A stretch of DNA of 64,000 nt from positions 1 to 64,000 of IMG/VR virus record IMGVR_UViG_3300035698_001735, one strand, 5' to 3'. This document shows, piece by piece, positions 1-64,000 of the stretch. The first letter of the stretch is position 1. Each line of letters begins with the position of its first letter. Origin of the DNA: a virus. The position numbers and the translations under genes are program-made. The notes under the pieces were generated by a model, which was not told where the DNA came from, did not search any database, and saw only the letters and a program-made list of their open reading frames with translations.

Positions 1-212
1 CATTGGCACCTGTGTCCGCAAACATCTCATGTGTGTATAAATGACGAGCAGCTTCGACCTTAGTCATGGGCTCGTCTAGCTCAATAAGACGAATCTCACT
101 GTGCTCGTTCTTCGATAAAATCTTGACACGCGCCGCCAAGTCATTTGCAAAGCGTACTTTAACTACGCCGTTTAAAGTTGACACGCCAGTTACTGTAAAT
201 GTTTTAGTACTC
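1..212 (-). CDS. Unknown small protein, C-terminus cut by window edge
   Basis: An open frame starts at the ATG at 212 and runs leftwards off the window, so only the first 70 residues are visible (beginning MSTKTFTVTG). The visible part is charged, with no membrane segment, and I do not recognise the family. A sigma70-type promoter of the conserved early class lies at 254-282. It is the last gene of the leftward block and is separated from the next gene by a 1.3-kb gene-poor stretch. Confidence 0.65.
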
Positions 213-253
213 ATAATCGTCTACCTTTTAAGTGTGTGTGTAAGTGTTAAGTA

Positions 254-282
254 AGTATAGAGTCTTCAAATAGTAAATGCAA
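254..282 (-). promoter_or_regulatory. Early sigma70-type promoter, conserved extended class
   Basis: Read on the minus strand: TTGCAT, 17 bp, TATACT, with TGAAGAC just upstream of the -10 and TTAACACTTACACA downstream. Four more promoters (6591, 7215, 9262, 9866) share these extensions. It drives the partial gene at 1-212. Confidence 0.75.
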
Positions 283-326
283 CAATTATTTAAAAACTTT
301 TTAAGCGTTGCCAACTCTGTGTCGTG

Positions 327-480
327 CAACATGTCAACTATTGTAGTGTCACCAACAAATAATAGCAACACCTCATTTGACTGTTTAATTAAATATCAAT
401 TAAACAAAGTTGCAACCTCTCTGTAACAACATGTCAACTATAGTAATGTCATCAAACAATAATAGCAACACCTCATTTGA
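327..480. repeat. Two 54-bp direct repeats, 100 bp apart
   Basis: The segments 327-380 and 427-480 both begin CAACATGTCAACTAT and end AATAGCAACACCTCATTTGA, with a handful of differences between them. The start-to-start distance is exactly 100 bp. No convincing coding frame covers them. They sit beside the ACTATAGT array, so this may be part of a replication or recombination region. Confidence 0.75.
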
Positions 481-539
481 ACAACAAAAATAAACTACTT
501 ATATAAGCAACACAAAAAAACGCTGGTAGGTAGGTTACT

Positions 540-1440
540 ACTATACAACACACTATAAGTCAATGATAGATATAACCATGTAACACTATAGTAAGAAGAA
601 GAGTATGATACACTATAGTAAGAGGTATGAATGACACTATAGTACAAGGTATGAATGACACTATAGAGTATACACAACTGAGTTAAGCATTGAACACTCA
701 CGATTGTATCCTGAACTGTATCCTGAACTGTATTCAGTAGTGATCGAAGCAAATGATAACTCTAGAACACAATAACGAAGCATATGATGCTGCCGTTGAG
801 CTGTTTTGAAGCATAATGAGCTGAACAGGCCGTTCAATTAACCGCAACTTACTACACCGCACTAAGCATGATCGATACTATAGGCAATCTAAAAATTATT
901 GGAGATGGTTCGAAGTTGGCTAAGCTCAAATACTTTTCGGTTCTCTGAACATGCTTTCACTCTTCTGAACATGCCTTTCACTCTTCTGACGTTGTTCTAC
1001 TGTAGGGTTACTATGATCTACTATAGTGTTGTGGTGACTACTATAGTGTATCATACCTCTTACTATAGTACTGAGTTGTTCTACTATAGTGTGTAATGAA
1101 CCTCTTACTATAGTGTGTAATGAACCTCTTACTATAGTGTTATCACCGGCTACTGACTACATGCTTATAGTGCATACACGGGCTAGTGAACTCTTGGTTC
1201 TGCTTGCGTATAGTGTGTCTTACGCACTGTATAAGCTGCGGTTGTTGTTATGCTTGCTAGCGTATAGCGTTAATGTGTTGCTGTTGTTGTGTGCTGTTGT
1301 GTGCGCGTATAGTGCTATGTCGTGCAGCGGGGTCTTGTGTATAGTGTTAAGCACTATAGTAGTTAAAGAGTAAAACGACTGCTGTTATGTATAGTGAAGT
1401 ATAAACAATGTATCGTACTATAGTAACAACAAAGAAATAA
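540..1440. repeat. Array of ACTATAGT palindromes in inverted halves
   Basis: Eleven perfect copies of the self-complementary 8-mer ACTATAGT start at 585, 612, 636, 1020, 1040, 1062, 1083, 1107, 1131, 1353 and 1417, with near copies at 660 and 878. Left-hand copies are followed by AAGAGGTATGA; right-hand copies are preceded by the complement (TCATACCTCTT), so the two halves form a large imperfect inverted repeat around 680-1010. Frames through this stretch are repetitive and unconvincing. The rest of 213-1589 shows nothing else definable. Possible origin or protein-binding array (inference). Confidence 0.8.
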
Positions 1441-1577
1441 GTGGCGATGTCTACATCAATATTGCAATCTCTTTTGAGTCTTTTTTGTCTATTAAGCGCT
1501 TGTTGGTAGGTGAAGTGGCAGCAGAGAAACATGATTACGCATGAAGATATGATGATGACGAATTCAGTTAGTAGCAT
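1347..1577 (-). CDS. Possible small two-segment membrane protein
   Basis: A 76-residue frame with an N-terminal hydrophobic segment (about residues 3-22), a short basic loop (RQKRLKR) and a second hydrophobic segment near the C-terminus. There is no clear ribosome binding site upstream of the ATG at 1577 and the frame overlaps two ACTATAGT palindromes, so it may be chance. I give it only because the hydrophobicity pattern is coherent and its direction matches its neighbours. Confidence 0.3.
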   Translation of the reverse strand: MLLTEFVIIISSCVIMFLCCHFTYQQALNRQKRLKRDCNIDVDIATYFFVVTIVRYIVYTSLYITAVVLLFNYYSA

Positions 1578-1589
1578 AGCAGCGGGATC

Positions 1590-1874
1590 TTAGGCAGTAG
1601 TGTTGACAGTAGTGTTGACAGTAGTTGTTAATCGATTGACAAAGTTAATTGGTATCGCACCTAACAATAATATAGTAATATCTCGGTCAATATCAACTAT
1701 TATACTTGGGTTATAATATCTGCCGTTTATCTTTATTACTCGTGTAGTGAGTTCGTTGTTGTCTTGACGCGTGCATAAAATTATGTAAGCATACGGGTGC
1801 CTTATGGGGGACTTGCTGATAACTACAGGGTTACGCCATGCTTTATTAATGTATATAAAAGTATCTGATATCAT
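1590..1874 (-). CDS. Tandem paralog family member (copy 1)
   Basis: 94 residues. It belongs to a family repeated along 1590-4869. Members begin with a short strand-like motif (here FIYINKAW followed by PV) and end with a conserved block, here DITILLLGAIP then NF and RL. The middle is variable. The C-terminal tail LTTTVNTTVNTTA comes from a short 12-bp tandem repeat at 1597-1622, so the end of this copy seems to have been extended by slippage. The stop of the broken copy next upstream lies 2 bp before this ATG. Family function unknown. Confidence 0.7.
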   Translation of the reverse strand: MISDTFIYINKAWRNPVVISKSPIRHPYAYIILCTRQDNNELTTRVIKINGRYYNPSIIVDIDRDITILLLGAIPINFVNRLTTTVNTTVNTTA

Positions 1875-1875
1875 G

Positions 1876-2167
1876 CTACGGCCTATTACGGTTGGTTAGT
1901 TGATCAAGTAAGCCACAAGGTATTGCTCCGAGTTTGAGCATGGTTAGTTGTTGTTCACTACGTCAACAAACCGCGGCATTATACTCAAACACTCAGAGTG
2001 TTTGGTGCGATATAAAAAGACACCACCGTCAACAACTGTTAATATAATAAGAGCATTACTGTACTTTGCATAATTGGAGATAAGGGATTATACATAGTTG
2101 TTACAACAGGCTTGCGCCACTTAGGGTTAATGTATATTATATAGCTTTCATTATCTTCTGGTTTCAT
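1876..2167 (-). pseudogene. Frameshifted tandem paralog (copy 2)
   Basis: The ATG at 2167 opens a frame starting MKPEDNESYIIYINPKWRKP, a clear family N-terminus, but it stops after 42 codons. The family C-terminus (LTMLKLGAIPCGLLDQL) is intact further on in a different frame, and the middle lies in the third frame. Two shifts are therefore needed to rebuild it. It keeps the gene spacing of the array, which suggests recent decay rather than chance similarity. Confidence 0.8.
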
Positions 2168-2193
2168 ACGTCGTCCTAGTGATAGTTGTATAG

Positions 2194-2475
2194 CTATTGG
2201 TTAGTTAAGTAATCAATTAAGCCCGGGGGTATTGCTCCGAGACTCAAGATAGTTAACTCGTTGGGCTGAATGTAGAGGTATTCTGGCATAGAGTGCGCGA
2301 CATTTATTGGATCAATGTTGCTGTGTAGATTGCGCATGATCTGATACTTATTGTCTCCGATCTCCATTAGTATAGCTGTTGCAAGAAAGTACATGGAGTA
2401 ATTTGGTCTACGGGTGGGTCCAAAGACTAAAACTGGCGTAGTCCAATTAGTGTTTATGTATATACTAGTTTTCAT
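2194..2475 (-). CDS. Tandem paralog family member (copy 3)
   Basis: 93 residues, N-terminal SIYINTNWTTPV and C-terminal ELTILSLGAIPPGLIDYL. The C-terminal block is closest to that of the broken copy at 1876-2167, suggesting these two arose by a local duplication. No membrane segment or signal peptide. Separated by 13 bp from the upstream copy, so co-transcribed with it. Confidence 0.8.
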   Translation of the reverse strand: MKTSIYINTNWTTPVLVFGPTRRPNYSMYFLATAILMEIGDNKYQIMRNLHSNIDPINVAHSMPEYLYIQPNELTILSLGAIPPGLIDYLTNQ

Positions 2476-2488
2476 GTAGCTCCTTTGC

Positions 2489-2758
2489 TCAACAGTTGGG
2501 GTAATACCACAAATCGGTTCTGAGTCGCTGCATAAAGTTCTTTGGCAGCCCTCCTAACATTAATATAGTAATGTCCTCGGGATTTACTTCTATTTCCGGT
2601 GGATGTAATTTAGCGCGATGGTTGCATCTTATTACGACAACCTTATCACAAGCAGTTATTCGCAGTACAGTTTCGGCCTCTCTTGCATGCTGATATGATA
2701 TAGGTATAAATTTTACAGGCCGGTTCCAGCTTGTGTTAATGTATAATCGTACATTCAT
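2489..2758 (-). CDS. Tandem paralog family member (copy 4)
   Basis: 89 residues, N-terminal RLYINTSWNRPV and C-terminal DITILMLGGLPKNFMQRL. It overlaps the stop of the next upstream copy by 4 bp (ATGA-type overlap), a sign of translational coupling. The middle (about residues 20-60) shares almost nothing with its neighbours, so the family evolves mainly in its centre. Confidence 0.82.
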   Translation of the reverse strand: MNVRLYINTSWNRPVKFIPISYQHAREAETVLRITACDKVVVIRCNHRAKLHPPEIEVNPEDITILMLGGLPKNFMQRLRTDLWYYPNC

Positions 2759-3021
2759 ACGTTTGCTGATCCCATTCTGTCTATAAAGCCTTTGGGTAAT
2801 CCTCCTAAAAGTAGCACGGTTAAATCACGCTCCTCGATCCGTAACGGAATACGACTATCCATGTAATTTTGATATTTGTTAATGTGAGTTTCTGCAATGC
2901 CGTTTGAATACACTATGATAAGGACAGTTGCGTCTTTGGCTTTGGGTAAGAACCAAACCCAGTCCCGGATAACCTCGACAGGCCTATCCCAGTCTGGATT
3001 GACATAGATGTGTGTAAACAT
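2755..3021 (-). CDS. Tandem paralog family member (copy 5)
   Basis: 88 residues, N-terminal HIYVNPDWDRPV and C-terminal DLTVLLLGGLPKGFIDRM. It is the first gene behind its own sigma70-type promoter (3051-3079), so copies 1-5 form one leftward operon, separated by a terminator from the upstream copies. Confidence 0.82.
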   Translation of the reverse strand: MFTHIYVNPDWDRPVEVIRDWVWFLPKAKDATVLIIVYSNGIAETHINKYQNYMDSRIPLRIEERDLTVLLLGGLPKGFIDRMGSANV

Positions 3022-3050
3022 TTAAGTCCTTAATTTCTTGTGTATGCTGT

Positions 3051-3079
3051 ATATTAGCTTCTTATGCAAGTAAAGTCAA
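3051..3079 (-). promoter_or_regulatory. Sigma70-type promoter for paralog copies 1-5
   Basis: On the minus strand: TTGACT, 17 bp, TAATAT, placed about 30 bp before the ATG at 3021. Confidence 0.6.
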
Positions 3080-3084
3080 GAGGT

Positions 3085-3124
3085 AAAAAAGCACCCAAGT
3101 ACCTAATATAATACGGGTGCTTTA
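3085..3124 (-). terminator. Intrinsic terminator
   Basis: Stem of AAAGCACCC paired with GGGTGCTTT around an 18-nt loop, followed on the minus strand by a run of T. It lies just after the stop of the 3148-3540 gene and just before the next promoter. Confidence 0.75.
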
Positions 3125-3147
3125 TAGAAATAGCCAGAGGGTAGTTA

Positions 3148-3540
3148 CTAAACTAGGGTACCCTGGGTTTGTGTTATGGCGTCTGCGTATATAGCAAGGA
3201 TTAGCATCTCTTGACTTTCGGTACCCTCGACGTTATCAGACACAGGAGTATGGTCTTTTTCTCCGTACCCATTCCATACGTACAATATCGAGTTGTCTCT
3301 ATTCTCAACGTGTGCTCGTTTCATATCTGGGTGTTTATTTATTACGTCCGCAAACACATCTGCATCGTCGTCGGCAAGCTCTTGCGTGTGTCGGCTATTA
3401 ATTAGTTTTTTAGCTAGCTGAAGTGATTCAGGGCCAAACCGTTTTTCGCTAACCTCGCCCCATGTTTGTTCGCTCATTATGTATGCGCTGACCGGGTATG
3501 CTTGTGTCTCAGTCATTAGCGTGTTGTATATGGATGTCAT
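3148..3540 (-). CDS. Unknown 130-residue protein inside the paralog array
   Basis: A soluble acidic protein with no signal peptide or membrane segment and no motif I recognise. It does not carry the paralog-family end blocks although it lies between copies 5 and 6. It has a good ribosome binding site (AAGGAG, 7 bp before the ATG), a possible late promoter GATAAATA at 3564-3571 and a terminator directly after its stop. It might therefore be expressed at a different time from the surrounding array (inference). Confidence 0.75.
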   Translation of the reverse strand: MTSIYNTLMTETQAYPVSAYIMSEQTWGEVSEKRFGPESLQLAKKLINSRHTQELADDDADVFADVINKHPDMKRAHVENRDNSILYVWNGYGEKDHTPVSDNVEGTESQEMLILAIYADAITQTQGTLV

Positions 3541-3563
3541 AGATGCTCCTTAAATAGTTTATC

Positions 3564-3571
3564 TATTTATC
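3564..3571 (-). promoter_or_regulatory. Possible T4-type late promoter
   Basis: GATAAATA on the minus strand, 24 bp before the ATG at 3540, matching seven of eight bases of the T4 late consensus TATAAATA. It is one of few such sites pointing leftwards. Confidence 0.4.
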
Positions 3572-3577
3572 ATAGTC

Positions 3578-3877
3578 TTAGTAGCTGAGTAATTGTTTAT
3601 GTAGATTAGCTGATACTGACCCTAGCATTAGTAAGGTGATGTCTGGTTGACTAAGCTGTATTACTCCGGTTCCTTTATGCTGGGCTGCGGACAGTCCGGA
3701 GGAATGTATATTATAATGCAAGTAGCAGTTAGCTTCGGTGTTTATTGATATTATAAATTCTGTATTTCTAAAAGCGCTTGAGTTTTCATAGCCCCGATAT
3801 CGTTGTTTTCGGTTACAAGAACGCTCGATCGTAACATACGGCGTATGCTTTGAATTAATATAAAACCAACTAGTCAT
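3578..3877 (-). CDS. Tandem paralog family member (copy 6)
   Basis: 99 residues, N-terminal WFYINSKHTPYV and C-terminal DITLLMLGSVSANLHKQL. The C-terminal block departs from the usual LGGLP to LGSVS, making it one of the more divergent members. Its ATG overlaps the stop of copy 7 by 4 bp. Confidence 0.8.
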   Translation of the reverse strand: MTSWFYINSKHTPYVTIERSCNRKQRYRGYENSSAFRNTEFIISINTEANCYLHYNIHSSGLSAAQHKGTGVIQLSQPDITLLMLGSVSANLHKQLLSY

Positions 3878-4182
3878 GTTACCGCCTCGTGTTTTAATTT
3901 GCTGATGTCTTTTAAGAAGTTCTTTGGTAGTCCCCCTAATAACATCATGGTAAGGTCGCGTTGTTCTAGTTTGAATGACCCTATGAACGCCAGCTCGCCC
4001 GAGACATTATACACTATTTTCGCATTGCGAATTAGCACATCTATTTCTATTACGTAGACAGCACCTCTGAAACACTTACTGGTTACAAAGGCAAACCGGT
4101 TATTTTCATTGTATAATCTACGATCGAATTGTACCTTAGTAGCGGAGCTTGGATTAATGTATAAGTATGTTTTCAAGGACAT
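3874..4182 (-). CDS. Tandem paralog family member (copy 7)
   Basis: 102 residues, N-terminal YLYINPSSATKV and C-terminal DLTMMLLGGLPKNFLKDI. It overlaps copy 8 by 10 bp and copy 6 by 4 bp, so copies 6-9 look translationally coupled. Confidence 0.82.
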   Translation of the reverse strand: MSLKTYLYINPSSATKVQFDRRLYNENNRFAFVTSKCFRGAVYVIEIDVLIRNAKIVYNVSGELAFIGSFKLEQRDLTMMLLGGLPKNFLKDISKLKHEAVT

Positions 4183-4454
4183 CGGAGTTGCTTCTTTAGG
4201 TTAGGTGTTAGGCCTCCTAATAATAACATAGTTTTATCCTTAGAGTCAAGTTCTAATAGGCCCATCTCGTTAGTAAATCTATTTTTATGTACGTAGCTAG
4301 CCCCGGCATCTCGACGGATTGATATTAATACATCTGCGCGGGTGTAACGTCTAAGGTGCGAAACTTCTATTGTGTTCACGGAATCAATAATAGTAACCTT
4401 TTTATCATCAGAAAGTCTAATGTAAACCCACAGCCGGTTAGTTTCAGGAAACAT
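4173..4454 (-). CDS. Tandem paralog family member (copy 8)
   Basis: 93 residues, N-terminal WVYIRLSDDKKV and C-terminal DKTMLLLGGLTPNLKKQL. The YIN motif has become YIR. It starts inside the last codons of copy 9 (11-bp overlap). Confidence 0.8.
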   Translation of the reverse strand: MFPETNRLWVYIRLSDDKKVTIIDSVNTIEVSHLRRYTRADVLISIRRDAGASYVHKNRFTNEMGLLELDSKDKTMLLLGGLTPNLKKQLRCP

Positions 4455-4869
4455 AATACGGGTTTAGCATAATAGGTGTATTGCGGATGCGAGGTATTAA
4501 CGCAGGCGGTATTGCTCCGAGGCGAAGCATAGTTATTTCTTTAGGGTTAACCTCAATACCTCCTATTGCGCCATTGCTTCTATTCTTGTGCAGATATGCA
4601 ATATTGTTTTCGTCGATTGATAATACATAGTCAGAATGCAGCATTGTTTTGTATGGGCTAAATCCATTCAAAGTGCGTCTTGAAATGTCTTCTGGAAACC
4701 TTCGAGGGTCTGACACCATCAATGTACCTTTGGCGGTAACGATCTTAGTGCGCATAATAAAGAACCAAGTGCAGTTGACGTAACTCGGCTCTCTATCTAA
4801 CTTTTTACTACGGAGAATGCCAAGGCGGACCAACGCCTGCCTTATGCTAAATTTCTTGTTGTTATCCAC
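4444..4869 (-). CDS. Tandem paralog family member (copy 9), N-terminally extended
   Basis: 141 residues, about 45 longer than the other copies. The extra N-terminal part is basic (SIRQALVRLGILRSKKLD); the family-like part follows (WFFIMRTK near residue 36) and the C-terminal block is EITMLRLGAIPPALIPRI. It is the most upstream copy and could be the founder or a fusion. Function unknown. Confidence 0.78.
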   Translation of the reverse strand: MDNNKKFSIRQALVRLGILRSKKLDREPSYVNCTWFFIMRTKIVTAKGTLMVSDPRRFPEDISRRTLNGFSPYKTMLHSDYVLSIDENNIAYLHKNRSNGAIGGIEVNPKEITMLRLGAIPPALIPRIRNTPIMLNPYYVS

Positions 4870-4887
4870 TTAAGTTCTCGCTTAGTG

Positions 4888-5382
4888 TTATGCTAATCTG
4901 TTTATTGCCAATAGAAGGTTGCTGTACTTTTCCTCCAAACTACTGTACAGTTTATTGTTTTGAATTAACTCTTCTAGATTATAAATTTCACCGCCGTGGC
5001 TAACAACAGTCCCGCCTTTGCCACTGCCAAAATCATCTTCTTTGCACGTTCTCTTCATAGGCAATGGACCTTGCCCTTGGTGAAAAATATTTCTCGCCGG
5101 CCAGTTAGCCCTGTGGTCGTTAATTTCAAAGCAGTTCCTGCCTCGGATGCCTGTTATGACACCTAATATACTTATGGTGTGAGTCTGGTTGTTGTAGGAG
5201 TACACATCGTCACCTATGTCAAAGTCAGACGCACTATTATTTTCTTCGTATGCTGGCCCTTTACCTTCGTGGAACACAACGGATTCATTCCAGTTATAAA
5301 GCTCACCCGCTCGATCCGCAACTCCTATGTTAGCAGCTCCTCCGAGAGTACTGTGTTGGATGCTACCTACTATGCCGGCCAT
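4888..5382 (-). CDS. Unknown 164-residue protein
   Basis: The start is uncertain: an ATG at 5382 is used here, a GTG at 5388 is in frame, and the open frame extends further with no standard start codon or clear ribosome binding site. The protein carries two similar stretches (VVFHEGKGPAYEEN near residue 35 and IFHQGQGPLPMKR near residue 100), suggesting an internal repeat, each followed by a conserved D/DDF motif. The middle (DDVYSYNNQTHTISILGVITGI) resembles a small beta-barrel fold. Function unknown. Confidence 0.65.
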   Translation of the reverse strand: MAGIVGSIQHSTLGGAANIGVADRAGELYNWNESVVFHEGKGPAYEENNSASDFDIGDDVYSYNNQTHTISILGVITGIRGRNCFEINDHRANWPARNIFHQGQGPLPMKRTCKEDDFGSGKGGTVVSHGGEIYNLEELIQNNKLYSSLEEKYSNLLLAINRLA

Positions 5383-5443
5383 GCGCACGGAGAGGTTTGT
5401 CGGAGACCAAACATATACTGTTGGTCTTCTAAGAATAATTTAG

Positions 5444-5761
5444 TTATACTGTCTGCTCTTCTAGTAAGTGAGTTGCTCTAGCTTGTATTTTTATAAGAGA
5501 AGCTGCGGCGTAGGCTGGATCGTTATGCGATACACTAAATTCAAAGTTGCCGCCGAATCGTCGCAGCAATTCATCTCTTGGGCCACAGAACTGAATTAGC
5601 AAGCTCTCGTCAAGATGCCCGCATGCGCAAGTGACCCAGCGTCCTGCTTCTTGTTTGTCCACTAAAGTAAAGTGCCCGCGTGCCTCGGCATCAATTAACC
5701 TTTCGCCCCAGTACGTGCGATTTAACTTTGCTTCGGTGAGTGTTTCTTTAACTGGTTTCAT
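5444..5761 (-). CDS. Cys-containing small protein, paralog of 5787-6125
   Basis: 105 residues from the ATG at 5761, chosen because AGGAG lies 7 bp upstream and because the N-terminus then aligns with the neighbour (KETLTEAKLN versus TETLTQAGLD). Both proteins share YWG/HWG, an EARGHF/EQRGQF segment and the motif WVTCACGxLDxSL, where the C-x-C pair could hold a metal. The upstream ATG at 5800 would overlap the neighbour. Unknown function; a local duplication is clear. Confidence 0.78.
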   Translation of the reverse strand: MKPVKETLTEAKLNRTYWGERLIDAEARGHFTLVDKQEAGRWVTCACGHLDESLLIQFCGPRDELLRRFGGNFEFSVSHNDPAYAAASLIKIQARATHLLEEQTV

Positions 5762-5786
5762 ATTGCTACTCCTGACTATAGTTGTT

Positions 5787-6125
5787 TTATCGCTCTGCAT
5801 TTGCTAACAGTAACTCAGTAGCACGCTTTTCTATTAATACTAATTGAGTAGCTGCTTTGCGTATATTATTAAATCTAACTAGGTCCTCGAACTTTTCACC
5901 TAGCTGACGCAGTTTACTGTCAATCGGGCCGGGCTCGCCGTTGTTTGCATTGCGTTTGCCCATTAAACTTGCGTCGAGCTTACCACACGCGCAAGTAACC
6001 CAGAAGCTTGCTTCGTCTTCGTCGATATCAGTAAACTGCCCGCGTTGCTCGGCAATCAAAATGCGCCGTCCCCAGTGGCTATTATCTAGGCCTGCCTGGG
6101 TGAGTGTTTCTGTAGCTGTACTCAT
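5787..6125 (-). CDS. Cys-containing small protein, paralog of 5444-5761
   Basis: 112 residues with ribosome binding site GGAGA before the ATG. It shares with the downstream gene the N-terminal ETLT..L....WG block and the central WVTCACGKLDASL motif, and ends in a helical segment. The family resembles small phage proteins of unknown role that contain a CxC-type motif. It is followed after 25 bp by its paralog. Confidence 0.78.
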   Translation of the reverse strand: MSTATETLTQAGLDNSHWGRRILIAEQRGQFTDIDEDEASFWVTCACGKLDASLMGKRNANNGEPGPIDSKLRQLGEKFEDLVRFNNIRKAATQLVLIEKRATELLLANAER

Positions 6126-6146
6126 ATAATTTTCTCCGTTAGCTGA

Positions 6147-6557
6147 TTATAGTTTATAGGTTATGGGTAATATGTAGCCAGCGCCGCGTAAGATATTAGA
6201 AGATTTTGTCTTAAGATTTCGAAAAACTGGAACAAATCCTGTTGCTAGTTCATATGCTCGGTTAGCCGTTGCGTTCTTAATTGAGTAAGGTACTTGACTA
6301 TAAGCATACTTTGCATCCCGGGCTCCGTCTAAATAATTAGTACATGCTCCGGCGTGCAGTGCTTGGTTGATTTTGTTAAGCACTGGCAACATTGCTGCTG
6401 GGCTAGTTTTTTTGTCCATAACTTTTAATAGAGGTGTTACTTTACTAAGGCAGCGTTCGGCATTGTTCATCCAAGCAGTATAACTGTCTATGTAAGGATT
6501 TGCTGCGGCAAAGCTAGCGGCTAAGGTTAACGATAATGCTAGAATAATCTTTTTCAT
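6147..6557 (-). CDS. Exported protein of unknown function
   Basis: 136 residues with a classic signal peptide: MKK, a hydrophobic core of about 14 residues and AAAN/ASFAAAN as a likely signal peptidase I site near residue 19. The mature part has two Cys (near 38 and 72) that could form a disulphide in the periplasm. It has a conserved early-class promoter at 6591-6619 of its own. No recognised domain. Confidence 0.8.
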   Translation of the reverse strand: MKKIILALSLTLAASFAAANPYIDSYTAWMNNAERCLSKVTPLLKVMDKKTSPAAMLPVLNKINQALHAGACTNYLDGARDAKYAYSQVPYSIKNATANRAYELATGFVPVFRNLKTKSSNILRGAGYILPITYKL

Positions 6558-6590
6558 AATAGTATCTCTGTTTGTGTGTAAGTGTTAACA

Positions 6591-6619
6591 AGTATACTGT
6601 CTTCAGTTAAGCAATGCAA
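6591..6619 (-). promoter_or_regulatory. Early sigma70-type promoter, conserved extended class
   Basis: Minus strand: TTGCAT, 17 bp ending TGAAGACAG, TATACT, then TGTTAACACTTACACA. It serves the exported-protein gene at 6147-6557. Confidence 0.78.
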
Positions 6620-6627
6620 CTATTACA

Positions 6628-6903
6628 TTAGGGTTTGCGTCTTTCAATATATTGTTTTATGGTAAGGGCGTTATTTTCTTTAAGAAAAGCCTTCTCTAAC
6701 ATTTTTAATTGGTGATTATTTTTAATCTTACCGCCGGAGTTCCAATACCAAGCGTCGTAGGCTCTGGTTATCATCACAACCTCAGTTTTTTTCCAAAACC
6801 AATACCCTGTAGTAACAATCACTCTCGCTTTGTAAGGGGGTCTGTAACAGGGTCTGCCACGATATACCACCATGGGCATCAGCATGAAATTACTTATTTT
6901 CAT
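6628..6903 (-). CDS. Unknown basic 91-residue protein
   Basis: Small basic protein rich in Tyr and Arg in its first third, with TTGYWFWKKTEVV in the middle and a helical C-terminal end. Its ATG overlaps the stop of the upstream gene (ATGA), so the two are translationally coupled. No known domain recognised. Confidence 0.65.
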   Translation of the reverse strand: MKISNFMLMPMVVYRGRPCYRPPYKARVIVTTGYWFWKKTEVVMITRAYDAWYWNSGGKIKNNHQLKMLEKAFLKENNALTIKQYIERRKP

Positions 6904-7181
6904 TCTTCAAGCGCTTTGGTTAGTTCTGCTGTTTCTTTTGTTGGTAATCCAAGTGCTTCGGCACGTGCCTTGGCTTCTGCTAAGTCGACCCTAACGTCTG
7001 CAAACATCATACCAGACGAGTAGTCTCCGTCTGAACCAAAGCGCGATATAACAGTTGGGTTGCCATTCTGGTCGCAATGATAAAGGTCTTTGTTTTCGTA
7101 ATTGCCTAAGAATGTGCAATTAGTGCAATCGTGCTCGTGTATCGGAGCGTCGTGCTCGAACCCTATTAAATCATGTAACAT
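6900..7181 (-). CDS. Small putative metal-binding protein
   Basis: 93 residues. The first 35 contain EHDAPIHEHDCTNCTFLGNY and DLYHCDQ, i.e. several His plus a CxxC and a further Cys, a pattern typical of small phage zinc-binding proteins. The C-terminal third is an Ala/Glu-rich helix. A conserved early-class promoter lies at 7215-7243. Exact family not recognised. Confidence 0.75.
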   Translation of the reverse strand: MLHDLIGFEHDAPIHEHDCTNCTFLGNYENKDLYHCDQNGNPTVISRFGSDGDYSSGMMFADVRVDLAEAKARAEALGLPTKETAELTKALEE

Positions 7182-7214
7182 AGCTTGCCCTCTGTGTATT
7201 GTGTAAGTGTTAAC

Positions 7215-7243
7215 AGTATACTGTCTCCAAAGACATAATGCAA
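7215..7243 (-). promoter_or_regulatory. Early sigma70-type promoter, conserved extended class
   Basis: Minus strand: TTGCAT, 17 bp ending TGGAGACAG, TATACT, then GTTAACACTTACACAAT. It serves 6900-7181 and the coupled gene after it. Confidence 0.78.
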
Positions 7244-7277
7244 CTATTACATTAGGGCTTGCAGTTTTCTCTGCATG

Positions 7278-7628
7278 TTACTTATTCTTTTTCCAAAGCT
7301 TAAACTGAGAAGCTAGCCACCATGGGTCTAATCCCCAAAGTCTTATTACGTCGCCTTTGACTGCAACTACGCGATAAATTACGTTTTTGAGTATCACATC
7401 GTCGCCGATCTTAAAGCCACACATGCTGTCTGTGCTTTGGTCATCAATTATCTTTGTTAGTCTGTCATTAATAACAGCTAGGCATCTTCTATGATGCTCG
7501 AAACGCTTAAGCCGACTTCTAAATTTTCTTTCACGCAACACTGCGAGAAAGATACCTAACGCTATGGCTGCCCCCGTCCCTATTACTAAAAGTAGTATCT
7601 CTAAAATTTGGTTTACGGGTGCTAACAT
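7278..7628 (-). CDS. Membrane-anchored protein of unknown function
   Basis: 116 residues: one N-terminal membrane segment (about residues 9-30), then a strongly basic stretch (RERKFRSRLKRFEHHRR), a helical linker and a C-terminal region (FKIGDDVILKNVIYRVVAVKGDVI) that reads as a small SH3-like beta barrel. Its ATG overlaps the stop of the next upstream gene by 1 bp. Confidence 0.72.
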   Translation of the reverse strand: MLAPVNQILEILLLVIGTGAAIALGIFLAVLRERKFRSRLKRFEHHRRCLAVINDRLTKIIDDQSTDSMCGFKIGDDVILKNVIYRVVAVKGDVIRLWGLDPWWLASQFKLWKKNK

Positions 7629-8008
7629 TATAGCTTGCCCGCCTCTATGTCAGTTTCTATTCCTATTGCTAGTGTCCGTAACGCGTTAACTAATACCTCA
7701 GGCTCTCCGCTACGCAGCTCGCAGAAATGCCGCCAATCGTTATCCCAGCCCACGGCAATGCCATAATGATTACCCTCGCCGTCGACTCTACTTTTGACTT
7801 CGATACTTTTAAACCTTACTACCGGCATTTCCTTTATGTCTGTTATTTTAAAATCCTCTAGACCTTGCATCGCCGCTTCGTCCTGGATGTACTCCCTAGC
7901 CTCTTCTTCGCTTTCGGCGTGCGTGTATCGTTCGCCTGTGGTTGTGCACCAGGGTGAATCCATAGTAGCTCTGGTATACTGTATAGTTGCACGGTATCTG
8001 TTTATCAT
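7628..8008 (-). CDS. Unknown 126-residue soluble protein
   Basis: A mixed alpha/beta protein without signal peptide or membrane segment; no motif recognised. It is followed with a 1-bp overlap by the membrane-anchored gene, so the products may work together (inference from coupling only). Confidence 0.68.
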   Translation of the reverse strand: MINRYRATIQYTRATMDSPWCTTTGERYTHAESEEEAREYIQDEAAMQGLEDFKITDIKEMPVVRFKSIEVKSRVDGEGNHYGIAVGWDNDWRHFCELRSGEPEVLVNALRTLAIGIETDIEAGKL

Positions 8009-8015
8009 TGTTTTT

Positions 8016-8285
8016 CTATCCTTTAGTATAGCGTCGAATATTAAATTTATGTTTTAGCCTTTTCCATAGTCCGCGTTTTGTTTCGACTATGTTGGCGTTC
8101 ATTCTTTTCCACTCAACAGCTAACTTTGTGTAATCGTCGTACTCATTAAAGGTGTACTGGACTTCTACAACATTAAACATTATTGTCGGATTTCGCAAGT
8201 ATCTTCCGCTAGTACTCTTAAACAACTCTTCCCATGTATTAAACTTTTCTATTGGGATATACTCTACAATTTCCATCATTGACAT
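8016..8285 (-). CDS. Unknown 89-residue protein
   Basis: Small protein with a basic C-terminus (KRLKHKFNIRRYTKG). Starts MSMMEIVEY; the second or third Met could also be used. Lies in the same leftward run between close neighbours. No recognised domain. Confidence 0.6.
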   Translation of the reverse strand: MSMMEIVEYIPIEKFNTWEELFKSTSGRYLRNPTIMFNVVEVQYTFNEYDDYTKLAVEWKRMNANIVETKRGLWKRLKHKFNIRRYTKG

Positions 8286-8299
8286 CTCTTATGTTAATG

Positions 8300-8515
8300 C
8301 TATACTTGGTAACCTTCGGGATATACTGTTTCCTTAGGCTGATAGTCAGCTGGCGACTTTTGGTTGCAGGAAACACAAGTCATATTAGGTATTATATTAG
8401 CGTGATAAAATGCATCATCATACCCTGTGCCTTCAACTTCGTCGCCGCAGCTTTCGCACTGGTAGATTGCTCTAAAATCTCTGCGGTGTTGGCTTATTAT
8501 TTCTTTAATTTTCAT
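8300..8515 (-). CDS. Small zinc-ribbon protein
   Basis: 71 residues with two CxxC knuckles (CESCGDEVEG near residue 20 and CVSCNQKS near residue 49) spaced as in zinc-ribbon proteins. Likely a nucleic-acid or protein-binding accessory protein; specific role unknown. Confidence 0.72.
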   Translation of the reverse strand: MKIKEIISQHRRDFRAIYQCESCGDEVEGTGYDDAFYHANIIPNMTCVSCNQKSPADYQPKETVYPEGYQV

Positions 8516-8578
8516 ATATAATATACTCGAATTAGTTATTGATTGTATCTAGTATTACTGCCTGCTACTCTCCCATTC

Positions 8579-8800
8579 TCAAGTAGTCGGTTCTGCCGTA
8601 AAGTAAAGAGGCCCTTTACTAGACACAGGTCTTACCGTCATGTGCTTAAACCCCATTTCTTTCCCTAGGCGTTCCCAGGCAGAATTTGCGTTTTCTTGTG
8701 GCGAGCGCGGGCTGCCACAGTTAAGCGCTATCATAGGCACAGGCTTCATACTTTCCATGAGCGTGTCTAACTGAGCTTGTGTCATTTCAAATTCTTGCAT
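8579..8800 (-). CDS. Unknown 73-residue protein
   Basis: Soluble small protein with an N-terminal amphipathic helix (FEMTQAQLDTLMESMK) and a segment ALNCGSPRSPQENANSAWERLG also common in small phage ORFs. Good ribosome binding site (AGGAG) upstream. Function unknown. Confidence 0.7.
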   Translation of the reverse strand: MQEFEMTQAQLDTLMESMKPVPMIALNCGSPRSPQENANSAWERLGKEMGFKHMTVRPVSSKGPLYFTAEPTT

Positions 8801-8856
8801 AATATTCTCCTATAAGAAGTGTCACTTTAGGCAACACTTCGTTTTGATTACATAAG

Positions 8857-9228
8857 TTAATCAACAAAGTTGGCATTAGTGCAATGATTAACTGTGAGCT
8901 TAAACATTTTTCCGCCCTTAAGGCCTATGACCGGAAACCGTCGAGCCTTAGGGTTAAATCCTGCGATTTCAAACAGTTTTCCGTGAACTTTAAGCTTTCG
9001 GCCAAAGTCGCTTGCTTTAAGTCCAATGCTGCCGCAATGCTCGTTCCACGTAGCTTGCTCGGGGTTGTGTCCGTCAACTGATGCTTCAAGTTTAAATTTA
9101 ACAGTCTTGGATGTGAAACTTGCGTTATTAGCTGATATAGCTACACCGTGCTTTTGGCCAACGGCTACTAATGCCGCATTGATATCCGCACGTAGAACCG
9201 TTAATCCTGCTTTAGTAAACTGATCCAT
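8857..9228 (-). CDS. Phage conserved protein of unknown function
   Basis: 123 residues. The N-terminal region (LTVLRADINAALVAVGQKHGV) and the following KTVKFKLEASV are typical of a small protein family found in many tailed phages, for which I know no function. The C-terminal half reads as a small beta barrel (GRKLKVHGKLFEIAGF). It has its own conserved early-class promoter at 9262-9290. Confidence 0.75.
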   Translation of the reverse strand: MDQFTKAGLTVLRADINAALVAVGQKHGVAISANNASFTSKTVKFKLEASVDGHNPEQATWNEHCGSIGLKASDFGRKLKVHGKLFEIAGFNPKARRFPVIGLKGGKMFKLTVNHCTNANFVD

Positions 9229-9261
9229 AATTTTTGCTCTTAGTAGTTTGTAAGTGTTAGT

Positions 9262-9290
9262 AGTATAATGTCTTCAAAGTTATATTGCAA
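9262..9290 (-). promoter_or_regulatory. Early sigma70-type promoter, conserved extended class
   Basis: Minus strand: TTGCAA, 17 bp ending TTGAAGACAT, TATACT, then ACTAACACTTACAAA. It serves the gene at 8857-9228 and its -35 touches the end of radC. Confidence 0.75.
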
Positions 9291-9295
9291 GTAAG

Positions 9296-9832
9296 TTAGA
9301 GGAGTCCTTGTTCGGCAAAGCTAGCATATTCGTCACCGGCAATGATGACGTGATCTATTACACTAACTTCAAACAAACGTAGTGCCTTGACAATAACCCT
9401 GGTAATATTTTTGTCTGCTTGGCTTATTATTGAGGAGCCGCTTGGGTGGTTGTGGGCTATGATCATAGCAGATGCATTTAGGTGTAATGCTTTTTTAGCA
9501 ATTTCTCTTGGATAAACAGTAGCAGCGTTTATAGTGCCTTTGAACATTTCGTCGTATTCGATAAGCTGATGTTGATTGTTTAAGAACATAACTGCGAACA
9601 CTTCGCGCTCTTTGCGCTGTAACTTCATGCGCAAATACTGCCGAGCAGCAGTACACGAATCAATTAATATTTCGTGCTTTTTTAACTTGGCATCAAGAAC
9701 AGCGATTGCACATTTAATAATTTGCTCTTCCATGCCCATCCAGTCAACGTCAGTTAAGTCAGTGTTGCTTGTTTGAGATTTAAGTGCTGTGAGGTATGTC
9801 GCTTCGGTTTCGCTGTTGATTGTGTTAGTCAT
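9296..9832 (-). CDS. radC: RadC-like JAB/MPN-domain protein
   Basis: 178 residues. The C-terminal 110 residues form a RadC-type MPN domain: the metal-binding JAMM signature appears as HNHPSG followed by an Asp eight residues on (about residues 127-140), preceded by the usual catalytic-type Glu (REVFAVMFL). Bacterial RadC is about 220 residues with an N-terminal helix-hairpin-helix; here that part is shortened or replaced. Bacterial RadC's biochemical role is unsettled; in mobile elements such proteins are common near anti-defence genes. It has its own conserved early promoter. Confidence 0.9.
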   Translation of the reverse strand: MTNTINSETEATYLTALKSQTSNTDLTDVDWMGMEEQIIKCAIAVLDAKLKKHEILIDSCTAARQYLRMKLQRKEREVFAVMFLNNQHQLIEYDEMFKGTINAATVYPREIAKKALHLNASAMIIAHNHPSGSSIISQADKNITRVIVKALRLFEVSVIDHVIIAGDEYASFAEQGLL

Positions 9833-9865
9833 TTGCTTTGCCCTCTGTATTGCGCAAGTGTTAAC

Positions 9866-9894
9866 AGTATACTGTCTCCACTTACGTATTACAA
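9866..9894 (-). promoter_or_regulatory. Early sigma70-type promoter, conserved extended class
   Basis: Minus strand: TTGTAA, 17 bp ending TGGAGACAG, TATACT, then GTTAACACTTGCGCAAT. It serves the RadC-like gene. Confidence 0.77.
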
Positions 9895-9901
9895 TAACTA
9901 A

Positions 9902-10444
9902 TTAAGGGTTGCTTTTGAGGAGCTCTTCTATGATAGCATACTGTTCGTCGTCGTATGCAACTAGATTAACTTTATTAACTGCTTCGGTGTGCTTTAACTC
10001 TTCACGAACGGTGTTTACCATAATTCTAGCTGCTTTTTGTACATCAAATCCGTAAACCCCAGTAGAGATAGTCGGAAACGATATGCTTACTAGACCAAAT
10101 AGTTCTGCTACCCGTATGCTCGAAGCGTAAGCCATTGTAAGCAAGGCCTGTCGGACTTCGGAGCATTTATATACGCGGCAGTCTGGACCAACAGCGTGAA
10201 TAAGGTAATCACATATACGCAATTCCTGGAGGCCAAATGCCGGTGATAGCACTGCTCCGCCTGTGTGACATCCGTGGCTATAAAACCTGCTATTGTATTT
10301 GTCTAGTGGCTCGGTGCCGGCCTTAGCATATATAGCACCGCATACTCCCTCACCTCCAAATAGTCCTGGGTTAGCTGCGTTGACAATCGCATCGCACTTA
10401 ACTTCGGTGATGTCACCTTGTATTAATTTTATTACTGAAGCCAT
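9902..10444 (-). CDS. Macro-domain protein (ADP-ribose binding or hydrolysing)
   Basis: 180 residues covering a complete macro domain: GDITEVKCDAIVNAANPGLFGGEGVCGAIY (the first half of the ADP-ribose pocket, near residues 10-38) and FPTISTGVYGF (the second loop, near residues 124-134). The family binds ADP-ribose and many members hydrolyse O-acetyl-ADP-ribose, ADP-ribose-1''-phosphate or protein ADP-ribose. In a phage a role in reversing host ADP-ribosylation or in NAD salvage after NAD-depleting defence is plausible (inference). Own sigma70-type promoter at 10476-10504. Confidence 0.9.
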   Translation of the reverse strand: MASVIKLIQGDITEVKCDAIVNAANPGLFGGEGVCGAIYAKAGTEPLDKYNSRFYSHGCHTGGAVLSPAFGLQELRICDYLIHAVGPDCRVYKCSEVRQALLTMAYASSIRVAELFGLVSISFPTISTGVYGFDVQKAARIMVNTVREELKHTEAVNKVNLVAYDDEQYAIIEELLKSNP

Positions 10445-10475
10445 TAGCTTATCCTAAGTTTGTTTGTAGTGTGTT

Positions 10476-10504
10476 ATTATAGCACGTATAAAAACACACT
10501 ACAA
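10476..10504 (-). promoter_or_regulatory. Sigma70-type promoter for the macro-domain gene
   Basis: Minus strand: TTGTAG, 17 bp, TATAAT, about 30 bp before the ATG at 10444. Confidence 0.65.
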
Positions 10505-10511
10505 CGTCTGC

Positions 10512-11591
10512 TTAGAATGCTTGATGCCAGTTATACGGATCTTGCTTAGGAACCTTGCTGAGTACAAGATTAAAATCCTTATTTTCATAAGTATACTTTG
10601 TTCCGGCTTTGTCAACACTTATAAGATTTGATTCAGTAAAGTACGAGCACAAATAGTCGTCCTCGTCGTCTTTGTCTTTTATAATAAAATCAAGATCAAA
10701 ATTGCAGTTGAACGGATTAAATCTTAGATCGTTTACGTTCGGCTGTAAATTAGCATCCGGGTGTAGCTGTTTAAAGCTAGCACTTGGTAATATTTTATCG
10801 ATAATAAACACTGAGGAATCTTCCGGCATACTAATATTTAGAATATCCATTGCTTGCTTAACAGGTTCGTTGTATCGATTCATTTCTTCTACTAATGACG
10901 CAAGCATATCAAAGTTAAACCTAGGAATAAATCTAGTTAAACTAATCACATCGTCTTTTTGCTTTTTGTCTACCAGGTTATCATCTAGGTATTCATTAAC
11001 GAACGCTTCGTCTAAGCTAGTAAATTGAATGCTGTAAAAAATACGCCCTGGACGATTGGTCATATAATAATTATTATCTACCTTGTTACTTGTTAGTAGA
11101 AATAACTTTCGACTTACAAACACACCATCTAGCAAGGTTAGCAATCCGTTTGCATCGTCGCGATCACGGTATACTTTTTCGTATTCGTCCATCAATATCA
11201 CACACGGATCAGATATGCTTTGTAAAAATACATTAAACTCGCTGCCGTGAAACGGAGCATTAATTAATATAATAGGCATATCGAGTCTTTCGCTGAGCTC
11301 AATTGCAGTAGTGCGAGCTAACAATGTTTTTCCTGAACCTTTTTCGCCGGCCATTAGTACGCCAGTGTTGCCTTTGCGACTTGCGAACGTGGTAATAATA
11401 CGCTCCATGTGAGACAGGGTATTGCCGTATATCTTACCTTTAAATTTCTCAAGATGATCTACCTCGACCAGAAAGAATCCCTTTTCGTCCACGTCAACTG
11501 TGTATGTTCCTGCCGGCAGCTTCTTTCGAATGTCAACTGCGGATTCGTCAGTGACTCGGTAAGTAGTGCCGTATTTGATATAATAGCTCAT
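10512..11591 (-). CDS. AAA+ ATPase
   Basis: 359 residues. After an 80-residue N-terminal part comes an AAA+ core: Walker A GEKGSGKT (near residue 82), Walker B VILMDEYEK (near residue 131), sensor 1 LLTSNK and an arginine-bearing NRPGRI segment. The layout resembles single-ring AAA+ remodellers of the BCS1/FtsH-like clade rather than helicases. The acidic stretch KDKDDEDDYLC lies near the C-terminus. Phage AAA+ proteins of this sort are common but uncharacterised. It is 1 bp from the Thg1-like gene and so co-transcribed with it. Confidence 0.85.
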   Translation of the reverse strand: MSYYIKYGTTYRVTDESAVDIRKKLPAGTYTVDVDEKGFFLVEVDHLEKFKGKIYGNTLSHMERIITTFASRKGNTGVLMAGEKGSGKTLLARTTAIELSERLDMPIILINAPFHGSEFNVFLQSISDPCVILMDEYEKVYRDRDDANGLLTLLDGVFVSRKLFLLTSNKVDNNYYMTNRPGRIFYSIQFTSLDEAFVNEYLDDNLVDKKQKDDVISLTRFIPRFNFDMLASLVEEMNRYNEPVKQAMDILNISMPEDSSVFIIDKILPSASFKQLHPDANLQPNVNDLRFNPFNCNFDLDFIIKDKDDEDDYLCSYFTESNLISVDKAGTKYTYENKDFNLVLSKVPKQDPYNWHQAF

Positions 11592-11592
11592 T

Positions 11593-12399
11593 TTATGTAA
11601 TTTCCGTAGGTTGGTGAATCATGTAGTTTTTCCCTTCAAATATAACTTCTTCTTTGTTTGTTATTGTGCTAAGTTTTGGCAGATAAAGTTCTTGGACAAC
11701 AGAACGTGTAATATGACCAGTCGGGCGATGAGCAATAGGTATGTGTGCTAGGTCAGTAACTGAACACTCAACGTCGCGCCGCTGTACGTATGTTCCGCGC
11801 TTCTTCCACGTTTCTAGATCGCTCCAGTTAATGCCTTTTCCTTGCCACAACTTCTCTTGCAGTTGGTTGCTCGAGAGATTTTGCAAGCTTGCGTGAGTAA
11901 AATATGTATGAGCTAGCATTGACACTGAATTCTTACTAGCATCAAACTCTCGCCACATAACTGCATTAACAGCTTCTGCGCGATTAGGCACATCAAACAC
12001 TCGACAGTCGAACACAGGCATGCTAGCTAGTGAGCCCGGCTTACTATTGCCAATTGACTGAGCAAATGATATAGTGGCAATGGATGCAAGTACTGAGTTT
12101 AGCTTGTGGACCTTTCCGTTAAAAAACGATTCTTGCCTAGGAGTTGTTCCGTCAAACACTAGCGTAATCTCGTCGCTTTGTGTGTAGCCAATCGAACACA
12201 TCGATTGTTTAACTAATTCTTTAGTAGCCGCAACCATTGCGCATTTCATATCTTCGTCAAATGGGCTTAAGAAGTCTTTGGTAAACTTTGAAAACGACCG
12301 CCCGTCTATTCTTGCTATAATCGGCAGCCCGGGCATTGTTTTTTGTTGCGTGTATCGTGCTTCGTATTCTTTCATACGATCACCTAGCTTGTCTTTCAT
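11593..12399 (-). CDS. thg1: Thg1-like 3'-5' RNA nucleotidyltransferase
   Basis: 268 residues, the usual size. It shows the Thg1 signatures: ARIDGRSFSKFTK (near residue 28; metal-binding Asp), a GYTQSDEITLVF segment (second metal Asp, near residue 71) and the SFAQSIG...FDCRVFDVP region. The family adds nucleotides to RNA 5' ends in the 3'-5' direction, as tRNA-His guanylyltransferase or as a tRNA 5'-end repair enzyme. I see no tRNA gene in this window, so host tRNA repair is the more likely role (inference). Directly followed by the AAA+ gene. Confidence 0.92.
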   Translation of the reverse strand: MKDKLGDRMKEYEARYTQQKTMPGLPIIARIDGRSFSKFTKDFLSPFDEDMKCAMVAATKELVKQSMCSIGYTQSDEITLVFDGTTPRQESFFNGKVHKLNSVLASIATISFAQSIGNSKPGSLASMPVFDCRVFDVPNRAEAVNAVMWREFDASKNSVSMLAHTYFTHASLQNLSSNQLQEKLWQGKGINWSDLETWKKRGTYVQRRDVECSVTDLAHIPIAHRPTGHITRSVVQELYLPKLSTITNKEEVIFEGKNYMIHQPTEIT

Positions 12400-12428
12400 T
12401 AGGTTACCTTATTGATAATGGCAGCAAT

Positions 12429-12454
12429 AGACGGTAGTGATTGCACTACCGTCT
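12429..12454 (-). terminator. Strong hairpin after rIIB
   Basis: A perfect 11-bp stem (AGACGGTAGTG and CACTACCGTCT) with a 4-nt loop, 25 bp downstream of the rIIB stop. No T-run follows on either strand, so it may be a transcript-stabilising or processing hairpin rather than a terminator. Confidence 0.55.
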
Positions 12455-12478
12455 GCGTAATACTAGCCAACTAGCTAT

Positions 12479-13501
12479 TTACTGAAGGTAGTCGCCGTCG
12501 GCGTTAGTCCAATATTTGCATTCGTCGTAATAGTCGTTGTCCCATACAACTAATATAGAGCCATGGGTGTTATCTGTAATGTCAACGTCGCCGTCGCTAA
12601 TTGCTTGTCTAACAGATGCTCCGTCTAATCCTAATATCTCAGCAGCTCGCTTTACGTAAAGCAAATCGTCGTTTTTAGGACTACCTCGTGTTAGTATGTT
12701 TCGCCCGCCGGATTCCGTAAGCTGTCGCACTTCGCCTTGCTCAGTTGCTTTATCAGCAACTGACAAGTCAAAGGTGTGTGAGTTGTCAATATCTCTATTA
12801 AGCTCGCCTACGATCTCGTATTCGCATGCACGCCCCTTGGAGTTGTTATAGTCAGTTGGTATACTAACAACGTTAGCCGGATTGACCTTAACGATTACAG
12901 TGCGACCAGGGCCACCATAATTACCTAAGTATTCCTGCGAGCAAAAATGTAAACCTTCTGAGCAAGTGTCATTAGGATTTTCGTTAACGCGGTTTCTTGG
13001 CATTTTAACTATTGCGCCAATTGAATTGTCCATCTTGCCTGTATGGTGATCAGTGTAGTTTGATTTAACCATCTTGTACGCTAGGAAATGACCGTCTTCG
13101 GTGATAGGCAAGTCGGTTGCTTCAAGGAAGCCAAATAATTGATCAACTGCGCGTTTCGATGGATTGTCATCTAGGTTCTCAACAAACAAACACATAGGAT
13201 TAATATCAAACCCTTCGTCTGCCATACATAAAATGCGATTAGCAAGCGATCCGTGCATCTGTTCGTCATCTAGTGTAATAACACCGTCTTCTAATTTAAC
13301 GCGCGAACCTTCGACATTAAATTTCTTGGCGTAATGCTCCGTTAGATTAACTAACTCTTCTGCTGTTTCATAATCTTTATCGCGAATAGCAGCCCGTATT
13401 TTATCGTATTGTGAGTGTGACTCAGAAGTCACCACTTGTGTATCGCCATTGATAATCATGACGATAGAATCTGGTGTCACATTTGTAGCCTGAATGGTCA
13501 T
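12479..13501 (-). CDS. rIIB: rIIB-like protein
   Basis: 340 residues, resembling phage rIIB-like proteins: FGFLEATDLPITEDGHFLAYK (near residue 123), followed by DNSIG, a Cys/His-bearing CSEGLHFCS motif and a VVKVNPANVVSIPTDYN segment. The last 60 residues include an ILGLDGASVRQAISDGDVD helix-turn-helix-like segment. In T4, rIIA and rIIB are membrane-associated proteins needed to escape RexAB exclusion. The gene follows rIIA with a separate sigma70-type promoter (13538-13566). Confidence 0.88.
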   Translation of the reverse strand: MTIQATNVTPDSIVMIINGDTQVVTSESHSQYDKIRAAIRDKDYETAEELVNLTEHYAKKFNVEGSRVKLEDGVITLDDEQMHGSLANRILCMADEGFDINPMCLFVENLDDNPSKRAVDQLFGFLEATDLPITEDGHFLAYKMVKSNYTDHHTGKMDNSIGAIVKMPRNRVNENPNDTCSEGLHFCSQEYLGNYGGPGRTVIVKVNPANVVSIPTDYNNSKGRACEYEIVGELNRDIDNSHTFDLSVADKATEQGEVRQLTESGGRNILTRGSPKNDDLLYVKRAAEILGLDGASVRQAISDGDVDITDNTHGSILVVWDNDYYDECKYWTNADGDYLQ

Positions 13502-13537
13502 ATTTCTATCTCCGTTGCATTAATATTCTGTGTATGT

Positions 13538-13566
13538 AGTTTAACTTTTATTTAATGAGTTGTCAA
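13538..13566 (-). promoter_or_regulatory. Sigma70-type promoter for rIIB
   Basis: Minus strand: TTGACA, 17 bp, TAAACT, about 37 bp upstream of the rIIB ATG. Confidence 0.6.
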
Positions 13567-13594
13567 CTGGTATGTTGGATTATTATTGTTTATT

Positions 13595-13632
13595 GCTACT
13601 ACGCAGCACCGTTTTAAGTGCTGCGTAGTAGC
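13595..13632 (-). terminator. 15-bp perfect hairpin between rIIA and rIIB
   Basis: GCTACTACGCAGCAC and GTGCTGCGTAGTAGC pair perfectly around an 8-nt loop. It follows the rIIA stop by about 55 bp and precedes the rIIB promoter. There is no T-run, so termination, if any, would not be of the classical intrinsic type. Confidence 0.6.
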
Positions 13633-13685
13633 GTCTTAGACCGTGTGTAAGCGCAGAGCGCAGACAAGACATAGTAGTGTACTGC

Positions 13686-15890
13686 TTAATCTACCAGCGC
13701 TGCATCCGCTGTTTTTGCATGTTCATCCGTCACTCTTACATATTCGCTAACTATTTTAAGATCTTCATCTGTATCTAAGCGACGCCCTTCGATAATCATA
13801 GTCATCATGGGATACTGTACGAGTACCTCTCGGTAAGCATACTCGAGTGTAGTAACGACTGGGTAACTGATCTCAGTGCCTACCTTAAAGAGTCTAATAG
13901 CTGATTCCCAATCGCTAGTCCTAGGGCTGGGACTAAAGGTTAGTTGATCTACTTTAACAAAGCCTGCGCCGTATACAGTATCTTTAAAGTGCTTGGCTAA
14001 CTTGTTAATATTATGAACCTTAGTGCGGCTGTAGCCTGTATCTCGACCAAACAAATGCAATGCGTGCTTTTGCTCAATATCAGCGACCATAGCGTGAGCT
14101 CCTTTAGTGACATACTCTTTTAAAGCTTTGTATAAGTCGGTATAGCCTTTGCTGTTATTAGTAAATCTCACTCGTCCAGTGCGGTTAACACCGATAATCT
14201 CTAAACGTTGCTGTGCTGTAATCATACCTATGTTAAAGGCTGTTGTAATTATTCCAGATTCGCTCATGTCACTATTGTAAAAACTTGCGTCCATTGAGCC
14301 GCCGTGTATTTGTAAGAAATAAGTATCGCTGCCGTTTGCGTACCCACCGTCGCGCACATCAACTCTGCCTTGACTGACCCAAGCTTCTTTATTGTTATAA
14401 TCTGGTTCACTGTCATATTTCCAAACCTCAACCATATGCTTGGGATTCACTACAGCGGGGCCTGTTACAACCGGCGCCGGTTTAGGCAACTCAGATGCTT
14501 TCTTGAAGTCAGTCCACTTAAGTCCAAGTTCTTTTTTCATTGCGCCTACACACGAATTATTAGCAAAGCGAATTAAGTAAAACTCTGCTCTTAAATCATT
14601 AGGTGCTACAGTAGCGGCATATTCTTTAATTCTTGCTCGGCTGCCTACTTTTAAGTCGTCTAATATAAAGTGTATATTTTTACTAGGGATAACTCGTATT
14701 TCGCTATATTTTAAGGCAAGCTCAACGCGTCTCATTACTCGGCCGCCGTAGGATCGTTGCGTGCGGTTATATGATATAAAAGACAAGTCGTTGTCGGCTC
14801 TGATGCCTATAGACTTGTCGTCTATAGTATGGCCTTGCCATGTAGGATTAACCGCGCCTCTAGCTATTAACGTTTTAATCGCTCGATGCTGTGTTAGCTC
14901 GCGATACTTACAACGTGCTTCCCACAAACTTTTACAATCGTCAAGCTTTTCGCTAACTGTAGTAGCAATGTCCTTAAATGCGGCCTCGAACTTAGCTTTA
15001 ATATTTGCTGTCGTTCGGTCGTCGTATGATAAGCCTTCGCGGTTGGCCACTACGTCGAGCTCGCCCATCTCAAAGAATATCTCAATTCCTAAGCCGTCGT
15101 ATCTGTTTCGATCGCCGTACTCGGAGCTAGCAAATGAGCTAACTTGAATAGGATATGCAACTGTGCCCTGCAATGCTGTTGACCTTGACGATCCGTAATA
15201 GTCATTTGGGTCATTTTCAATTAAGCGCCAACCCTTGCCCTCAAGCAAGTACGTAATCTCTCTGAGATTAAAATCAGCAACGCCTATTACGTTAGGAAAT
15301 ACAGGATAGCGCTTGTATATATCTCTTGATTTATTCTCAAAATCACGAAAGTCATCTTGCTTAACGGCCATCTTAATAAGCAAGCCGGGATGTTCCTCAC
15401 TTGCTTCTGGGAAGCCGTTAACTAAGTGTATCGACGGAACACCGTCTTCACCTAAGTCTACAATATAAACACTTTTCTGCCCATCAAACCACGATGTAAC
15501 TGTAAATGCTTCGGCGTATGAGAAAGGAGACTTGGAACCTAAACCTAGCGCACCAGTAAAGTCGTTACTGTCGCTTTTAGTAGATTCGAAGTATGTACTG
15601 TAAAGGTGCATCATATCAGCATGACATAAGCCAATGCCGTAGTCGCGTATGTGATACCAAGGCTCAAGCTTGTTAGGAAGATGTACATCAAACGGTTGAT
15701 CAGTATTGCCGGCAGCAATGTGTGCATCCCATGCGTTTGATCCAAGTTCGCGCACCACGGCACGTATCTTGTCAGTATACAGTCCGTCGGACAGTATCTT
15801 AAATGCTTTTGCTGATGCCTTAATTTTAAAGGTGCCGCTTTCGCCTACACCTGTTCGATCAATGGCCGTTACTGTTGCTGTTGTCTTCAT
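13686..15890 (-). CDS. rIIA: rIIA-like GHKL ATPase
   Basis: 734 residues, the size of T4 rIIA. The N-terminal half is a GHKL-type ATPase domain: N box RELGSNAWDAH (near residue 45), G1 box IRDYGIGL (near residue 77) and a glycine-rich lid GALGLGSKSPFSYA (near residue 107). The rest is family-specific. Paired with rIIB, as in T4-like phages, where the products counter exclusion and affect lysis inhibition. It has a promoter at 15948-15976 and a 50-nt untranslated leader with a repeated CAATACACA unit. Confidence 0.93.
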   Translation of the reverse strand: MKTTATVTAIDRTGVGESGTFKIKASAKAFKILSDGLYTDKIRAVVRELGSNAWDAHIAAGNTDQPFDVHLPNKLEPWYHIRDYGIGLCHADMMHLYSTYFESTKSDSNDFTGALGLGSKSPFSYAEAFTVTSWFDGQKSVYIVDLGEDGVPSIHLVNGFPEASEEHPGLLIKMAVKQDDFRDFENKSRDIYKRYPVFPNVIGVADFNLREITYLLEGKGWRLIENDPNDYYGSSRSTALQGTVAYPIQVSSFASSEYGDRNRYDGLGIEIFFEMGELDVVANREGLSYDDRTTANIKAKFEAAFKDIATTVSEKLDDCKSLWEARCKYRELTQHRAIKTLIARGAVNPTWQGHTIDDKSIGIRADNDLSFISYNRTQRSYGGRVMRRVELALKYSEIRVIPSKNIHFILDDLKVGSRARIKEYAATVAPNDLRAEFYLIRFANNSCVGAMKKELGLKWTDFKKASELPKPAPVVTGPAVVNPKHMVEVWKYDSEPDYNNKEAWVSQGRVDVRDGGYANGSDTYFLQIHGGSMDASFYNSDMSESGIITTAFNIGMITAQQRLEIIGVNRTGRVRFTNNSKGYTDLYKALKEYVTKGAHAMVADIEQKHALHLFGRDTGYSRTKVHNINKLAKHFKDTVYGAGFVKVDQLTFSPSPRTSDWESAIRLFKVGTEISYPVVTTLEYAYREVLVQYPMMTMIIEGRRLDTDEDLKIVSEYVRVTDEHAKTADAALVD

Positions 15891-15947
15891 CTAACTCTCC
15901 GCCCTGTGTATTGTTTGTGTATTGTTTTGTTTTGTGTATGCTTGTAT

Positions 15948-15976
15948 ATAATAGCAACTATAAACGAGAAAAGCAA
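15948..15976 (-). promoter_or_regulatory. Sigma70-type promoter for rIIA
   Basis: Minus strand: TTGCTT, 17 bp, TATTAT. The -35 box overlaps the stem of the terminator for the gene upstream. Confidence 0.65.
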
Positions 15977-16006
15977 GCTCTAGTTTGACACTAGGCTTGC
16001 TTTTTT
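15969..16006. terminator. Bidirectional intrinsic terminator
   Basis: Stem AAAAGCAAGC paired with GCTTGCTTTT, extended inwards by TAG/CTA, with T-runs on both strands. It closes the leftward operon ending at 16041 and insulates rIIA. Confidence 0.8.
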
Positions 16007-16040
16007 GTTTTTAATTCAAGTGTTCACGACACCTTTAATC

Positions 16041-16358
16041 CTAGCTGTCTATCCAGGTTCCTGCGATATCTTCTTCTGTTATGACAATTTCTCTGCCTGC
16101 TTGGCCGCATTGGCCTGCTTTTTTGACCCACTGGCTATAACGTTCGGGTGAACCCCAAGCCTCGTTTGGCAGATTGTTGTAGCACCACTTTACCCACGCA
16201 GCTAAGTTGCGTTGATTTGTTGCGTCTGCTCTACTCACTGCTTCGTGTAAATCGTTGCAAAGAACAGCTTTCATAAAGCCACCTGGCTCAATGCCGAGTC
16301 TAACATATCGCTCCATGCCTGCTGCCATGTACTCTACTGGACAATCTTTAAAATCCAT
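16041..16358 (-). CDS. Phage conserved protein of unknown function
   Basis: 105 residues. It belongs to a family seen in many tailed phages, recognised by the start MDFKDCPVEYM, by GIEPGGFMKAVLCNDL near residue 23 and by a Trp-rich NEAWGSPERY segment near residue 65. Role unknown. It is the last gene before a terminator and is 13 bp from the membrane gene upstream. Confidence 0.78.
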   Translation of the reverse strand: MDFKDCPVEYMAAGMERYVRLGIEPGGFMKAVLCNDLHEAVSRADATNQRNLAAWVKWCYNNLPNEAWGSPERYSQWVKKAGQCGQAGREIVITEEDIAGTWIDS

Positions 16359-16371
16359 TGTGCTTCTCCCG

Positions 16372-16962
16372 TTACCAACTAAATGTGATGAATGATGATA
16401 CTATTGTTATACCTGCAAATACAAACCAATGAACAACTGCTGCACTACCTCGATCACTGGCGGTATAATCGCTTGTATAAAAAACTTCTTTGACAGTTTT
16501 ACCATCCCGCGTTGTCGATACAACTTTCTTGTCAGTTTTGCAGGCCATCTTTCGGAATGACCAAGTCCATATAATCATTGCAATGCAAAAGAATGAACTA
16601 CCTAATACAATATGTACCGCCATTTCTCCGAATAAATGCCAGACGATTAACACTATAGCTATCTTGCCAACTTTTGAATCAGCAAATCCGTTGATTTCCT
16701 CACCAAGTTCGTGCGCAGCGCCACCAATAGCTTTGCCGACGGCTTCTCCAATGTCGACGTATTTCATTACGTCTTCTGGTGTAGCTGAGGATAGACCGCC
16801 GCCGCCGATATTTTTATCAATTGTTTCTGCTGTCTGTAATACTAGCTGAGCACGCTGTACATCCGTGAGCCCGTGAGTTTTGATATCCTGCGCTTCAACG
16901 CAGGTACTCATCAGGACTATAAGGAATCCCACTATAAGTACGCCAAGAAATTTACCTATCAT
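16372..16962 (-). CDS. Exported multi-pass membrane protein, unknown function
   Basis: 196 residues. The N-terminal 24 residues read as a signal sequence (hydrophobic core then STCVEAQ). A Gly-rich helical region follows, then three hydrophobic segments near residues 103-120, 122-136 and 175-195. The charged loop between the last two faces the other side of the membrane. No known family recognised. Confidence 0.72.
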   Translation of the reverse strand: MIGKFLGVLIVGFLIVLMSTCVEAQDIKTHGLTDVQRAQLVLQTAETIDKNIGGGGLSSATPEDVMKYVDIGEAVGKAIGGAAHELGEEINGFADSKVGKIAIVLIVWHLFGEMAVHIVLGSSFFCIAMIIWTWSFRKMACKTDKKVVSTTRDGKTVKEVFYTSDYTASDRGSAAVVHWFVFAGITIVSSFITFSW

Positions 16963-16993
16963 AATAATTACTCTCTCTGTGTGTGGTTAATGT

Positions 16994-17158
16994 TTATGCG
17001 AATGTGCCAGGTAACGCAGCAGCCCAGTTAATGAATCTGCTTTCGTCGTCGAGTAGTACAACTCCTACTAAAAAGAAAACTAACGCGCCGCCCCATTCTC
17101 TTGACCGAATAAGCATAAACGCAATAACAATGGCAGCAATGCCTAATAACGACATCAT
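16994..17158 (-). CDS. 54-residue membrane protein
   Basis: A short frame (MMSLLGIAAIVIAFMLIRSR at the start) with two hydrophobic segments (about 3-17 and 25-37) separated by RSREWGG, ending LPGTFA. AGGAG lies upstream of the ATG pair at 17158 and the promoter at 17195 directly precedes it. It opens the operon that continues with the 16372 membrane gene. Confidence 0.75.
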   Translation of the reverse strand: MMSLLGIAAIVIAFMLIRSREWGGALVFFLVGVVLLDDESRFINWAAALPGTFA

Positions 17159-17194
17159 TGTGTGCTACTCCTCTACGTAAGTGTTTAAAAATAT

Positions 17195-17223
17195 ATTATA
17201 GCAACAACACACGACAAGGTCAA
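17195..17223 (-). promoter_or_regulatory. Sigma70-type promoter
   Basis: Minus strand: TTGACC, 17 bp, TATAAT, followed by TTTTTAAACACTTACG, which echoes the AACACTTAC block downstream of the conserved early promoters. Confidence 0.7.
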
Positions 17224-17231
17224 GCACTAAA

Positions 17232-18125
17232 TTAATCCTCGTATTCTTCTTTACGAGCCTTGTAAACCTTGTTAATTGCAGAGTGAAGGAATCGCATAGT
17301 AGTTTGATCGTCGTCCTGTGAACCCTGTCCGCACTGCGGCATCCACGGCTTTCGCAAAGAGTCCATTTGCATAGAAACTATAGATAAGTCGGCGAACGGC
17401 GGCAGCACTTCATTAAGTCGATCGACGTCAACCTTGCCGTCGTGATGGCATCCTTTAATTATATTAGCTAGTTCAGAGACGCAATGATTACTAATGTAGT
17501 GCATTAAGTCCAATTCTCTAATTCTTGATTCCCAGTGAAATTTTTCCACTAATTGGTCTATTTCTTTTTCTACGAGTGCTGCTTGATAAGCTGGACTGTT
17601 GCAGATTGTTAATTTATCAAACGATTTAGATATCATGCTAGCAGCACTGGTTATACGTTTATAACCTTTAATTCGGCGCCCGGCAAGTTCATCCCATACC
17701 TTACCGTGTATGTGAATTATGCCAATCTGTAAAGAAGTTGCTGCCTGGCTACCCCACATAATCCTGCCGCCTGTAGTTAATCGGTTTTGGCTTATTAAAG
17801 TTTGTATGTTATCTAGATCCAACTTACTAGGGTCAACTTCTTGCTGGTGGTATTTGTTCTCGCCTTCTGCCATAGGTAGGACAACTTCACGTAATGTCGA
17901 CATAATGTATTGAGTGTTCCAGTCTTCTACTATATCCTCAATGCGGCCGTACTCGTCGTACTTACCCCTGAACGGAAGGAACATTGGCTGCCATATATCC
18001 GTGTGATAAACTGACCCTCCTGACGAAGAGGGGCTTGCGTTTTGAACAACCAGTAAGCCGACAATGTCGTCCGTGGCCGTAATAGCTACGTTTGATATCC
18101 CGCATGTTGAATTCCAGCAACCCAT
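17232..18125 (-). CDS. Phage conserved protein with MGCWN..CG N-terminus
   Basis: 297 residues. The start MGCWNSTCGISN with two Cys and the following NVAITATDDIVGLLV are typical of a protein family found in large tailed phages, of unknown function. The rest is predicted soluble, with a His/Cys-bearing stretch (MHYISNHCVSELANIIKGCHH near residue 202). It lies 6 bp downstream of the next gene in the leftward run. Confidence 0.8.
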   Translation of the reverse strand: MGCWNSTCGISNVAITATDDIVGLLVVQNASPSSSGGSVYHTDIWQPMFLPFRGKYDEYGRIEDIVEDWNTQYIMSTLREVVLPMAEGENKYHQQEVDPSKLDLDNIQTLISQNRLTTGGRIMWGSQAATSLQIGIIHIHGKVWDELAGRRIKGYKRITSAASMISKSFDKLTICNSPAYQAALVEKEIDQLVEKFHWESRIRELDLMHYISNHCVSELANIIKGCHHDGKVDVDRLNEVLPPFADLSIVSMQMDSLRKPWMPQCGQGSQDDDQTTMRFLHSAINKVYKARKEEYED

Positions 18126-18131
18126 TTTACT

Positions 18132-18401
18132 TTACTCCTCGGTGAATTCTACAATGTCAAAGTCCCAACAGTCGTCGAAACTTACTATGAATGTTTTTTC
18201 TGAATCAACGTCCAGTACTTCAACTAGCCGTTTGTCTAAGTCGCGGGTAGTAATTACTCCTATGCCTTCGTAGTCTCCCGGACCAGGGTATGTTTGTCCT
18301 ACTATTGCTCCGCTTACTGGCTTTCCGTTCTCGTCTAACATTACGTTAACGCGAAATTTGCAAGCCCAGTGTTCGCCGGACGGTATGTCTTCAATATTCA
18401 T
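18132..18401 (-). CDS. Unknown 89-residue protein
   Basis: A small acidic protein rich in beta strands (FRVNVMLDENGKPVSGAIVGQTY). AGGAG precedes the ATG. Stops 6 bp before the MGCWN-family gene. No motif recognised. Confidence 0.7.
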   Translation of the reverse strand: MNIEDIPSGEHWACKFRVNVMLDENGKPVSGAIVGQTYPGPGDYEGIGVITTRDLDKRLVEVLDVDSEKTFIVSFDDCWDFDIVEFTEE

Positions 18402-18428
18402 AGTTACTCCTGTTTGTAGTTAATAGTT

Positions 18429-18782
18429 TTATTCTAAGTCTTGAATATCCGCAATTGCGTTTTGTACAGCAGTTACCCAATTCAGCGCTGCCTGCTCTTT
18501 AAGCACTATACCGTGTTCCTGGATGTCAACTCCTTTGACTAGAATATTATATGCTTTTTTAATACGCTTCCACATGCCGTCTGTACTCAAGCTGTAGGGA
18601 GTCCATGTTTTAACATAGAAAGTTATGTTGACTCCGAAGTCGGTCTCTGCATCAACCTCTATCCAAGTATCAACGGCATGATCTTCACAAGTGCAGTCAC
18701 ATTCAATATGATAAATCTTTGCGTTATCTAAACTGCTGGATTCCGAAATACCGCTTGCTGGCGTCTGAGCTTTGATATTCAT
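18429..18782 (-). CDS. Unknown 117-residue protein
   Basis: Contains HIECDCTCEDHAVDTWIEV near residue 26, a CxCxC cluster with His that could bind metal, then a beta-rich middle and a helical C-terminus. A similar layout occurs in small host-derived phage proteins of unknown role. AGGAG precedes the ATG. Confidence 0.7.
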   Translation of the reverse strand: MNIKAQTPASGISESSSLDNAKIYHIECDCTCEDHAVDTWIEVDAETDFGVNITFYVKTWTPYSLSTDGMWKRIKKAYNILVKGVDIQEHGIVLKEQAALNWVTAVQNAIADIQDLE

Positions 18783-18813
18783 AGTTACTCCTTTGTTGCA
18801 AATATATATGCTC

Positions 18814-19074
18814 TTATATCTTCGCGAGCACCTTTAGTGGCCCTGGCATGTTGGACCACGCATAGTTTAATGAACGAAGTGCTTTAACTAGTGATGCAGT
18901 CGACCGTCGACCAATGCCGCCTTTAATGAAGACCTCGTCGGCACCATATGTAACCCATCGAGTGTAGAAAACTGAAGGACGAACAAGATACTTGTAACTT
19001 TTAATTGTAAGAGTATGAACACCTTCGTCGGTTTGGACCTCGTATTGTCCTGCTTTTACCATTAGCAAGCGCAT
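18814..19074 (-). CDS. Unknown 86-residue protein
   Basis: A basic, mostly beta protein (MRLLMVKAGQYEVQTDEGVH at the start) without recognised motif. Its ATG overlaps the stop of the next upstream gene by 1 bp, so it is translationally coupled. Confidence 0.66.
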   Translation of the reverse strand: MRLLMVKAGQYEVQTDEGVHTLTIKSYKYLVRPSVFYTRWVTYGADEVFIKGGIGRRSTASLVKALRSLNYAWSNMPGPLKVLAKI

Positions 19075-19340
19075 TATTCTAATCCGCTAATATTAAATGA
19101 TTTGCCCTTCTCGAAGTGCTCTGCTGCTCTACCGCTATAATAAAACATCTTGTTGCATTGTGTGCATTGATAGCGATGCAAGTCGATGTCATTGGTTGTT
19201 GACTCAACACCTCCGTCTATCCACTCTGACTCGTCTAATTCAAAGCCGCCCAATTCGTATTCTTCTCGATCAAAGTCAGGTCGATCGTGCCAGTATCCGG
19301 CTACTTCTCTTGTATGAGTACAAGTTTTAGGATCTTTCAT
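19074..19340 (-). CDS. Small putative zinc-binding protein
   Basis: 88 residues with CTHTREVAGYWHDRP at residues 6-20 and CTQCNKMFYY near residue 60, giving CxH and CxxC ligands in the pattern of a zinc finger, with a strongly acidic middle. Overlaps its neighbours at both ends (1 and 4 bp). Confidence 0.7.
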   Translation of the reverse strand: MKDPKTCTHTREVAGYWHDRPDFDREEYELGGFELDESEWIDGGVESTTNDIDLHRYQCTQCNKMFYYSGRAAEHFEKGKSFNISGLE

Positions 19341-19765
19341 TTGTTTAGTTTCTCCTGTCTTAGTTTCTCTAAGCTATTTACGTGCTTACAATCCCCGCGG
19401 TATTGATACCCTGGACAAGTACACATCACTACACCATCGTTCACTGTAACTTTGTATGTATTTCCTTTAGAGCCGGGTACTGTATATTCTTCATATGGCG
19501 GAGCAACTTCAACAGCAGCTTCTTTATAGTTAACTGGTGTTCCGTTGACTTCGACTATGCGATGCCGTTGCAGAACTCTAACTGGAAATTTATGTATTGT
19601 AGTAGTAAGTCCAATGCGGTGTTCGCCGTGCCACTTATCACATACAATAGTGCCGGAGTATTCGTTGAACTCTTTTATGTGGTCTTTCGAATGGTAGGCG
19701 TCGCGGTACTGCCACTGTACATTTTCTACCTTAAGTATAACTTTTTGACCAGCGGCTAGTAACAT
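19337..19765 (-). CDS. SWIM-type zinc finger protein
   Basis: 142 residues. The C-terminal region TYKVTVNDGVVMCTCPGYQY followed by CKH matches the SWIM zinc-finger pattern CxC...CxH (Cys at about 117 and 119, CxH at about 127). SWIM fingers bind DNA or proteins. The N-terminal 80 residues form a beta-rich region (VILKVENVQW) of unknown type. Confidence 0.78.
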   Translation of the reverse strand: MLLAAGQKVILKVENVQWQYRDAYHSKDHIKEFNEYSGTIVCDKWHGEHRIGLTTTIHKFPVRVLQRHRIVEVNGTPVNYKEAAVEVAPPYEEYTVPGSKGNTYKVTVNDGVVMCTCPGYQYRGDCKHVNSLEKLRQEKLNK

Positions 19766-19774
19766 TAGCTATCC

Positions 19775-20668
19775 TTATATATGACAGTCGATTACTGAGA
19801 TCCATGCATCGTCCGGCAAGTTATCCCACATGTTCATCCACTGTGTGTACCATTCGTTACGATCAAGTTCGTTACTTGACATGCCGAACCAACCCATTTC
19901 TCCGCGTTGATGCCATCCATTACTATCAAGCATTGCGTAAGAAAGATTCTGCTGCCGACACTGTGTTTCGTAATCTTCGCGTGTGATATCGATCATATCA
20001 TCTACTGCTAGCCATATGTATTCGTCGCGCTCCCACCCGCAGCTTTCTAAAAACTTATGCAACGCTGGCTTTTGATTGTGGTATGTATCGCGTGCTAAAT
20101 CTATGTCGTTGTCTAATTCATCACGCACAGTATGCCATGCATGCCAGTTGTTTTCGATAAGCCACGGACTAATAAGATCAAATTTTTCTAGTTTCTTCTC
20201 AACACCATTAGATAACATAGCTTCTAAGTCAATGTCTGCCTTTAGCGCTTGGTTAACTTTATCGCCATCTCTAGTTATTAACATACCGTCCCATCGCCCG
20301 CCAATAGAATACCAATCCCATTTAGCATTAGGGTTGGTGCGTTTGTATACTCGCGTAATAGAATCATGTTCGTCAACTGTTGCATAGCCGTAAGTAGTGC
20401 CGTCGACGCTCCTTCGATCAGTGCCGCGTGGCACTGTTTCGTACTCGTAGTCCTGTGCCAGGAATTGTAATTCATTTAGCAGAGGTGAGCTACACTGTGC
20501 TAAGTGTTCGTTGTTGCTAGCATGTTCTTTGCGGAATTCAAGCGTGATGTCAATGTCCTGCACAAATTCATCGTCGTGGCCGGTACATTCAAATTCATGG
20601 AACGGAGCTAATTGTGATTTGACGGTTTCGTTGTCTTGTATAGCAGATAGTACTACGAAGTGGGACAT
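19775..20668 (-). CDS. Phage conserved protein (LAPFHEFECTG family)
   Basis: 297 residues. The opening MSHFVVL and the segment LAPFHEFECTGHDDEFVQDI (near residue 20) are the hallmark of a protein family widely found in tailed phages and in some bacteria; a WYSIGGRWDGML segment follows near residue 118. Function unknown. It starts behind its own sigma70-type promoter at 20700-20728. Confidence 0.85.
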   Translation of the reverse strand: MSHFVVLSAIQDNETVKSQLAPFHEFECTGHDDEFVQDIDITLEFRKEHASNNEHLAQCSSPLLNELQFLAQDYEYETVPRGTDRRSVDGTTYGYATVDEHDSITRVYKRTNPNAKWDWYSIGGRWDGMLITRDGDKVNQALKADIDLEAMLSNGVEKKLEKFDLISPWLIENNWHAWHTVRDELDNDIDLARDTYHNQKPALHKFLESCGWERDEYIWLAVDDMIDITREDYETQCRQQNLSYAMLDSNGWHQRGEMGWFGMSSNELDRNEWYTQWMNMWDNLPDDAWISVIDCHI

Positions 20669-20699
20669 AATATTTCCTGTAATTTATTAATGTAAAAAT

Positions 20700-20728
20700 A
20701 GCATAACTTCTGCGTTGTAGTAAGTCAA
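20700..20728 (-). promoter_or_regulatory. Sigma70-type promoter
   Basis: Minus strand: TTGACT, 17 bp, TATGCT, about 30 bp before the ATG at 20668. Confidence 0.58.
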
Positions 20729-20742
20729 CAGGTGTTTGCTAG

Positions 20743-20913
20743 CTAAGTGACTTTACGTTTTACGTCAGCTGGTATCTTAACTCCAACCAGCTTGGAGACT
20801 TCATTTGATACTGCAATAGCTAAGTCGGTATCTACTTCTTTGTGCTGATTCTTTCTCGAGCACCATCCTCTAGCAACAGCACCTAGTATTTCTTCGTAAG
20901 TAGGTTTTTTCAT
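20743..20913 (-). CDS. 56-residue protein of unknown function
   Basis: Starts MKKPTYEEILGAVARGWCSR and ends in a basic VPADVKRK-like segment (IPADVKRKVT). The sequence is a plausible short helical protein of a kind common in phages (YEEIL...ARGWC...K). AGGAG lies 8 bp upstream. Its stop is just before the promoter of the downstream gene. Confidence 0.75.
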   Translation of the reverse strand: MKKPTYEEILGAVARGWCSRKNQHKEVDTDLAIAVSNEVSKLVGVKIPADVKRKVT

Positions 20914-20933
20914 TTAATACTTCTCCTAATCAA

Positions 20934-21188
20934 TTAATGACATTCACACAGTCCGCCGTTATAAGCATAAGGGCCTCGTGGTCCTTGGTGATCTCCACCT
21001 ACATAATGACAACCTTTTTCGCCGTACCAATCCTCGCCGTCCCCACAGCAATCACAAACCTGCACATCGTGATCGTTGTTGTTTGCAATCCATAATAAAA
21101 TAACCTCTGGATCTTCTGAGTATTCAATAGCTTTGATTTGCTCAAGGTTGATAAAGCCTTCACCTTTACATCTAGTACATACTGTCAT
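20934..21188 (-). CDS. Small Cys-rich DnaJ-type zinc-ribbon protein
   Basis: 84 residues beginning MTVCTRCKGEGFI, i.e. a CxxCxGxG knuckle as in DnaJ central domains, with a second CDCCGDGEDW (near residue 44) and a C-terminal CECH. Probably binds two zinc ions. Role unknown; several such proteins are clustered in this region. Confidence 0.78.
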   Translation of the reverse strand: MTVCTRCKGEGFINLEQIKAIEYSEDPEVILLWIANNNDHDVQVCDCCGDGEDWYGEKGCHYVGGDHQGPRGPYAYNGGLCECH

Positions 21189-21199
21189 GTATCACCTGT

Positions 21200-21364
21200 T
21201 TATTTAAGTGTTGCGCTCATTCCGTTCAAACCTGCACCAAAGTAAGAAGGCTTTAATTCAATACCGTTCTTATCAACAAATTTAACTTCGTTTTTTTCAT
21301 ACTGTGTTATTAGCTTATGGCTAAAGTAATAACACACGCCTTTTTCTTTTGTTATTTCTTTCAT
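21200..21364 (-). CDS. 54-residue protein of unknown function
   Basis: Starts MKEITKEKGVCYYFSHKLIT and has a strong ribosome binding site (AAGGAGG). It lies 11 bp downstream of the next gene and 12 bp before the zinc-ribbon gene. Hydrophilic, no recognised motif. Confidence 0.75.
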   Translation of the reverse strand: MKEITKEKGVCYYFSHKLITQYEKNEVKFVDKNGIELKPSYFGAGLNGMSATLK

Positions 21365-21375
21365 ATATTACCTCC

Positions 21376-21564
21376 TTAACTCCAGCCACCAACTAAAGGG
21401 GTGCCTGTTTTAATTATTTGACTTGTAGCTTTTACCGCTTCATTAAATAGTAAAGGATCATTATTCCTGCTATCCGGAAATACTTCCCAGATCATTCCAT
21501 GTCTAGTTTGTACTGTCCAGCTACCATGATCAAAATAAGGTACTTCAAATTCCATATCTTTCAT
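21376..21564 (-). CDS. 62-residue protein of unknown function
   Basis: Small soluble protein with several Trp and a segment HGMIWEVFPDSRNNDPLL. It lies 3 bp downstream of the neighbouring gene in the same direction. No family recognised. Confidence 0.65.
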   Translation of the reverse strand: MKDMEFEVPYFDHGSWTVQTRHGMIWEVFPDSRNNDPLLFNEAVKATSQIIKTGTPLVGGWS

Positions 21565-21567
21565 ATA

Positions 21568-21894
21568 TCACTTGTGCCTGCCGTCACCTTGACAACGCCC
21601 GCACATAACACCACGGCCCCAGTCATCAAGTACATTTCCGGTTGTTGTGCAGCTTCGGCAAGGCTTTGTATTATTCAGCCATCGCCTGTGCTTTTCTTGA
21701 TCAGTTTTGAGTTGCGTCAGCTCTCTTGCTTCGTCGGATATATAGTTAGCGTTAATTACATCCAAGCCAGTAGCTAGCCCGTGATTTTCGTGAGCGCCTT
21801 CGACCCATCCTGCAATAGTATTAATTTGCTCGTCGGTTGCATTTAATTTTGCATCCTCGCACGCTTCTCTTATACATTCATCCCAGTAGTCCAT
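21568..21894 (-). CDS. Zinc-ribbon protein of unknown function
   Basis: 108 residues: a helical N-terminal half and a C-terminal CRSCTTTGN...CGRCQGDGRHK, that is two CxxC knuckles with GxG, similar to DnaJ-type zinc ribbons. Stops 2 bp before the ATG region of the next gene's neighbour, so it belongs to the same operon. Confidence 0.75.
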   Translation of the reverse strand: MDYWDECIREACEDAKLNATDEQINTIAGWVEGAHENHGLATGLDVINANYISDEARELTQLKTDQEKHRRWLNNTKPCRSCTTTGNVLDDWGRGVMCGRCQGDGRHK

Positions 21895-21896
21895 AA

Positions 21897-22136
21897 CTAT
21901 TCCTCTTGTTTAGGAAAGCAGGCCATTCCGCCCTTGCTATCGCCTGCTACAAATACACATTGCATATGCGGTGCTGCTTTTGATGTAAACTCATACACGC
22001 GTAAGTCCGAGCCTGCCGCTTCTAGTCGCCATACTTTGTCACCAGAATCAGTTATAGTGTTGCTATCAAAACGACTGCCGGCATCGCATGCAGTAAGAGC
22101 AAGTGCTGAAAATGCTATTAATATTAATTTTTTCAT
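21897..22136 (-). CDS. Small lipoprotein
   Basis: 79 residues with a lipoprotein signal: MKKLILIAFSALALTAC, where LTAC is the lipobox and Cys17 would be lipidated. The mature part contains MQCVFVAGDSKGGMACF near the C-terminus, a pattern shared by small phage lipoproteins. Such proteins may act in superinfection exclusion, as known for some phage lipoproteins, but nothing here proves it. Confidence 0.8.
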   Translation of the reverse strand: MKKLILIAFSALALTACDAGSRFDSNTITDSGDKVWRLEAAGSDLRVYEFTSKAAPHMQCVFVAGDSKGGMACFPKQEE

Positions 22137-22138
22137 GT

Positions 22139-22366
22139 TTAGTTCTCTTCTAGTAAGTCAGTGGGTATTTTATCGCATGACGCTGCGGCCATTCGACGGA
22201 ACGATTGTGCAAAACAAAGGCCTGTTCTTGAGTCCTTGTGGTAAGTAATGCTTTCTATATTAGTGGCGTTAACTGAGCCGCCTACGTTGTTCTTAAACAT
22301 ATAAAAAATAGCAGAGACAAGCATAATGACGCCAATTAAAGTTACTGCGAATTCGGATTTTGTCAT
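22139..22366 (-). CDS. Single-pass membrane protein, unknown
   Basis: 75 residues with one hydrophobic segment at about residues 7-26. The remainder includes SITYHKDSRTGLCFAQSF and a second Cys in MAAASCDK, the same kind of tail as small phage lipoproteins. It is 2 bp upstream of the lipoprotein gene. Confidence 0.7.
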   Translation of the reverse strand: MTKSEFAVTLIGVIMLVSAIFYMFKNNVGGSVNATNIESITYHKDSRTGLCFAQSFRRMAAASCDKIPTDLLEEN

Positions 22367-22367
22367 A

Positions 22368-22619
22368 TTATTTCTCTCCTGATTTAATAGTTGATAACTC
22401 GTATTCTAGTGCTTTAATGCGAGCCTTAAGTGCAGGCACTGACTGGCCGATATGCGGAGTTAAGCACGCTGGCACTTCCATGCCTAGCTTCTGGAATAAA
22501 TCAGCAAGCTCTGCTGGCTCAGCATCTGAGCAGTCGCCTTCGTAGTTAGCTATTCTTTCTACTTGCTCCATGGTCTTAACATCGTATGCTAAGTCAAATT
22601 CGCGCGGTAAATCTTTCAT
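22368..22619 (-). CDS. Unknown 83-residue protein
   Basis: An acidic helical protein, ending in a coiled-coil-like stretch (ALKARIKALEYELSTIKS). It starts behind the promoter at 22649-22677 and is followed after 1 bp by the membrane gene. Confidence 0.7.
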   Translation of the reverse strand: MKDLPREFDLAYDVKTMEQVERIANYEGDCSDAEPAELADLFQKLGMEVPACLTPHIGQSVPALKARIKALEYELSTIKSGEK

Positions 22620-22648
22620 ATAAAGCCTGTGTGCTAAGTTGTAACAGT

Positions 22649-22677
22649 ATTATAAACTATTGCTAGAATTAACGCAA
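22649..22677 (-). promoter_or_regulatory. Sigma70-type promoter
   Basis: Minus strand: TTGCGT, 17 bp, TATAAT, then ACTGTTACAACTTAGCACAC, a variant of the block downstream of the conserved early promoters. It overlaps the 3' end of the upstream gene. Confidence 0.7.
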
Positions 22678-23328
22678 CTTCTTTCTTGACAGTTGTTCTT
22701 GAAAGATAGGATAGTACTCACCTAAGAACGCGTCGTCCATTATACACTGCTCTGGATCTTGCCAAATATATTCTGCGTGCCCTCTGTCTATGTTTGTGTT
22801 ATCCTTAAGTATTTTCAATAGGCGATGCTTTTCGTAACTGTGTTTTAACAAAGGAAAGTCTTGTTCAAAGAAGCGGTAGTCCCAACTCCAGCACTTAGGT
22901 TCCAGGATAGTGCTAGACATTGTATGTCTGAAATTGTTTGACCGGAAGAACGCATTGCTAACTTCTTCCCACGGACCATTGTAGGAACCACTTCCGCCGG
23001 TGCCGGAGTGCGTTAATGTGTTTCTAAGTGTACCGGAAGTGCTGGCGTTAGATGGTTTATCAAATCGCATCCAGACTCGGCCAGACCACCCAGGGTGGCC
23101 AGTAGGTAGAGTGTTATCTTGCCGAGCCCAGTTTGTTTTGAGACCCGCAGGAGCATAGTGCGAATTAGATACGTTTTCGTTTCTTTGTACCGAAAACGAA
23201 AATCCTACAAGTTTAATTTTTGGATCACGGTCATTTTGAATTATACGAACACAGCACTCTCCTAGTTCAACTAGGCTGTTAGGCTCTTTTCCTGCCTTGT
23301 TAAGAAATTGTTGCTTAAGTTGTGTCAT
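22669..23328 (-). CDS. Unknown 219-residue protein
   Basis: Soluble, with a middle rich in Ser, Gly and Trp (GTGGSGSYNGPWEEVSNAFF near residue 110) and a basic C-terminus. No motif or family recognised. No strong ribosome binding site is seen before the ATG at 23328. Confidence 0.7.
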   Translation of the reverse strand: MTQLKQQFLNKAGKEPNSLVELGECCVRIIQNDRDPKIKLVGFSFSVQRNENVSNSHYAPAGLKTNWARQDNTLPTGHPGWSGRVWMRFDKPSNASTSGTLRNTLTHSGTGGSGSYNGPWEEVSNAFFRSNNFRHTMSSTILEPKCWSWDYRFFEQDFPLLKHSYEKHRLLKILKDNTNIDRGHAEYIWQDPEQCIMDDAFLGEYYPIFQEQLSRKKLR

Positions 23329-23334
23329 AATATC

Positions 23335-23547
23335 TCAATACCGTAAGTGTAAAAATAGACGGTATAACCCATACCCTATCGCTACTAATAAAGTCAGCGG
23401 ATAAAATATGGACATCAAACACGTAAGGACTAGTTCACGATCAGATAATTCTCTGCCGTGTATATCCACAGCAAACTTAAGAATAATTAAATATATAAAG
23501 CAAGCCGGCATCGCCCAGTATAGTGCGATCATTTCTGTGTATGGCAT
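23335..23547 (-). CDS. Two-segment membrane protein
   Basis: 70 residues from the ATG at 23547, preferred over 23577 because GGAGA stands 6 bp upstream. Two hydrophobic segments (about 5-25 and 40-62) with a charged loop DIHGRELSDREL between. It ends 6 bp before the next gene. Function unknown. Confidence 0.7.
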   Translation of the reverse strand: MPYTEMIALYWAMPACFIYLIILKFAVDIHGRELSDRELVLTCLMSIFYPLTLLVAIGYGLYRLFLHLRY

Positions 23548-23548
23548 G

Positions 23549-23860
23549 CTATTTTCTCCTTGGAAGTTTGAATTCACGATGCTTAGTTAGGCACAGCCAT
23601 AATTTATTTTGCGATAGCTTGGCTGAATTAAACAAACTGCCTTCCGCTATTAGGTCTATCAATGCAATGAATATCAAAAGGATACCTATGCCGGCCGATA
23701 CTGGATAAAAAATAGATGAAATTAACACATCGCCGTAATTCTTATTAGACAGGGGCATGGTTGCCTTTTTGTCTATGTTAGGCCACCTTCGAAGTAATAC
23801 CAACGCGGTGATTAACGAAGGCAGCACCCAAAATAATAACACTTTATCTAGTATTGTCAT
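23549..23860 (-). CDS. Two-segment membrane protein
   Basis: 103 residues with hydrophobic segments near residues 5-22 and 50-72 and a basic C-terminal tail. It overlaps the upstream gene by 17 bp and ends 1 bp before the ATG of the next membrane gene, with which it shares layout; perhaps the two form a complex (inference). Confidence 0.7.
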   Translation of the reverse strand: MTILDKVLLFWVLPSLITALVLLRRWPNIDKKATMPLSNKNYGDVLISSIFYPVSAGIGILLIFIALIDLIAEGSLFNSAKLSQNKLWLCLTKHREFKLPRRK

Positions 23861-24056
23861 GATCGTCTTCCTCTTCTATTTCTTCGTCCCACTTTAAGAT
23901 GTGGTAGTCTTGGCCGCGCTTCTCATGCTTTAAGAAGCCTTCTTTGCACAAGTGCTCGATAACTCCTTCGGCAATGGTATTGCTGTTGATCAGTGCTTTT
24001 CTTACTAGATAGCCTGCCACAAACGACAAGATCACCATTAATACTGGGTATTCCAT
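23844..24056 (-). CDS. Single-pass membrane-anchored protein
   Basis: 70 residues: a hydrophobic N-terminus (about 2-18), then a cytoplasmic-type tail with a strongly acidic end (DEEIEEEDDHDN). It overlaps the upstream gene by 1 bp and the downstream gene by 17 bp. Confidence 0.7.
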   Translation of the reverse strand: MEYPVLMVILSFVAGYLVRKALINSNTIAEGVIEHLCKEGFLKHEKRGQDYHILKWDEEIEEEDDHDNTR

Positions 24057-24787
24057 TATACCTCCTTTAACCTTATTAAGAAACCTGTTGTGTCTTTCTT
24101 CGCTCTACCTTTTGCTTTTAATCCTACAACAACATTACTTGGATCTTGGAAACGTAAGTCATTTTTGTCGCCGTCGATAACATTTAGGTTCCAGTAGCTC
24201 TTTGGAACTTTATCAAACACTGCTGCTATGTTATAGCCTTGTTTAATGGCCTTCTGCACATCAGCGTCGTTACCGTCAGCAGCTGAAAATGTTAAATGAT
24301 AGTTACTTATCTTAGTAGCCTTTCTCCCTAGCACCTTAGTGTAATCATAAAACTGTAAATCAGGAAATAAGGCAAATATGTTTTTAGCGCCGTCAACTGC
24401 GTATTTCTCCCAACTAATGTCGGATGTGCCGTTGAGTCTAAAAACAGGAGTCAATCCTTTCTTGGTTGCGTTCTTAACAGCAAACCTTATATCTTGTGCA
24501 AGTCGTGTTAAAAACGTACTACGGTCCTGGAAGAACCAAGTAGTCTTGCGTCGACGCGCCCATTGCACTATATTGTTGTTAACCTCAAGAGTTTCGCCTG
24601 GCTGAAACATACCGCCGTGTCCTGCTGTATTTAAACATGCTGCTCGACAGCCCGGAGTAGCCTTAGGACAAGTATTTCCTATGCCAACTAAGTCCGACGG
24701 AAGCAGCGATAGCATAAACGTAGCGTACCCGTCTTTCTCGCCTTTCCTTGTTTTTGTATTAGCCGGTGATAATAGATGCAGTCCCAT
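24056..24787 (-). CDS. GP88-like phage protein (Cys-rich N-terminal half)
   Basis: 243 residues. The region GNTCPKATPGCRAACLNTAG (residues 37-56), with Cys at 40, 47 and 51, plus an RLNGTSDISWEKY segment and C-terminal FQDPSNVVVGLKAKG, matches what I remember of the GP88 family of mycobacteriophages and other phages. The family has no assigned function; the Cys cluster suggests a metal or iron-sulphur site. It has its own promoter at 24820-24848 and leads an operon of membrane genes. Confidence 0.72.
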   Translation of the reverse strand: MGLHLLSPANTKTRKGEKDGYATFMLSLLPSDLVGIGNTCPKATPGCRAACLNTAGHGGMFQPGETLEVNNNIVQWARRRKTTWFFQDRSTFLTRLAQDIRFAVKNATKKGLTPVFRLNGTSDISWEKYAVDGAKNIFALFPDLQFYDYTKVLGRKATKISNYHLTFSAADGNDADVQKAIKQGYNIAAVFDKVPKSYWNLNVIDGDKNDLRFQDPSNVVVGLKAKGRAKKDTTGFLIRLKEV

Positions 24788-24819
24788 AATATAGCCTTGA
24801 TGTGTATGTGTGTTCTACT

Positions 24820-24848
24820 ATAATAGCAAAGTATACTAGCAAAGTCAA
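24820..24848 (-). promoter_or_regulatory. Sigma70-type promoter
   Basis: Minus strand: TTGACT, 17 bp, TATTAT, about 30 bp before the ATG at 24787. Confidence 0.65.
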
Positions 24849-24897
24849 CTTATATGTAGAGTTTTGTATTTTATTATTTGTTATACCACGAAACCAG

Positions 24898-25077
24898 CTA
24901 TCTTTCTTCTTTCCTGTCACTCTGTAGCATATAGTTGTTGCAATTTTGACAAGGGTCATATTCGGTGTTAGTGGCATAGTGGCCGCCAAGAGGTTGCCCA
25001 ATCATATAGCCCAACTGGTGCGACGTGCAGGCGCTAAGACTTAGTAGTGCAAGCAGCGCCAAAAACGTATATCTCAT
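24898..25077 (-). CDS. 59-residue lipoprotein
   Basis: Starts MRYTFLALLALLSLSAC; LSAC is a good lipobox with Cys17 as the lipidation site. The mature part has TEYDPCQNCNNY, a CxxC pair. The perfect promoter at 25107-25135 stands 30 bp upstream. It overlaps a longer frame in another phase (24759-25001) that I judge non-coding. Confidence 0.8.
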   Translation of the reverse strand: MRYTFLALLALLSLSACTSHQLGYMIGQPLGGHYATNTEYDPCQNCNNYMLQSDRKEER

Positions 25078-25106
25078 GTACTGTTTCTCTTATGTGTAAC
25101 TACTAC

Positions 25107-25135
25107 ATTATACAGTAATTTATAATAACTGTCAA
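25107..25135 (-). promoter_or_regulatory. Consensus sigma70 promoter
   Basis: Minus strand: TTGACA, 17 bp, TATAAT, matching the bacterial consensus at all twelve positions. With the late promoter at 25173 it makes the divergent point where leftward early transcription meets rightward late transcription. Confidence 0.8.
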
Positions 25136-25172
25136 GCGCAGCTCAGCTCGTGCAATAACGAAGCTAAAACTC

Positions 25173-25179
25173 ATAAATA
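25173..25179 (+). promoter_or_regulatory. T4-type late promoter
   Basis: ATAAATA preceded by TC, one of the repeated late-promoter boxes found before rightward genes. Transcription would begin near 25184. Confidence 0.55.
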
Positions 25180-25204
25180 CAGTATGAGAACAGGGAGAAT
25201 CATT

Positions 25205-25429
25205 ATGTCAACATTACGTAAATTCAGCGTAGACTTTGAGCTAGGCCAAGAAATTCTGGTAGGACCCAACAACAAGCGCGAAACAATAACCAAAATTGAA
25301 TACTTTGAAAAAAGTGGTGAGATTTCACTAGGGACCACAGCAGGACCACGCAGCGCACTTACCTTTCGACTGTACTCAGGTGCGCGACGCAGCCATACAC
25401 TAACTAACCCAGCAGATAAATACCGTTAA
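25205..25429 (+). CDS. Small cyanophage-type protein, unknown
   Basis: 74 residues from the ATG at 25205, chosen because GGGAGA lies 5-10 bp upstream; an in-frame ATG at 25184 falls on the predicted late transcription start. A beta-rich basic protein (FELGQEILVGPNNKRETITKIEYF). First gene of the rightward half. Function unknown. Confidence 0.68.
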   Translation: MSTLRKFSVDFELGQEILVGPNNKRETITKIEYFEKSGEISLGTTAGPRSALTFRLYSGARRSHTLTNPADKYR

Positions 25430-25446
25430 ATACAAGGATAATCCAT

Positions 25447-25686
25447 ATGAAAATGTCAGATTTAGATGAATCAATTGAGATAGAAGCAAAAGCTTCTTCG
25501 GCACTATGTAAGAGCACGCGACCGGACAGCAAACTCGGATCCAGTCAACTTTCTTCGTGCAAAAGTCAAGGTTATCGAAAACGCGATAGTGGAAAGAATT
25601 ACACAAAGGGCGGCAAGACCCAAAAGGTCGGACGCAAAAAGATTAAAGGCAAGAAGTACGGCGGACCACTTAAAGACTATTCTTAA
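25447..25686 (+). CDS. Small very basic protein (SSQLSSCKSQG motif)
   Basis: 79 residues. The N-terminal third is acidic; the rest is Lys/Arg-rich with TRPDSKLGSSQLSSCKSQGY and KKIKGKKYGGPLKDYS at the end. Similar short basic proteins occur in T4-like marine phages, and two related-looking basic proteins are found at 32906 and 33175. Possibly a nucleic-acid binder (inference). Confidence 0.7.
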   Translation: MKMSDLDESIEIEAKASSALCKSTRPDSKLGSSQLSSCKSQGYRKRDSGKNYTKGGKTQKVGRKKIKGKKYGGPLKDYS

Positions 25687-25698
25687 AAGGACTACACA

Positions 25699-26247
25699 AT
25701 GGATTACACCGGACACCTTCTAGTAGCGCACCCTAACCTTGAACAGAGTATCTTTTCAAAGTCAGTGATATTCATTCACCAAGATGGTGAACAAGGTAGC
25801 ATGGGGATGATACTGAACAAACCTACAACTACTCCACTGACGACATTACTGCGTCAGCAAGGACTACTGAGTATATCGTCAGCTAACATACTGTATCGTG
25901 GTGGGCCACTGACTCCGGACTGCATGGTAATGATACACACTAACGACTGGTACAGCTCTAATACTAAACAGGTAACTGACACTGTTGCTGTGTCTTCAGA
26001 CGAAGTAATGCTAGAAAAGTTAGCAGTTGGTAACGAGCCAGAGCAATGGAAGTTGTGCGCCGGGCAGTGTGCTTGGATGCCAGGACAGTTGCAGGCAGAG
26101 GTAGACGGTACTAACGAATTCCCCAAAGATAAGACCTGGCTGGTTGTACCAGCAACTGATGAAATAATTTTTAACGTAAATACCGATGATATTTGGTATC
26201 AAGCAGTAGATTACTGTTCTAAAGTATTAGTAGAAACTCTCTTGTAA
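25699..26247 (+). CDS. yqgE: YqgE/AlgH-family protein
   Basis: 182 residues, the normal family length. The hallmark segments are visible: GHLLVAHPNLEQSIFSKSVIFI at the start, GSMGMILNKPT near residue 34, a YRGGPL motif near residue 70 and CAGQCAWMPGQL near residue 118. YqgE proteins (UPF0301) are conserved in bacteria, with no settled biochemical role, and homologs are known from marine phages. Host-derived gene, here in a late-type context. Confidence 0.9.
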   Translation: MDYTGHLLVAHPNLEQSIFSKSVIFIHQDGEQGSMGMILNKPTTTPLTTLLRQQGLLSISSANILYRGGPLTPDCMVMIHTNDWYSSNTKQVTDTVAVSSDEVMLEKLAVGNEPEQWKLCAGQCAWMPGQLQAEVDGTNEFPKDKTWLVVPATDEIIFNVNTDDIWYQAVDYCSKVLVETLL

Positions 26248-26260
26248 TATACGCACAAGT

Positions 26261-26360
26261 GCAGCGGGGTCTTTTAGAACACAACTTATTCTAGATAAAC
26301 TAGCAGCGGGGTCTTTTAGAACACAACTTATTCTAGATAAACTAGCAGCGGGGTCTTTTA
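26261..26360 (+). repeat. Two and a half tandem copies of a 42-bp unit
   Basis: Units 26261-26302 and 26303-26344 are identical and start GCAGCGGGGTCTTTTAGAAC; a third, truncated at 16 bp, occupies 26345-26360 and runs straight into the late promoter at 26362. The head of the unit is also found at 1323-1336 and, changed at one base, near 1577. Confidence 0.92.
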
Positions 26361-26361
26361 C

Positions 26362-26369
26362 TATAAATA
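26362..26369 (+). promoter_or_regulatory. T4-type late promoter, perfect TATAAATA
   Basis: Perfect TATAAATA placed 18 bp before the ATG of the exported-protein gene, whose ribosome binding site CAGGAG lies between. Confidence 0.78.
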
Positions 26370-26387
26370 GAATACAGGAGATAAACC

Positions 26388-26795
26388 ATGAACACATTTA
26401 AAGCAGCAATCTTAGCCGCATTTCTAGTAAGCTTGCCGATATCGGCTATCCCGCAAGATAATAAAACAGCAAAAGTAATGACGGCTCACCTTCCGTGCAA
26501 TTTAAGACCAGTTGTAGTTCGTACGTTCCCGGAGAAGTATAAACAGAAAGGATTTGCTCAAGGACTTGGGGAAATGATTGTTAATACCCCTACATCTCCG
26601 CAAGGATTAGAAAAGCAAGCTGGCGTCTTTGAATTATATGTTGACATGAAGACTGAGACTTTTTCAGTGCTACTCAGTGTAATTTATGAAGGAAAAACTT
26701 TTAGTTGTGTTGTAATGGCCGGCAAAGGATTTGGGCCGTTTGATCCAGCAACTGGTGCTGATGCATTAAACAAACCTAAAGGCTTGTCTATTTAA
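26388..26795 (+). CDS. Exported protein of unknown function
   Basis: 135 residues with a signal peptide (hydrophobic core residues 7-20, likely cleavage after ISA near 20). The mature part has two Cys (CNLRPVVVR and FSCVVMAG) and a beta-rich C-terminal half (FELYVDMKTETFSVLL). Homologs are known to me from marine T4-like phages only as hypothetical proteins. Expressed late to judge by the promoter. Confidence 0.78.
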   Translation: MNTFKAAILAAFLVSLPISAIPQDNKTAKVMTAHLPCNLRPVVVRTFPEKYKQKGFAQGLGEMIVNTPTSPQGLEKQAGVFELYVDMKTETFSVLLSVIYEGKTFSCVVMAGKGFGPFDPATGADALNKPKGLSI

Positions 26796-27204
26796 ACCAG
26801 CTAATCTTTTCATCTGCGGCCTTGCGCCGCTTGTACTCTTTAACAGTGCTAGGATATTTCCAACAGTATAATGCAACCAATGCCATGAATCCTGCGCTCC
26901 ATAGTGCAGCTTTTACATTGCCTGTTGTAAGGTAAGTAAAGCACACAGTTGATGACATAACTGCTACCATTGCATACTTAAGACGTTGCGGAAACACTTT
27001 CTTATCAGTCCAGTTAGTTAAAAACTCTCCAAACCAAGGATGATTGTACAACCATGCATGCATCTTGTCCGAACTCTTAGCAAAGCAAGTGGCTGCTCCT
27101 ACTAAAAAGATCGAAAAAGGTATGCCTGGGACTATAAACCCAACGTAAGCCATGCCTAAGCATAACATTCCTGTAACGTACCATAAACTTTTCTTTATAT
27201 TCAT
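26788..27204 (-). CDS. DUF454/YbaN-like inner-membrane protein
   Basis: 138 residues from the ATG at 27204 (an upstream start at 27258 would cross the rightward neighbour). The family pattern is clear: GFIVPGIPFSIFLVGAATCF (near residue 22), KMHAWLYNHPWFGEFL (near residue 48) and a basic KVFPQRLKYAM segment, with further hydrophobic segments after. DUF454 proteins are small inner-membrane proteins of unknown function, present in bacteria and in marine phages. Convergent with the exported-protein gene, overlapping it by 8 bp. Confidence 0.85.
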   Translation of the reverse strand: MNIKKSLWYVTGMLCLGMAYVGFIVPGIPFSIFLVGAATCFAKSSDKMHAWLYNHPWFGEFLTNWTDKKVFPQRLKYAMVAVMSSTVCFTYLTTGNVKAALWSAGFMALVALYCWKYPSTVKEYKRRKAADEKISWFK

Positions 27205-27227
27205 GCTGTATTTAGCTAAATAATTGC

Positions 27228-27437
27228 ATGGCAGAAAATAACATATCAACACTAGCAAACAAGCAGTTGCGACAAGTCGCTAAACTAGATTTAGCGGCAG
27301 CTAAGCGAACAGCGGATGGAAATCCGCGCGATGTTTACGACATTACTGAGTTACCGACGCAGTACGACGACGACAGCGTAACTGATAATCCAAATAGCGG
27401 TGGGCTTTTGTTAGGAAGGCCGTGGAATACAAATTAA
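27228..27437 (+). CDS. Small cyanophage-type protein (YDITELPTQYD)
   Basis: 69 residues. The segments LANKQLRQVAKLDLAAAKR and VYDITELPTQYDDDSV and the C-terminal NPNSGGLLLGRPWNTN are typical of a short conserved protein of T4-like marine phages. No function known. Ribosome binding site weak. Confidence 0.75.
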   Translation: MAENNISTLANKQLRQVAKLDLAAAKRTADGNPRDVYDITELPTQYDDDSVTDNPNSGGLLLGRPWNTN

Positions 27438-27450
27438 TCCTTTGCTTAAC

Positions 27451-27618
27451 CGCAAAAACCCAGCACTGCTTCCAGTACTGGGATCTTTGTAGCCAACGCA
27501 CTAAGTAGGGATTACCTAGTGTTGTTTGTGAACCCGTAAAACCTTAGCAGCAACTACTTTTCAGTAATAGATACATTCAGGTGTTCTACAAAGTGATTAT
27601 ATCACCTCCATTTTTTTT
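27451..27618. ncRNA. Structured noncoding segment, possible small RNA
   Basis: Between two genes lies a set of nested helices: CCCAGCACTG/CAGTACTGGG with a CTTC loop (27459-27482); CTTTGTAG at 27485 paired with CTACAAAG at 27586, enclosing about 100 nt; and a CACTA-GTA/TAC-TAGTG hairpin inside. A hairpin GTGAT/ATCAC followed by eight T ends it on the plus strand; on the minus strand the first hairpin is followed by five T. Which strand is transcribed is unclear. No tRNA fold. Confidence 0.5.
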
Positions 27619-27656
27619 GGTTAAAGTTCACGTTGGCTTAACTTGTAATGAGTGTA

Positions 27657-27971
27657 TTACTTAGAGTCGTTTATAAACTCGTAATATATCTTAGCTGCAT
27701 CTAGTACTTCTTTAGTACCAGGCACCGCCGGCAATTCTACTTTAAGTTCAACAAAGCCGTTATCTGGCGTAACTGACAGTTCGTATTGGCTGAGCTTGTA
27801 GTGATAGTCGCTAAACACTGTTTCTTTTGCTAGTTCTAAAACCTGCGTGCGAATTTCGTATCCGTTGCGGTTAAATTTAACAGTTGGCGTGTGCTTTTCC
27901 ATTAATGATTTTGTTGCTTGCATGTTGTCAAGCATTTGCGCCATTAGTTCGTCTGGGGTAGGTATTGTCAT
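27657..27971 (-). CDS. Unknown 104-residue protein
   Basis: Helical N-terminus (ELMAQMLDNMQATKSLMEKH), then a beta-rich middle and a C-terminal helix EVLDAAKIYYEFIND. Similar proteins are found in marine myoviruses as hypothetical proteins. Preceded by a consensus sigma70 promoter (28025-28053) and an AGGAAA ribosome binding site; the structured segment lies downstream. Confidence 0.78.
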   Translation of the reverse strand: MTIPTPDELMAQMLDNMQATKSLMEKHTPTVKFNRNGYEIRTQVLELAKETVFSDYHYKLSQYELSVTPDNGFVELKVELPAVPGTKEVLDAAKIYYEFINDSK

Positions 27972-28024
27972 TTTGTTTTCCTGTGTGTATGTTAATGTGT
28001 GTAAATAATTGTCTGCAAGCGTTT

Positions 28025-28053
28025 ATTATATACGCTTTATATTAATTTGTCAA
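28025..28053 (-). promoter_or_regulatory. Consensus sigma70 promoter
   Basis: Minus strand: TTGACA, 17 bp, TATAAT, matching at all twelve positions, upstream of the gene at 27657-27971. Confidence 0.78.
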
Positions 28054-28063
28054 GCTGTAATAC

Positions 28064-28198
28064 TTATACGTATCTCATCATAAGAAAAAACTGCATAGTG
28101 CCTAAAAATATTCCAATTCCAACAATAGCTATTAGTCCAAATGCAATATCCTTAAATGCCTTTGTCTCTTTAATATTCTTAATCTTTCCAATCTTCAT
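28064..28198 (-). CDS. 44-residue single-pass membrane protein
   Basis: Starts MKIGKIKNIKETKAFKDIAF, with a hydrophobic segment at about residues 20-42. Ribosome binding site AGGAG upstream, and its ATG overlaps the TAA of the upstream gene (TAATG). Confidence 0.7.
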   Translation of the reverse strand: MKIGKIKNIKETKAFKDIAFGLIAIVGIGIFLGTMQFFLMMRYV

Positions 28199-28353
28199 TA
28201 TATTTTCTCCTGCGTGTGTGTAAACGGCGTGCGTTTGTGTTTTACGTTCGTTAACCTGCGTTCCAGGTTATAAATGTCTGTCGCTTGTTCTAAGTACCTA
28301 TCTACTTTACTGGTTCTTGAACTTATGAATGCTCTCTTAAAGCGTTTCCACAT
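28198..28353 (-). CDS. 51-residue basic protein
   Basis: Starts MWKRFKRAFISSRTSKVDRY and continues LEQATDIYNLERRLTNVK. The YLxxAxDxxxLERRL pattern resembles short DUF3563-like proteins of proteobacteria, a hint that it comes from an alphaproteobacterial-type host (inference). GGAGAA lies 8 bp upstream and it overlaps the upstream gene by 17 bp. Confidence 0.72.
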   Translation of the reverse strand: MWKRFKRAFISSRTSKVDRYLEQATDIYNLERRLTNVKHKRTPFTHTQEKI

Positions 28354-28513
28354 TACTGTTGTTCTCCTTTTCGTTAGTTATGTACAGCGATCGTACGTAC
28401 CCTATAGACTCATTACTATACTCAGCACGTTGTAAGCTTATAATAGCTGCATCAATAGATCGCCGCTGTCTGCGATTACTATAACTAGCAACTAAGCTGT
28501 CAAAAAATTTCAT
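28337..28513 (-). CDS. 58-residue basic protein, DUF1127-like
   Basis: Starts MKFFDSLVASYSNRRQRRSI and continues DAAIISLQRA. The RRQRR...L pattern is reminiscent of short DUF1127 proteins. GGAG ribosome binding site upstream. First gene of the three-gene leftward operon behind the promoter at 28567-28595. Confidence 0.7.
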   Translation of the reverse strand: MKFFDSLVASYSNRRQRRSIDAAIISLQRAEYSNESIGYVRSLYITNEKENNSNVETL

Positions 28514-28566
28514 TTTTATATACTCTCCTTTATGTGTATGTAGCTGTATTTATGCTGCATTGCACA

Positions 28567-28595
28567 ATAATACTACGAAAAAGCGGTTATGTCAA
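28567..28595 (-). promoter_or_regulatory. Sigma70-type promoter
   Basis: Minus strand: TTGACA, 17 bp, TATTAT. It is back to back with the rightward promoter at 28627. Confidence 0.7.
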
Positions 28596-28612
28596 CTACT
28601 TTAGTATAAGGA

Positions 28613-28655
28613 CATAAATATTTCTCTTGACAAACCCGTTTGAACTCTGTATTAT
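28613..28655 (+). promoter_or_regulatory. Overlapping late and sigma70 promoters
   Basis: CATAAATA at 28613-28620 (late type) and TTGACA, 17 bp, TATTAT at 28627-28655 (sigma70 type), upstream of the nucleotidyltransferase/ligase operon. The early-type transcript would start near 28662 and include the hairpin that follows. Confidence 0.65.
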
Positions 28656-28670
28656 AGAGGTTGTTGCGCC

Positions 28671-28707
28671 GTGATCCACTAAATAGTTACAACTGAGTGG
28701 AGATCAC
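28671..28707 (+). promoter_or_regulatory. Hairpin masking the ribosome binding site
   Basis: GTGATCCACT (28671-28680) pairs with AGTGG..ATCAC (28696-28707, two-base bulge) immediately before the ATG at 28708. The Shine-Dalgarno GGAG (28699-28702) is inside the stem. The loop contains TAAATA (28680-28685), a possible late promoter whose transcript would begin near 28693 and lack the left arm. Confidence 0.7.
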
Positions 28708-28986
28708 ATGAAAAAACGCACAAGAAGTATATTAGAAGAATTAAACAACCTATCTCCCAGCAAGGATAGCGATCATCTAATAGAGGTAACAGCTAGTAAT
28801 TTAATTGAGAGTTCAATTAACCTATTAAATCGCATAGCAACTACATATGATGTAGAAACAGCAGCCGAACTTGAAAGGCGTTTTATTAACTCTATTAAAG
28901 CAGGCGACCCTCGCAAATTTAAACGCAGCATCAAGAAAGTAATTGAGGCAAGAGATGAACCATCAAGCAACGAAGGCAGGCGGTAA
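28708..28986 (+). CDS. Conserved T4-type marine phage protein
   Basis: 92 residues, beginning MKKRTRSILEELNNL, helical, with AAELERRFINSIKAGDPRKF near residue 53. Short proteins of this pattern occur upstream of other genes in T4-like marine phages, with no known function. Overlaps the nucleotidyltransferase gene by 32 bp, and its start is masked by a hairpin. Confidence 0.78.
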   Translation: MKKRTRSILEELNNLSPSKDSDHLIEVTASNLIESSINLLNRIATTYDVETAAELERRFINSIKAGDPRKFKRSIKKVIEARDEPSSNEGRR

Positions 28987-29659
28987 TGTTTTTAAGACAG
29001 CTAAGGGTAAACTTTTAACACAACGTATTAATAAGCAGGATATAGATCCTACACTCGATTGGTTAGAATCACTAACTAATATTCCACACAAAGACTTCAA
29101 ATTAGGCACAACAGGCATACACTCTTCGTCTGGTGATATAGACATCGCCGTTAATTCGACATTAATATCAAAAGATGCTATGGTTGAGAGACTTAGTGCT
29201 TATGCTACCCAGCACAATCAGCCAGTAACCGATTACGTAAGGAAGACGGGAATTAGTGTACACTTCCGCACTCCTATTAACGGCGACGAACGAAACGGCT
29301 TTGTACAAACAGACATGATGTTTGGTGATCCTAAGTGGCTTGAGTTTACTCATGCAGGTTCAGATATAGAAGGCAGTCCTTTCAAAGGAGCACATCGCGC
29401 TATACTAATGTCTTCTATAGCAAAAGGCAGCGGCCTTAAGTGGTCCCCTAAATTAGGGCTTTTACATCGTAAAAGTAACAAGCTAGTAGCCAATTGCCCA
29501 GATAAGATTGCAGAGTTGCTATTAGGCAGAGGAGCTACTAGGATTGACCTAAATACTGTGGAATCAATGTTAGCAAAGATAAAGCATGTACCTGAATACA
29601 ACGACCTAATAGCTGATGCTAAAGAAACATTTAATAAACAAGGACTAGAGTTACCATGA
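28955..29659 (+). CDS. Nucleotidyltransferase-superfamily protein
   Basis: 234 residues from the ATG at 28955 (GAGG is 6 bp upstream). The nucleotidyltransferase signature is present as GTTGIHSSSGDIDIAV (near residues 51-66): the G-S motif followed by DxD metal ligands; a further acidic QTDMMFGDP near residue 119 could supply the third carboxylate. The substrate is unknown; related enzymes include tRNA-modifying, poly(A)-type and toxin/antitoxin nucleotidyltransferases. It overlaps the ligase-like gene by 4 bp, so the two are translationally coupled. Confidence 0.82.
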   Translation: MNHQATKAGGNVFKTAKGKLLTQRINKQDIDPTLDWLESLTNIPHKDFKLGTTGIHSSSGDIDIAVNSTLISKDAMVERLSAYATQHNQPVTDYVRKTGISVHFRTPINGDERNGFVQTDMMFGDPKWLEFTHAGSDIEGSPFKGAHRAILMSSIAKGSGLKWSPKLGLLHRKSNKLVANCPDKIAELLLGRGATRIDLNTVESMLAKIKHVPEYNDLIADAKETFNKQGLELP

Positions 29660-30771
29660 CCATGAGACATAGTAAGTTGAAAGCTAAGAAGAAGCAACGG
29701 CTAGTTGATGCAGCACGCATTGATCATGCAGAAGATGTTATCTTCTGGGAAGGATCGCCCGGAGCACTGAGGGCATTAGCAGCACTGCAATCACTGAAAG
29801 AAGGCAAGCACAGTGATGTCACTGTAAAGTTCGACGGTAGTCCCGCAGTTGTATTTGGGCGTAACGAAGCAGGTGCGTTTGTGTTCACAGACAAGAGTGG
29901 CTTCGCAGCAAAAGGCTACGACGGAAAAGCTACTAGTCCTGATATGTTAGAATCTATGTTTATGAACAGAGGCAGTGTATTAAAGTCGGAGTCGTACTTG
30001 CAGTTTATAAAAAACATGAAGGAAGCGTATCCTGTGTTTGAACAAGCAGTTCCGGCAGATTATCGCGGCTATGTCAAAGGAGACTTATTGTACTTTAATA
30101 CACCTATACTAGAAGACAACTACTATCGCTTCGTTCCTAATGTTGTAGAGTACGGAATTAGAGCCGAGTCTAGCTTAGGAAAGCAAGTAGGGCTAAGCAA
30201 GGCGGGAGTCGTAATACATTCTACAGCGGGGTCAGCTGTGTTTGAAGGTACATCGCTATTAGTATTGCCGCCAGTAATAGTACAACATCCCCCGTCGATT
30301 AATAAAGATGCAGTTAACGAGATAAAGATGCTGATTAATAAAAATGCTGTGCTTATTGACTCATTGTTACATGATGGAAACCGACGAGCCAATAAGCTAG
30401 CTGACTTACACAAACTGTTCTATGCCTACACAAATAGCAAAGTTGATACCGGCTTATCTAACCTAGGCGAAGACTTCGCTCAGTGGATAACAAACAATCA
30501 CCGGATACGCGAAACCAAGAAAATCAATATACATAACTGGATATTAGAACACAAGCAAGGGCTAGCAGCTAAGTGGGAGATAGTGTCCGGCATTATGAAT
30601 TTAAAAGATGATATTGTTAACCAGTTTGACAAACACGACTCGGACATAATACAAAGTATTAACGGAATATCCGGCGGGGAAGGATATGTAATGGAACACT
30701 CCGAAGGTAGTATTAAACTAGTACCTCGCGCGCATTTTACACGCGCTAACCGAGCAATAATAAGAAATTAA
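29656..30771 (+). CDS. Polynucleotide-ligase-like protein (DUF6267-type)
   Basis: 371 residues. Motif I of the nucleotidyltransferase/ligase superfamily appears as VKFDGSPAVVFG (KxDG, near residue 58; the Lys would carry the AMP). Later come VKGDLLY (motif III-like, near residue 141), EGYVME (motif IV, EGxV, near residue 346) and IKLVPR (motif V, near residue 356). This is the full order expected of an RNA or DNA ligase or capping-type enzyme. Cyanophage relatives are annotated only as DUF6267. Coupling to a second nucleotidyltransferase suggests a joint nucleic-acid end-processing job (inference). Confidence 0.85.
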   Translation: MTMRHSKLKAKKKQRLVDAARIDHAEDVIFWEGSPGALRALAALQSLKEGKHSDVTVKFDGSPAVVFGRNEAGAFVFTDKSGFAAKGYDGKATSPDMLESMFMNRGSVLKSESYLQFIKNMKEAYPVFEQAVPADYRGYVKGDLLYFNTPILEDNYYRFVPNVVEYGIRAESSLGKQVGLSKAGVVIHSTAGSAVFEGTSLLVLPPVIVQHPPSINKDAVNEIKMLINKNAVLIDSLLHDGNRRANKLADLHKLFYAYTNSKVDTGLSNLGEDFAQWITNNHRIRETKKINIHNWILEHKQGLAAKWEIVSGIMNLKDDIVNQFDKHDSDIIQSINGISGGEGYVMEHSEGSIKLVPRAHFTRANRAIIRN

Positions 30772-30833
30772 TCCAGTCACTGGATACAGGTATAAGAGCA
30801 AGCCTATCTTAATTGCTCCATCAAGGAAACACA

Positions 30834-31130
30834 ATGCAAACTAATAGAGAAAGATTCGAAATAACAATAGAAGACGCAAAGTTTGCAACTGCCGGCCGCC
30901 TGCTCATGGAGTACGGTGCCAAGGAACACGACATCGAAAAGTCGCAACTGTATTCAACAATCGGCGGCGTACTGGCTACTATATCACGGCATGACTCTCC
31001 TGAAAAGATACAAAAGCGTGTTGACAAGTACGGTCTTGACAAAAAACAGTTTGAAAAGATAAGTATATATGTATTGAAGTTTGTTGATAGGCAAATAGCA
31101 AATGGTAAAACATTACAGGAAATAGGATAA
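30834..31130 (+). CDS. Unknown helical 98-residue protein
   Basis: Start at the ATG at 30834 (MQTNRERF), because AAGGAAA is 7 bp upstream; the upstream frame has no better start. Contains EYGAKEHDIEKSQLYSTIGG near residue 26 and a charged C-terminal helix. One base from the next gene. No family recognised. Confidence 0.7.
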   Translation: MQTNRERFEITIEDAKFATAGRLLMEYGAKEHDIEKSQLYSTIGGVLATISRHDSPEKIQKRVDKYGLDKKQFEKISIYVLKFVDRQIANGKTLQEIG

Positions 31131-31131
31131 T

Positions 31132-31686
31132 ATGAATTTCATTAGAGAACTGGCAGAGGATCGCTTCACTCGCGATATACATGACGAGCCATCGCTTACG
31201 TATCAGGAGTGTAAAGAAAGACTCTACCTTACACTCTTAATGATAGAAATGCTACGCAAACAGGGTAGCGGAGCAATATTAGTTGAGTACGCACAAGACA
31301 CAATTGCACACTGCGATTTTGCAAAGTTCCGAGCCGGCGCAACTAGCTTGCACAACTTGATCTATTACGTTAATGGCAACGAAACTTCGTTACAGAAGCT
31401 TAAGGATCCCGGCGAAGCAATAGCTATGCGAGAAAGAACAACACTTCCGCTATCGATGGTAACTAGTTACTTGCGTGATGTATCAACCGGCAAGCTACCC
31501 CATCGGCCGGAAACTGTGTTGCTTAAAGTTGAGACTGCCCTTGGTATAACCAATTCATCTTATAAGAACTTACGCAGAAATGTTACTTCGTATGAAAGTC
31601 TGAGCAGCGCCGATCGGGATCAACTTATAGAAAACATGTGCATTGTAGTTGCTGATAAGACAGACCTAGCAAAAAGGTTGCTATAA
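31132..31686 (+). CDS. Unknown 184-residue helical protein
   Basis: All-helical, beginning MNFIRELAEDRFTRDIHDEP, with LYLTLLMIEMLRKQG near residue 31 and a segment EAIAMRERTTLPLSMVTSYLR near residue 98. Similar proteins are known to me as hypothetical proteins of marine myoviruses. Follows the ligase-like cassette in the same direction. Confidence 0.75.
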   Translation: MNFIRELAEDRFTRDIHDEPSLTYQECKERLYLTLLMIEMLRKQGSGAILVEYAQDTIAHCDFAKFRAGATSLHNLIYYVNGNETSLQKLKDPGEAIAMRERTTLPLSMVTSYLRDVSTGKLPHRPETVLLKVETALGITNSSYKNLRRNVTSYESLSSADRDQLIENMCIVVADKTDLAKRLL

Positions 31687-31718
31687 ACAATAGTAAATGT
31701 GCTATTTTTTCTCGATAT

Positions 31719-31726
31719 GATAAATA
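31719..31726 (+). promoter_or_regulatory. T4-type late promoter
   Basis: GATAAATA, 56 bp before the ATG at 31783; an AAGGAG ribosome binding site lies in the leader. Confidence 0.65.
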
Positions 31727-31782
31727 CTTATAACAACTTTGCAAAAGCAGAGTTACCATAATAGATTTCAAGGAGAAATAAA

Positions 31783-32145
31783 ATGGCAGAATTTGCAAGA
31801 GTATCAGGTTTCAGCAATTATACACAAGGCACAGTCTACGGCGTAGCACAGTTAAAGGCGTTTTTAATAACAGCACAAGACACCAACGACGCCGCAGTAT
31901 CCCTAGCAGCCGAGGACGACGCGGCTAACGAAGTAATGGAAGCAATCATTCGTGAAGTGCAGCCGTTAATGTATTACAGCACAGGAACCGACGGAACTAT
32001 TACAGTAGTAGTCGACGGTCACGGCGTTGATGCAGCAACATTGCAAGCACGCTTGCAACACCTAGGCGCCACTGTTGGCCCAAACGACATTGATCTTTTA
32101 GGAACTACTGTTGAGATCGCGGGTGCGCTCGTAGCTACGGCTTAA
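31783..32145 (+). CDS. Probable late structural protein, cyanophage family
   Basis: 120 residues, beginning MAEFARVSGF with an Ala/Asp-rich middle and a beta-rich C-terminus (TITVVVDGHGVDAATLQARL). Good ribosome binding site AAGGAG and a late promoter; a strong terminator follows at 32166-32199, so it is a single-gene late unit. The isolated late unit suggests an abundant virion or head-decoration protein (inference). Confidence 0.75.
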   Translation: MAEFARVSGFSNYTQGTVYGVAQLKAFLITAQDTNDAAVSLAAEDDAANEVMEAIIREVQPLMYYSTGTDGTITVVVDGHGVDAATLQARLQHLGATVGPNDIDLLGTTVEIAGALVATA

Positions 32146-32165
32146 GTTTAGTTTAAAGCAAAACC

Positions 32166-32199
32166 AAAAAGGGTTCATATCTTATATGAACCCTTTTTT
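32166..32199. terminator. Bidirectional intrinsic terminator
   Basis: AAAAAGGGTTCATAT paired with ATATGAACCCTTTTTT around a three-base loop: a 10-bp core stem plus five A-T pairs and T-runs on both strands. Confidence 0.9.
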
Positions 32200-32205
32200 A
32201 ATGAC

Positions 32206-32212
32206 TTAAATA
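32206..32212 (+). promoter_or_regulatory. Late promoter adjoining the start codon
   Basis: TTAAATA, with the ATG at 32218 only 5 bp further, so the transcript should start at or next to the start codon. Confidence 0.5.
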
Positions 32213-32217
32213 CCAGT

Positions 32218-32604
32218 ATGAAAATAAAAATAAAAACGTTAATAGACATCACAAACACCGGAGCACGCCGCGGCGAAACTCCTCACCGTATGAACCAACA
32301 GCAGAATTATCTAACGTTTTTACAAACGCTTGGGTTACGGTCTAACTTTGACATAGACGAGTATCCAACAGTTGACAAAGAAACTACAAAAGACTTTGGT
32401 TCTAATTACAAAGGCAGACAAAACGTTTGGACAGTAGTAGTTGACCTTCCGTTCGAAGGTGCATTAACGGAAGACATGCTGTTGGATGACTTCGACCTGG
32501 TGCCTTTTATATCAAATCTTGACGAAACAGTTAAATTTCACACAGAAGCATTCAGTACAACTGACAACACTGAGTTAAACATTCGATTCCTTACTATCGA
32601 ATAA
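32218..32604 (+). CDS. Conserved marine T4-like phage protein
   Basis: 128 residues. Starts MKIKIKTLIDITNTGARRGE and contains MNQQQNYLTFLQTLGLRSNF near residue 24, then a segment of acidic and beta character. The pattern is typical of cyanophage hypothetical proteins. No Shine-Dalgarno sequence precedes the ATG, which lies at the expected start of a late transcript. Confidence 0.78.
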   Translation: MKIKIKTLIDITNTGARRGETPHRMNQQQNYLTFLQTLGLRSNFDIDEYPTVDKETTKDFGSNYKGRQNVWTVVVDLPFEGALTEDMLLDDFDLVPFISNLDETVKFHTEAFSTTDNTELNIRFLTIE

Positions 32605-32607
32605 ATA
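32601..32607 (+). promoter_or_regulatory. T4-type late promoter
   Basis: ATAAATA overlapping the TAA stop of the gene before; serves the membrane-protein gene at 32673. Confidence 0.5.
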
Positions 32608-32672
32608 CACTTAGCAGTACGAAAGTACACAGGTATATGCATTATATCGGTAACAAATTAAAGGGATAATAT

Positions 32673-32897
32673 ATGTCAATTGAGAATGAAAGCTTAGAAG
32701 CCCACGTAGAGTTGTGTACACTTCGGTACGACAACCTTGAAAGAAGGCTTGCAGCTATAGAAGCGAAAGTTGAGACTGTGCATTTTGATATACAAGCAGG
32801 CAATAAGTCGGTAATGAAGGTTATTATCGGCGCTACGGGTACGATCGTTGCTGGTCTACTCTCCACCATCGTAGTTCTGCTAGTTAGCTTTACATAA
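32673..32897 (+). CDS. Holin-like coiled-coil membrane protein
   Basis: 74 residues: a helical region (ESLEAHVELCTLRYDNLERR, predicted coiled coil, residues 5-45), then one C-terminal hydrophobic segment (about 49-72). This resembles XhlA-type haemolysin/holin-associated proteins and a short protein of T4-like cyanophages. A lysis role is possible but unproven. Confidence 0.7.
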   Translation: MSIENESLEAHVELCTLRYDNLERRLAAIEAKVETVHFDIQAGNKSVMKVIIGATGTIVAGLLSTIVVLLVSFT

Positions 32898-32900
32898 ATA
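32893..32900 (+). promoter_or_regulatory. Late promoter adjoining the start codon
   Basis: CATAAATA ending 5 bp before the ATG at 32906; it includes the stop codon of the gene before. Confidence 0.55.
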
Positions 32901-32905
32901 TAGGT

Positions 32906-33178
32906 ATGTTACTTCGAGAGCTTACAGAACGGCAAGTATGGGCAAAGTCCGGTACTAAGCTAGTCCGCAAATATCGTTGCTCTTCAGGAGCACGTAAGGG
33001 CAGGAACGTCGCTAAGATGTCACAATGCTTTGCTGCTCCTAATCAGAAGCGCAGGATGTCCATGAAGAAGACCAGAGCAAGACTTGGGTCAAAAATGGTA
33101 CGTAAGGCAAAACGAACTAAAAGGCTGAATCCGGTTTCAAAGCGAGTGAAGACGTTAAATAAGAGTAGGAACAGATGA
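32906..33178 (+). CDS. Basic Cys-containing phage protein, copy A
   Basis: 90 residues, strongly basic. Core motif VRKYRCSSGARKGRNVAKMSQC (near residue 20), then LxSKMVRKAKRTKRLNPVSKRV. Two Cys spaced about 16 apart are shared with the next gene. Proteins of this type are conserved in T4-like cyanophages, function unknown; a DNA- or RNA-binding role is likely from charge alone. Tandem duplicate of the gene at 33175, which overlaps by 4 bp (ATGA). Confidence 0.8.
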   Translation: MLLRELTERQVWAKSGTKLVRKYRCSSGARKGRNVAKMSQCFAAPNQKRRMSMKKTRARLGSKMVRKAKRTKRLNPVSKRVKTLNKSRNR

Positions 33179-33495
33179 GAGCAGTAGAATTTTTACAAGA
33201 AGCAACCAACCAAACATGGGGCCGAACCGGAAATACAACAACTCGTAAGTATCGTTGCACTTCCGGACACAGAAAAGGCCGAGTTGTTGCAAAAGCTGCA
33301 ACATGTACTGCTCCGCTAAACCAAAAGAAATCACAGTCGTTAAAGCGTACAAGAGGTCGCTTAGGCGGCAAGCAAGCAGTGAACCGCGCTCGTACTATTC
33401 GGTCAAACGCAGCGACAAAACGTCTAACAACGTCTAACAAAAGTCATAAGAAGTTTAGTAATAATCGAACTTCGAGGTTAAAAACAAGACGATGA
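33175..33495 (+). CDS. Basic Cys-containing phage protein, copy B
   Basis: 106 residues, paralog of the gene before: TRKYRCTSGHRKGRVVAKAATC matches the core of copy A, and the basic C-terminal tail (KRTRGRLGGKQ) is similar in type. It overlaps both neighbours by 4 bp, so three genes are translationally coupled. Confidence 0.8.
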   Translation: MRAVEFLQEATNQTWGRTGNTTTRKYRCTSGHRKGRVVAKAATCTAPLNQKKSQSLKRTRGRLGGKQAVNRARTIRSNAATKRLTTSNKSHKKFSNNRTSRLKTRR

Positions 33496-33968
33496 GAGTA
33501 GACGAGGTAGTACCAGCCGTTGCAGCAGGATTGCGTAGTGCTGCTGCCAAGACCAAAAAAACTATTGCTAATAGCGCAGCAAAGAAAGTCGCAGGAGTAG
33601 GCGGCGACAGGCAAACTCGACCAACTGGATCCCCGGCGATAAAACCAAACACAGGTGACTTTGGTAAAGCAGGTGGATTTACTGAACCGTCCAACACATC
33701 GAATGCGCCTGCTTCACAAACTCCTACAGGCACAACCGGCCAACGACAGCAGACCATGGGCGCCGATGACGCAATGGATGATAAACAACTACAAGATCTT
33801 ATGAAACAAAAAGAGATTGCAGTTGGTGGTTCTAAGGTTAAGTTCAAAGGACCAATGGGCAAGAAGCTTAAAGTTGACATTAACGGAATGCCGGCTATGA
33901 TAGATAAGGACGCGCTAGCGTCTCAACTAGCAGCAGAATACGGAGTAGCTGGCAATGAAAATAAATGA
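33492..33968 (+). CDS. Low-complexity phage protein, probably structural
   Basis: 158 residues. The N-terminal half is Ala/Gly/Thr/Pro-rich and disordered; the C-terminal part (KVKFKGPMGKKLKVDINGMP, near residue 112) is folded. The pattern, with DDKQLQDLMKQKEIAV before it, is found in cyanophage virion-region proteins. No precise role known. Confidence 0.7.
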   Translation: MRVDEVVPAVAAGLRSAAAKTKKTIANSAAKKVAGVGGDRQTRPTGSPAIKPNTGDFGKAGGFTEPSNTSNAPASQTPTGTTGQRQQTMGADDAMDDKQLQDLMKQKEIAVGGSKVKFKGPMGKKLKVDINGMPAMIDKDALASQLAAEYGVAGNENK

Positions 33969-34161
33969 TATAATGGGCAGCTTTAGTATTGCCCTTAGTA
34001 ACGAAGAAAGTCAAATACTTGAAGGTATGCCCGAATCAGTAATGCCATTGGATTCTTTTCCAGAACGCGAACAAACCATTATTGAGAACTTAGTTAGGAA
34101 GAGTCTTATAAGTAAGATTGTCCATAAAGGGCGCACTTTGGTAGTAAGGAATGATCAATAA
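33955..34161 (+). CDS. Unknown 68-residue protein
   Basis: Small helical protein (SIALSNEESQILEGMPESVM near residue 10). The C-terminal half resembles a winged-helix end (ENLVRKSLISKIVHKGRTLVV). Overlaps both neighbours by 11-14 bp. Confidence 0.68.
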   Translation: MKINDIMGSFSIALSNEESQILEGMPESVMPLDSFPEREQTIIENLVRKSLISKIVHKGRTLVVRNDQ

Positions 34162-34570
34162 AGCACTTTTAGCAGAATTTGAACAACTATTGCTTGAAAA
34201 CTTAGAGAAAGCAAACTTTCCCTGTGTGCGTGGCAATAGCATTCGCATTGGTGCAATGATTGTGCGGTCAAATAAACGAGGACACTTAGTCTACAATACA
34301 AACGGCAATGTTCAAGTGGCTAGTATGTTTAGTAAAGCAGCAGCAGTAGCACTAGCCCGAACAATGGCCGATGGCAAAGACCACTTAAAGAAGATACGAG
34401 AGATTGACGACGATATTGCAAAGTACTATTCCGAAGCAATCTTTTATAAACATAACTTAGATCGCACTACTGACGAGTTCCGTCGTTGTGTATTAGAAAC
34501 ACGCTATGATATAGCAAAAGCGCACACTAGCGAAGCAAAATACCGCCTCGACAGTTATATATTTGATTAA
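34151..34570 (+). CDS. Conserved marine phage protein, unknown
   Basis: 139 residues, beta N-terminal half (NSIRIGAMIVRSNKRGHLVYN near residue 29) and a long C-terminal helical hairpin with many charged residues. Proteins with this layout are known to me from cyanophages only as hypothetical. Located among structural genes. Confidence 0.75.
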   Translation: MINKALLAEFEQLLLENLEKANFPCVRGNSIRIGAMIVRSNKRGHLVYNTNGNVQVASMFSKAAAVALARTMADGKDHLKKIREIDDDIAKYYSEAIFYKHNLDRTTDEFRRCVLETRYDIAKAHTSEAKYRLDSYIFD

Positions 34571-34575
34571 ATTAA

Positions 34576-34583
34576 TATAAATA
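34576..34583 (+). promoter_or_regulatory. T4-type late promoter, perfect TATAAATA
   Basis: TATAAATA, 37 bp upstream of the ATG at 34621. Confidence 0.75.
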
Positions 34584-34620
34584 ACAGTAGAGAGTCATTT
34601 CAACAAACAGGGATAAAATA

Positions 34621-35976
34621 ATGAGAATCGGAGAAATTTCAAATAAAGTAACAGCAAAGTCACTCAATGAGAGTCTTGCTAAAAGGTTTAACAAGAAGAT
34701 AGATCTTGAAGGATTTACTAATGAAAACCTAGAAAATGCAAGAAACAAGTTGCGCACTCAGCTATCACAAATTGAAACTAACGAAAGCTTTGATGCTGTT
34801 GGTGACGAAAGATATCAGCAGTCGAAATTGTTTCTTGATGTATTAAATGCAGAGATTAAAGAACGTGCAGAAGTTGACACAGAATCGCTTCGCAAGTCTA
34901 AAAGCAAGTCAAAGAAATATCGCCACGGACGAGGACGTTTTTCTAAGGGACACACGGGAATGGAATCATCTCCGGAAATGGAAGCTACTACGAAAAAAGA
35001 CCATCCGTTAAAATTAACAGCCGAAAAATTAGCTACTATAAGTGACCTTCCGACTGCTAAGCAAGTTGCTGCTGACGCAATTTCTGCGTTGGAAATGAAC
35101 GACAAGAAGAAAGCTAAGTTTTTAAATAACGTAGAGAAATCAAAGAATGTAATGAACCTTGTAACTATGATGTATAACATGATACTCTCAGCATCAGGCG
35201 ACGGCGTTGTCTCTAGTAACTGGAACGACAGCGTAGATAACAACGAAGCCACTGGCGACGAATGGCGAGAAAGCTACGCTCGTGTTATTGAAGGGATTAA
35301 ATCTAACAAAGCATTTAGTAAATCACTAAATGAGCAAAGCGGTAAGTTTCTTAAAGAAGGCGAAGAAGACAAAGCCGAGCTAGTAATGGCAGCAAAAGAC
35401 ATGGTTGACCGGCTAACAGGTTGGATGGAAGACACTGCTGAGATGCAAACAGAATCGATGCTAGAACTAGCTGATGCTATACGCGACGAGTACGGAGCCG
35501 ACCAATCTGAGAAGTTTACCGGAACTGTTAAACCATCGCTTGATGAACTTTACTCAGCAATGGAATCAACTCGTGTTGTATTAACACACGGTGTTGGCTT
35601 GCTAACAGGCGAAGCTGATGCAATGGGCGTAATGGGCGATGACGATCCGCTGGATGACACTGACGGAATGGATAACATGGATGACATGGAGCCAACAGCT
35701 GACATGGATGCAGAAGCAGGCTTAGACATGGACGACGAGTTTGGTGCAGCAGGCGCAGCAGCAGGCGGCGAAGAAGAAGCCGGTCGCATGAAACGCGAAA
35801 GCCGCGAAAACACTAGACGATTACATAAGATCATGGCATCGGAAGGCAAGGCTAAAAAAGGCAAGAAGCCAGACTTCTTAGATGTTGACAAAGACGGTGA
35901 TAAAAAAGAACCGTTTAAAAAAGCAGTAGCTGATAAGAAAAAGAAGCCTGTTGCGAAAAAATCAAAAAAAAAGTAA
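34621..35976 (+). CDS. Large structural protein with EF-hand-like loop
   Basis: 451 residues. An N-terminal helical region is followed by a basic linker (SKSKSKKYRHGRGRFSKGH, near 95), a helical core, a Met/Asp-rich acidic stretch (near 340-375) and at about 417 DVDKDGDKKEP, a calcium-binding EF-hand-like loop seen in T4-like cyanophage head-region proteins. The C-terminus is a Lys tail encoded by a nine-A run. The stop TAA directly follows the slippery sequence AAAAAAG, so a longer product of about 560 residues is possible by -1 frameshifting. Probably a virion protein. Confidence 0.78.
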   Translation: MRIGEISNKVTAKSLNESLAKRFNKKIDLEGFTNENLENARNKLRTQLSQIETNESFDAVGDERYQQSKLFLDVLNAEIKERAEVDTESLRKSKSKSKKYRHGRGRFSKGHTGMESSPEMEATTKKDHPLKLTAEKLATISDLPTAKQVAADAISALEMNDKKKAKFLNNVEKSKNVMNLVTMMYNMILSASGDGVVSSNWNDSVDNNEATGDEWRESYARVIEGIKSNKAFSKSLNEQSGKFLKEGEEDKAELVMAAKDMVDRLTGWMEDTAEMQTESMLELADAIRDEYGADQSEKFTGTVKPSLDELYSAMESTRVVLTHGVGLLTGEADAMGVMGDDDPLDDTDGMDNMDDMEPTADMDAEAGLDMDDEFGAAGAAAGGEEEAGRMKRESRENTRRLHKIMASEGKAKKGKKPDFLDVDKDGDKKEPFKKAVADKKKKPVAKKSKKK

Positions 35977-36001
35977 AAGAAGCAGCTAGCGATTCGGCTA
36001 G
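35967..36001 (+). promoter_or_regulatory. Candidate -1 ribosomal frameshift site
   Basis: The heptamer A AAA AAG (35967-35973), identical to the E. coli dnaX site and in the right phase, is followed at once by the zero-frame stop TAA. The -1 frame stays open to 36308 through VKEAASDSAREVG. A small stem CTAGC/GCTAG (35986-36001) lies 12 bp downstream, somewhat further than usual. A sequencing error in the A run is an alternative. Confidence 0.6.
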
Positions 36002-36011
36002 AGAAGTTGGA

Positions 36012-36308
36012 ATGCAAACTTTCAACGTCCTTAAAGCGCTTGTACCTATGAAGGGCGAGCGCAAACTTCCGCTAGATAAACTAAATCATTTCATGGCACG
36101 GAACAATGTGCCACAGTTTACCTACGAAACCTTAGCAGCACTATACGATTCTAATGTAGCGATGCAGAACATTGTTGCAGACTTCAACAAAGAAACAATC
36201 ACCCTAAGCAAAGACAAAGCTGACGTTGCTCCTACCGACGACTTAGGCGGTAGTGCTGACACAGTAAAGAACATGGCAAAGAACGCAACCGATTTAAGTG
36301 ATCTCTAA
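36012..36308 (+). CDS. Protein likely fused to the upstream protein by frameshift
   Basis: 98 residues from the ATG at 36012, but its frame is open back to the slippery site at 35967 with protein-like sequence (KEAASDSAREVGMQTF). The ATG has no clear ribosome binding site, which supports translation by frameshift from the upstream gene. Contains NHFMARNNVPQFTYETLAAL near residue 25, a helical segment. The C-terminal end is hydrophilic. Confidence 0.7.
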   Translation: MQTFNVLKALVPMKGERKLPLDKLNHFMARNNVPQFTYETLAALYDSNVAMQNIVADFNKETITLSKDKADVAPTDDLGGSADTVKNMAKNATDLSDL

Positions 36309-36310
36309 GA

Positions 36311-36339
36311 TTGACAGGTTAGCCGTTTCGTAGTATAAT
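36311..36339 (+). promoter_or_regulatory. Consensus sigma70 promoter, leaderless layout
   Basis: TTGACA, 17 bp, TATAAT, then six bases and the ATG at 36346. Transcription should begin at the A of the start codon. Confidence 0.82.
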
Positions 36340-36345
36340 TACTGC

Positions 36346-37029
36346 ATGACATTACTAATTGAAAAATACGAGTACAAAAAACTAAGCAGAGCAGAAGATT
36401 CAAACGGAAAGAGGCAATACCTTACTCCGTTAGGAAATTCTGTCGCCTCTGTTACCACTATACTAGATGCAACAGCAGACAAGTCAGGGCTCGAACGTTG
36501 GCGCAGAAGTGTCGGCGAAGCTAAAGCTAAAGAGATTGTAACCGAAGCAGCTAACCGCGGTACACGCATGCACAAGTATCTCGAAGACTACGTAGACTAT
36601 GGTGTGTTTCCTAAGTGCGGCTCTAATCCTTACGCAAAACAAGCGCACGGCATGGCAGAAATTATTCGCGACAATGCGCTCGTAGACATGGATGAGATCT
36701 GGGGCTCGGAGTCTACGCTGTTTGTTGAGCAGATATATGCAGGCACTACTGACATAGTAGGTGTGTATAAGGGCAATGACTCAATATGCGACTTTAAGCA
36801 AACTAATAAACCCAAGAAGGAAGAATGGGTACAAGACTATTATTTGCAAATGGTGATGTACGGAATGGCCCATAATGACATGTATGGTACTAACATTAGA
36901 GAAGGGCATGTGTTTATGTGCTCTAAAGATGGATTGTATCAACAGTTTGATGTATGGCCTGATCAATGGGATGCTAAGTGTCACGAAGCATGGGACCGAA
37001 TTCACACATATTATAGTAAGTTTACATAA
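36346..37029 (+). CDS. RecB-like PD-(D/E)XK exonuclease
   Basis: 227 residues. The nuclease core is visible: RGTRMHKYLEDYV (motif with His, near residue 70), GTTDIVGVYKGNDSICDFKQTNKP (D...D-x-K catalytic motif, near residues 132-155) and QDYYLQMVMYG (near residue 162; the Q-x3-Y motif). Phages use such enzymes for DNA end processing or repair. Its last about 55 residues have a second copy downstream of the following endonuclease gene, so the C-terminus appears to have been replaced. Confidence 0.87.
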   Translation: MTLLIEKYEYKKLSRAEDSNGKRQYLTPLGNSVASVTTILDATADKSGLERWRRSVGEAKAKEIVTEAANRGTRMHKYLEDYVDYGVFPKCGSNPYAKQAHGMAEIIRDNALVDMDEIWGSESTLFVEQIYAGTTDIVGVYKGNDSICDFKQTNKPKKEEWVQDYYLQMVMYGMAHNDMYGTNIREGHVFMCSKDGLYQQFDVWPDQWDAKCHEAWDRIHTYYSKFT

Positions 37030-37032
37030 ATA
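37025..37032 (+). promoter_or_regulatory. T4-type late promoter
   Basis: CATAAATA overlapping the exonuclease stop, 36 bp before the GIY-YIG endonuclease. Confidence 0.58.
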
Positions 37033-37067
37033 CTTGTTGTGAGCAACTGCATACGCAAGGAAATTAT

Positions 37068-37997
37068 ATGTACTATATTTACGAATTATGGGAAACAAAA
37101 ACTAATACACCGATATACGTCGGATACAGTAACCAAAATAGACAGGGCAAAAGAAAAAGATTCGAATACCATTTGCACGAATCTTTGCGTTTTGAACAAG
37201 GAAAGATTACAAACACCCACAAGCTAAACAAATATAAGATTAACGTAATACTACAAGTTATAAACGAAGGATTTGAAATTATCTACCGATTCCCTTACGA
37301 CAACCTTAATTACAAAGACGCATGTGACAGAGAACGCGAGTTAATTAAAAAGTACGGTAGGCGGTGTATTGGAACCGGAACACTTACTAACATAGACGAA
37401 GGTGGTAGGGGTGGCAGAACATTAGCTGATGAAACAAAACAAAAAATAAGTGAGGCACTTAAAGGCAGGGCCTCACCTCTTAAAGGGAGGGCAGTAGGCC
37501 CGTACTCAGAAGAAAGAATACAAGCTGCAAAGGCCGGAGTTAATGTATTTAATGCGTCGGAAGCAGGGAGACAAATTAGGCAATTAGCAGGCGAACAGAT
37601 AAAAGGCCGCGACCCTTGGAATAAAGGAAAAACAAAAGATACCGACCCTAGGATAGCGAAGTATGCCGAATACAAAACTGGGAAGGCTCGACCTGACATG
37701 GTAGGTAACATCCCCTGGAATAAAGGAAAAACAAAAGATAACAATAGTAAGTTACAGGACATGTCTAATAAGATAGCTGGAAGAATTCCATGGAATAACG
37801 GTAAAGAAACTGGCAACAAAGGTAAGTCCTACGAGGAGATTTACGGTGAGGAAGTTGCTGCTAAGATGAAAGCTGCTAGACGAGATTCTGCCTGGGTACA
37901 CGACAATACAGTGTCAAAGAAGATTAAGCTAAGTGAATTAACTGAATACCAAAAACAAGGGTGGACGCGCGGTCGCTTAATCCGCAAGAAGAAGTAA
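37068..37997 (+). CDS. GIY-YIG homing endonuclease with NUMOD-type repeats
   Basis: 309 residues. The N-terminus MYYIYELWETKTNTPIYVGY is the GIY-YIG domain start (YIYEL and YVGYS), with an Arg in the expected helix. Behind come DNA-binding modules of the NUMOD3 kind: TKQKISEALKGRASPLKGRA (near residue 122) and three PWNKGK/PWNNGK repeats (near 183, 221, 241). The C-terminal GWTRGR also occurs in the HNH endonuclease at 41699. Flanked by copies of the exonuclease 3' end, so it is a mobile insertion. Confidence 0.9.
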   Translation: MYYIYELWETKTNTPIYVGYSNQNRQGKRKRFEYHLHESLRFEQGKITNTHKLNKYKINVILQVINEGFEIIYRFPYDNLNYKDACDRERELIKKYGRRCIGTGTLTNIDEGGRGGRTLADETKQKISEALKGRASPLKGRAVGPYSEERIQAAKAGVNVFNASEAGRQIRQLAGEQIKGRDPWNKGKTKDTDPRIAKYAEYKTGKARPDMVGNIPWNKGKTKDNNSKLQDMSNKIAGRIPWNNGKETGNKGKSYEEIYGEEVAAKMKAARRDSAWVHDNTVSKKIKLSELTEYQKQGWTRGRLIRKKK

Positions 37998-38079
37998 TCT
38001 ATGCTTGACTTGCAAGAAGATTTACTATATACTGTGTATTAAATAAGTTTAGTTAGGTGCCACGGCACTAGACAACTAA

Positions 38080-38240
38080 CCCATAATGACATGTATGGTA
38101 CTAACATTAAAGAGGGGCATGTGTTTATGTGTTCTAAAGATGGCTTGTATCAGCAGTTTGATGTGTGGCCCGATCAGTTCGATTACTATGCAAATTTATG
38201 GTGGGATAGAGTACATGAATATTACAAAAACCACGCTTAA
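38080..38240 (+). pseudogene. Displaced 3' end of the exonuclease gene
   Basis: About 97 bp match 36869-36965 with roughly seven substitutions, nearly all silent; the frame then runs on to a TAA at 38240. It encodes HNDMYGTNIKEGHVFMCSKD followed by an alternative C-terminus (DQFDYYANLWWDRVHEYY). It has no start codon of its own before the match. It is most simply the original 3' end of the exonuclease, cut off when the endonuclease gene arrived with its own 3' copy. Confidence 0.88.
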
Positions 38241-38265
38241 CTTGTTAATAAATCGGGTCTGGTAC

Positions 38266-38273
38266 GATAAATA
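38266..38273 (+). promoter_or_regulatory. T4-type late promoter
   Basis: GATAAATA, 26 bp before the GTG start at 38300. Confidence 0.62.
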
Positions 38274-38299
38274 CTAGACTATAACAAGGAGAGTACAAA

Positions 38300-39925
38300 G
38301 TGGCCGTGATACAGATCAGCAAAATACAGCACCGAAGAGGACAAAAGAACCAAGGTTCGGGTATTCCTCAGCTTGCTAGTGGCGAGCTAGGGTGGGCTAT
38401 TGATGCCCAGGAACTATATATTGGTAATGGTGCTGTGTCTGAAGGAGCGCCATCGGTAGGAAATACGCAAGTGTTGACACAAAATTCTGATATATTTCAG
38501 TTCTTAGACGACTACGTTTACAAGCAAGACAGTGGCGTCGTGCAAACATCTGACTTTCCGTTAGCACCAATACAGCGTACATTACAAGAGCGACTAGACG
38601 AGCGTGTAACCATAAGAAGCTTCGGCGCGCTCGGCGACGCCACTGACCAGACTGTAAAGTTACAGCGTGCAATCGACCAACTATATCTTAACGCAGCAAC
38701 TAAAGGCAGTTACGGTTCGCGTGTTATATTAATCTTACCAGCAGGCGAGTACGTTATAAGTAGTACAATTTATGTACCGCCGTACATGACACTCCTTGGT
38801 GCAGGAATCGATAAAACTCTTATACGCGGCACAACAGCAAGTCCGTTATTTCAAACTGTTAACTCTTCTAGTACGCCGGGCGTGTACGCAGCAGACTCAA
38901 CTAGTACAACACTCAATCAAGCTAAGTTTATCAGAATGGAAGGTATGACACTTCGAACTATTGGCTTAGCTAAAGCACTCATATTACAGAGCTGCTCCGA
39001 CAGCCAATTCCGAGACCTAAAGGTTATGGGTGATTGGGCAAGCGAAGACGGCATTAGTACTAACTCAGTGGGATTTGAATTCAACGCACTCAGTACAGCC
39101 GTTAGTTCAAATCGTAACAATTTTCAGAACGTAACAGTTGAAGGATACAGTTACGCCGCGTTATCTGATTATGATATCACAGATAACTTGTTTGACACTA
39201 TGACATTTAATACATTAGGATACGGTGTTGCGTTTGGTGAAAACACAACATTGGGCAACTTAGGCCAGTCGACTGGACCATTGCGCAATAAGATAGTCAA
39301 TAGCGAATTTAGCAAGGTTAACAGGTCTGCTGTGTGGGTTAGTAACGGCAAGTACAATCTAAGTAAAGGTAACACTTATATTGACGTCGGCAACAACGGC
39401 GGTATTGAGTCCAATGCTACTTACGCAGTGTTGCAATTTGCCGATAAAAGTAATATTTCAGTAGCTGATTACTTTTCGAGAACATCTGCACTATCATATT
39501 CGCCAGATTTCATCACTGGCAATCCGTGTGTTCCTGAAATAGCAGGAACTGTAGTAGTTGACTCTGCGCACTTCCACGAAGTGACGTTGTCCTTTGCAGC
39601 TACTACAACTCGATTATTCAAGCTGCCGGCTGATTCGAATAAATCGTATCGTATAGAGTATCATTATAAGAGCACAGCAGTAACAGCTAGCCGAAGTGGC
39701 GTAATTGACGTTAACGTAGATTTTGATAACAGTGTAACTACTATTGTAGATGACTATAACTACAATGGCGATGCTGCATTTTCTACCAATCTAAAATTTC
39801 AAAGTAACTTGACAGATGAAGATTCTAATAGTATAATGGACACATTAGACATTACATATACTAATCCAACAGCTTCTGACCAAGCAACTCTGTTGTTTAA
39901 GGTTACAACATTTAGTATAGCATAA
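38300..39925 (+). CDS. Tail fibre or baseplate protein with pectate-lyase-like domain
   Basis: 541 residues, GTG start with GGAGAG upstream. The N-terminus VIQISKIQHRRGQ and GIPQLASGELGWAIDAQELY (near residue 24) form a module that opens many cyanophage and T4-like structural proteins. From about residue 100 (RSFGALGDATDQTVKLQRAI) begins a right-handed beta-helix of the pectate-lyase type, typical of fibres and spikes that contact cell-surface sugars. The C-terminal 120 residues form a beta-rich domain. Late promoter directly upstream. Confidence 0.85.
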   Translation: MAVIQISKIQHRRGQKNQGSGIPQLASGELGWAIDAQELYIGNGAVSEGAPSVGNTQVLTQNSDIFQFLDDYVYKQDSGVVQTSDFPLAPIQRTLQERLDERVTIRSFGALGDATDQTVKLQRAIDQLYLNAATKGSYGSRVILILPAGEYVISSTIYVPPYMTLLGAGIDKTLIRGTTASPLFQTVNSSSTPGVYAADSTSTTLNQAKFIRMEGMTLRTIGLAKALILQSCSDSQFRDLKVMGDWASEDGISTNSVGFEFNALSTAVSSNRNNFQNVTVEGYSYAALSDYDITDNLFDTMTFNTLGYGVAFGENTTLGNLGQSTGPLRNKIVNSEFSKVNRSAVWVSNGKYNLSKGNTYIDVGNNGGIESNATYAVLQFADKSNISVADYFSRTSALSYSPDFITGNPCVPEIAGTVVVDSAHFHEVTLSFAATTTRLFKLPADSNKSYRIEYHYKSTAVTASRSGVIDVNVDFDNSVTTIVDDYNYNGDAAFSTNLKFQSNLTDEDSNSIMDTLDITYTNPTASDQATLLFKVTTFSIA

Positions 39926-39953
39926 TAACAATAATAACTAGTTCAGATGAGAC

Positions 39954-39977
39954 TACTGTGGTTACCCAACCACAGTA
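39954..39977 (+). terminator. Hairpin before nrdA
   Basis: TACTGTGGTT and AACCACAGTA pair over 10 bp with an ACCC loop. A weak A/T run follows instead of T, so termination is uncertain. It sits between the fibre gene and nrdA. Confidence 0.55.
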
Positions 39978-40013
39978 AATAGCACACAATCAAAAACAAG
40001 CCAAGGAGAAAAG

Positions 40014-41642
40014 ATGTCTAACGGAATAATGATCATTAAGTGGAGCGGCGAGAAAGTCCCACTTAATATCGACAAGATACACTTTGTCGTACAAGAAGCG
40101 TGCGAAGGATTAGCAGGCGTAAGTAGTTCACAAATAGAAATGAATGCCAACATACAGTTTTATGACGGCATGACAACAAAAGAAATTCAAGAAATATTGA
40201 TCCGTTCAGCAAATGATCTTATCTCATTAGATAACCCAAATTATCAATTTGCAGCAGCGCGTCTACTATTATACGGAATTTACAAGGAAGTTTTCGGTCG
40301 TTATCAAAGTATTCCGTTACTTGATTTAATTAACACCAACGTAAACCGCAAAGTGTATGATAAATCAATCTTAGATTCGTACACTCCTGAAGAGTTTGCA
40401 AAACTTGACAGTTATATTAACCATAATCGCGACGAGAACTTTACCTACGCTGGGCTAAGACAAGTAGTTGACAAATATCTTATCCAAGATCGCAGCACCG
40501 GACAGCTATTTGAAACACCTCAGTATATGTATATGATGATTGCTGCGACTTTATTTGCTAAATACCCAAGCGATCAGCGGTTACAGTATGTTAAGAGATA
40601 CTACGATGCGACTTCACTTTTTAAAATCAACATACCTACGCCAGTCATGGCCGGTGTCCGTACTCCTATTCGCCAGTTTGCTAGTTGCGTCCTTGTTGAT
40701 AGCGATGATACTTTGGATAGTATTTTTGCCTCTGATATGGCAATTGGTCGTTACACGGCGCAAAGAGCGGGGATTGGATATAATTCCGGACGGATAAGAG
40801 GAGTAAACTCTAGGATTAGAGGCGGAGAAGTTGCGCACACAGGCGTAGTTCCGTTCCTTAAGAAAACAGAAGCTACGGTCAGGTGTTGTACGCAGAACGG
40901 AGTCAGGGGTGGAAGCGCTACGGTGCATTTTCCTTTTTGGCATCAAGAAATAGAAGACATCCTTGTGTTGAAGAACAACAAAGGAACCGACGACAATCGT
41001 GTACGTAAGTTAGACTATTCAATACAACTTAACAGAACCATGTACGAACGGCTGCTAAGTGGCGGAGACATTACTTTGTTTAGTCCGCATGACGTTCCGG
41101 GCCTATACGAAGCATACTTTGGCGAAGCAACTAAGTTTCAAGAGCTATACGAAAAGTACGAACGAGCTACTTCAATTAAGAAGCGCAAGATTCCTGCGAT
41201 GGAATTGTTTTCTGCGTTAATTAAGGAACGTGCAGAAACCGGTCGTATCTATATAATGAACGTAGACCACTGTAATACTCACTCTTCGTTTAAAGATAAA
41301 GTGTACATGTCAAACCTTTGTCTAGCAGGCAATACGCCAGTTAAGGCAATAATTAACGATGCTGAATGCACTGTTAGTCTTGATGAATTAGATGCCGAGT
41401 ATAAGAAAGGATCTAAAATCGAAGTGCTATCGTTTAATCTCGAGACAAGCGCAGCCGAATATAAGAAAGTAACAGACAGTGCTATGATGTCAAGCAACGC
41501 AAAAGTAATGGAAATTACCGACGGTGTTAGCGGTCAGACTATTGTGTGTACTCCTGAACATAAAATCTATACTAAAAATAGAGGATATGTAATGGCTAAA
41601 GATCTTACAGAAAATGACGAGTTAGGATATATTAAATTTTAG
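40014..41642 (+). CDS. nrdA: Ribonucleotide reductase alpha, N-extein plus split-intein N half
   Basis: 542 residues. Residues 1-435 are the N-terminal part of class Ia NrdA with an ATP-cone-like start, SCVLVDSDDTLDS (redox Cys, near 223) and NVDHCNTHSSF...MSNL at the end. The sequence stops just before the catalytic Cys: from residue 436 an intein starts as CLAGNTPV (block A), with block B TPEHKIYT near 512 and no C-terminal blocks, ending GYIKF. It is thus the N half (107 residues) of a split intein of the NrdA type. Ribosome binding site AAGGAG. Confidence 0.93.
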   Translation: MSNGIMIIKWSGEKVPLNIDKIHFVVQEACEGLAGVSSSQIEMNANIQFYDGMTTKEIQEILIRSANDLISLDNPNYQFAAARLLLYGIYKEVFGRYQSIPLLDLINTNVNRKVYDKSILDSYTPEEFAKLDSYINHNRDENFTYAGLRQVVDKYLIQDRSTGQLFETPQYMYMMIAATLFAKYPSDQRLQYVKRYYDATSLFKINIPTPVMAGVRTPIRQFASCVLVDSDDTLDSIFASDMAIGRYTAQRAGIGYNSGRIRGVNSRIRGGEVAHTGVVPFLKKTEATVRCCTQNGVRGGSATVHFPFWHQEIEDILVLKNNKGTDDNRVRKLDYSIQLNRTMYERLLSGGDITLFSPHDVPGLYEAYFGEATKFQELYEKYERATSIKKRKIPAMELFSALIKERAETGRIYIMNVDHCNTHSSFKDKVYMSNLCLAGNTPVKAIINDAECTVSLDELDAEYKKGSKIEVLSFNLETSAAEYKKVTDSAMMSSNAKVMEITDGVSGQTIVCTPEHKIYTKNRGYVMAKDLTENDELGYIKF

Positions 41643-41669
41643 AAGTATGCCATGAAACTACTCTTTTCA

Positions 41670-41677
41670 CATAAATA
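41670..41677 (+). promoter_or_regulatory. T4-type late promoter for the HNH endonuclease
   Basis: CATAAATA, 21 bp before the HNH gene, giving it transcription independent of nrdA. AAGGAG precedes the ATG. Confidence 0.62.
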
Positions 41678-41698
41678 AACACATAGAAGGAGTAGTTC

Positions 41699-42607
41699 AT
41701 GGATTATCAAAAAATTTACAATAACTTAATGAAGAATGCCACAAACAGAAAATTAGATCCTTTAGAGTATTATGAAAAACATCACATAATTCCTAAATGT
41801 CATAATGGATCTAATTTAACTAGTAACTTAGTTAACTTGTTAGGAAGAGAGCATTTTATCGCCCATGCGCTATTAACTAAAATTTATCCGCAGGATAAGA
41901 AAATAGCAAATGCGTTTATTATAATGGCAGCAAATAAAACAGGAAAGAGATATATTAATTCTTACTTGTATGAAAAACTAAAGAGGCGATTTAATCATTT
42001 ATATTCAGGCACTGGCCACCATTTGTACGGTAAAACACATACAAACGAAGCCAAACTAAAGATATCAAAAGCTAAACAAGGATCAATTCCTGTAATTGAC
42101 AAGGATGGTAATAGATTTTGTGTTAGTAAAGAGGATGAAAGATACATTAACGGAGACGTAGTGCATCATTCAACAGGAAGAAAAATGTCTAAAGACGAAC
42201 TCATTAATCACAGAAAGTTACGGTCTGGCAAAAAGAACCCAAACGCAAATCCTATTACTGACGATGAGATTGTAGCACACGGTATAAGTTTTTTAAATCA
42301 GAGTAATAGTGTATGGTGCAAAAAGGATTGGATAGCATATTGTAAAGATAATAATATACCGATTACATATACTAGTATGAGATTTAATGGAACGGGATAT
42401 AATGGCTTAGTTGATATTATTAAAAACAGCGTACATACTTTTAGAAAAATAAATAAAAAGGACTATGCTCACAAAATACAAAAGACTAATCTAGAAAAGA
42501 AAAAACATTGGTATTATAACAGTGATATTAAACAAACAAAATTATTAACAGAGGCCGATGCAGCACATAACGGTTGGACACTAGGAAGGAAATTAAAATG
42601 GGATTAA
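41699..42607 (+). CDS. HNH homing endonuclease lodged in the split intein
   Basis: 302 residues. The HNH motif appears as YEKHHIIPKCHNGSNLTSNL...FIAHALL (near residues 23-55). A NUMOD3-like module follows (LYGKTHTNEAKLKISKAKQG, near 112). The C-terminus (LTEADAAHNGWTLGRKLK) resembles that of the GIY-YIG enzyme at 37068. Codon use looks more AT-rich than in nrdA, as expected of a recent arrival. It overlaps the second nrdA half by 10 bp. Confidence 0.9.
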   Translation: MDYQKIYNNLMKNATNRKLDPLEYYEKHHIIPKCHNGSNLTSNLVNLLGREHFIAHALLTKIYPQDKKIANAFIIMAANKTGKRYINSYLYEKLKRRFNHLYSGTGHHLYGKTHTNEAKLKISKAKQGSIPVIDKDGNRFCVSKEDERYINGDVVHHSTGRKMSKDELINHRKLRSGKKNPNANPITDDEIVAHGISFLNQSNSVWCKKDWIAYCKDNNIPITYTSMRFNGTGYNGLVDIIKNSVHTFRKINKKDYAHKIQKTNLEKKKHWYYNSDIKQTKLLTEADAAHNGWTLGRKLKWD

Positions 42608-43692
42608 AAATAAAATATTTAGAAGAAGAAACACCAGTATATGATATAACTGTAGAAGATAATCATAACTTTTTTGCAAACGGAATATTAGTACATAATT
42701 GTCAAGAGATTACGTTGCCGACTAAGCCAGTTAATCACATTGACGACAAAGAAGGCGAAATTGCTTTATGTATTCTCAGTGCAATAAATGTAGGATTGCT
42801 AAAGTCATTAGCTGACTTAGAAGACTTATGTGAACTAGCTGTGCGAGCACTTGAAGAAATTATTGACTACCAAAACTATCCAGTATTAGCTGCTGAAATT
42901 TCAACCAAGCGCAGGCGCTCGCTCGGAGTAGGCTATATTGGATTAGCGCATTACTTAGCCAAGAATCACGTTAAGTATGAAGACGAAACTGCATGGAAAT
43001 TAGTACACGACTTAAGCGAAGCTTTTCAATACTACTTGCTTAGGGCGTCAAACAAGTTAGCGCAAGAACGCGGAGCATGCGACGCATTTGGCAACACCAA
43101 GTATGCAGATGGTATATTACCGATTGACACGTACAAGAAAGACTTTGACGACGTTGTTCCTAACGTACTAAGCTACGACTGGGAGGCATTGCGCAAACTT
43201 ATACTAGCGCATGGATTGCGTCACTCTACACTGTCGGCGCAAATGCCATCGGAAAGCAGCTCGGTAACATCAAATGCAACTAACGGCATTGAGCCACCAA
43301 GGGGATACTTGTCTGTTAAGAAATCTAAGAAAGGTCCTCTTAAACAGATTGTTCCGCAGTACCAGACACTAAAAAACCATTACACGTTGTTATGGGACAT
43401 GCCAAATAACACAGGCTATTTTAACATTGTTGCAGCTATGCAAAAGTTCTTTGACCAAAGCATTAGTGGCAACTGGAGTTATAACCCAACACAGTTTGAA
43501 AACAACGAAGTACCAATGTCAGTTATGATGCGAGATTTACTTACTACTTACAAACTAGGCCATAAAACAGCATACTATCAAAACACGTACGATTATAAGA
43601 CAGACGACGATATAGTAGATGAACCAGAAGCAGTGTTGCCAGAGGATACAAACGAAGACGACGACGAAAACTGCGATGCATGTAACATATAA
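42598..43692 (+). CDS. nrdA: Split-intein C half plus ribonucleotide reductase alpha C-extein
   Basis: 364 residues from the ATG at 42598 (AGGAA upstream). Residues 1-34 are the intein C half, beginning MGLKIKYLEE, with block F VYDITVEDNHNFFANGILVHN and block G ending His-Asn. Residue 35 is the catalytic radical Cys (CQEITLPTKP; E. coli Cys439), so splicing is needed for enzyme activity. GEIALCILSA carries the second redox Cys, and ENCDACNI the C-terminal redox pair. Confidence 0.93.
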   Translation: MGLKIKYLEEETPVYDITVEDNHNFFANGILVHNCQEITLPTKPVNHIDDKEGEIALCILSAINVGLLKSLADLEDLCELAVRALEEIIDYQNYPVLAAEISTKRRRSLGVGYIGLAHYLAKNHVKYEDETAWKLVHDLSEAFQYYLLRASNKLAQERGACDAFGNTKYADGILPIDTYKKDFDDVVPNVLSYDWEALRKLILAHGLRHSTLSAQMPSESSSVTSNATNGIEPPRGYLSVKKSKKGPLKQIVPQYQTLKNHYTLLWDMPNNTGYFNIVAAMQKFFDQSISGNWSYNPTQFENNEVPMSVMMRDLLTTYKLGHKTAYYQNTYDYKTDDDIVDEPEAVLPEDTNEDDDENCDACNI

Positions 43693-43701
43693 GGAATAAC
43701 A

Positions 43702-44805
43702 ATGGCAAAGACAGTATTTAATAGAAACAAAGTTGACTTCACTAAAGAAAATATGTTCTTTGGTGAAGATCAGAACACACAGAGATACGATACATTTAAG
43801 TATCCTGTGTTTGACAAACTAAACCAAACAATGCTTGGATACTACTGGAGACCAGAAGAAGTCAGCTTACAAAAAGACAGAAGTGACTTTCAAAACTTTC
43901 GACTAGAACAGAAGCATATATTTACAGCAAATTTAAAGTACCAGACGTTACTAGACAGTGTGCAAGGCCGAGGGCCTTGTTTAGCTTTCTTACCTTATTG
44001 TTCACTACCGGAGCTAGAGGGTTGCATCGTAACTTGGGACTTTTTTGAAACCATACACTCACGCTCATATACATACATTATGAAAAACGTGTATGCTAAC
44101 CCAAGCGAAGTATTTGACACTATCTTAGACGACGAGCGAATATTAGCTCGTGCTAAGAGCGTAACTGAAAACTATGATAAGTTTATGCGCGTAGCAGAAG
44201 ACTTCTTCTATAGAGGCAAGGGCACGCTTAGGAACCTTAAGAAGCAGTTGTTTCTCGCAATGATGAATGTAAACATACTCGAAGGATTACGCTTTTATGT
44301 ATCATTTGCTTGTACGTTTGCATTTGGCGAATTAAAATTAATGGAAGGTTCTGCTAAGATCATATCTCTTATTGCACGCGACGAATCGCAGCACTTAGCA
44401 CTAACAACACACATACTTAAGATTTGGATGAAAGGCAAAGACGATCCGGAGATGGTATCTATTGCAAAAGAGTGCGAAGAAGAAGTTTATCAAATGTGGC
44501 GCGATTGTGTGGCAGAAGAAAAAGACTGGGCTGAATATTTGTTTAGAGATGGGTCTATTATAGGACTTAACGACAAGCTGTTACATCAGTATGTCGAGTA
44601 CATTGCTAACCGTAGATTAAAAGCATTGGGCTACGATGCTATATTTGACGCACCGCAAAATACTAATCCTCTTCCGTGGACACAACATTGGTTAAGCTCA
44701 AGTGGCTTGCAATGCGCTCCTCAAGAAACGCAAATCCAAAGTTATATCATAGGTGGCATTAAACAGGACATTAAAGAAGGATCACTTAAAGGATTTGTAC
44801 TATAA
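43702..44805 (+). CDS. nrdB: Ribonucleotide reductase class Ia beta subunit
   Basis: 367 residues. The di-iron and radical motifs are in place: WDFFETIHSRSYTYIM (Glu, His, and the tyrosyl-radical Tyr, near residues 112-127), FAFGELKLMEGSA (near 210) and ARDESQHLALTTHI (near 232). The C-terminal tail GGIKQDIKEGSLKGF is the part that docks on NrdA. It supplies the radical for deoxynucleotide synthesis. It is 9 bp from nrdA. Confidence 0.95.
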   Translation: MAKTVFNRNKVDFTKENMFFGEDQNTQRYDTFKYPVFDKLNQTMLGYYWRPEEVSLQKDRSDFQNFRLEQKHIFTANLKYQTLLDSVQGRGPCLAFLPYCSLPELEGCIVTWDFFETIHSRSYTYIMKNVYANPSEVFDTILDDERILARAKSVTENYDKFMRVAEDFFYRGKGTLRNLKKQLFLAMMNVNILEGLRFYVSFACTFAFGELKLMEGSAKIISLIARDESQHLALTTHILKIWMKGKDDPEMVSIAKECEEEVYQMWRDCVAEEKDWAEYLFRDGSIIGLNDKLLHQYVEYIANRRLKALGYDAIFDAPQNTNPLPWTQHWLSSSGLQCAPQETQIQSYIIGGIKQDIKEGSLKGFVL

Positions 44806-44808
44806 TTT

Positions 44809-45183
44809 ATGATGATTGATGCCAATGTTCCAGAGCTAACTAATTCAGCGTTGAAAGACGCAATGAATAAGCTTGGGTGTCCTAATGCTGTCATGGTTAA
44901 TATAGTTCCGAGACCGTTTACCCAAGTGAACGAATGCCATGCCAACGTAGCTAAGCAAGTTGCTATGTATGGAGGTCAGCAGATACAAGGCTATTACATT
45001 GCAGTTAGTGCGTCAACCGCAGATTGGGTAGCTATTAAGCACAGTGTATGGAAGCGCGACAATGAATACATTGACATAACTCCAGTTGACGACAAAAGAA
45101 CATGTAATGTATTCATATTCGGAGTTGACAAATTACACAAATCCATTTATAATAACAATAACAAATTGGAGTATGAAGTATGA
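44809..45183 (+). CDS. Unknown protein between nrdB and glutaredoxin
   Basis: 124 residues. Contains CPNAVMVNIVPRPFTQVNECH (near 25) and RDNEYIDITPVDDKRTCNVF (near residue 84), a Cys/His pattern seen in small phage proteins encoded beside nrd genes. Function unknown, but its place inside the reductase operon (3 and 4 bp from neighbours) suggests a link to nucleotide metabolism (inference). Confidence 0.75.
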   Translation: MMIDANVPELTNSALKDAMNKLGCPNAVMVNIVPRPFTQVNECHANVAKQVAMYGGQQIQGYYIAVSASTADWVAIKHSVWKRDNEYIDITPVDDKRTCNVFIFGVDKLHKSIYNNNNKLEYEV

Positions 45184-45434
45184 GAGCAGTAGTATGGAGT
45201 AAGACAAACTGTCCGTATTGTGTTAAGGCAAAAGCAGAACTTAGCAAACACAGCATCGTGTATGAAGAGCGTGCAATTGGCGAAGGATGGGACAGAGACC
45301 AGTTACTGGAAGCTGTTCCAAATGCCAAGACAGTACCGCAAATATTCATAGACGATGTCTACGTCGGAACATATGATCAGCTAATGACTTTCGTTGCAAC
45401 CAATATAGACGAGCAACAGCCGTTAGCGAAATAA
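45180..45434 (+). CDS. nrdC: Glutaredoxin
   Basis: 84 residues, full-length glutaredoxin: active site CPYC at residues 11-14, cis-Pro motif TVPQIFID near residue 50 and a GTYDQL end. It can reduce the C-terminal Cys pair of NrdA. Overlaps the gene before by 4 bp. Confidence 0.93.
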   Translation: MRAVVWSKTNCPYCVKAKAELSKHSIVYEERAIGEGWDRDQLLEAVPNAKTVPQIFIDDVYVGTYDQLMTFVATNIDEQQPLAK

Positions 45435-45456
45435 CTAATATAAACAGGAGAACTTG

Positions 45457-45747
45457 ATGTTAATAGAGAACAATGTAAAAAAGGGCGACGTAATGACAAT
45501 TAAACTTGTAAGCGGCGAAGAAATCATCGGGCGCTTTGTGTCGCAGGACGACTTAGTTTTTACTGCCGAAAAGTGTAGAGTTATGGTACAAGGCCAGAGT
45601 GGCGTAGGCATTGCACCATATGCAGTTTCTATACATCCTGACACAACGTTACCTTTCAATAAAGTAACAGTGGTAATCATAGCCGAGACCGAGCCAGAGA
45701 TGGCAAAGCAGTACAGCAGCGCAACTTCAAGCATCCAACTAGTATAA
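45457..45747 (+). CDS. Sm-like beta-barrel protein, cyanophage family
   Basis: 96 residues from the ATG at 45457 (AGGAGA upstream; the TTG one codon earlier is not preferred). The segment MTIKLVSGEEIIGRFVSQDD (near 13) is typical of a small beta barrel with an Sm/Hfq-like look. It is known from marine phages as a hypothetical protein. One-base overlap with the next gene (TAATG). Confidence 0.75.
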   Translation: MLIENNVKKGDVMTIKLVSGEEIIGRFVSQDDLVFTAEKCRVMVQGQSGVGIAPYAVSIHPDTTLPFNKVTVVIIAETEPEMAKQYSSATSSIQLV

Positions 45748-46553
45748 TGGCAATTGATACGGCGGCACTAGACAGTGCATTAGACATATGCGAAAAAGGA
45801 ACTGGCACTTTATTAGAGGAAACAGGATCAGCTTGTGACTTACTGAGTAGCCTAGGCGGATTAGTAAACGGCGGCCTGCCAAGCTTGCCAGACGTGCCAA
45901 GCTTACCGACTCCTGAGCTGTTTGGTACAGCTAAGGTACTAGCCGAAAATGCTATGAAAGCAGCCACTGAAGCAATTGCTGACGCTAAGGCAAAGATTGG
46001 CGAAGCGAAAGCACTAATATCAGGTGCATTAGACGCAGTTAACGCTAAAATTAGTGAATTAGAAGTTGCCCTTAATGCAGCAATTGGGCCTTTAAAGATA
46101 GCAATACAAGACGTGATAGATCAGCTAGAAACAGCAGGCAACGAAGCAATGGCTACCCTATCAGCAGCAGCTACCGCAGTAGGTGATACAGTAACCGAGG
46201 CTATAGCTGACGTAAAAGAGTCAATTTCAGGCATAGGCGGTGGTATTTCAAAAGCATTGAAAAGCATGTCTATACCAAGTTGCCCTACTGCAACAAGTGC
46301 GTTGGCTTCTATAGGAACTGGCGTCTCGGACGTAGCTGATAAGTTAAGTGGATCAATTGGCGGAGGCATTGGCGCAATAGGCGCAGCCGCTACAGCGGGG
46401 TCAGACGCATTAGCTGACGGTTTATCTGGCGTTGCAGGCGCAGTAACAGCAGCAGTTGGCTCTTCAATAGGCGGCATGAGCGACTTAGCTACTGGTGCAT
46501 CTAGTTCACTTACTGGATTACTTACTAACCCTTTATACAACATACCAGTATAA
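45747..46553 (+). CDS. Ala/Gly-rich helical protein next to PAAR
   Basis: 268 residues; the first 60 carry GSLPSLPDVPSLP-like turns, then long Ala-rich helices (EAIADAKAKIGEAKALISG near 75) and a Gly/Ala/Ser-rich C-terminal half. It shares 1-bp overlaps with its neighbours, including the PAAR gene. Its position suggests a baseplate-spike-associated or injected protein. No catalytic motif seen. Confidence 0.7.
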   Translation: MAIDTAALDSALDICEKGTGTLLEETGSACDLLSSLGGLVNGGLPSLPDVPSLPTPELFGTAKVLAENAMKAATEAIADAKAKIGEAKALISGALDAVNAKISELEVALNAAIGPLKIAIQDVIDQLETAGNEAMATLSAAATAVGDTVTEAIADVKESISGIGGGISKALKSMSIPSCPTATSALASIGTGVSDVADKLSGSIGGGIGAIGAAATAGSDALADGLSGVAGAVTAAVGSSIGGMSDLATGASSSLTGLLTNPLYNIPV

Positions 46554-46849
46554 TGAGAGGTGTAGCTAGAATGGGCGATCGTACTTCGGGCACATGCTCA
46601 GTACACGGGCAGCAAAATGGTGTTATAGTAACAGCATCGGCTGACAACATTGCTGACAACGGCATGGGAGTAGCCCGGGTTGGTGATTTAGTACAAGCTG
46701 ATTGTGGTCACCAAGCTAGTATTATAACAGGCGATAGCACACACAAGGTAAATGACAAAACAGTAGCTCGTCTTGGATCAATAGTGCAAGGCGACTTATA
46801 TACAGCAACAGTAACCACCGCATCTACAAAAAATATTGTAAATGATTAA
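46553..46849 (+). CDS. PAAR-domain spike-tip protein
   Basis: 98 residues with three PAAR-type repeats: GVARMGDRTSG, GVARVGDLVQADCGH and TVARLGSIVQGD, with metal-binding His/Cys (CSVH, CGH). PAAR proteins sharpen the tip of the tail spike in contractile systems, and this short version is the T4-like phage form. Confidence 0.88.
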   Translation: MRGVARMGDRTSGTCSVHGQQNGVIVTASADNIADNGMGVARVGDLVQADCGHQASIITGDSTHKVNDKTVARLGSIVQGDLYTATVTTASTKNIVND

Positions 46850-46870
46850 CCACAACTAAAGGAAGTAAAA

Positions 46871-47047
46871 ATGTCAACACATGAAGAAATAGTACAAGCA
46901 TTCAACAACTACTTAAAAGAGTCAGAAACATTTGAAGATAAAGGCGTAAAAGCAGCAGCAGCTCGCACACGCAAGGCACTTGGCGATTTGGGCAAACTTA
47001 CTAAAGAGCGCCGCAAAGAAGTACAAGATAAAAAGAACGGCATGTAA
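46871..47047 (+). CDS. 58-residue histone-like basic protein
   Basis: Starts MSTHEEIVQAFNNYLKESET and contains KGVKAAAARTRKALGDLGKL, an Ala/Lys-rich pattern like that of short histone-H1-like proteins of marine phages. AAGGAAG upstream. Possibly helps package or organise phage DNA (inference). A terminator follows. Confidence 0.78.
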   Translation: MSTHEEIVQAFNNYLKESETFEDKGVKAAAARTRKALGDLGKLTKERRKEVQDKKNGM

Positions 47048-47068
47048 CATAGTGTTACACTGATATTA

Positions 47069-47101
47069 AAATGCTTACTGTAAAAGGTAGGCATTTTTTT
47101 T
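47069..47101 (+). terminator. Intrinsic terminator
   Basis: AAATGCTTAC paired with GTAGGCATTT (one T-G pair), loop of eight, then eight T. Confidence 0.85.
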
Positions 47102-47102
47102 C

Positions 47103-47131
47103 TTGACATTTTCTGCTTACTACTATATAAT
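47103..47131 (+). promoter_or_regulatory. Consensus sigma70 promoter, leaderless layout
   Basis: TTGACA, 17 bp, TATAAT, then six bases and the ATG at 47138: the same arrangement as at 36311. It starts directly after the terminator T-run. Confidence 0.85.
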
Positions 47132-47137
47132 GCTTAC

Positions 47138-47446
47138 ATGAACTACAAACTTTTTATAGACGACATACGCGACCCAGCAGACGATACTTGGATAATTACG
47201 CGATCGTCGGAAGAAACAATACAAAAGATGCAGCATGACGGGTGTCCGCAACTAATATCATTTGATCACGACTTAGGCGGCGACGATACTGCTATGCGTG
47301 TAGTTAACTGGATGATTGAAACAGACTTAGACGCAGCTAGTAACTTTATACCTGCAGACTTTGCATTTAAAGTGCATAGTGCTAACCCAGTCGGTGCTGC
47401 TAACATACAATCAAAATTACAAAATTACATTAACGTAAGGAATTAG
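47138..47446 (+). CDS. Cyclic-phosphate-processing receiver-domain (cREC) protein
   Basis: 102 residues. The domain is recognised from YKLFIDDIRDPADDTW at the start, ISFDHDLGGDDTAM near residue 44 (acidic and His ligands) and KVHSANPVGAANIQ near residue 86. This receiver-like family (cREC) has been predicted to act on cyclic phosphates in RNA-repair or conflict contexts; the role is not proven. Promoter and start codon suggest a leaderless transcript. Confidence 0.82.
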   Translation: MNYKLFIDDIRDPADDTWIITRSSEETIQKMQHDGCPQLISFDHDLGGDDTAMRVVNWMIETDLDAASNFIPADFAFKVHSANPVGAANIQSKLQNYINVRN

Positions 47447-47447
47447 T

Positions 47448-47792
47448 ATGAGCAAAGCAACAGGCGAAATAGTACAAATAGGCGAACGTCGACACTGCAA
47501 TTATTCAGGACACTGGAAGAAACACAAGTCCTTAATTAACGCATGGGCCGAAGGCGCATACATTCGTAACGTAACTAAAAGGTTGACGTTCTTTAACTCT
47601 CTTCCTAACTGGAACGACGACGACGAGTTTGAGATATATACACTTAAATCCGACACAGAAATTGAAGAGGCAAAAATACAAGAATTACAGGATAAAAAAG
47701 TAGATCTACTAAAAGAAATTAATGACATAGATGACATTATCCGCCGCCGTAAAAAAAGTTTTGCCTCTTTGACAGGCTCACGCGATGAATAA
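47448..47792 (+). CDS. Unknown protein with C-terminal coiled coil
   Basis: 114 residues: a basic N-terminal half with HCNYSGHWKKHKSLINAWAE (near residue 17) and a coiled coil (EIEEAKIQELQDKKVDLLKE, residues 70-102). Follows the cREC gene by 1 bp, overlaps the next by 8 bp. Confidence 0.72.
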   Translation: MSKATGEIVQIGERRHCNYSGHWKKHKSLINAWAEGAYIRNVTKRLTFFNSLPNWNDDDEFEIYTLKSDTEIEEAKIQELQDKKVDLLKEINDIDDIIRRRKKSFASLTGSRDE

Positions 47793-47994
47793 ACAATTAG
47801 AGGATTTTGCAAGATCACAGCTAAAAGAAGGACTTGCACATCTACCTGAAAGTAATCAGCTTATATTTAAGCGCATGTACGGCCATCTTGACGTATCTAC
47901 TGATATTAATCAAGTAGTTGACAAGATGCCAGTAGATACCTTAGACTGGGCTATGCAACAAGTCACCCGAAGTTTAAAAAAGGCACAGATATGA
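47785..47994 (+). CDS. Unknown 69-residue helical protein
   Basis: Helical, with DVSTDINQVVDKMPVDTLDW near residue 36, a pattern seen in short phage proteins. It overlaps the genes on both sides, so it is coupled to the prepilin-like gene after it. Confidence 0.72.
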   Translation: MNKQLEDFARSQLKEGLAHLPESNQLIFKRMYGHLDVSTDINQVVDKMPVDTLDWAMQQVTRSLKKAQI

Positions 47995-48287
47995 AAAAGC
48001 AAACAGGTTTTACACTAATTGAATTTTTAATAGTTTTTTTTATTATGGGAATCTTATTATCAGTCATGGTGTCTTGGTCGGGTGCCTTATGGGAACCGGA
48101 ACCCGACCACATTGATGATAATAAAAGAGCTCAACCTTCAACAAACCACAGTGAACGACTCTGGTTATATACTAAGCAAAATGTTCCTTACTTTGAGGAG
48201 TGCATAAAAGGGCAGCTATTTTACGTAACTAGCAGCACCCACTCAAAGTTGCAAATGGCTGGTCCAGTGGGAAATTGTAGATCATGA
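47991..48287 (+). CDS. Type IV prepilin-like protein
   Basis: 98 residues. It begins MKKQTGFTLIEFLIVFFIMG: a short basic leader ending in Gly, then Phe as +1 and Glu at +5, followed by about 20 hydrophobic residues, the classical class III signal cut by prepilin peptidase. The remaining 65 residues are short for a pilin and have two Cys (near 70 and 96) that could form a disulphide. It could be processed and sent to the host pilus or secretion system (inference). Confidence 0.8.
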   Translation: MKKQTGFTLIEFLIVFFIMGILLSVMVSWSGALWEPEPDHIDDNKRAQPSTNHSERLWLYTKQNVPYFEECIKGQLFYVTSSTHSKLQMAGPVGNCRS

Positions 48288-48311
48288 AACACACTAAACA
48301 AGGAGTATACT

Positions 48312-48557
48312 ATGGGTCTTGAAATGGGCAGAGCATACGCCGAGCTAGCTCGACAAGAACGCATCGAAAGAGGCGAGCCTGATCCAGCTACGCAGCCTCC
48401 TGCAGACAAAATATTACAACGTAAAATGATCATGCTTGAGAAAAGATTAGAAGCAGAAAAGGCAGCTTATGCGTACTTTACTGAATGCGACATTGGATTA
48501 GAACGGGAACAAGCATACAACATATACGAAAATATTAGGAACGCAACACGACTGTAG
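48312..48557 (+). CDS. Unknown 81-residue protein
   Basis: Charged helical protein with ELARQERIERGEPDPATQPP near residue 11 and a long C-terminal helix with Ala/Tyr. AAGGAG ribosome binding site. No family recognised. Confidence 0.68.
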   Translation: MGLEMGRAYAELARQERIERGEPDPATQPPADKILQRKMIMLEKRLEAEKAAYAYFTECDIGLEREQAYNIYENIRNATRL

Positions 48558-48566
48558 GAGCTTACT

Positions 48567-48767
48567 GTGAGTAGACATATTCTTAAATATGAGTACGACA
48601 ACGGAGTGAAACTCGAACTGCCTATTTATTGGTGCAGTCAGCTTGCTTCTAAAAGCGACTGGGCATTTATTGACATTGATCATGCTGCACTTTCAGTAGG
48701 CGGCAGCGTTGCCCCTTGTAAAAACTGTATCAAAGCCGTTATAAAAGAACTTCAAAAAGAACTATAG
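48567..48767 (+). CDS. Small Cys-rich protein, GTG start
   Basis: 66 residues; the GTG at 48567 is chosen because AGGAG lies 6 bp upstream. YWCSQLASKSDW near residue 21 and CKNCIKAVIKEL near residue 51 give Cys residues for a zinc site. It resembles short phage proteins with a C...CxxC layout. Confidence 0.72.
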   Translation: MSRHILKYEYDNGVKLELPIYWCSQLASKSDWAFIDIDHAALSVGGSVAPCKNCIKAVIKELQKEL

Positions 48768-48775
48768 AGAGTATA

Positions 48776-49105
48776 ATGACAAATAATGAATTAACAACAG
48801 AAAAAACAAACAGAGGATTTACTATTGGTAAATTCGTCGATAGATACGATGCCAAATGTAGTATTCAAAAAAGCAGCCTGGCAACAGAGGATGCTATATG
48901 GCTAGGGGTGGATGACCCAGACCCAAAAATTATGGCAAAAGATGCTAGGCAATGGGGCGTTGATACTCTTGAAACTACTGGCTGGGTTAGATACCCTGTG
49001 CCTGATTGCGTGCTTCTTACTACACGGATGCACCTAACACAATCAATGGTTGCTGACTTGTTACCTGCATTGCAGCATTTTGTTAACACCGGAGAATTAA
49101 AATGA
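48776..49105 (+). CDS. Conserved phage protein (CSIQKSSLA family)
   Basis: 109 residues. NRGFTIGKFVDRYDAKCSIQ and KSSLATEDAIWLGVDDPDP are the hallmark of a small family found in phages and proteobacterial genomes; TRMHLTQSMVADLLPALQHF follows near residue 83. Function unknown. Overlaps the next gene by 4 bp (ATGA). Confidence 0.8.
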   Translation: MTNNELTTEKTNRGFTIGKFVDRYDAKCSIQKSSLATEDAIWLGVDDPDPKIMAKDARQWGVDTLETTGWVRYPVPDCVLLTTRMHLTQSMVADLLPALQHFVNTGELK

Positions 49106-49734
49106 AAATAAAGATAGGAAAATATCCATACCGGTTGGTATGCAACATACACACGAGTTATATTAATCGTAAATACGGGTTTGGTAAAGAACCCGAAGTG
49201 CAGAATAAGTTTGAAAACTTTGTTGAGTTTGTTGAAGAGGCTGTACAGCACATTTACAATGTTGCCAATACAGTTTACTTTGATCGACGCAAGCAGAAAG
49301 TTAGCATTAAAATAGACACGTGGGACACATGGTCTATGGACCACACGCTGGCTCCTATTATCTTAACAATGCTCAAGCAGCTAAAGGAAACTAAGCATGG
49401 TTCTCCTCATGTAAACGAGGATGACGTTCCTATAAACCTAAGAGATACACCCGAAGAGGCAAAAGCTGCCGGCAACGGTACAACAGATAAGTTCTGGCTG
49501 CGATGGGACTGGATAATGGACGAAATGATATGGGCCTTTGAACAAAAAACTCTTGATGACTGGGAAGAGCAATATTACGAATACAAAGATGTCCAAGAAG
49601 ATCCCGAAGACGACGAAACAATGTTTGGCATAAAGCTAATATGGCGAGACGAAGCAGGACGCAAGTTGCACCATAATCGAATGGCAAATGGCTTTAGGTT
49701 ATTTGGCGTCTACTTTGAGTCGCTTTGGGATTAA
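49102..49734 (+). CDS. Conserved phage protein, unknown
   Basis: 210 residues. The segment KVSIKIDTWDTWSMDHTLAP followed by IILTMLKQLKETKHGSP (near residues 67-103), and the later WIMDEMIWAF with NGFRLFGVYFESLW at the end, are typical of a T4-like marine phage family of unknown function. Translationally coupled to the gene before. Confidence 0.82.
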   Translation: MKIKIGKYPYRLVCNIHTSYINRKYGFGKEPEVQNKFENFVEFVEEAVQHIYNVANTVYFDRRKQKVSIKIDTWDTWSMDHTLAPIILTMLKQLKETKHGSPHVNEDDVPINLRDTPEEAKAAGNGTTDKFWLRWDWIMDEMIWAFEQKTLDDWEEQYYEYKDVQEDPEDDETMFGIKLIWRDEAGRKLHHNRMANGFRLFGVYFESLWD

Positions 49735-49768
49735 TTGTTCATATCTTAATCCCATACATACTATTATG

Positions 49769-49776
49769 TATAAATA
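49769..49776 (+). promoter_or_regulatory. T4-type late promoter, perfect TATAAATA
   Basis: TATAAATA, 28 bp before the GIY-YIG-like gene. Confidence 0.72.
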
Positions 49777-49804
49777 ATTGTTAATCAACTTACGGAGCAA
49801 AGCA

Positions 49805-50410
49805 ATGGCATTTACGTTTTTAATTGGATGGACTATGCAAGACACTTATTACTACGGCTCATCTCGTAAAGATCACATACTGCCAGCTGATCTAGAGAAG
49901 TCATTTTTCCCTTCAACTAATGCGGTTAAGGCATTTCGCAAAGAGAACGGCAAGCCTAACATAGTCCAAGTACGTAAAGTATTCGACAATGCCGACAAAT
50001 GTCGCGACTACGAGAAGAAAGTACTAGACAAGCTAGACGTTAATAACAAAGACAAATGGCTAAACACTAAAACGTTGCCTAGAGGCATACGCACTGGAGC
50101 AACTCACTCGGCAGAATCTAAAGCACGCATGAGCGAGTCGAAGCTTGGCGTTGCTAAAACTCCCGAGCACATTGCTAAAATGCGTAACCGCCCACAGGAC
50201 AACGAACAGCTTACTTGTCCGCATTGCGACAAGACCGGGGATTACAAGAACATGAAGCGTTGGCACATGGATCGCTGTAAACTAAATCCTGCAAGACTAA
50301 CTGATGCAGACGCTAAAGAAATTACTTGCACGCGTTGCGGATACACGGCGTTACAATCACCTAATTTTTACAGACACCACAACGAAAATTGCACACGTGA
50401 ATTATCCTAA
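49805..50410 (+). CDS. GIY-YIG-like endonuclease with zinc fingers
   Basis: 201 residues from the ATG at 49805 (GGAGCAAAGCA upstream). The N-terminus TFLIGWTMQDTYYYGSSR is a GIY-YIG-type start; a NUMOD3-like module appears as THSAESKARMSESKLG (near residue 100). Two zinc fingers follow: CPHCDKTGDYKNMKRWHMDRC (split here at residues 138-158) and CTRCGY...HHNENC (near 176). Together these indicate a free-standing homing endonuclease with a late promoter of its own. Confidence 0.82.
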   Translation: MAFTFLIGWTMQDTYYYGSSRKDHILPADLEKSFFPSTNAVKAFRKENGKPNIVQVRKVFDNADKCRDYEKKVLDKLDVNNKDKWLNTKTLPRGIRTGATHSAESKARMSESKLGVAKTPEHIAKMRNRPQDNEQLTCPHCDKTGDYKNMKRWHMDRCKLNPARLTDADAKEITCTRCGYTALQSPNFYRHHNENCTRELS

Positions 50411-50570
50411 GCCGCCAACGCCGCCGCTGCACGTAAAACAATGTGCAAGTTGCGGATACACTGATACTGCTGACACGTACAAGCATACATGCTGGTACGG
50501 AATTTCGTTAATAGGTTCTATTGTGTGTGTACTACCAATAATACTTGTATTGACTATAGGAGGTAATTAG
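50397..50570 (+). CDS. 57-residue zinc-finger and membrane-anchor protein
   Basis: A frame from the GTG at 50397, overlapping the endonuclease end by 14 bp. It starts NYPKPPTPPLHVKQCASCGY and has CASCGYTDTADTYKHTC, a finger like the second finger of the endonuclease, followed by a hydrophobic segment of about 24 residues. It could be a fragment duplicated from the endonuclease tail and fused to a membrane segment. Confidence 0.6.
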   Translation: MNYPKPPTPPLHVKQCASCGYTDTADTYKHTCWYGISLIGSIVCVLPIILVLTIGGN

Positions 50571-50571
50571 G

Positions 50572-50829
50572 ATAAAAACAATTATACACATTAATCGCAC
50601 AGTTATTCAGCGTAATGAAAAAAATAAGACCTCATTGCCTGTGTGCCGCATAGACCTCGACGGTAAGACTTGGTATGGATCGCGAGTAGAAATACTAGGG
50701 CCTAGTGAAATGATATACAGTGCAGACAACCCTAGAAAGTGTGGTGCTAAGTTGTGGATTGAAACTGCTGCCGAGGTTATTATACACGACAAAACTACAT
50801 ATAAGGAGATGATGAATGAACACAATTGA
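50572..50829 (+). CDS. Conserved phage protein, apparently AUA start
   Basis: 85 residues if begun at the ATA at 50572. The first part (KTIIHINRTVIQRNEKNKTS) strongly resembles the N-terminus of a phage protein family that starts MxIIHVNxHxI, and the rest (GSRVEILGPSEMIYSADNP, CGAKLWIETAAEVII) matches the same family. No ATG, GTG or TTG lies in frame before a TTG at 50635, deep inside the conserved region, whereas GGAGG sits 8 bp before the ATA. A non-standard start is the simplest reading. Confidence 0.72.
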   Translation: MKTIIHINRTVIQRNEKNKTSLPVCRIDLDGKTWYGSRVEILGPSEMIYSADNPRKCGAKLWIETAAEVIIHDKTTYKEMMNEHN

Positions 50830-51103
50830 AGCTATGCAGAATGCCTGCGACAAAGCAGCACAAGCACTATCAGCAGCAAGCCACGCACACATCGTTGCCG
50901 AAGAATCACAAACTGCATTCAATCAAAACAAAACTACAGCTCAGTTAAACGCACACAACGGATTGTGCTTAGCTAGGATGACCAATGCGGCACGCGATGC
51001 GTTTCGTGCTGCATATGAATGCAATGAACGTACTGCTCACGCATTAGCAGCAGCACAACAAGCACAAGCATATCAAAAGAAAGCCGACTTAAGTAATCTA
51101 TAA
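50816..51103 (+). CDS. Ala-rich helical protein
   Basis: 95 residues, almost entirely helical and rich in Ala (CDKAAQALSAASHAHIVAEE near residue 11), with two Cys at about 53 and 71. Overlaps the gene before by 14 bp and has GGAG upstream. Function unknown. Confidence 0.72.
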   Translation: MNTIEAMQNACDKAAQALSAASHAHIVAEESQTAFNQNKTTAQLNAHNGLCLARMTNAARDAFRAAYECNERTAHALAAAQQAQAYQKKADLSNL

Positions 51104-51106
51104 ATA
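51099..51106 (+). promoter_or_regulatory. T4-type late promoter, perfect TATAAATA
   Basis: TATAAATA overlapping the stop of the gene before, 19 bp ahead of the ATG at 51125. Confidence 0.72.
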
Positions 51107-51124
51107 CTTAACAAGGAGTATACC

Positions 51125-51319
51125 ATGTTAGAAGTAATAATAGTTACAGAGGTAAGACGCGGTGCTTATGAAGGCGAACAGGTACTGTTGGGTATATTCT
51201 CCAACCCGCACAAAGCCGAGCAGTGCAAGATTGATTACCAAAGTAAGAATCCTAGCTGCGGGCTACTGGAATCAGAACACGTACAGCTAGATACATATCA
51301 TTTCCCCTTCACACCTTAA
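51125..51319 (+). CDS. Unknown 64-residue protein
   Basis: Small alpha/beta protein (MLEVIIVTEVRRGAYEGEQV) with two Cys. Resembles short phage proteins with the layout VxxxxYEGExxxGVFSSxxxA. AAGGAG ribosome binding site. Single-gene late unit. Confidence 0.72.
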   Translation: MLEVIIVTEVRRGAYEGEQVLLGIFSNPHKAEQCKIDYQSKNPSCGLLESEHVQLDTYHFPFTP

Positions 51320-51335
51320 TTAGTTTAAAAACTAC

Positions 51336-51364
51336 TTTACATTTCCTTAATAGTGCGCTATACT
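51336..51364 (+). promoter_or_regulatory. Sigma70-type promoter
   Basis: TTTACA, 17 bp, TATACT, 31 bp before the ATG at 51396. Confidence 0.6.
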
Positions 51365-51395
51365 AACTATACAAATTATTTAACAGGGCTTAATA

Positions 51396-51779
51396 ATGAA
51401 CGAATTTCAAGAAGCAGAAGTAAATGTGCTACTGGACTTATTTAGAGGTCAGCTAAGCTCAGATTACGAAGCCTCCCTCAGCAACGAGGAGTTATCTAAC
51501 TATTTCGAAGAGCGCTTGCTGCGCTTAGTGTCAGTTACTAATCTTGAAGCAGAAGTAGATAGTGTCGACGAACAATGTGAATTACTAGAACACCCGGGCT
51601 TTGAGATTAAAGACGGGGTATGCCGCATAGAACACAACGGTCTTGAGTTTGACTTTTCATGCACTGATCTAACACTAGATGCTCTTATTGACAGAATAAT
51701 AGAAGAGTCATATAGTGCAGGCATAGAAGCAGGCAAGGACGAGCAAAATAAACAACTTAGAGAACTTATAGGATTATAA
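51396..51779 (+). CDS. Acidic unknown protein
   Basis: 127 residues, strongly acidic and helical (EAEVNVLLDLFRGQLSSDYE), with GLEFDFSCTDLTLDALIDRI near residue 88. First gene behind the promoter at 51336. It lies 1 bp from the zinc-binding gene after it. Function unknown. Confidence 0.72.
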   Translation: MNEFQEAEVNVLLDLFRGQLSSDYEASLSNEELSNYFEERLLRLVSVTNLEAEVDSVDEQCELLEHPGFEIKDGVCRIEHNGLEFDFSCTDLTLDALIDRIIEESYSAGIEAGKDEQNKQLRELIGL

Positions 51780-51780
51780 A

Positions 51781-52008
51781 ATGGCATTGTCGAATTGTGT
51801 TAGATGCTGGGAAACACCTTGTGTCTGCGGACACGAGTATAGAAACTATACATTTAAGCGTAGACTAGACTTAGCAGCCGCAGTAATGGGCATAGATCAA
51901 CCCTTGTTGCGAAAAGCGCTGTCGGAGTTAGTGCATCAAGACGATCTGTCAACTGAAATAGCAGAGCTCGAAGAGAGACTAGCTTATCTATACGAAAGGA
52001 AGAACTAA
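51781..52008 (+). CDS. Small zinc-binding phage protein (CVRCWETPCVCG)
   Basis: 75 residues. The N-terminal CVRCWETPCVCGHEYRNY, with four Cys and a His, is the typical opening of a small family seen in many tailed phages, of unknown function; a helical C-terminus follows with a leucine-rich coiled-coil segment. Confidence 0.8.
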   Translation: MALSNCVRCWETPCVCGHEYRNYTFKRRLDLAAAVMGIDQPLLRKALSELVHQDDLSTEIAELEERLAYLYERKN

Positions 52009-52036
52009 TGAGTAACGCAATAGAGGAACAAAGACA

Positions 52037-52225
52037 ATGATTACTTCTGCCGAAAGAGAAGCTGCATTTAGGAAAGACTTTAAGGCATTGATGTTAACGC
52101 ATTCCCCGGGCATCGTTGAATGCCAAGGCGCCGACGTTTTAGAAGTAACGCTTTTTAAAGTCGAAACCGAAGCTGGTGAATGCATTAAAGAGTTTTCACA
52201 ATTTTGGGTAAACTTAGATGAATAG
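52037..52225 (+). CDS. Unknown 62-residue protein
   Basis: Small alpha/beta protein starting MITSAEREAAFRKDFKALML, akin to short phage proteins with FxxDFxALLxK. It overlaps the next gene by 8 bp. Ribosome binding site weak (AGGAACAAAGACA). Confidence 0.7.
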   Translation: MITSAEREAAFRKDFKALMLTHSPGIVECQGADVLEVTLFKVETEAGECIKEFSQFWVNLDE

Positions 52226-52445
52226 CTATATGTTTCCGAAGATGGATAACGGACCAATAATGACCAGAGCATTTGACGGCACTCCCACTCCGGTCGAACT
52301 ACCGATTATGTCGTGTGGGGGAACTCCGATGTTTGATTTTCCTAGTGGGTGTTCGTATCGATGCGATCTTTGTAACGCGGTTATAGGAAGCGTTGGTCAG
52401 CCGCGTAGATGTAAAGAACTTAACAAAGACGACAGGAATTATTAA
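52218..52445 (+). CDS. Small Cys-rich protein
   Basis: 75 residues with CSYRCDLCNAVIGSVGQPRRC near residue 45, a four-Cys zinc-ribbon-like cluster. It lies within the run of tightly packed small genes. No family recognised. Confidence 0.72.
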   Translation: MNSYMFPKMDNGPIMTRAFDGTPTPVELPIMSCGGTPMFDFPSGCSYRCDLCNAVIGSVGQPRRCKELNKDDRNY

Positions 52446-52446
52446 A

Positions 52447-52647
52447 ATGATTAAAGTGATGTTTATTAATGACTTCGGCGAAAACGTCGTAACAAAAATG
52501 TGCGGTGTCCCGAGCAAAGGTGACTTAATTCCTGTGTTTAGCAATGCATTATCAGAAGTAACAAAAGTACTATGGATGCCTTTGATGATATATCCTGAAC
52601 TGAAAGAGAAAGATATAGATGTCCTAATAACGGTGAAATTAAAATGA
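52447..52647 (+). CDS. Unknown 66-residue protein
   Basis: Start at the ATG at 52447, which lies 1 bp after the stop of the gene before; the upstream start at 52393 would lie inside that gene. Beta-rich with MFINDFGENVVTKMCGVPSK. Overlaps the next gene by 4 bp. Confidence 0.68.
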   Translation: MIKVMFINDFGENVVTKMCGVPSKGDLIPVFSNALSEVTKVLWMPLMIYPELKEKDIDVLITVKLK

Positions 52648-52937
52648 AGCCAACTGACATTAACGAATATCGCGATAAACAGAAAACTACCGGCAAACTA
52701 AAACTAGCTTACACGAGTATTGATGCCGAAGGAAAAGAGTGGTCCTTGTATGTGTGCTCATACGAGTGTCCGGAAATGGGAGACATGACTTTCCACATAT
52801 GGGCAAAAAGCATGGTTGATGCCGAGTATCGAATGGCAATGATACAGGACAGTGCGGTAGTAATTGGTGCCCTTTACGAAATAGACGAAGAAGGCATACA
52901 AGACGTAACAGATGAAGAAGACGAGGAGGACGAATGA
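52644..52937 (+). CDS. Acidic unknown protein
   Basis: 97 residues with WSLYVCSYECPEMGDMTFHI near residue 33 (paired Cys) and a C-terminus of Glu and Asp (DVTDEEDEEDE). It overlaps genes on both sides by 4 bp (ATGA), so it is coupled to the next gene. Function unknown. Confidence 0.72.
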   Translation: MKPTDINEYRDKQKTTGKLKLAYTSIDAEGKEWSLYVCSYECPEMGDMTFHIWAKSMVDAEYRMAMIQDSAVVIGALYEIDEEGIQDVTDEEDEEDE

Positions 52938-53149
52938 TGCTAATAGGAATGCAATGTGATCTAATGCATGTACATAGTACAGAAATAATTTTGTATAGGG
53001 CAACGATAGTATCTGAGCCAATGTATGTAGACAGGGTTCGAAACGCAGTAATACACATATTAGTAGACGGAGAAATAAAAGAGGCATCTGCTTGCCAGTT
53101 GACTAATATACGCGCGGTTAAACCAAAGTTTCGAATAAGAAGCAAGTAA
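52934..53149 (+). CDS. Unknown protein, paralog of truncated 53428 gene
   Basis: 71 residues, starting MLIGMQCDLMHVHSTEIILY with YRATIVSEPMYVDRVRNAVI near residue 24. The same start and the YRATIVS motif recur in the shorter gene at 53428-53550, so a duplication of this gene took place. Beta-rich; no known function. Confidence 0.75.
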   Translation: MMLIGMQCDLMHVHSTEIILYRATIVSEPMYVDRVRNAVIHILVDGEIKEASACQLTNIRAVKPKFRIRSK

Positions 53150-53158
53150 GGTTATTAT

Positions 53159-53428
53159 ATGAAAATTCTAAAACAAGTAAAACTAATTTTACTCACACTA
53201 AGTATACTATTAATAGTTGGTTGCGGTATAGACAGTTCCCAGGTACCGAACGAATTAAATCGTGCCATGGGTCCTATTACACTAGTAAGCGTAAGTCCTA
53301 AAGGTGTGCTTTTGTCCGACGGCAGGGGAGATATATATGCGTATACTGGATCTTCTGCGTTTGCTCAAATTCTTATATCTGGGCAATTAGCAGCAGGCAC
53401 AATAATAAAGCACAAGGAGAAAAAATAA
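53159..53428 (+). CDS. Small lipoprotein
   Basis: 89 residues with a lipoprotein signal: basic start MKILKQVK, hydrophobic core, and LIVGC (Cys22) as the lipobox. The mature part is a small beta-rich domain (PITLVSVSPKGVLLSDGRGD). It lies between two related genes, one of which is truncated. Its TAA overlaps the next ATG. Confidence 0.8.
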   Translation: MKILKQVKLILLTLSILLIVGCGIDSSQVPNELNRAMGPITLVSVSPKGVLLSDGRGDIYAYTGSSAFAQILISGQLAAGTIIKHKEKK

Positions 53429-53550
53429 TGTTAATAGGAAAACAATGTACCGTAAGTGAAATATGTGATAACATTGACGTTTCGTATAGGGCAACGATAG
53501 TATCGAAGATGTATCCGAAGAAGACATTGAAAAATGCGCTAATACGCTAG
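53428..53550 (+). pseudogene. Truncated duplicate of the 52934 gene
   Basis: 40 codons: MLIGKQCTVSEICDNIDVSY, then YRATIVS, KNALIR and a stop. It aligns with the first 42 residues of the protein at 52934 and lacks the rest. AAGGAG precedes the ATG, so it may still be translated. Confidence 0.75.
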
Positions 53551-53612
53551 AAGTAGCCACTCGCGGCGCTTACTATCGCGGCTGGCACTTGATTACTCCG
53601 GATCTAACTTAG
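53499..53612 (+). pseudogene. Remnant of another gene, fused out of frame
   Basis: In a different phase from the truncated gene, an open stretch encodes SIEDVSEEDIEKCANTLEVA followed by TRGAYYRGWHLITPDLT and a stop. It has no start codon and reads like the C-terminal end of a real protein. The two stretches overlap for about 50 bp, consistent with an old recombination joint. Confidence 0.55.
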
Positions 53613-53654
53613 TAACAAATCATTTATTACACATTAACACAACAGGAGAGTAAA

Positions 53655-53882
53655 ATGAGCGGTGATTCAAAATTTTGGTTAGGTATGTGGGCTATAATAG
53701 CTTTGACTCTATTATCAATTATAGCAATCTCAACTAGTTTTTATAGACACCATAATGAGATAATGGTAAAAATGGTAGAAGCTGGCGCACATCCAGTAGC
53801 AGTTAGGTGCGCAATGGAAGATTCAATGGGAGACGATCCCGTTTGCGTTATATACGCTACTCGCGATAGCACAGGAGAATAA
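53655..53882 (+). CDS. Single-pass membrane protein, phage family
   Basis: 75 residues: MSGDSKFWLGMWAIIALTLL starts a hydrophobic segment (about 8-28), and the tail EAGAHPVAVRCAMEDSMGDD has the pattern of a widespread phage membrane protein whose C-terminal part contains GxDPxxARCA. Function unknown. AGGAGA ribosome binding site. Confidence 0.78.
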   Translation: MSGDSKFWLGMWAIIALTLLSIIAISTSFYRHHNEIMVKMVEAGAHPVAVRCAMEDSMGDDPVCVIYATRDSTGE

Positions 53883-53883
53883 C

Positions 53884-54066
53884 ATGTCTGCCACGTTTAG
53901 AAAAGTCTTCATGGTAGGAACGATGCCTGAAAATAATTATGAAGATAGCGAAGTCCTTACTATTAAAGAAGGACAGACAGACGACGAAGCCTTTGCTCAA
54001 GCAATAGCTGCGTATGGCGACGACGAAGAATTTTATATTGACACCGAAGCGGATTGCAAAGGATGA
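53884..54066 (+). CDS. Acidic 60-residue protein
   Basis: Strongly acidic, starting MSATFRKVFMVGTMPENNYE with DDEAFAQAIAAYGDDEEFYI after. Its start is 1 bp after the gene before and it overlaps the next by 4 bp. Function unknown. Confidence 0.7.
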   Translation: MSATFRKVFMVGTMPENNYEDSEVLTIKEGQTDDEAFAQAIAAYGDDEEFYIDTEADCKG

Positions 54067-54203
54067 AAAAGAAAGAACCAGATCTCTATCTTAAACAGCT
54101 AGGGTGCTTAACATTTTCAAACTGCGGGTGGAAAGGCTACGCGCAACTCGGCGGCAGGACATGCAAACATTTATTCCTTAACGTATGGATTACTGCATCT
54201 TAA
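54063..54203 (+). CDS. 46-residue Cys-containing protein
   Basis: Starts MKKKEPDLYLKQLGCLTFSN and ends CKHLFLNVWITAS. Three Cys and a His give possible zinc ligands. ATGA-type overlap with the gene before, 19-bp overlap with the gene after. Confidence 0.6.
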   Translation: MKKKEPDLYLKQLGCLTFSNCGWKGYAQLGGRTCKHLFLNVWITAS

Positions 54204-54451
54204 ACCAATCAAAAATAGAGTCATTACTTGAAAGTATAGTAAACATAATTATTGGATTTAGTGTTGCTATTGCAAGTCAGATTGTAATTTTTCCAATGTT
54301 TGACATACATATACCATTTGCTACCAACTTATGGATATGTGCTTGGTTCACGATAATTAGTTTAGTACGAAGCTACGTCATACGACGTTGGTTTAATGCA
54401 GGGTTACATAAAGCAATTGTTAAACTAGCCAAGAAGGTTGCACTACGATGA
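54185..54451 (+). CDS. DUF7220-like membrane protein
   Basis: 88 residues. LESIVNIIIGFSVAIASQIVIFPMF, NLWICAWFTIISLVRSYVIRRWFN (two membrane segments, about 17-37 and 47-67) match a common phage membrane-protein family (DUF7220 as I recall). Function unknown. It overlaps its neighbours by 19 and 4 bp. Confidence 0.8.
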   Translation: MDYCILNQSKIESLLESIVNIIIGFSVAIASQIVIFPMFDIHIPFATNLWICAWFTIISLVRSYVIRRWFNAGLHKAIVKLAKKVALR

Positions 54452-54642
54452 GCAGTACTACCTTATTCAGTGCATGGAAGAAGCGGGGAAGCCTATTTGA
54501 CGTAGAACATCGTCATGAGTGCAGGCTTAGAGATAGCTGCATTCCGTTAAATGAATGCTCGTGTGACTGTTACGAATTTGCTTTGTTTAGAGCAGGATAC
54601 GCGGCGGGACGAAGCACAATTACTAAGGATAAACATGAGTAA
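54448..54642 (+). CDS. Cys-rich 64-residue protein
   Basis: A cluster HRHECRLRDSCIPLNECSCD (residues 21-40) with four Cys and two His, then CYEFALFRAGYAAGRS, a pattern known from short phage proteins. Probably metal binding. Confidence 0.72.
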   Translation: MSSTTLFSAWKKRGSLFDVEHRHECRLRDSCIPLNECSCDCYEFALFRAGYAAGRSTITKDKHE

Positions 54643-54871
54643 ATTTGACAGGCCAGTAACGAGAAAACAAGAAAAGTGGATAATTACAATTGCACTTACT
54701 ATAGGAATATCTATATTAATATGGATAGGCATTACTGGTATAGTCCATACCGCAGGTACGAAAGCAACATTTGAATCTAAATGCACAGCTAAAAACGGCA
54801 TAGTAGCTACTACAGCCCACTCCTATAAGCCTATCTGCATTTCTACTAACTTTATAATTTCAGTGGAATAA
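54635..54871 (+). CDS. Single-pass membrane protein
   Basis: 78 residues from the ATG at 54635 (AAGGAT upstream; the ORF extends upstream inside the gene before). Hydrophobic segment at about 17-37 and a tail with two Cys (ESKCTAKNGI and KPICIST) that could form a disulphide outside the membrane. Unknown. Confidence 0.7.
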   Translation: MSKFDRPVTRKQEKWIITIALTIGISILIWIGITGIVHTAGTKATFESKCTAKNGIVATTAHSYKPICISTNFIISVE

Positions 54872-54873
54872 CA

Positions 54874-55155
54874 ATGGAACTACCTGTTAATTACGACAAG
54901 GCTACGCCTAATGTTAGGAGACTAGTAAGAGAAGAGTATGTACGCATACAAGAGGGTAAGTGCTACTACTGCAAAGAATTACTATCTGGTCCTCCGAGTA
55001 AAAAAGTTAAAGGCAAGACAGTAAACCGAAAGCTATTCCCGCAAGGGTTCTTTAGATGGCCGGTGCATTTGCACCATAACCATAAAACTAGCATGACGAT
55101 AGGGGCTGTTCACAATTATTGCAATGCCGTTCTTTGGCAATATCACGGGAAGTAA
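54874..55155 (+). CDS. HNH-type nuclease-like protein
   Basis: 93 residues. CYYCKELL near residue 30 provides a CxxC knuckle, and HLHHNHKTSMTIGAVHNYCN (near residue 66) carries the His/Asn core of an HNH-like motif. This short family is widespread in phages. Whether it cuts DNA, and if so in packaging or homing, is not known. Confidence 0.78.
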   Translation: MELPVNYDKATPNVRRLVREEYVRIQEGKCYYCKELLSGPPSKKVKGKTVNRKLFPQGFFRWPVHLHHNHKTSMTIGAVHNYCNAVLWQYHGK

Positions 55156-55157
55156 CA

Positions 55158-55409
55158 ATGGAACATCAAATAGGAATGTGGATCTTTTACGCATGGGCAG
55201 GAGTAGCGCTTTTGTCAATACCTACTTTTTTATACACCTCCGTGTATACTAAACTAAGCGGCCTGGCAGTACTAGGACTATGTGTCGCGATTATGGCATG
55301 GCCAGCTACTCTGATGTATATTGTAGTAGCTGCAATAACTAATTTAGTTGAATGGGCGGGGCTAACGTCATTTACGTATTTACGTTCGTTAAAACAAGTG
55401 AGAAAATAA
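55158..55409 (+). CDS. Two-segment membrane protein
   Basis: 83 residues from the ATG at 55158 (GGGAAG upstream). Hydrophobic segments at about 7-28 and 38-60, ending in a basic tail SLKQVRK. No family recognised; the next gene also encodes a membrane protein. Confidence 0.7.
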   Translation: MEHQIGMWIFYAWAGVALLSIPTFLYTSVYTKLSGLAVLGLCVAIMAWPATLMYIVVAAITNLVEWAGLTSFTYLRSLKQVRK

Positions 55410-55411
55410 CT

Positions 55412-55579
55412 ATGTTAGAATATATAGCAATTCTAGGATTTACAATGGTTGGATACTTATTCCCAGAGTGGTTACTGATAATCACCAAAGCAGAATCAAT
55501 CGGTGTTCCGGTATCGCAGAATGTTCTAGCAGCAACGGCAGCGTTTTGTTTATCGACATATTACGTACTCGGAGCATAG
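55412..55579 (+). CDS. 55-residue two-segment membrane protein
   Basis: Starts MLEYIAILGFTMVGYLFPEW, with a second hydrophobic segment near residues 36-54. The ATG lies 2 bp after the stop of the gene before. Unknown. Confidence 0.66.
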   Translation: MLEYIAILGFTMVGYLFPEWLLIITKAESIGVPVSQNVLAATAAFCLSTYYVLGA

Positions 55580-55637
55580 CACCAATACTATAGTCGGAAC
55601 TAAATACACAGTAACTACTAATATAGAGGCAATGTGT

Positions 55638-56075
55638 ATGTATACTTATAGGGCTATTATAAATCGAATTGTAGACGGAGACACAGTTGATGTTGACATT
55701 GACTTAGGTTTTAGTATGTGGATGCGCAATGCACGCATAAGATTAAAAGATCTCGATGCACCCGAGCAACGCACACGCGACTTAACAGTTAAAACATTTG
55801 GCTTAGCAGCAACAGCTAGGTTGGAAGAGATGCTACCAGTAGGACTCGAGTGCGTATTAATAACCAGCCTTGACACAAATGATAAATTTGGACGCATACT
55901 TGGTGCGTTTTGGTCAGGAGTTGCACCTGGGTTTGATAATCAAACTGTGAACGATTGCATGATAAACGAAGGACACGCAGTTCCTTACTACGACGGCAGC
56001 AACCGATCTTTGTTAGCTGGATTACACGAAAAAAATCGACAAAGATTAATAGCAGAAGGTAAAGTTGTTATATGA
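55638..56075 (+). CDS. Staphylococcal-nuclease-like (thermonuclease) protein
   Basis: 145 residues, normal for SNase. The ATG at 55638 is chosen because AGAGG is 8 bp upstream. The active-site pattern is present: VDGDTVDVDIDLGF (near residue 12), RLKDLDAPEQRT (near 35) and DKFGRILGAFW (near 85). T4-like cyanophages often carry a similar gene. It may help degrade host nucleic acid. Confidence 0.9.
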   Translation: MYTYRAIINRIVDGDTVDVDIDLGFSMWMRNARIRLKDLDAPEQRTRDLTVKTFGLAATARLEEMLPVGLECVLITSLDTNDKFGRILGAFWSGVAPGFDNQTVNDCMINEGHAVPYYDGSNRSLLAGLHEKNRQRLIAEGKVVI

Positions 56076-56542
56076 AGACTACACTCAGATGGTGGCTACT
56101 AACGTGCGTTACTGCGTTAATGGCAGTGGCATGTTGGCATTTTGGATTCACTGCATTATTGCAAGCAGCCGACGTAACTAAAATAGGATTTGTTATTATA
56201 GGGCTGTATGTTTTACTCAGCGCATACATAGGATATTTGTCTTATCATGTTGACAAGGATCCCGATATTGACATACGTCGAGCACTTAACTCTTTATGGT
56301 TTAGTTCAGATTCGTTTCTTACACTAGGCATGATAGGAACTGTAATTGGTTTTATTATTATGCTAGGCGCTTCGTTCTCGGACATTGACTTATCGGATAC
56401 CGCGACGCTAAAAGACGCGCTCGTCTTTATGGCACTCGGTATGAGCACGGCTATGTACACTACACTAGTTGGCCTTATATGTTCGCAACTACTCAAAATG
56501 CAGCTAGTTAGTTTAGAAGCCGGAAAAACCCTTGCAGAATAG
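56072..56542 (+). CDS. TolQ/ExbB/MotA-like membrane protein
   Basis: 156 residues with four hydrophobic segments. The third and fourth, LTLGMIGTVIGFIIMLGASF (near 82) and ALGMSTAMYTTLVGLICSQL (near 121), match the ion-channel segments of the MotA/TolQ/ExbB family, including the small-residue packing and the conserved Thr. It starts 4 bp inside the nuclease gene and overlaps the next gene by 11 bp. Confidence 0.8.
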   Translation: MKTTLRWWLLTCVTALMAVACWHFGFTALLQAADVTKIGFVIIGLYVLLSAYIGYLSYHVDKDPDIDIRRALNSLWFSSDSFLTLGMIGTVIGFIIMLGASFSDIDLSDTATLKDALVFMALGMSTAMYTTLVGLICSQLLKMQLVSLEAGKTLAE

Positions 56543-57149
56543 ATATCAAACTACAACAGGATTCCGAGATTTACTTTTTAATTTAATCATCGGCATAACA
56601 GCAATGTTTTTCATAGCATTGATTATGATGAACCCTCCAGTAAAACAACACGATGCTCCTAAAAAAGCCGAGCTGTTAATAATTATAGAATGGACTAAAG
56701 ATTTCAACGATGATATCGACCTGTGGGTATTAGCTCCGGGTGATGTAAAACTATGGTATGGCAATAAGCAGACTGGTTTGCTTAATTTAGAACGTGACGA
56801 CCTGGGGTTTTCGACAGAAACAATAGCTAGTCAATCAGGTAGAAAAAATGATATATTGCCGATTAATAGAGAAGTTGCAGTAATCCGCGGGCCTATAGTA
56901 GGAAACTTTCAAGTAGCCGCGCATGTATATAATAGGCAAGGTGATTCTAGAGTGTTAACCGGACATATCACAGTGTCAGTCGTTAAGCTTAATCCTTACA
57001 AAGAAATGTATGTTAACCATTACACATACGACAAGCAAGCACAACAAATTACATTAGTTAACTTTGACTTAGATAAAGATAGCGTTGCTTCTAACTTTAA
57101 TAACTATCCAAACAACATCATCACAAACGATAAACCAGCAGGCCAATAA
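56532..57149 (+). CDS. TolR/ExbD/MotB-like partner protein
   Basis: 205 residues with TTG start overlapping the channel gene. The N-terminus NRYQTTTGFRDLLFNLIIGI leads into a single hydrophobic segment (about 14-34) with an Asp at its edge, as in the TolR/ExbD/MotB family. Outside the membrane comes a beta-rich domain: TKDFNDDIDLWVLAPGDVKL (near 55) and a C-terminal domain (near 115-165). Confidence 0.75.
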   Translation: MQNRYQTTTGFRDLLFNLIIGITAMFFIALIMMNPPVKQHDAPKKAELLIIIEWTKDFNDDIDLWVLAPGDVKLWYGNKQTGLLNLERDDLGFSTETIASQSGRKNDILPINREVAVIRGPIVGNFQVAAHVYNRQGDSRVLTGHITVSVVKLNPYKEMYVNHYTYDKQAQQITLVNFDLDKDSVASNFNNYPNNIITNDKPAGQ

Positions 57150-57620
57150 ATGAATAGTGAATTAGCACCATTAATTTTATCAGTTAGTATACTTGCTATT
57201 TTAGTATTATACATCGGCATAGCAGTAAAGCGCACTCCGTTGATGTTTCTTATTATTCCAATTGCGCTAGCTTGTAGTGTTGTTTCGTTTGTGAACGTTA
57301 ACAACTTATTAGGGTATCCGGTTGTTTCTCCTCTTAACGACAAATCATTATACTTATATCACACTATTTCGAATGATGCAAAATCAATCTATATATGGCT
57401 GATTGAACCAAAAGAAGAAAAGCCTAGAGCAGTTACTATTCCAAATACTGACAAAAGTAGAAAGAAAGTAGAAGATGCTGCCGAACAAGCTCGCAACGGA
57501 ATTCCGCAAGTGTTGCAAGTATTTGATGAATCTACGCCAGTTAACGGCAAGCAGTATGCAAGCGGGGAGTTTATCTTCTACAACTTTGATACTCCAGCAG
57601 CAGGCTATAAAACTCGTTGA
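57150..57620 (+). CDS. Third membrane component of the TolQ/TolR-like cassette
   Basis: 156 residues: two hydrophobic segments at about 6-24 and 30-47, then a periplasm-facing domain with IYIWLIEPKEEKPRAVTIPN (near 80) and a C-terminal beta-rich part. The ATG follows the stop of the second gene directly. No known family; it may be specific to the phage version of the complex. Confidence 0.75.
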   Translation: MNSELAPLILSVSILAILVLYIGIAVKRTPLMFLIIPIALACSVVSFVNVNNLLGYPVVSPLNDKSLYLYHTISNDAKSIYIWLIEPKEEKPRAVTIPNTDKSRKKVEDAAEQARNGIPQVLQVFDESTPVNGKQYASGEFIFYNFDTPAAGYKTR

Positions 57621-57645
57621 CATTGTGTTTGTTTTATAGTATAGT
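57617..57645 (+). promoter_or_regulatory. Sigma70-type promoter
   Basis: TTGACA, 17 bp, TATAGT, with an ATG six bases after (57652) that opens only a five-codon frame. The next gene starts at 57671 or 57686. Confidence 0.72.
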
Positions 57646-57685
57646 ACACACATGCTTATTTTAGCATAACATGCTAGGAAATAAT

Positions 57686-58102
57686 ATGAATTTATACATA
57701 GACGGTGAGTGGAACAGTTTCGGTGGTGACTTAATATCAATGGCTCTGTGCGCCGAGAGCGGGGAAGAGTTTTATGAGGTACTAGCTTGTCATGATCCCG
57801 ATGAGTGGGTAGCAGTAAACGTCATGCCGATACTTAACAAAGAGCCAGTTACGCTTTTAGATTTTAAGATGAAGCTAGAAGAATTTTTAAATCAGTTTGA
57901 CAGTGTACACATCATTGCCGACTGGCCTGAAGACATACAGCATTTTTGCAATGCGTTAATAATGGGTCCCGGCTTCAGGATGAACACGCCGCCGTTATCA
58001 ATGGAAATAATTAGAATTGATTGTGCTTCTGCGGTGCCGCATAACGCACTTGAAGACGCCCGAGGAATACGCGCAGCTTTAACAACACAGAGGAATACAT
58101 AA
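57686..58102 (+). CDS. 3'-5' exonuclease-like (DUF5051) protein
   Basis: 138 residues from the ATG at 57686 (AGGAAA upstream; an in-frame ATG at 57671 is possible). YIDGEWNSFGGDLISMALCA (D/E at the start, then NSFGG), IIADWPEDIQHFCNAL (near 72) and PHNALEDARGIRAAL (near 118) form the DEDD-type acidic pattern of the DUF5051/Rv2179c-like exoribonucleases. It may degrade RNA. Confidence 0.8.
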   Translation: MNLYIDGEWNSFGGDLISMALCAESGEEFYEVLACHDPDEWVAVNVMPILNKEPVTLLDFKMKLEEFLNQFDSVHIIADWPEDIQHFCNALIMGPGFRMNTPPLSMEIIRIDCASAVPHNALEDARGIRAALTTQRNT

Positions 58103-58689
58103 TGTTAAGGTTTGCTATACTTGCACTTATAACGACGCTGTCTGTTGTAGTTGTTGTAGTTGTAACTTTATCAACTGTTGCCAAAGCCGAAGCAGATACT
58201 AGCTTCGCGGGGCCAATAATTGACCCATTGTTACACCCCCAGGTTTATTGCCTGGCCCAAAATGTTTACTACGAAGCACGCAATGACAGTCGTGCTGGTA
58301 AGTATGCAGTAGCTGACGCTGCATTAAATCGAGTCGAAAATAATTACTTTCCCAACACTGTCTGCGATGTAGTTCAGCAAGGCAGCCTCAATAGTGGTAA
58401 GGTCTTTACTATCCGCAAGCAACGAGATGGCACGTATAAGCGCTTTCCGTCTTGTCAGTTTAGTTGGTTCTGTGATGGCAAGTCTGATGTTCCGGATGAA
58501 AGCGAAGACTGGAGGCTAGCGCAAGCTATTGCTTGGCAAATAAAATACTACGGTAAATATAGAGGCATTACAGAAGGTGCCGACCACTACCATGCTGTTT
58601 ATGTAGACGCTGTATGGGCCGATTCGTTACTTAGAATTACCCAAATCGGACACCACGTATTTTATCGTTCTTCGTATAGGCGTAGATAA
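58102..58689 (+). CDS. SleB-like cell wall hydrolase (endolysin)
   Basis: 195 residues. A signal-like hydrophobic segment (about 9-29) and AKAEA cleavage region precede a SleB/CwlJ hydrolase domain: LAQNVYYEARNDS (catalytic Glu, near residue 58), YAVADAALNRVENNYFPNTV (near 73) and CQFSWFCDGK (near 119). Such enzymes cut peptidoglycan and serve as endolysins in many marine phages. Export signal suggests a SAR-type or exported endolysin. Confidence 0.9.
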   Translation: MLRFAILALITTLSVVVVVVVTLSTVAKAEADTSFAGPIIDPLLHPQVYCLAQNVYYEARNDSRAGKYAVADAALNRVENNYFPNTVCDVVQQGSLNSGKVFTIRKQRDGTYKRFPSCQFSWFCDGKSDVPDESEDWRLAQAIAWQIKYYGKYRGITEGADHYHAVYVDAVWADSLLRITQIGHHVFYRSSYRRR

Positions 58690-58694
58690 GATCA

Positions 58695-58702
58695 TATAAA
58701 TA
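58695..58702 (+). promoter_or_regulatory. Late promoter adjoining the start codon
   Basis: Perfect TATAAATA, 4 bp before the ATG at 58707, so the transcript would begin at or beside the start codon. Confidence 0.75.
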
Positions 58703-58706
58703 CTGT

Positions 58707-60260
58707 ATGATATTAGGCATACTTACACTTATAACGGCACTTTCAATTAGTGCCGTAGCAATTTATTATTCAGTCGCCGGCTTAGTTGCAATCTTTGCAG
58801 CTTCGGCAATCTCCATCATTATCATGGGCAGTGTACTAGAGGTATCCAAACTAGTAGCAACTGTTTGGTTACACCGTTACTGGGACGAAACCGTACTATG
58901 GCTACGCATGTATTTGTGTGTTGCTATTGTCCTCCTTATGCTAATCACAAGCATGGGAATTTTTGGATTTCTTAGTAAAGCACACATCGAGCAAGCGTCC
59001 GCAGGCCAAGAAAGCGTAGCACAATTAGCACGTATTGAAAGTGAAATAGCAAGACGAAATGCAGTAATTGATCGCGCTGATCAAAAACTCCTAAAGACTG
59101 AGACCTCAGGCACTAGTGCAGACACAAACATACAAACACAAATAGACCGCGAACAAGCACGCATAGACAGCGCATATACGCGCATACAGCAAGCAGAACA
59201 ACGTCTAGTGCAACAGTTAGCACCTTACAAGCAAGAGCTTACTAGCGTTGATACTATCCTCTCCGACCTTCAGGCAGCTATCACTAGCGGCAACATTAAG
59301 AAAGCACAAAGCATTGCTGGCACAAACCCTGATGGAAGTTATGGGCCAAAAACAGCAGCCGCAATTGAAGCGTTTCGTGATGCACAGAACACTCGAAGAC
59401 AAGAGTTGCTTGCTACAGTTCAAGAGCTACGAAGTCAGAATGATAGTGCTAATCTCGCACGTAAACAAGTCGAAGATAGTAATAGTCTTATTACTCGATT
59501 GCGCGCACTGCTCGGACAAGATACCAGCATAGACTTAGATACTATTGTAGACGAACAGAACGCACGTATCAAATTAGCCACACTAGAACTTGATTCGTTA
59601 ACCGAACAAAAGTATAATATACAGGCTAACTTTCGCAAGCTAGAAGCGGAAGTAGGGCCAATTAAGTACATTGCTGAATTTATATACGGCGGCAAAGCGG
59701 ATAAAGAAATACTCGAAGCAGCAGTAAGTTGGATGATTGTGTTGATTATTATTACGTTTGACCCGCTCGCAGTTGCTTTGTTACTAGCAAGTCAGTATAC
59801 ACTAAAAGATCACTATGCAAAAAAGAAGACAGCTACTAAACCAGTAGTTGATGTGCGCACTCCTTCTGCAGAAGCAGTTGACGAATACCATGATTACGAA
59901 GTCAACGAGTTAGGGAAAGGAACAGACGGCAACGAATGGAAAGTTGTTGACGGACAAGTAGTCAAAGTGTCTGACAGTTCTATTCTGTCAGAACCGGAGC
60001 CTAGTGATCTAGATACAGCAGATGACGACGAATACTTGGTACTAACCACAGAAGAAGAACAACGAAAAGCTATATACAATTCATTTGACGAGTTAGTAGA
60101 GTGGAAAGAAGCCAAGCATAATTGGAAAACAAACAACCCGACATTAACTATCAAAGAACAAAAGAATCGATATATTAAAGGGTATATAGACAAATTGCCG
60201 TGGGAAGATCACGAAACAGGTATCTTTGATAACACTCCTGGGCGTGATTTGGAATCATAA
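58707..60260 (+). CDS. Large coiled-coil membrane protein with peptidoglycan-binding-like motif
   Basis: 517 residues. Two or three hydrophobic segments open the protein (about 2-35 and 70-92). A long helical region follows (about 100-315), interrupted at about 205 by AGTNPDGSYGPKTAAAIEAF, which resembles a peptidoglycan-binding domain end. WMIVLIIITFDPLAVALLLA (near 345) is another membrane segment, and the last 140 residues are acidic and soluble. A similar protein is common in T4-like marine phages, role unknown. It is placed right after the endolysin. Confidence 0.78.
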   Translation: MILGILTLITALSISAVAIYYSVAGLVAIFAASAISIIIMGSVLEVSKLVATVWLHRYWDETVLWLRMYLCVAIVLLMLITSMGIFGFLSKAHIEQASAGQESVAQLARIESEIARRNAVIDRADQKLLKTETSGTSADTNIQTQIDREQARIDSAYTRIQQAEQRLVQQLAPYKQELTSVDTILSDLQAAITSGNIKKAQSIAGTNPDGSYGPKTAAAIEAFRDAQNTRRQELLATVQELRSQNDSANLARKQVEDSNSLITRLRALLGQDTSIDLDTIVDEQNARIKLATLELDSLTEQKYNIQANFRKLEAEVGPIKYIAEFIYGGKADKEILEAAVSWMIVLIIITFDPLAVALLLASQYTLKDHYAKKKTATKPVVDVRTPSAEAVDEYHDYEVNELGKGTDGNEWKVVDGQVVKVSDSSILSEPEPSDLDTADDDEYLVLTTEEEQRKAIYNSFDELVEWKEAKHNWKTNNPTLTIKEQKNRYIKGYIDKLPWEDHETGIFDNTPGRDLES

Positions 60261-60280
60261 CTCTTACTTTCTAGTTTAGT

Positions 60281-60288
60281 GATAAATA
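60281..60288 (+). promoter_or_regulatory. T4-type late promoter
   Basis: GATAAATA, 20 bp before the ATG at 60309. Confidence 0.6.
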
Positions 60289-60308
60289 TAAAAACAAAAA
60301 GGATTATC

Positions 60309-61595
60309 ATGAGATATCGAGAGTTTATCCTCATTGAGGGATACAAAGAAGTACAAGACAAATTCAGCCAAGAAGCAGACCCCACCCAAGTAGCAACTGT
60401 CGTTGCTTCGTATAAGAAATTAGTAGATGCAAATCGAATAACCGGCAACGAACGTAATATTGATTGGTGGGGTAAACAGGGATGGGCTAACTTTGAGAAA
60501 TTTGTAACTGATACCCAAGCAATGCCAAGCCAAACCGTACAAAAGAAACGAAAAGACGCCGGCGATGCACATGTAATAGAAGAAACAGACAAATGGCTTA
60601 TAGTAGTTCCGCTTAATAAAGATGCCAGTTGCTTTCACGGAAAGGATACTAAGTGGTGTACAACTAAACCAGCTGCGGATCATTTTGAGGAATATTTCTA
60701 CGAAGATAGCATTACATTAATATATTTCATACGCAAAGCAGACACGCAGAAATGGGCAATTGCAGTTGAGGAAGATCGGCCAGTATATTTTGATGTAAAC
60801 GATAATAAAATGAATTCAAAAATATTTAATCAACAAACTGGACTAGACAGCGATAAGTATATTAAATTAGTAGGCGGCGATACAGAAGTCGGTAAAAAAG
60901 CCGAGGTTAGTAGAGAAACATATCGAGCAAATGTCAAAGAAATAGAAGCTCTTCTTAGACAATTCGAAATCGACAACACAACAGAAAGAAATAGAACAAT
61001 TGAAACTTTATTGTTCAAAACTAGGCACGTTCATCTGGCAGCTATGTATGTCGAATTGCTATACGAGAACAACAATGAGGAGCTGGTTGATTTCGATCAA
61101 CCGATGCAATCATTAGTTGCTAACGGCAGAACAATTAATAAGTTAAAAAATATAACCTTTAAAACAATGAAGCAGCAACTTAAGAACTACTGGTATGACG
61201 ACGACCTGCACGAGATGCTAGAACGTGGTTTAGATTTCGCTGCCGGAGTTGTAAGCAAGATTGCAAATGATTCAAAATTAGCTGCTGCTTACGCAGGAGC
61301 TGTACTTGGCAAGCGATGGCCCGAAGCAGAAGCTGCTATATCCAAAGACCCTGATGCGTCCCTTTATTATGTAGATCTTGTAATAGAACGCAGATGGAAA
61401 CCTTTCGAAGCTGTTATGTTTAAAGATCCAGGGACAGCCTACGAGTATGCACGATTTGCGGCGAGGAAAGGATGGATTGACGAACTACTAGCAGATCCTA
61501 AATGGAAGAAAGCTGAGGCTGTTATAGCCGCTCGCCCACCAACCCTCAAGCTCTACAACGCGTTCTTAAAAAAAATAGGCAAAGAAGAAATATGA
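60309..61595 (+). CDS. Unknown protein with KWCT motif and C-terminal repeats
   Basis: 428 residues from the ATG at 60309 (AAGGAT upstream). Residues 95-165 contain WLIVVPLNKDASCFHGKDTK then WCTT and HFEEYFYEDSITLIYFIRK, a pattern I recall from a PcfJ-like or related family found in many phages. The C-terminal 130 residues are helical repeats of about 20-28 residues (AVLGKRWPEAEAAISKDPDA, VIERRWKPFEAVMFKDP). Such repeats occur in phage proteins of unknown role. Confidence 0.75.
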   Translation: MRYREFILIEGYKEVQDKFSQEADPTQVATVVASYKKLVDANRITGNERNIDWWGKQGWANFEKFVTDTQAMPSQTVQKKRKDAGDAHVIEETDKWLIVVPLNKDASCFHGKDTKWCTTKPAADHFEEYFYEDSITLIYFIRKADTQKWAIAVEEDRPVYFDVNDNKMNSKIFNQQTGLDSDKYIKLVGGDTEVGKKAEVSRETYRANVKEIEALLRQFEIDNTTERNRTIETLLFKTRHVHLAAMYVELLYENNNEELVDFDQPMQSLVANGRTINKLKNITFKTMKQQLKNYWYDDDLHEMLERGLDFAAGVVSKIANDSKLAAAYAGAVLGKRWPEAEAAISKDPDASLYYVDLVIERRWKPFEAVMFKDPGTAYEYARFAARKGWIDELLADPKWKKAEAVIAARPPTLKLYNAFLKKIGKEEI

Positions 61596-61981
61596 AACAG
61601 GTATATTTAATAACACCTCCGGACATAGTTCGGAATCATAATTTTAGCTTACTGCTAGTGCATCCAAGTAAGCAAATGCGAGAAGACCTAACCGCTATCG
61701 TCGAGCCGTATAATATAAGCATGAACTTGTACATGTACGACGAAGAGCTACCTAGATACGATTGGTTGTTGAATATAGCTAAAATGAGTGATATAGTGGT
61801 AATTGATATAGACAACTGTCCGCCAGAGACTCGCGAGATAGTGCCATACTTATTAGGGCAATCCAACCTATACTGGTTGACACAAGGCGAAAACCTAGTG
61901 TATAATACATTAAGTACAAATAGAATCTATTCGTTAGAGTGGATAACACAACATCTAGGAGATGAAACAGTACATGAATAA
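61592..61981 (+). CDS. Unknown protein, response-regulator-like fold
   Basis: 129 residues with an alternating alpha/beta pattern: FSLLLVHPSKQM, MSDIVVIDIDNCP (near residue 66; an Asp-bearing strand) and YWLTQGENLVYN. Similar proteins in cyanophages have no function. It overlaps the genes on both sides by 4 and 8 bp. Confidence 0.72.
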   Translation: MKQVYLITPPDIVRNHNFSLLLVHPSKQMREDLTAIVEPYNISMNLYMYDEELPRYDWLLNIAKMSDIVVIDIDNCPPETREIVPYLLGQSNLYWLTQGENLVYNTLSTNRIYSLEWITQHLGDETVHE

Positions 61982-62264
61982 ACCACGTAAAAACTTTAGT
62001 CCTACTGGTTACAAAGGCGGCCCTTCAAGAAATGAATACGAAGCACCTAAGAAACCCGGACTTTCAGTAATTGTACGCAATGGCGACATTAACAAAGCAT
62101 TGCGTCAGTTTAAGAAGATGATAAGCGATGATGGCATTTTACAGGAATACCGTGACCGGCAAACTTACGTTAAGCCTAGTGCGAGGCGCAAAAAGTCTCA
62201 AGCTGCTGCGAAAGCGCGTTGGAATAAAAAGCAAGAAACCCTAACCACTGTTCGCAAATACTAA
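61974..62264 (+). CDS. rpsU: Ribosomal protein bS21
   Basis: 96 residues. The bS21 core is clear: GLSVIVRNGDINKALRQFKK (near residue 26), SDDGILQEYRDRQTYVKPSA (near 48) and a basic tail RRKKSQAAAKARW. An N-terminal extension of about 25 residues precedes the core. bS21 helps 30S subunits start translation. Phage copies are known in marine phages (including a SAR11-infecting myovirus) and may bias initiation to phage mRNA, which would fit the leaderless starts seen here (inference). Start either 61962 or 61974. Confidence 0.92.
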   Translation: MNKPRKNFSPTGYKGGPSRNEYEAPKKPGLSVIVRNGDINKALRQFKKMISDDGILQEYRDRQTYVKPSARRKKSQAAAKARWNKKQETLTTVRKY

Positions 62265-62275
62265 GGAGAACATAA

Positions 62276-62587
62276 ATGGCTATAGAGATCGACAACGACT
62301 TTGCAGTAGACGAAAAAGTAAATGAAACCGTAGACCTTCCTAGCAAATATAAAGTAATAATGATGAACGATGATCACACTCCTATGGAATGGGTAGTTGA
62401 TCTGCTAGTAACTGTATTCAAACACAGCGACGCGTCAGCTAAAAGTATTACTATGGAAGTACACACAGAAGGCTCGGCAGTAGTCGGGGTGTATAGCTTC
62501 GAGGTTGCAGAGCAAAAGTCAGTAGAGGCAATGAACGCAAGTCGTAATCTTGGTTTTGAGCTTATGGTTAACGTTGAAGAAGAGTAA
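62276..62587 (+). CDS. clpS: ClpS-like adaptor of the Clp protease
   Basis: 103 residues: KYKVIMMNDDHTPMEWVVDL (near residue 24; the NDDxTPME N-degron pocket), then a helix (KSITMEVHTEGSAVVGVYSF) ending in a VEAMNASRNLGFELMVNVEEE tail. ClpS brings N-end-rule substrates to ClpAP. In a phage it may redirect host proteolysis. It has AAGGAGA upstream, and its stop overlaps the next ATG (TAATG). Confidence 0.9.
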   Translation: MAIEIDNDFAVDEKVNETVDLPSKYKVIMMNDDHTPMEWVVDLLVTVFKHSDASAKSITMEVHTEGSAVVGVYSFEVAEQKSVEAMNASRNLGFELMVNVEEE

Positions 62588-63129
62588 TGAGTAAGTTGCG
62601 CGAGCTAACAGCAGAAGTACACAAAAATGCAGAGCGTCAGCCGTTTGTAAAAGAGCTAGTAGGAGGCATATCCAATCATAGATATGCTACCTATTTGTAT
62701 AACCAAATGCGCATGTATATGTTGTTAGAAGAGCTAGCTGATGCACACGATATTTTTGATACTATACCGGAAGCAAAACGCACACTAGCAATACATGCAG
62801 ACTTTTGCGAAATGTGGGGAAACAAATGCAAAAAAGAACCAATGGTGTATCCAGTAGTTGAGCAGTACGCAAGCCACCTAGAAAATATTGCATACGATCC
62901 AGCTGCGCTAACTGCGCATATATATGTTAGACACATGGGCGACTTAAGTGGCGGACAAATGATAGCTAGCCGTGTGCCTGGCAAAGGTTTGTATTATCAA
63001 TTTGATTGCGAAACAGATGACCTAAAGGATCGCATTAGATTATTACTTAACGACAACATGGCCGACGAAGCTAAAATTTGTTTTGCTTATGCAGCCCAGC
63101 TGTTTAAGGAGATGCACGTAAATGAGTGA
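62587..63129 (+). CDS. ho1: Heme oxygenase
   Basis: 180 residues, close to the 200-240 typical size. Heme-binding HKNAE (His near residue 12) and HMGDLSGGQMIASRV (near residue 116; the distal helix with Gly-rich GDLSGG) mark the biliverdin-forming family. It opens heme to biliverdin IX-alpha using reduced ferredoxin or another donor. Overlaps the bilin reductase gene by 8 bp, so the two products act in sequence. Confidence 0.93.
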   Translation: MSKLRELTAEVHKNAERQPFVKELVGGISNHRYATYLYNQMRMYMLLEELADAHDIFDTIPEAKRTLAIHADFCEMWGNKCKKEPMVYPVVEQYASHLENIAYDPAALTAHIYVRHMGDLSGGQMIASRVPGKGLYYQFDCETDDLKDRIRLLLNDNMADEAKICFAYAAQLFKEMHVNE

Positions 63130-63817
63130 AATTTGGGAAACACTTATTGTCGCAAAGGATCGAATGATAGAACTCTTAGATCAAAACGCGATCGAGGTCA
63201 ATGAGCGAGGCCTTGATCAATTCAATCAACCAGAGAACGGCTGGGTTAATCGTGTCTGGGCGAACGAAAGCATAAGGAGAGCTCACATTGACATAGTCGA
63301 TGTTAGACAAACTCGTAAGCTCTGGATGATGCATGTATGTGTATTTCCGCAGCTACACAACGATGGTCCAATCTTCGGCTTTGATGTTATTGCCGGGGAA
63401 CGGAAGATGACAGGTGCATTCCATGACTTCTCTGCGTCCAGCAGCGGTGAAGGCCATCCCTTAATAGAATGGTACAAGCACGAAGTAAGTGAATTTGTGC
63501 CAACTAAAGCAAGAAAACTGCCCGAATGGGCAACTAACATTTTTACTGACAGTATGATAGCTGCTAGTAATGTAAAAACAGTAGAAGAAACAACTGAGAT
63601 CTGTAACATGGCCGTAAATAACTTAGATGTATATTTGCAAACTATTAGCGATTCCAACAACACTGGAAACAGAGCAGCGACTCTGGTTAGCCAAAACTAT
63701 TACTGTGACAACCAACGACAAAATCCCCATACACCTAAAGTTATGAAAAACCTAGGACTTGACGAGGCAGACGTGGACTACTTCTGCAACGAACTCCTGT
63801 TCCCTAAAACCAACTAG
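63122..63817 (+). CDS. pcyX: Ferredoxin-dependent bilin reductase (PebS/PcyX type)
   Basis: 231 residues, as in phage bilin reductases. The family signature FGFDVIAGERKMTGAFHDFS (near residues 84-105), with the catalytic-type Asp in GFD and the second Asp in HDF, is present, as is the C-terminal VDYFCNELLFP tail. It would reduce biliverdin made by the heme oxygenase to a bilin such as phycoerythrobilin. Whether it is closer to PebS (cyanophage) or PcyX (uncultured marine phages) cannot be settled by eye; the genome context points to PcyX. Confidence 0.85.
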   Translation: MSEIWETLIVAKDRMIELLDQNAIEVNERGLDQFNQPENGWVNRVWANESIRRAHIDIVDVRQTRKLWMMHVCVFPQLHNDGPIFGFDVIAGERKMTGAFHDFSASSSGEGHPLIEWYKHEVSEFVPTKARKLPEWATNIFTDSMIAASNVKTVEETTEICNMAVNNLDVYLQTISDSNNTGNRAATLVSQNYYCDNQRQNPHTPKVMKNLGLDEADVDYFCNELLFPKTN

Positions 63818-63830
63818 ACTGCTAGTCTAG
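63814..63830 (+). terminator. Hairpin after the bilin reductase
   Basis: CTAGACT and AGTCTAG pair over 7 bp (loop GCT), including the stop codon. A second hairpin, CGAACA/TGTTCG (63858-63872), follows. No T-run, so termination strength is uncertain. Confidence 0.5.
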
Positions 63831-63913
63831 AAATTCAAGTTTACCAACGAGGCCGGCCGAACATTCTGTTCGAACTGGTTTCTCTAATGCCTAAAAATCA
63901 AGGAGATTTAATC

Positions 63914-64000
63914 ATGGCTATTTTTACCAGCAAGACTAAAAAAGAAAAGTACATAGAATTCTGCATCAATTGGAAGAAAGAATACAAATCATTATCGGCA
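63914..64000 (+). CDS. Unknown protein, cut by window edge
   Basis: The ATG at 63914, with CAAGGAGA upstream, opens a frame (MAIFTSKTKKEKYIEFCINW) that runs off the window after 29 codons. Too short to identify. Confidence 0.65.
   Translation, partial: MAIFTSKTKKEKYIEFCINWKKEYKSLSA

Follow-up and report, generated by a model that had tools for sequence, protein, structure and literature searches.

Large lytic phages carry small, soluble early proteins that act in host takeover and anti-defence and have no known relatives, and host-specific early phage proteins usually match no known family. Most dsDNA phage genomes lack paralogs (PMC5694885). The head proteins of SPN3US and phiKZ include two paralog families, A and B, which were detected in virions by mass spectrometry and whose genes bear partly consecutive numbers; their copy number differs among phages, family A proteins are about 45 kDa, and family B has 20 paralog members in SPN3US (PMC5694885). 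Here we describe an array of small paralogous genes found in the window, that is, the first 64,000 nt of a 116,740-bp IMG/VR virus record. The phage is uncultured and tRNA-rich, and the array copies are divergent versions of a single small soluble protein. Like the SPN3US/phiKZ head families, they are numerous, diverged paralogs carried by a single large phage, but they are mostly about 10 kDa and lie in an early-type region, and they are connected to these families by neither PHROG nor Pfam matches. They resemble the small early host-takeover and anti-defence proteins in their size, their solubility, their early-type neighbourhood and the presence of a putative host-type promoter before part of the array, while differing from them in that one family contributes eight to nine tandem members built on one scaffold. 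Judged by the sequence comparisons described below, the protein family is new and an orphan, while its arrangement is of a known kind.

Gene content and conservation of the array

The array lies on the minus strand at positions 1590–4869 and comprises eight intact ORFs (88–141 residues) and one broken copy, a count and a location that had been proposed in the first-pass annotation and that the ORFs and leave-one-out profiles bear out. The first and longest copy, g9 (4444–4869, 141 aa), has a GTG start and a pI of 10.2, and carries a 24-residue N-terminal extension as well as an insertion after its YVN motif. It is followed on the same strand by g8 (4173–4454, 93 aa), the start of which overlaps the end of g9, by g7 (3874–4182, 102 aa), the start of which overlaps the end of g8, and by g6 (3578–3877, 99 aa), which overlaps g7 by 4 nt. 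Between g6 and g5, the array contains an unrelated minus-strand ORF encoding a 130-residue acidic protein (3148–3540, pI 4.6); it is not a member of the family (E=58 with the family profile), and a Pfam and PHROG search with it gave nothing above chance. The remaining copies, all on the minus strand, are g5 (2755–3021, 88 aa), g4 (2489–2758, 89 aa), which overlaps g5 by 4 nt, g3 (2194–2475, 93 aa), which carries its own Shine-Dalgarno-like sequence, AAAGGAGC, the broken copy g2 (about 1888–2167) and the last copy, g1 (1590–1874, 94 aa).

Each left-out copy was recovered by a profile built from the other seven, with E values (Z=500) ranging from 5.5e-10 to 2e-16: 5.6e-12 for g9, 9.5e-13 for g8, 2.5e-14 for g7, 2.6e-10 for g6, 3.9e-12 for g5, 2e-16 for g4, 2.2e-12 for g3 and 5.5e-10 for g1. 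At the level of profile comparison, the recovery of every copy shows that the eight intact tandem copies descend from a common ancestor. Searched against the whole 116.7-kb record, the family profile matched exactly nine places, all in the array; the array is the sole family with more than two members among the record's 236 non-overlapping ORFs, the next largest families having two. With significant homology among its members and a head-to-tail order on the same strand, the array is a tandem paralogous family. Grouping the copies into two subfamilies according to the two transcription units described below was unsupported (rank 5 of 35 splits).

The broken copy retains recognizable pieces of the family. 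Its N block, middle and C block score 12.8, just 2.3 and 24.0 bits, respectively, against the family (the C block reaching E=2.8e-5 with the family profile in the phage's own genome), and they lie in three different frames, which implies two frame changes. These changes, seen in one assembly, may reflect either decay of the copy or a sequencing or assembly error.

The copies had been described as keeping an N-terminal YIN/PV motif and a C-terminal (D/E)xTxLxLGxxP block throughout, on either side of a middle part with almost no identity. This description holds in outline, the mean pairwise identity being higher in the N block (0.31) and the C block (0.40) than in the middle (0.15), but its wording is too strict on both counts. 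Just four residues, Y6, T68, L72 and G73 (g5 numbering), are invariant in the eight copies: YIN becomes YIR in g8, the proline of the PV motif is present in five of the eight copies, and the final proline of the C block is replaced by a serine in g6 and by a threonine in g8. Conversely, the middle retains hydrophobic strand positions as well as N48 in seven of the eight copies (a count that depends on the alignment), with a histidine two residues ahead of N48 in five copies (H-x-N). Between copies, synonymous sites are saturated (mean pS of 0.81, 0.76 and 0.70 in the N block, the middle and the C block, respectively), so that dN/dS is uninformative; the corresponding pN values are 0.50, 0.61 and 0.40. 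The comparison of the copies thus indicates that the ends of the array proteins are under stronger constraint than the middle, and relaxed constraint and diversifying selection would account equally well for the variability of the latter.

Predicted transcription units

Coupled stops and starts had been taken as a sign that all the copies are expressed together. Such coupling is found at four overlaps only (g9/g8, g8/g7, g7/g6 and g5/g4), and joint expression of the array as a whole is unsupported, a predicted terminator and a predicted promoter lying in its midst. The putative intrinsic terminator (3088–3123, minus strand), located downstream of the 130-residue ORF, consists of a stem-loop followed by UUUUUU (−15.9 kcal/mol, z −3.2). 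Directly after it, ahead of g5, lies a predicted sigma-70-type promoter (3051–3079, minus strand) with the sequence TTGACT-17-TAATAT. When scored with a matrix derived from 25 consensus promoters of the same phage genome, this site reaches 9.9, the runner-up on the minus strand within 1500–5600 reaching −2.0; chance alone would yield about 1.2 sites with such a score on each strand of the 116.7-kb record, and the best promoters of the genome are stronger (28–30 vs 9.9). Over the genome, the matrix picks out 33 sites on the plus strand and 7 on the minus strand, suggesting that the phage makes wide use of host-type promoters.

Because the predicted terminator and promoter split the array, the latter is predicted to consist of at least two transcription units: (i) g9–g6 together with the 130-residue ORF, a unit fed from upstream and ending at the terminator; and (ii) g5–g1, a unit led by g5 and served by its own sigma-70-type promoter. 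A search with Rfam revealed no known RNA element in positions 1–9000. Note that the predicted terminator and promoter would allow two groups, of four or five copies each, to be addressed directly by experiment.

Predicted fold and search for relatives

Two AlphaFold2 jobs, which used the same eight sequences as alignment but in two orderings and with different targets, yielded a model of g5 (mb7ae09232508; pLDDT 80.6, pTM 0.72) and a model of g8 (m3ac71b9bfda8; pLDDT 79.2, pTM 0.70). Both models display the same topology, strand–strand–short helix–strand–strand–helix–helix, to which the g8 model adds one short strand (its fifth) and one short helix. The N block (YIN..PV) forms the first hairpin in the models and the conserved C block (DxTxLxLGGLP) the two C-terminal helices, whereas the central strand pair is predicted to carry N48. 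The scaffold common to the copies would thus be soluble and beta-rich with two C-terminal helices, a provisional description drawn from only eight aligned sequences. Using Foldseek, we found no known fold matching the g5 model at E ≤ 0.001, the best match being at 0.91 in the PDB and at 0.17 among viral models (BFVD). The BFVD matches, to small proteins of T4-like phages (nt-1 and EcS1; E 0.17–0.3), are below significance, and the family profile gave no match in the phage nt-1 record.

The first-pass annotation had recognized no known family and had named a profile hit to a known family as one result that would refute an undescribed system; the searches came back negative. Pfam, PHROGs, NCBIfam, PADLOC and PDB sequences contain no convincing match to the family: Pfam and NCBIfam gave no match below E 0.03, and PADLOC gave no match. 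The NCBIfam matches (E 0.03 and weaker) and the PDB profile hits, to CLIP-associating protein 2 (E=0.04) and to thymidylate kinases (E=0.2), involve one member each and are attributed to chance. The best match to a curated family is that of g6 to phrog_15085, over the full length and at E=0.01, and in phage MD18 it is a T5orf172 protein that matches phrog_15085. Compared with phrog_15085/T5orf172, g6 alone displays this marginal full-length match, which includes a YIN-like first strand. Kinship of the family with this GIY-YIG-like group was rejected: the profile–profile probability is 0.1%, the other copies have no match to it, and Pfam gives none either. Likewise, no homology to any known defence-system inhibitor was detected in the libraries searched.

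Scans of larger collections gave the same picture. The patterns of the C and N motifs picked out 25 and 10 loci in IMG/VR, respectively, with no member of the family in either set; these scans require exact short patterns, so that diverged members could be missed and the absence of relatives is bounded by the collections searched. A single-protein scan with g5 revealed no relatives, scans of IMG/VR and of GTDB genomes guided by an alignment of g4, g5 and g7 were empty, and tblastn with g5, g6 and g9 in phage genomes found nothing. The family profile was equally empty over 32 related phage records, namely 16 from phages and 16 from IMG/VR, connected through other genes of this phage. Within the collections searched, the array proteins are therefore an orphan family.

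Genomic setting and possible functions

Upstream of the array, on the minus strand as well, lie genes encoding a RadC/JAB protein (9296–9832), a macro domain (9902–10444), an ATPase-like protein (10512–11591), Thg1 (11593–12399), and rIIB and rIIA (12479–15890); the array is found about 9 kb downstream of rIIA/rIIB. The other arm of the genome encodes NrdA, split around a NUMOD3 protein, NrdB, an RNA ligase, a DNA ligase, a NadM-like adenylyltransferase/NUDIX protein, NAMPT and a CCA enzyme, and the phage genome contains 30 tRNA genes. NAMPT together with the NadM/NUDIX protein, the RNA ligase, the CCA enzyme and the 30 tRNAs are likely counter-defence functions. The divergent layout of rIIA/B versus the NAD genes is common to RcXuper and MD18. 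The rIIA protein is most similar to its counterparts from phages of Ruegeria, Rhodobacter and Phaeobacter (about 148 kb), with which it shares about 35% identity. Searches of IMG/VR with the ATPase, rIIA and a 694-residue protein turned up no phage closely related to this one. Taken together, the gene order supports the view that the array sits in an early-type accessory arm of the phage.

We tentatively favour the interpretation that the array encodes early soluble host-takeover or counter-defence effectors, each copy having its own target. Several features point to such a role: (i) the copies are homologous and constitute the sole large family of the record; (ii) neither sequence nor fold comparisons link them to a known family; (iii) they appear soluble, with no clear membrane segment; (iv) they are encoded downstream of rIIA/rIIB on the same strand, the intervening genes including those for Thg1, a macro domain and RadC/JAB; (v) g5 is preceded by a putative sigma-70-type promoter in a genome that widely uses such promoters; (vi) the genome is rich in likely counter-defence functions; (vii) the two AlphaFold2 jobs yield the same topology. 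The first-pass annotation had likewise proposed anti-defence proteins engaged in an arms race, with superinfection proteins as another example; the orphan, tandem, diversified and soluble character of the family and its early-type location agree with part of this proposal. Joint expression of the whole array and membrane-based superinfection exclusion find no support, and positive selection in the middle would explain its variability no better than relaxed constraint.

Beyond the homology of the copies, we infer early timing, host targets and a division of labour between copies. Small soluble proteins, generated by repeated tandem duplication, would operate in the cytoplasm of the host at an early stage of infection. 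Their conserved ends might supply a core or docking surface common to all copies and their variable middle copy-specific contacts; each copy could bind a different host or rival-phage protein, and the array would then spread cover across several targets, copies being gained or lost, like g2, through recombination. Another formulation, possible but doubtful, is that a hitherto undescribed scaffold copied eight to nine times forms a set of target-specific inhibitors, in which the ends hold the fold and an interchangeable centre picks the target. The centre would then select a host defence or a host enzyme, and copies would come and go as hosts change their defences. If the copies are indeed effectors with different targets, they represent a compact natural series, with one scaffold and eight specificities, that would make it possible to map target choice onto the variable centre; the practical value of such a series rests on finding a host or expressing the copies, the family being an orphan from one uncultured phage.

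It is rather unlikely that the copies are small nucleic-acid-binding or transcription-modulating proteins that bind DNA, RNA or the host RNA polymerase and tune the early-to-middle switch. Six of the eight copies are basic (pI 9.2–10.2), g9 strongly so (net charge +10.9), the models display a C-terminal helix pair following a small sheet, and the two transcription units are predicted to be under separate control, all of which would suit such a function. However, the charge varies between copies, the pI being 6.0 for g3 and g5, the invariant residues (Y, T, L and G) are not basic, and the family has no match to RHH, HTH or any other DNA-binding profile in Pfam, PHROGs or NCBIfam. Note that the fit of the six basic copies with nucleic-acid binding is counted against the effector interpretation.

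A largely neutral or dosage-driven expansion, whereby unequal recombination would grow and decay the array and leave redundant copies with a middle under relaxed constraint, is unlikely. It would explain the existence of the broken copy, the DNA stretches of 57–59 nt that share 74–75% identity between copies, and the higher pN of the middle (0.61 vs 0.40–0.50 in the ends), which comes with no sign of positive selection. Yet eight copies are still open after synonymous saturation and Y6, T68, L72 and G73 are invariant, so that at least the scaffold is under purifying selection in all eight. The absence of relatives from the other phages searched, the saturation of dN/dS, with no positive selection shown, and the modest strength of the g5 promoter relative to the genome's best are also counted against a role as effectors.

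That the copies are virion or injected head proteins, similar to the head paralog families of giant phages, seems improbable. Large paralog families have been described for phage heads (PMC5694885) and small basic proteins would suit internal proteins, but no structural gene was recognized near the array, the neighbours of which are of early type, the second unit is predicted to lie behind a host-type promoter, and no PHROG head family matches the copies. An argument from early-type location is nonetheless one of guilt by association, and as such it is also counted against the effector interpretation. Finally, superinfection exclusion at the cell envelope, one of the functions initially envisaged and one that the nearby rIIA/rIIB genes might evoke, is very improbable, as the copies contain no clear transmembrane helix (the best 19-residue hydropathy is 1.64, in g1, and at most 1.19 in the other copies) and the model depicts a soluble globular fold.

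Palindromes 3′ of the paralog array

The DNA directly 3′ of the array of small paralogs (1590–4869, minus strand), which is apparently non-coding, holds a cluster of the palindrome ACTATAGT: the region 437–1424, about 1 kb in length, contains 12 of the 16 copies present in the whole 116.7-kb record, the number expected by chance being 1.8 in the 64-kb window. Within the cluster, the spacing between copies is partly 24 bp, and the layout is that of two inverted halves. The cluster is possibly an origin, an array of binding sites or a partition-like site.

Genes and promoters in and around the array

The two halves of the array are separated by an acidic ORF of 130 aa (3148–3540), for which no relatives were found and which is closely followed by the predicted terminator (3088–3123, minus strand). 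A second tandem pair of paralogs (5444–6125; 118 and 112 aa) is located 0.6 kb upstream of the array; the two proteins have a WVTCACGxLDxSLM-like motif in common, and the family search returned no clear match for the pair. At equal score, consensus sigma-70 promoters are distributed with a strong asymmetry over the whole record (33 on the plus strand versus 7 on the minus strand), and their −35 box is preceded by an A/T-rich stretch.

Other genes of the record

NrdA (40014–43692) is encoded in two parts, separated by a 302-aa ORF of the homing-endonuclease type with a NUMOD3 motif, which looks like an intron or a similar insertion. At record positions 72282–75609, a NadM-like adenylyltransferase/NUDIX protein and NAMPT form a gene pair resembling the pathways by which phages restore NAD+ to overcome defence systems that deplete NAD. 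The 30 tRNA genes (record positions 80219–95450) cover nearly all amino acids; tRNA-Trp was not found among them. Finally, tRNA-His, Thg1 (11593–12399) and a CCA enzyme are all encoded in this one genome.
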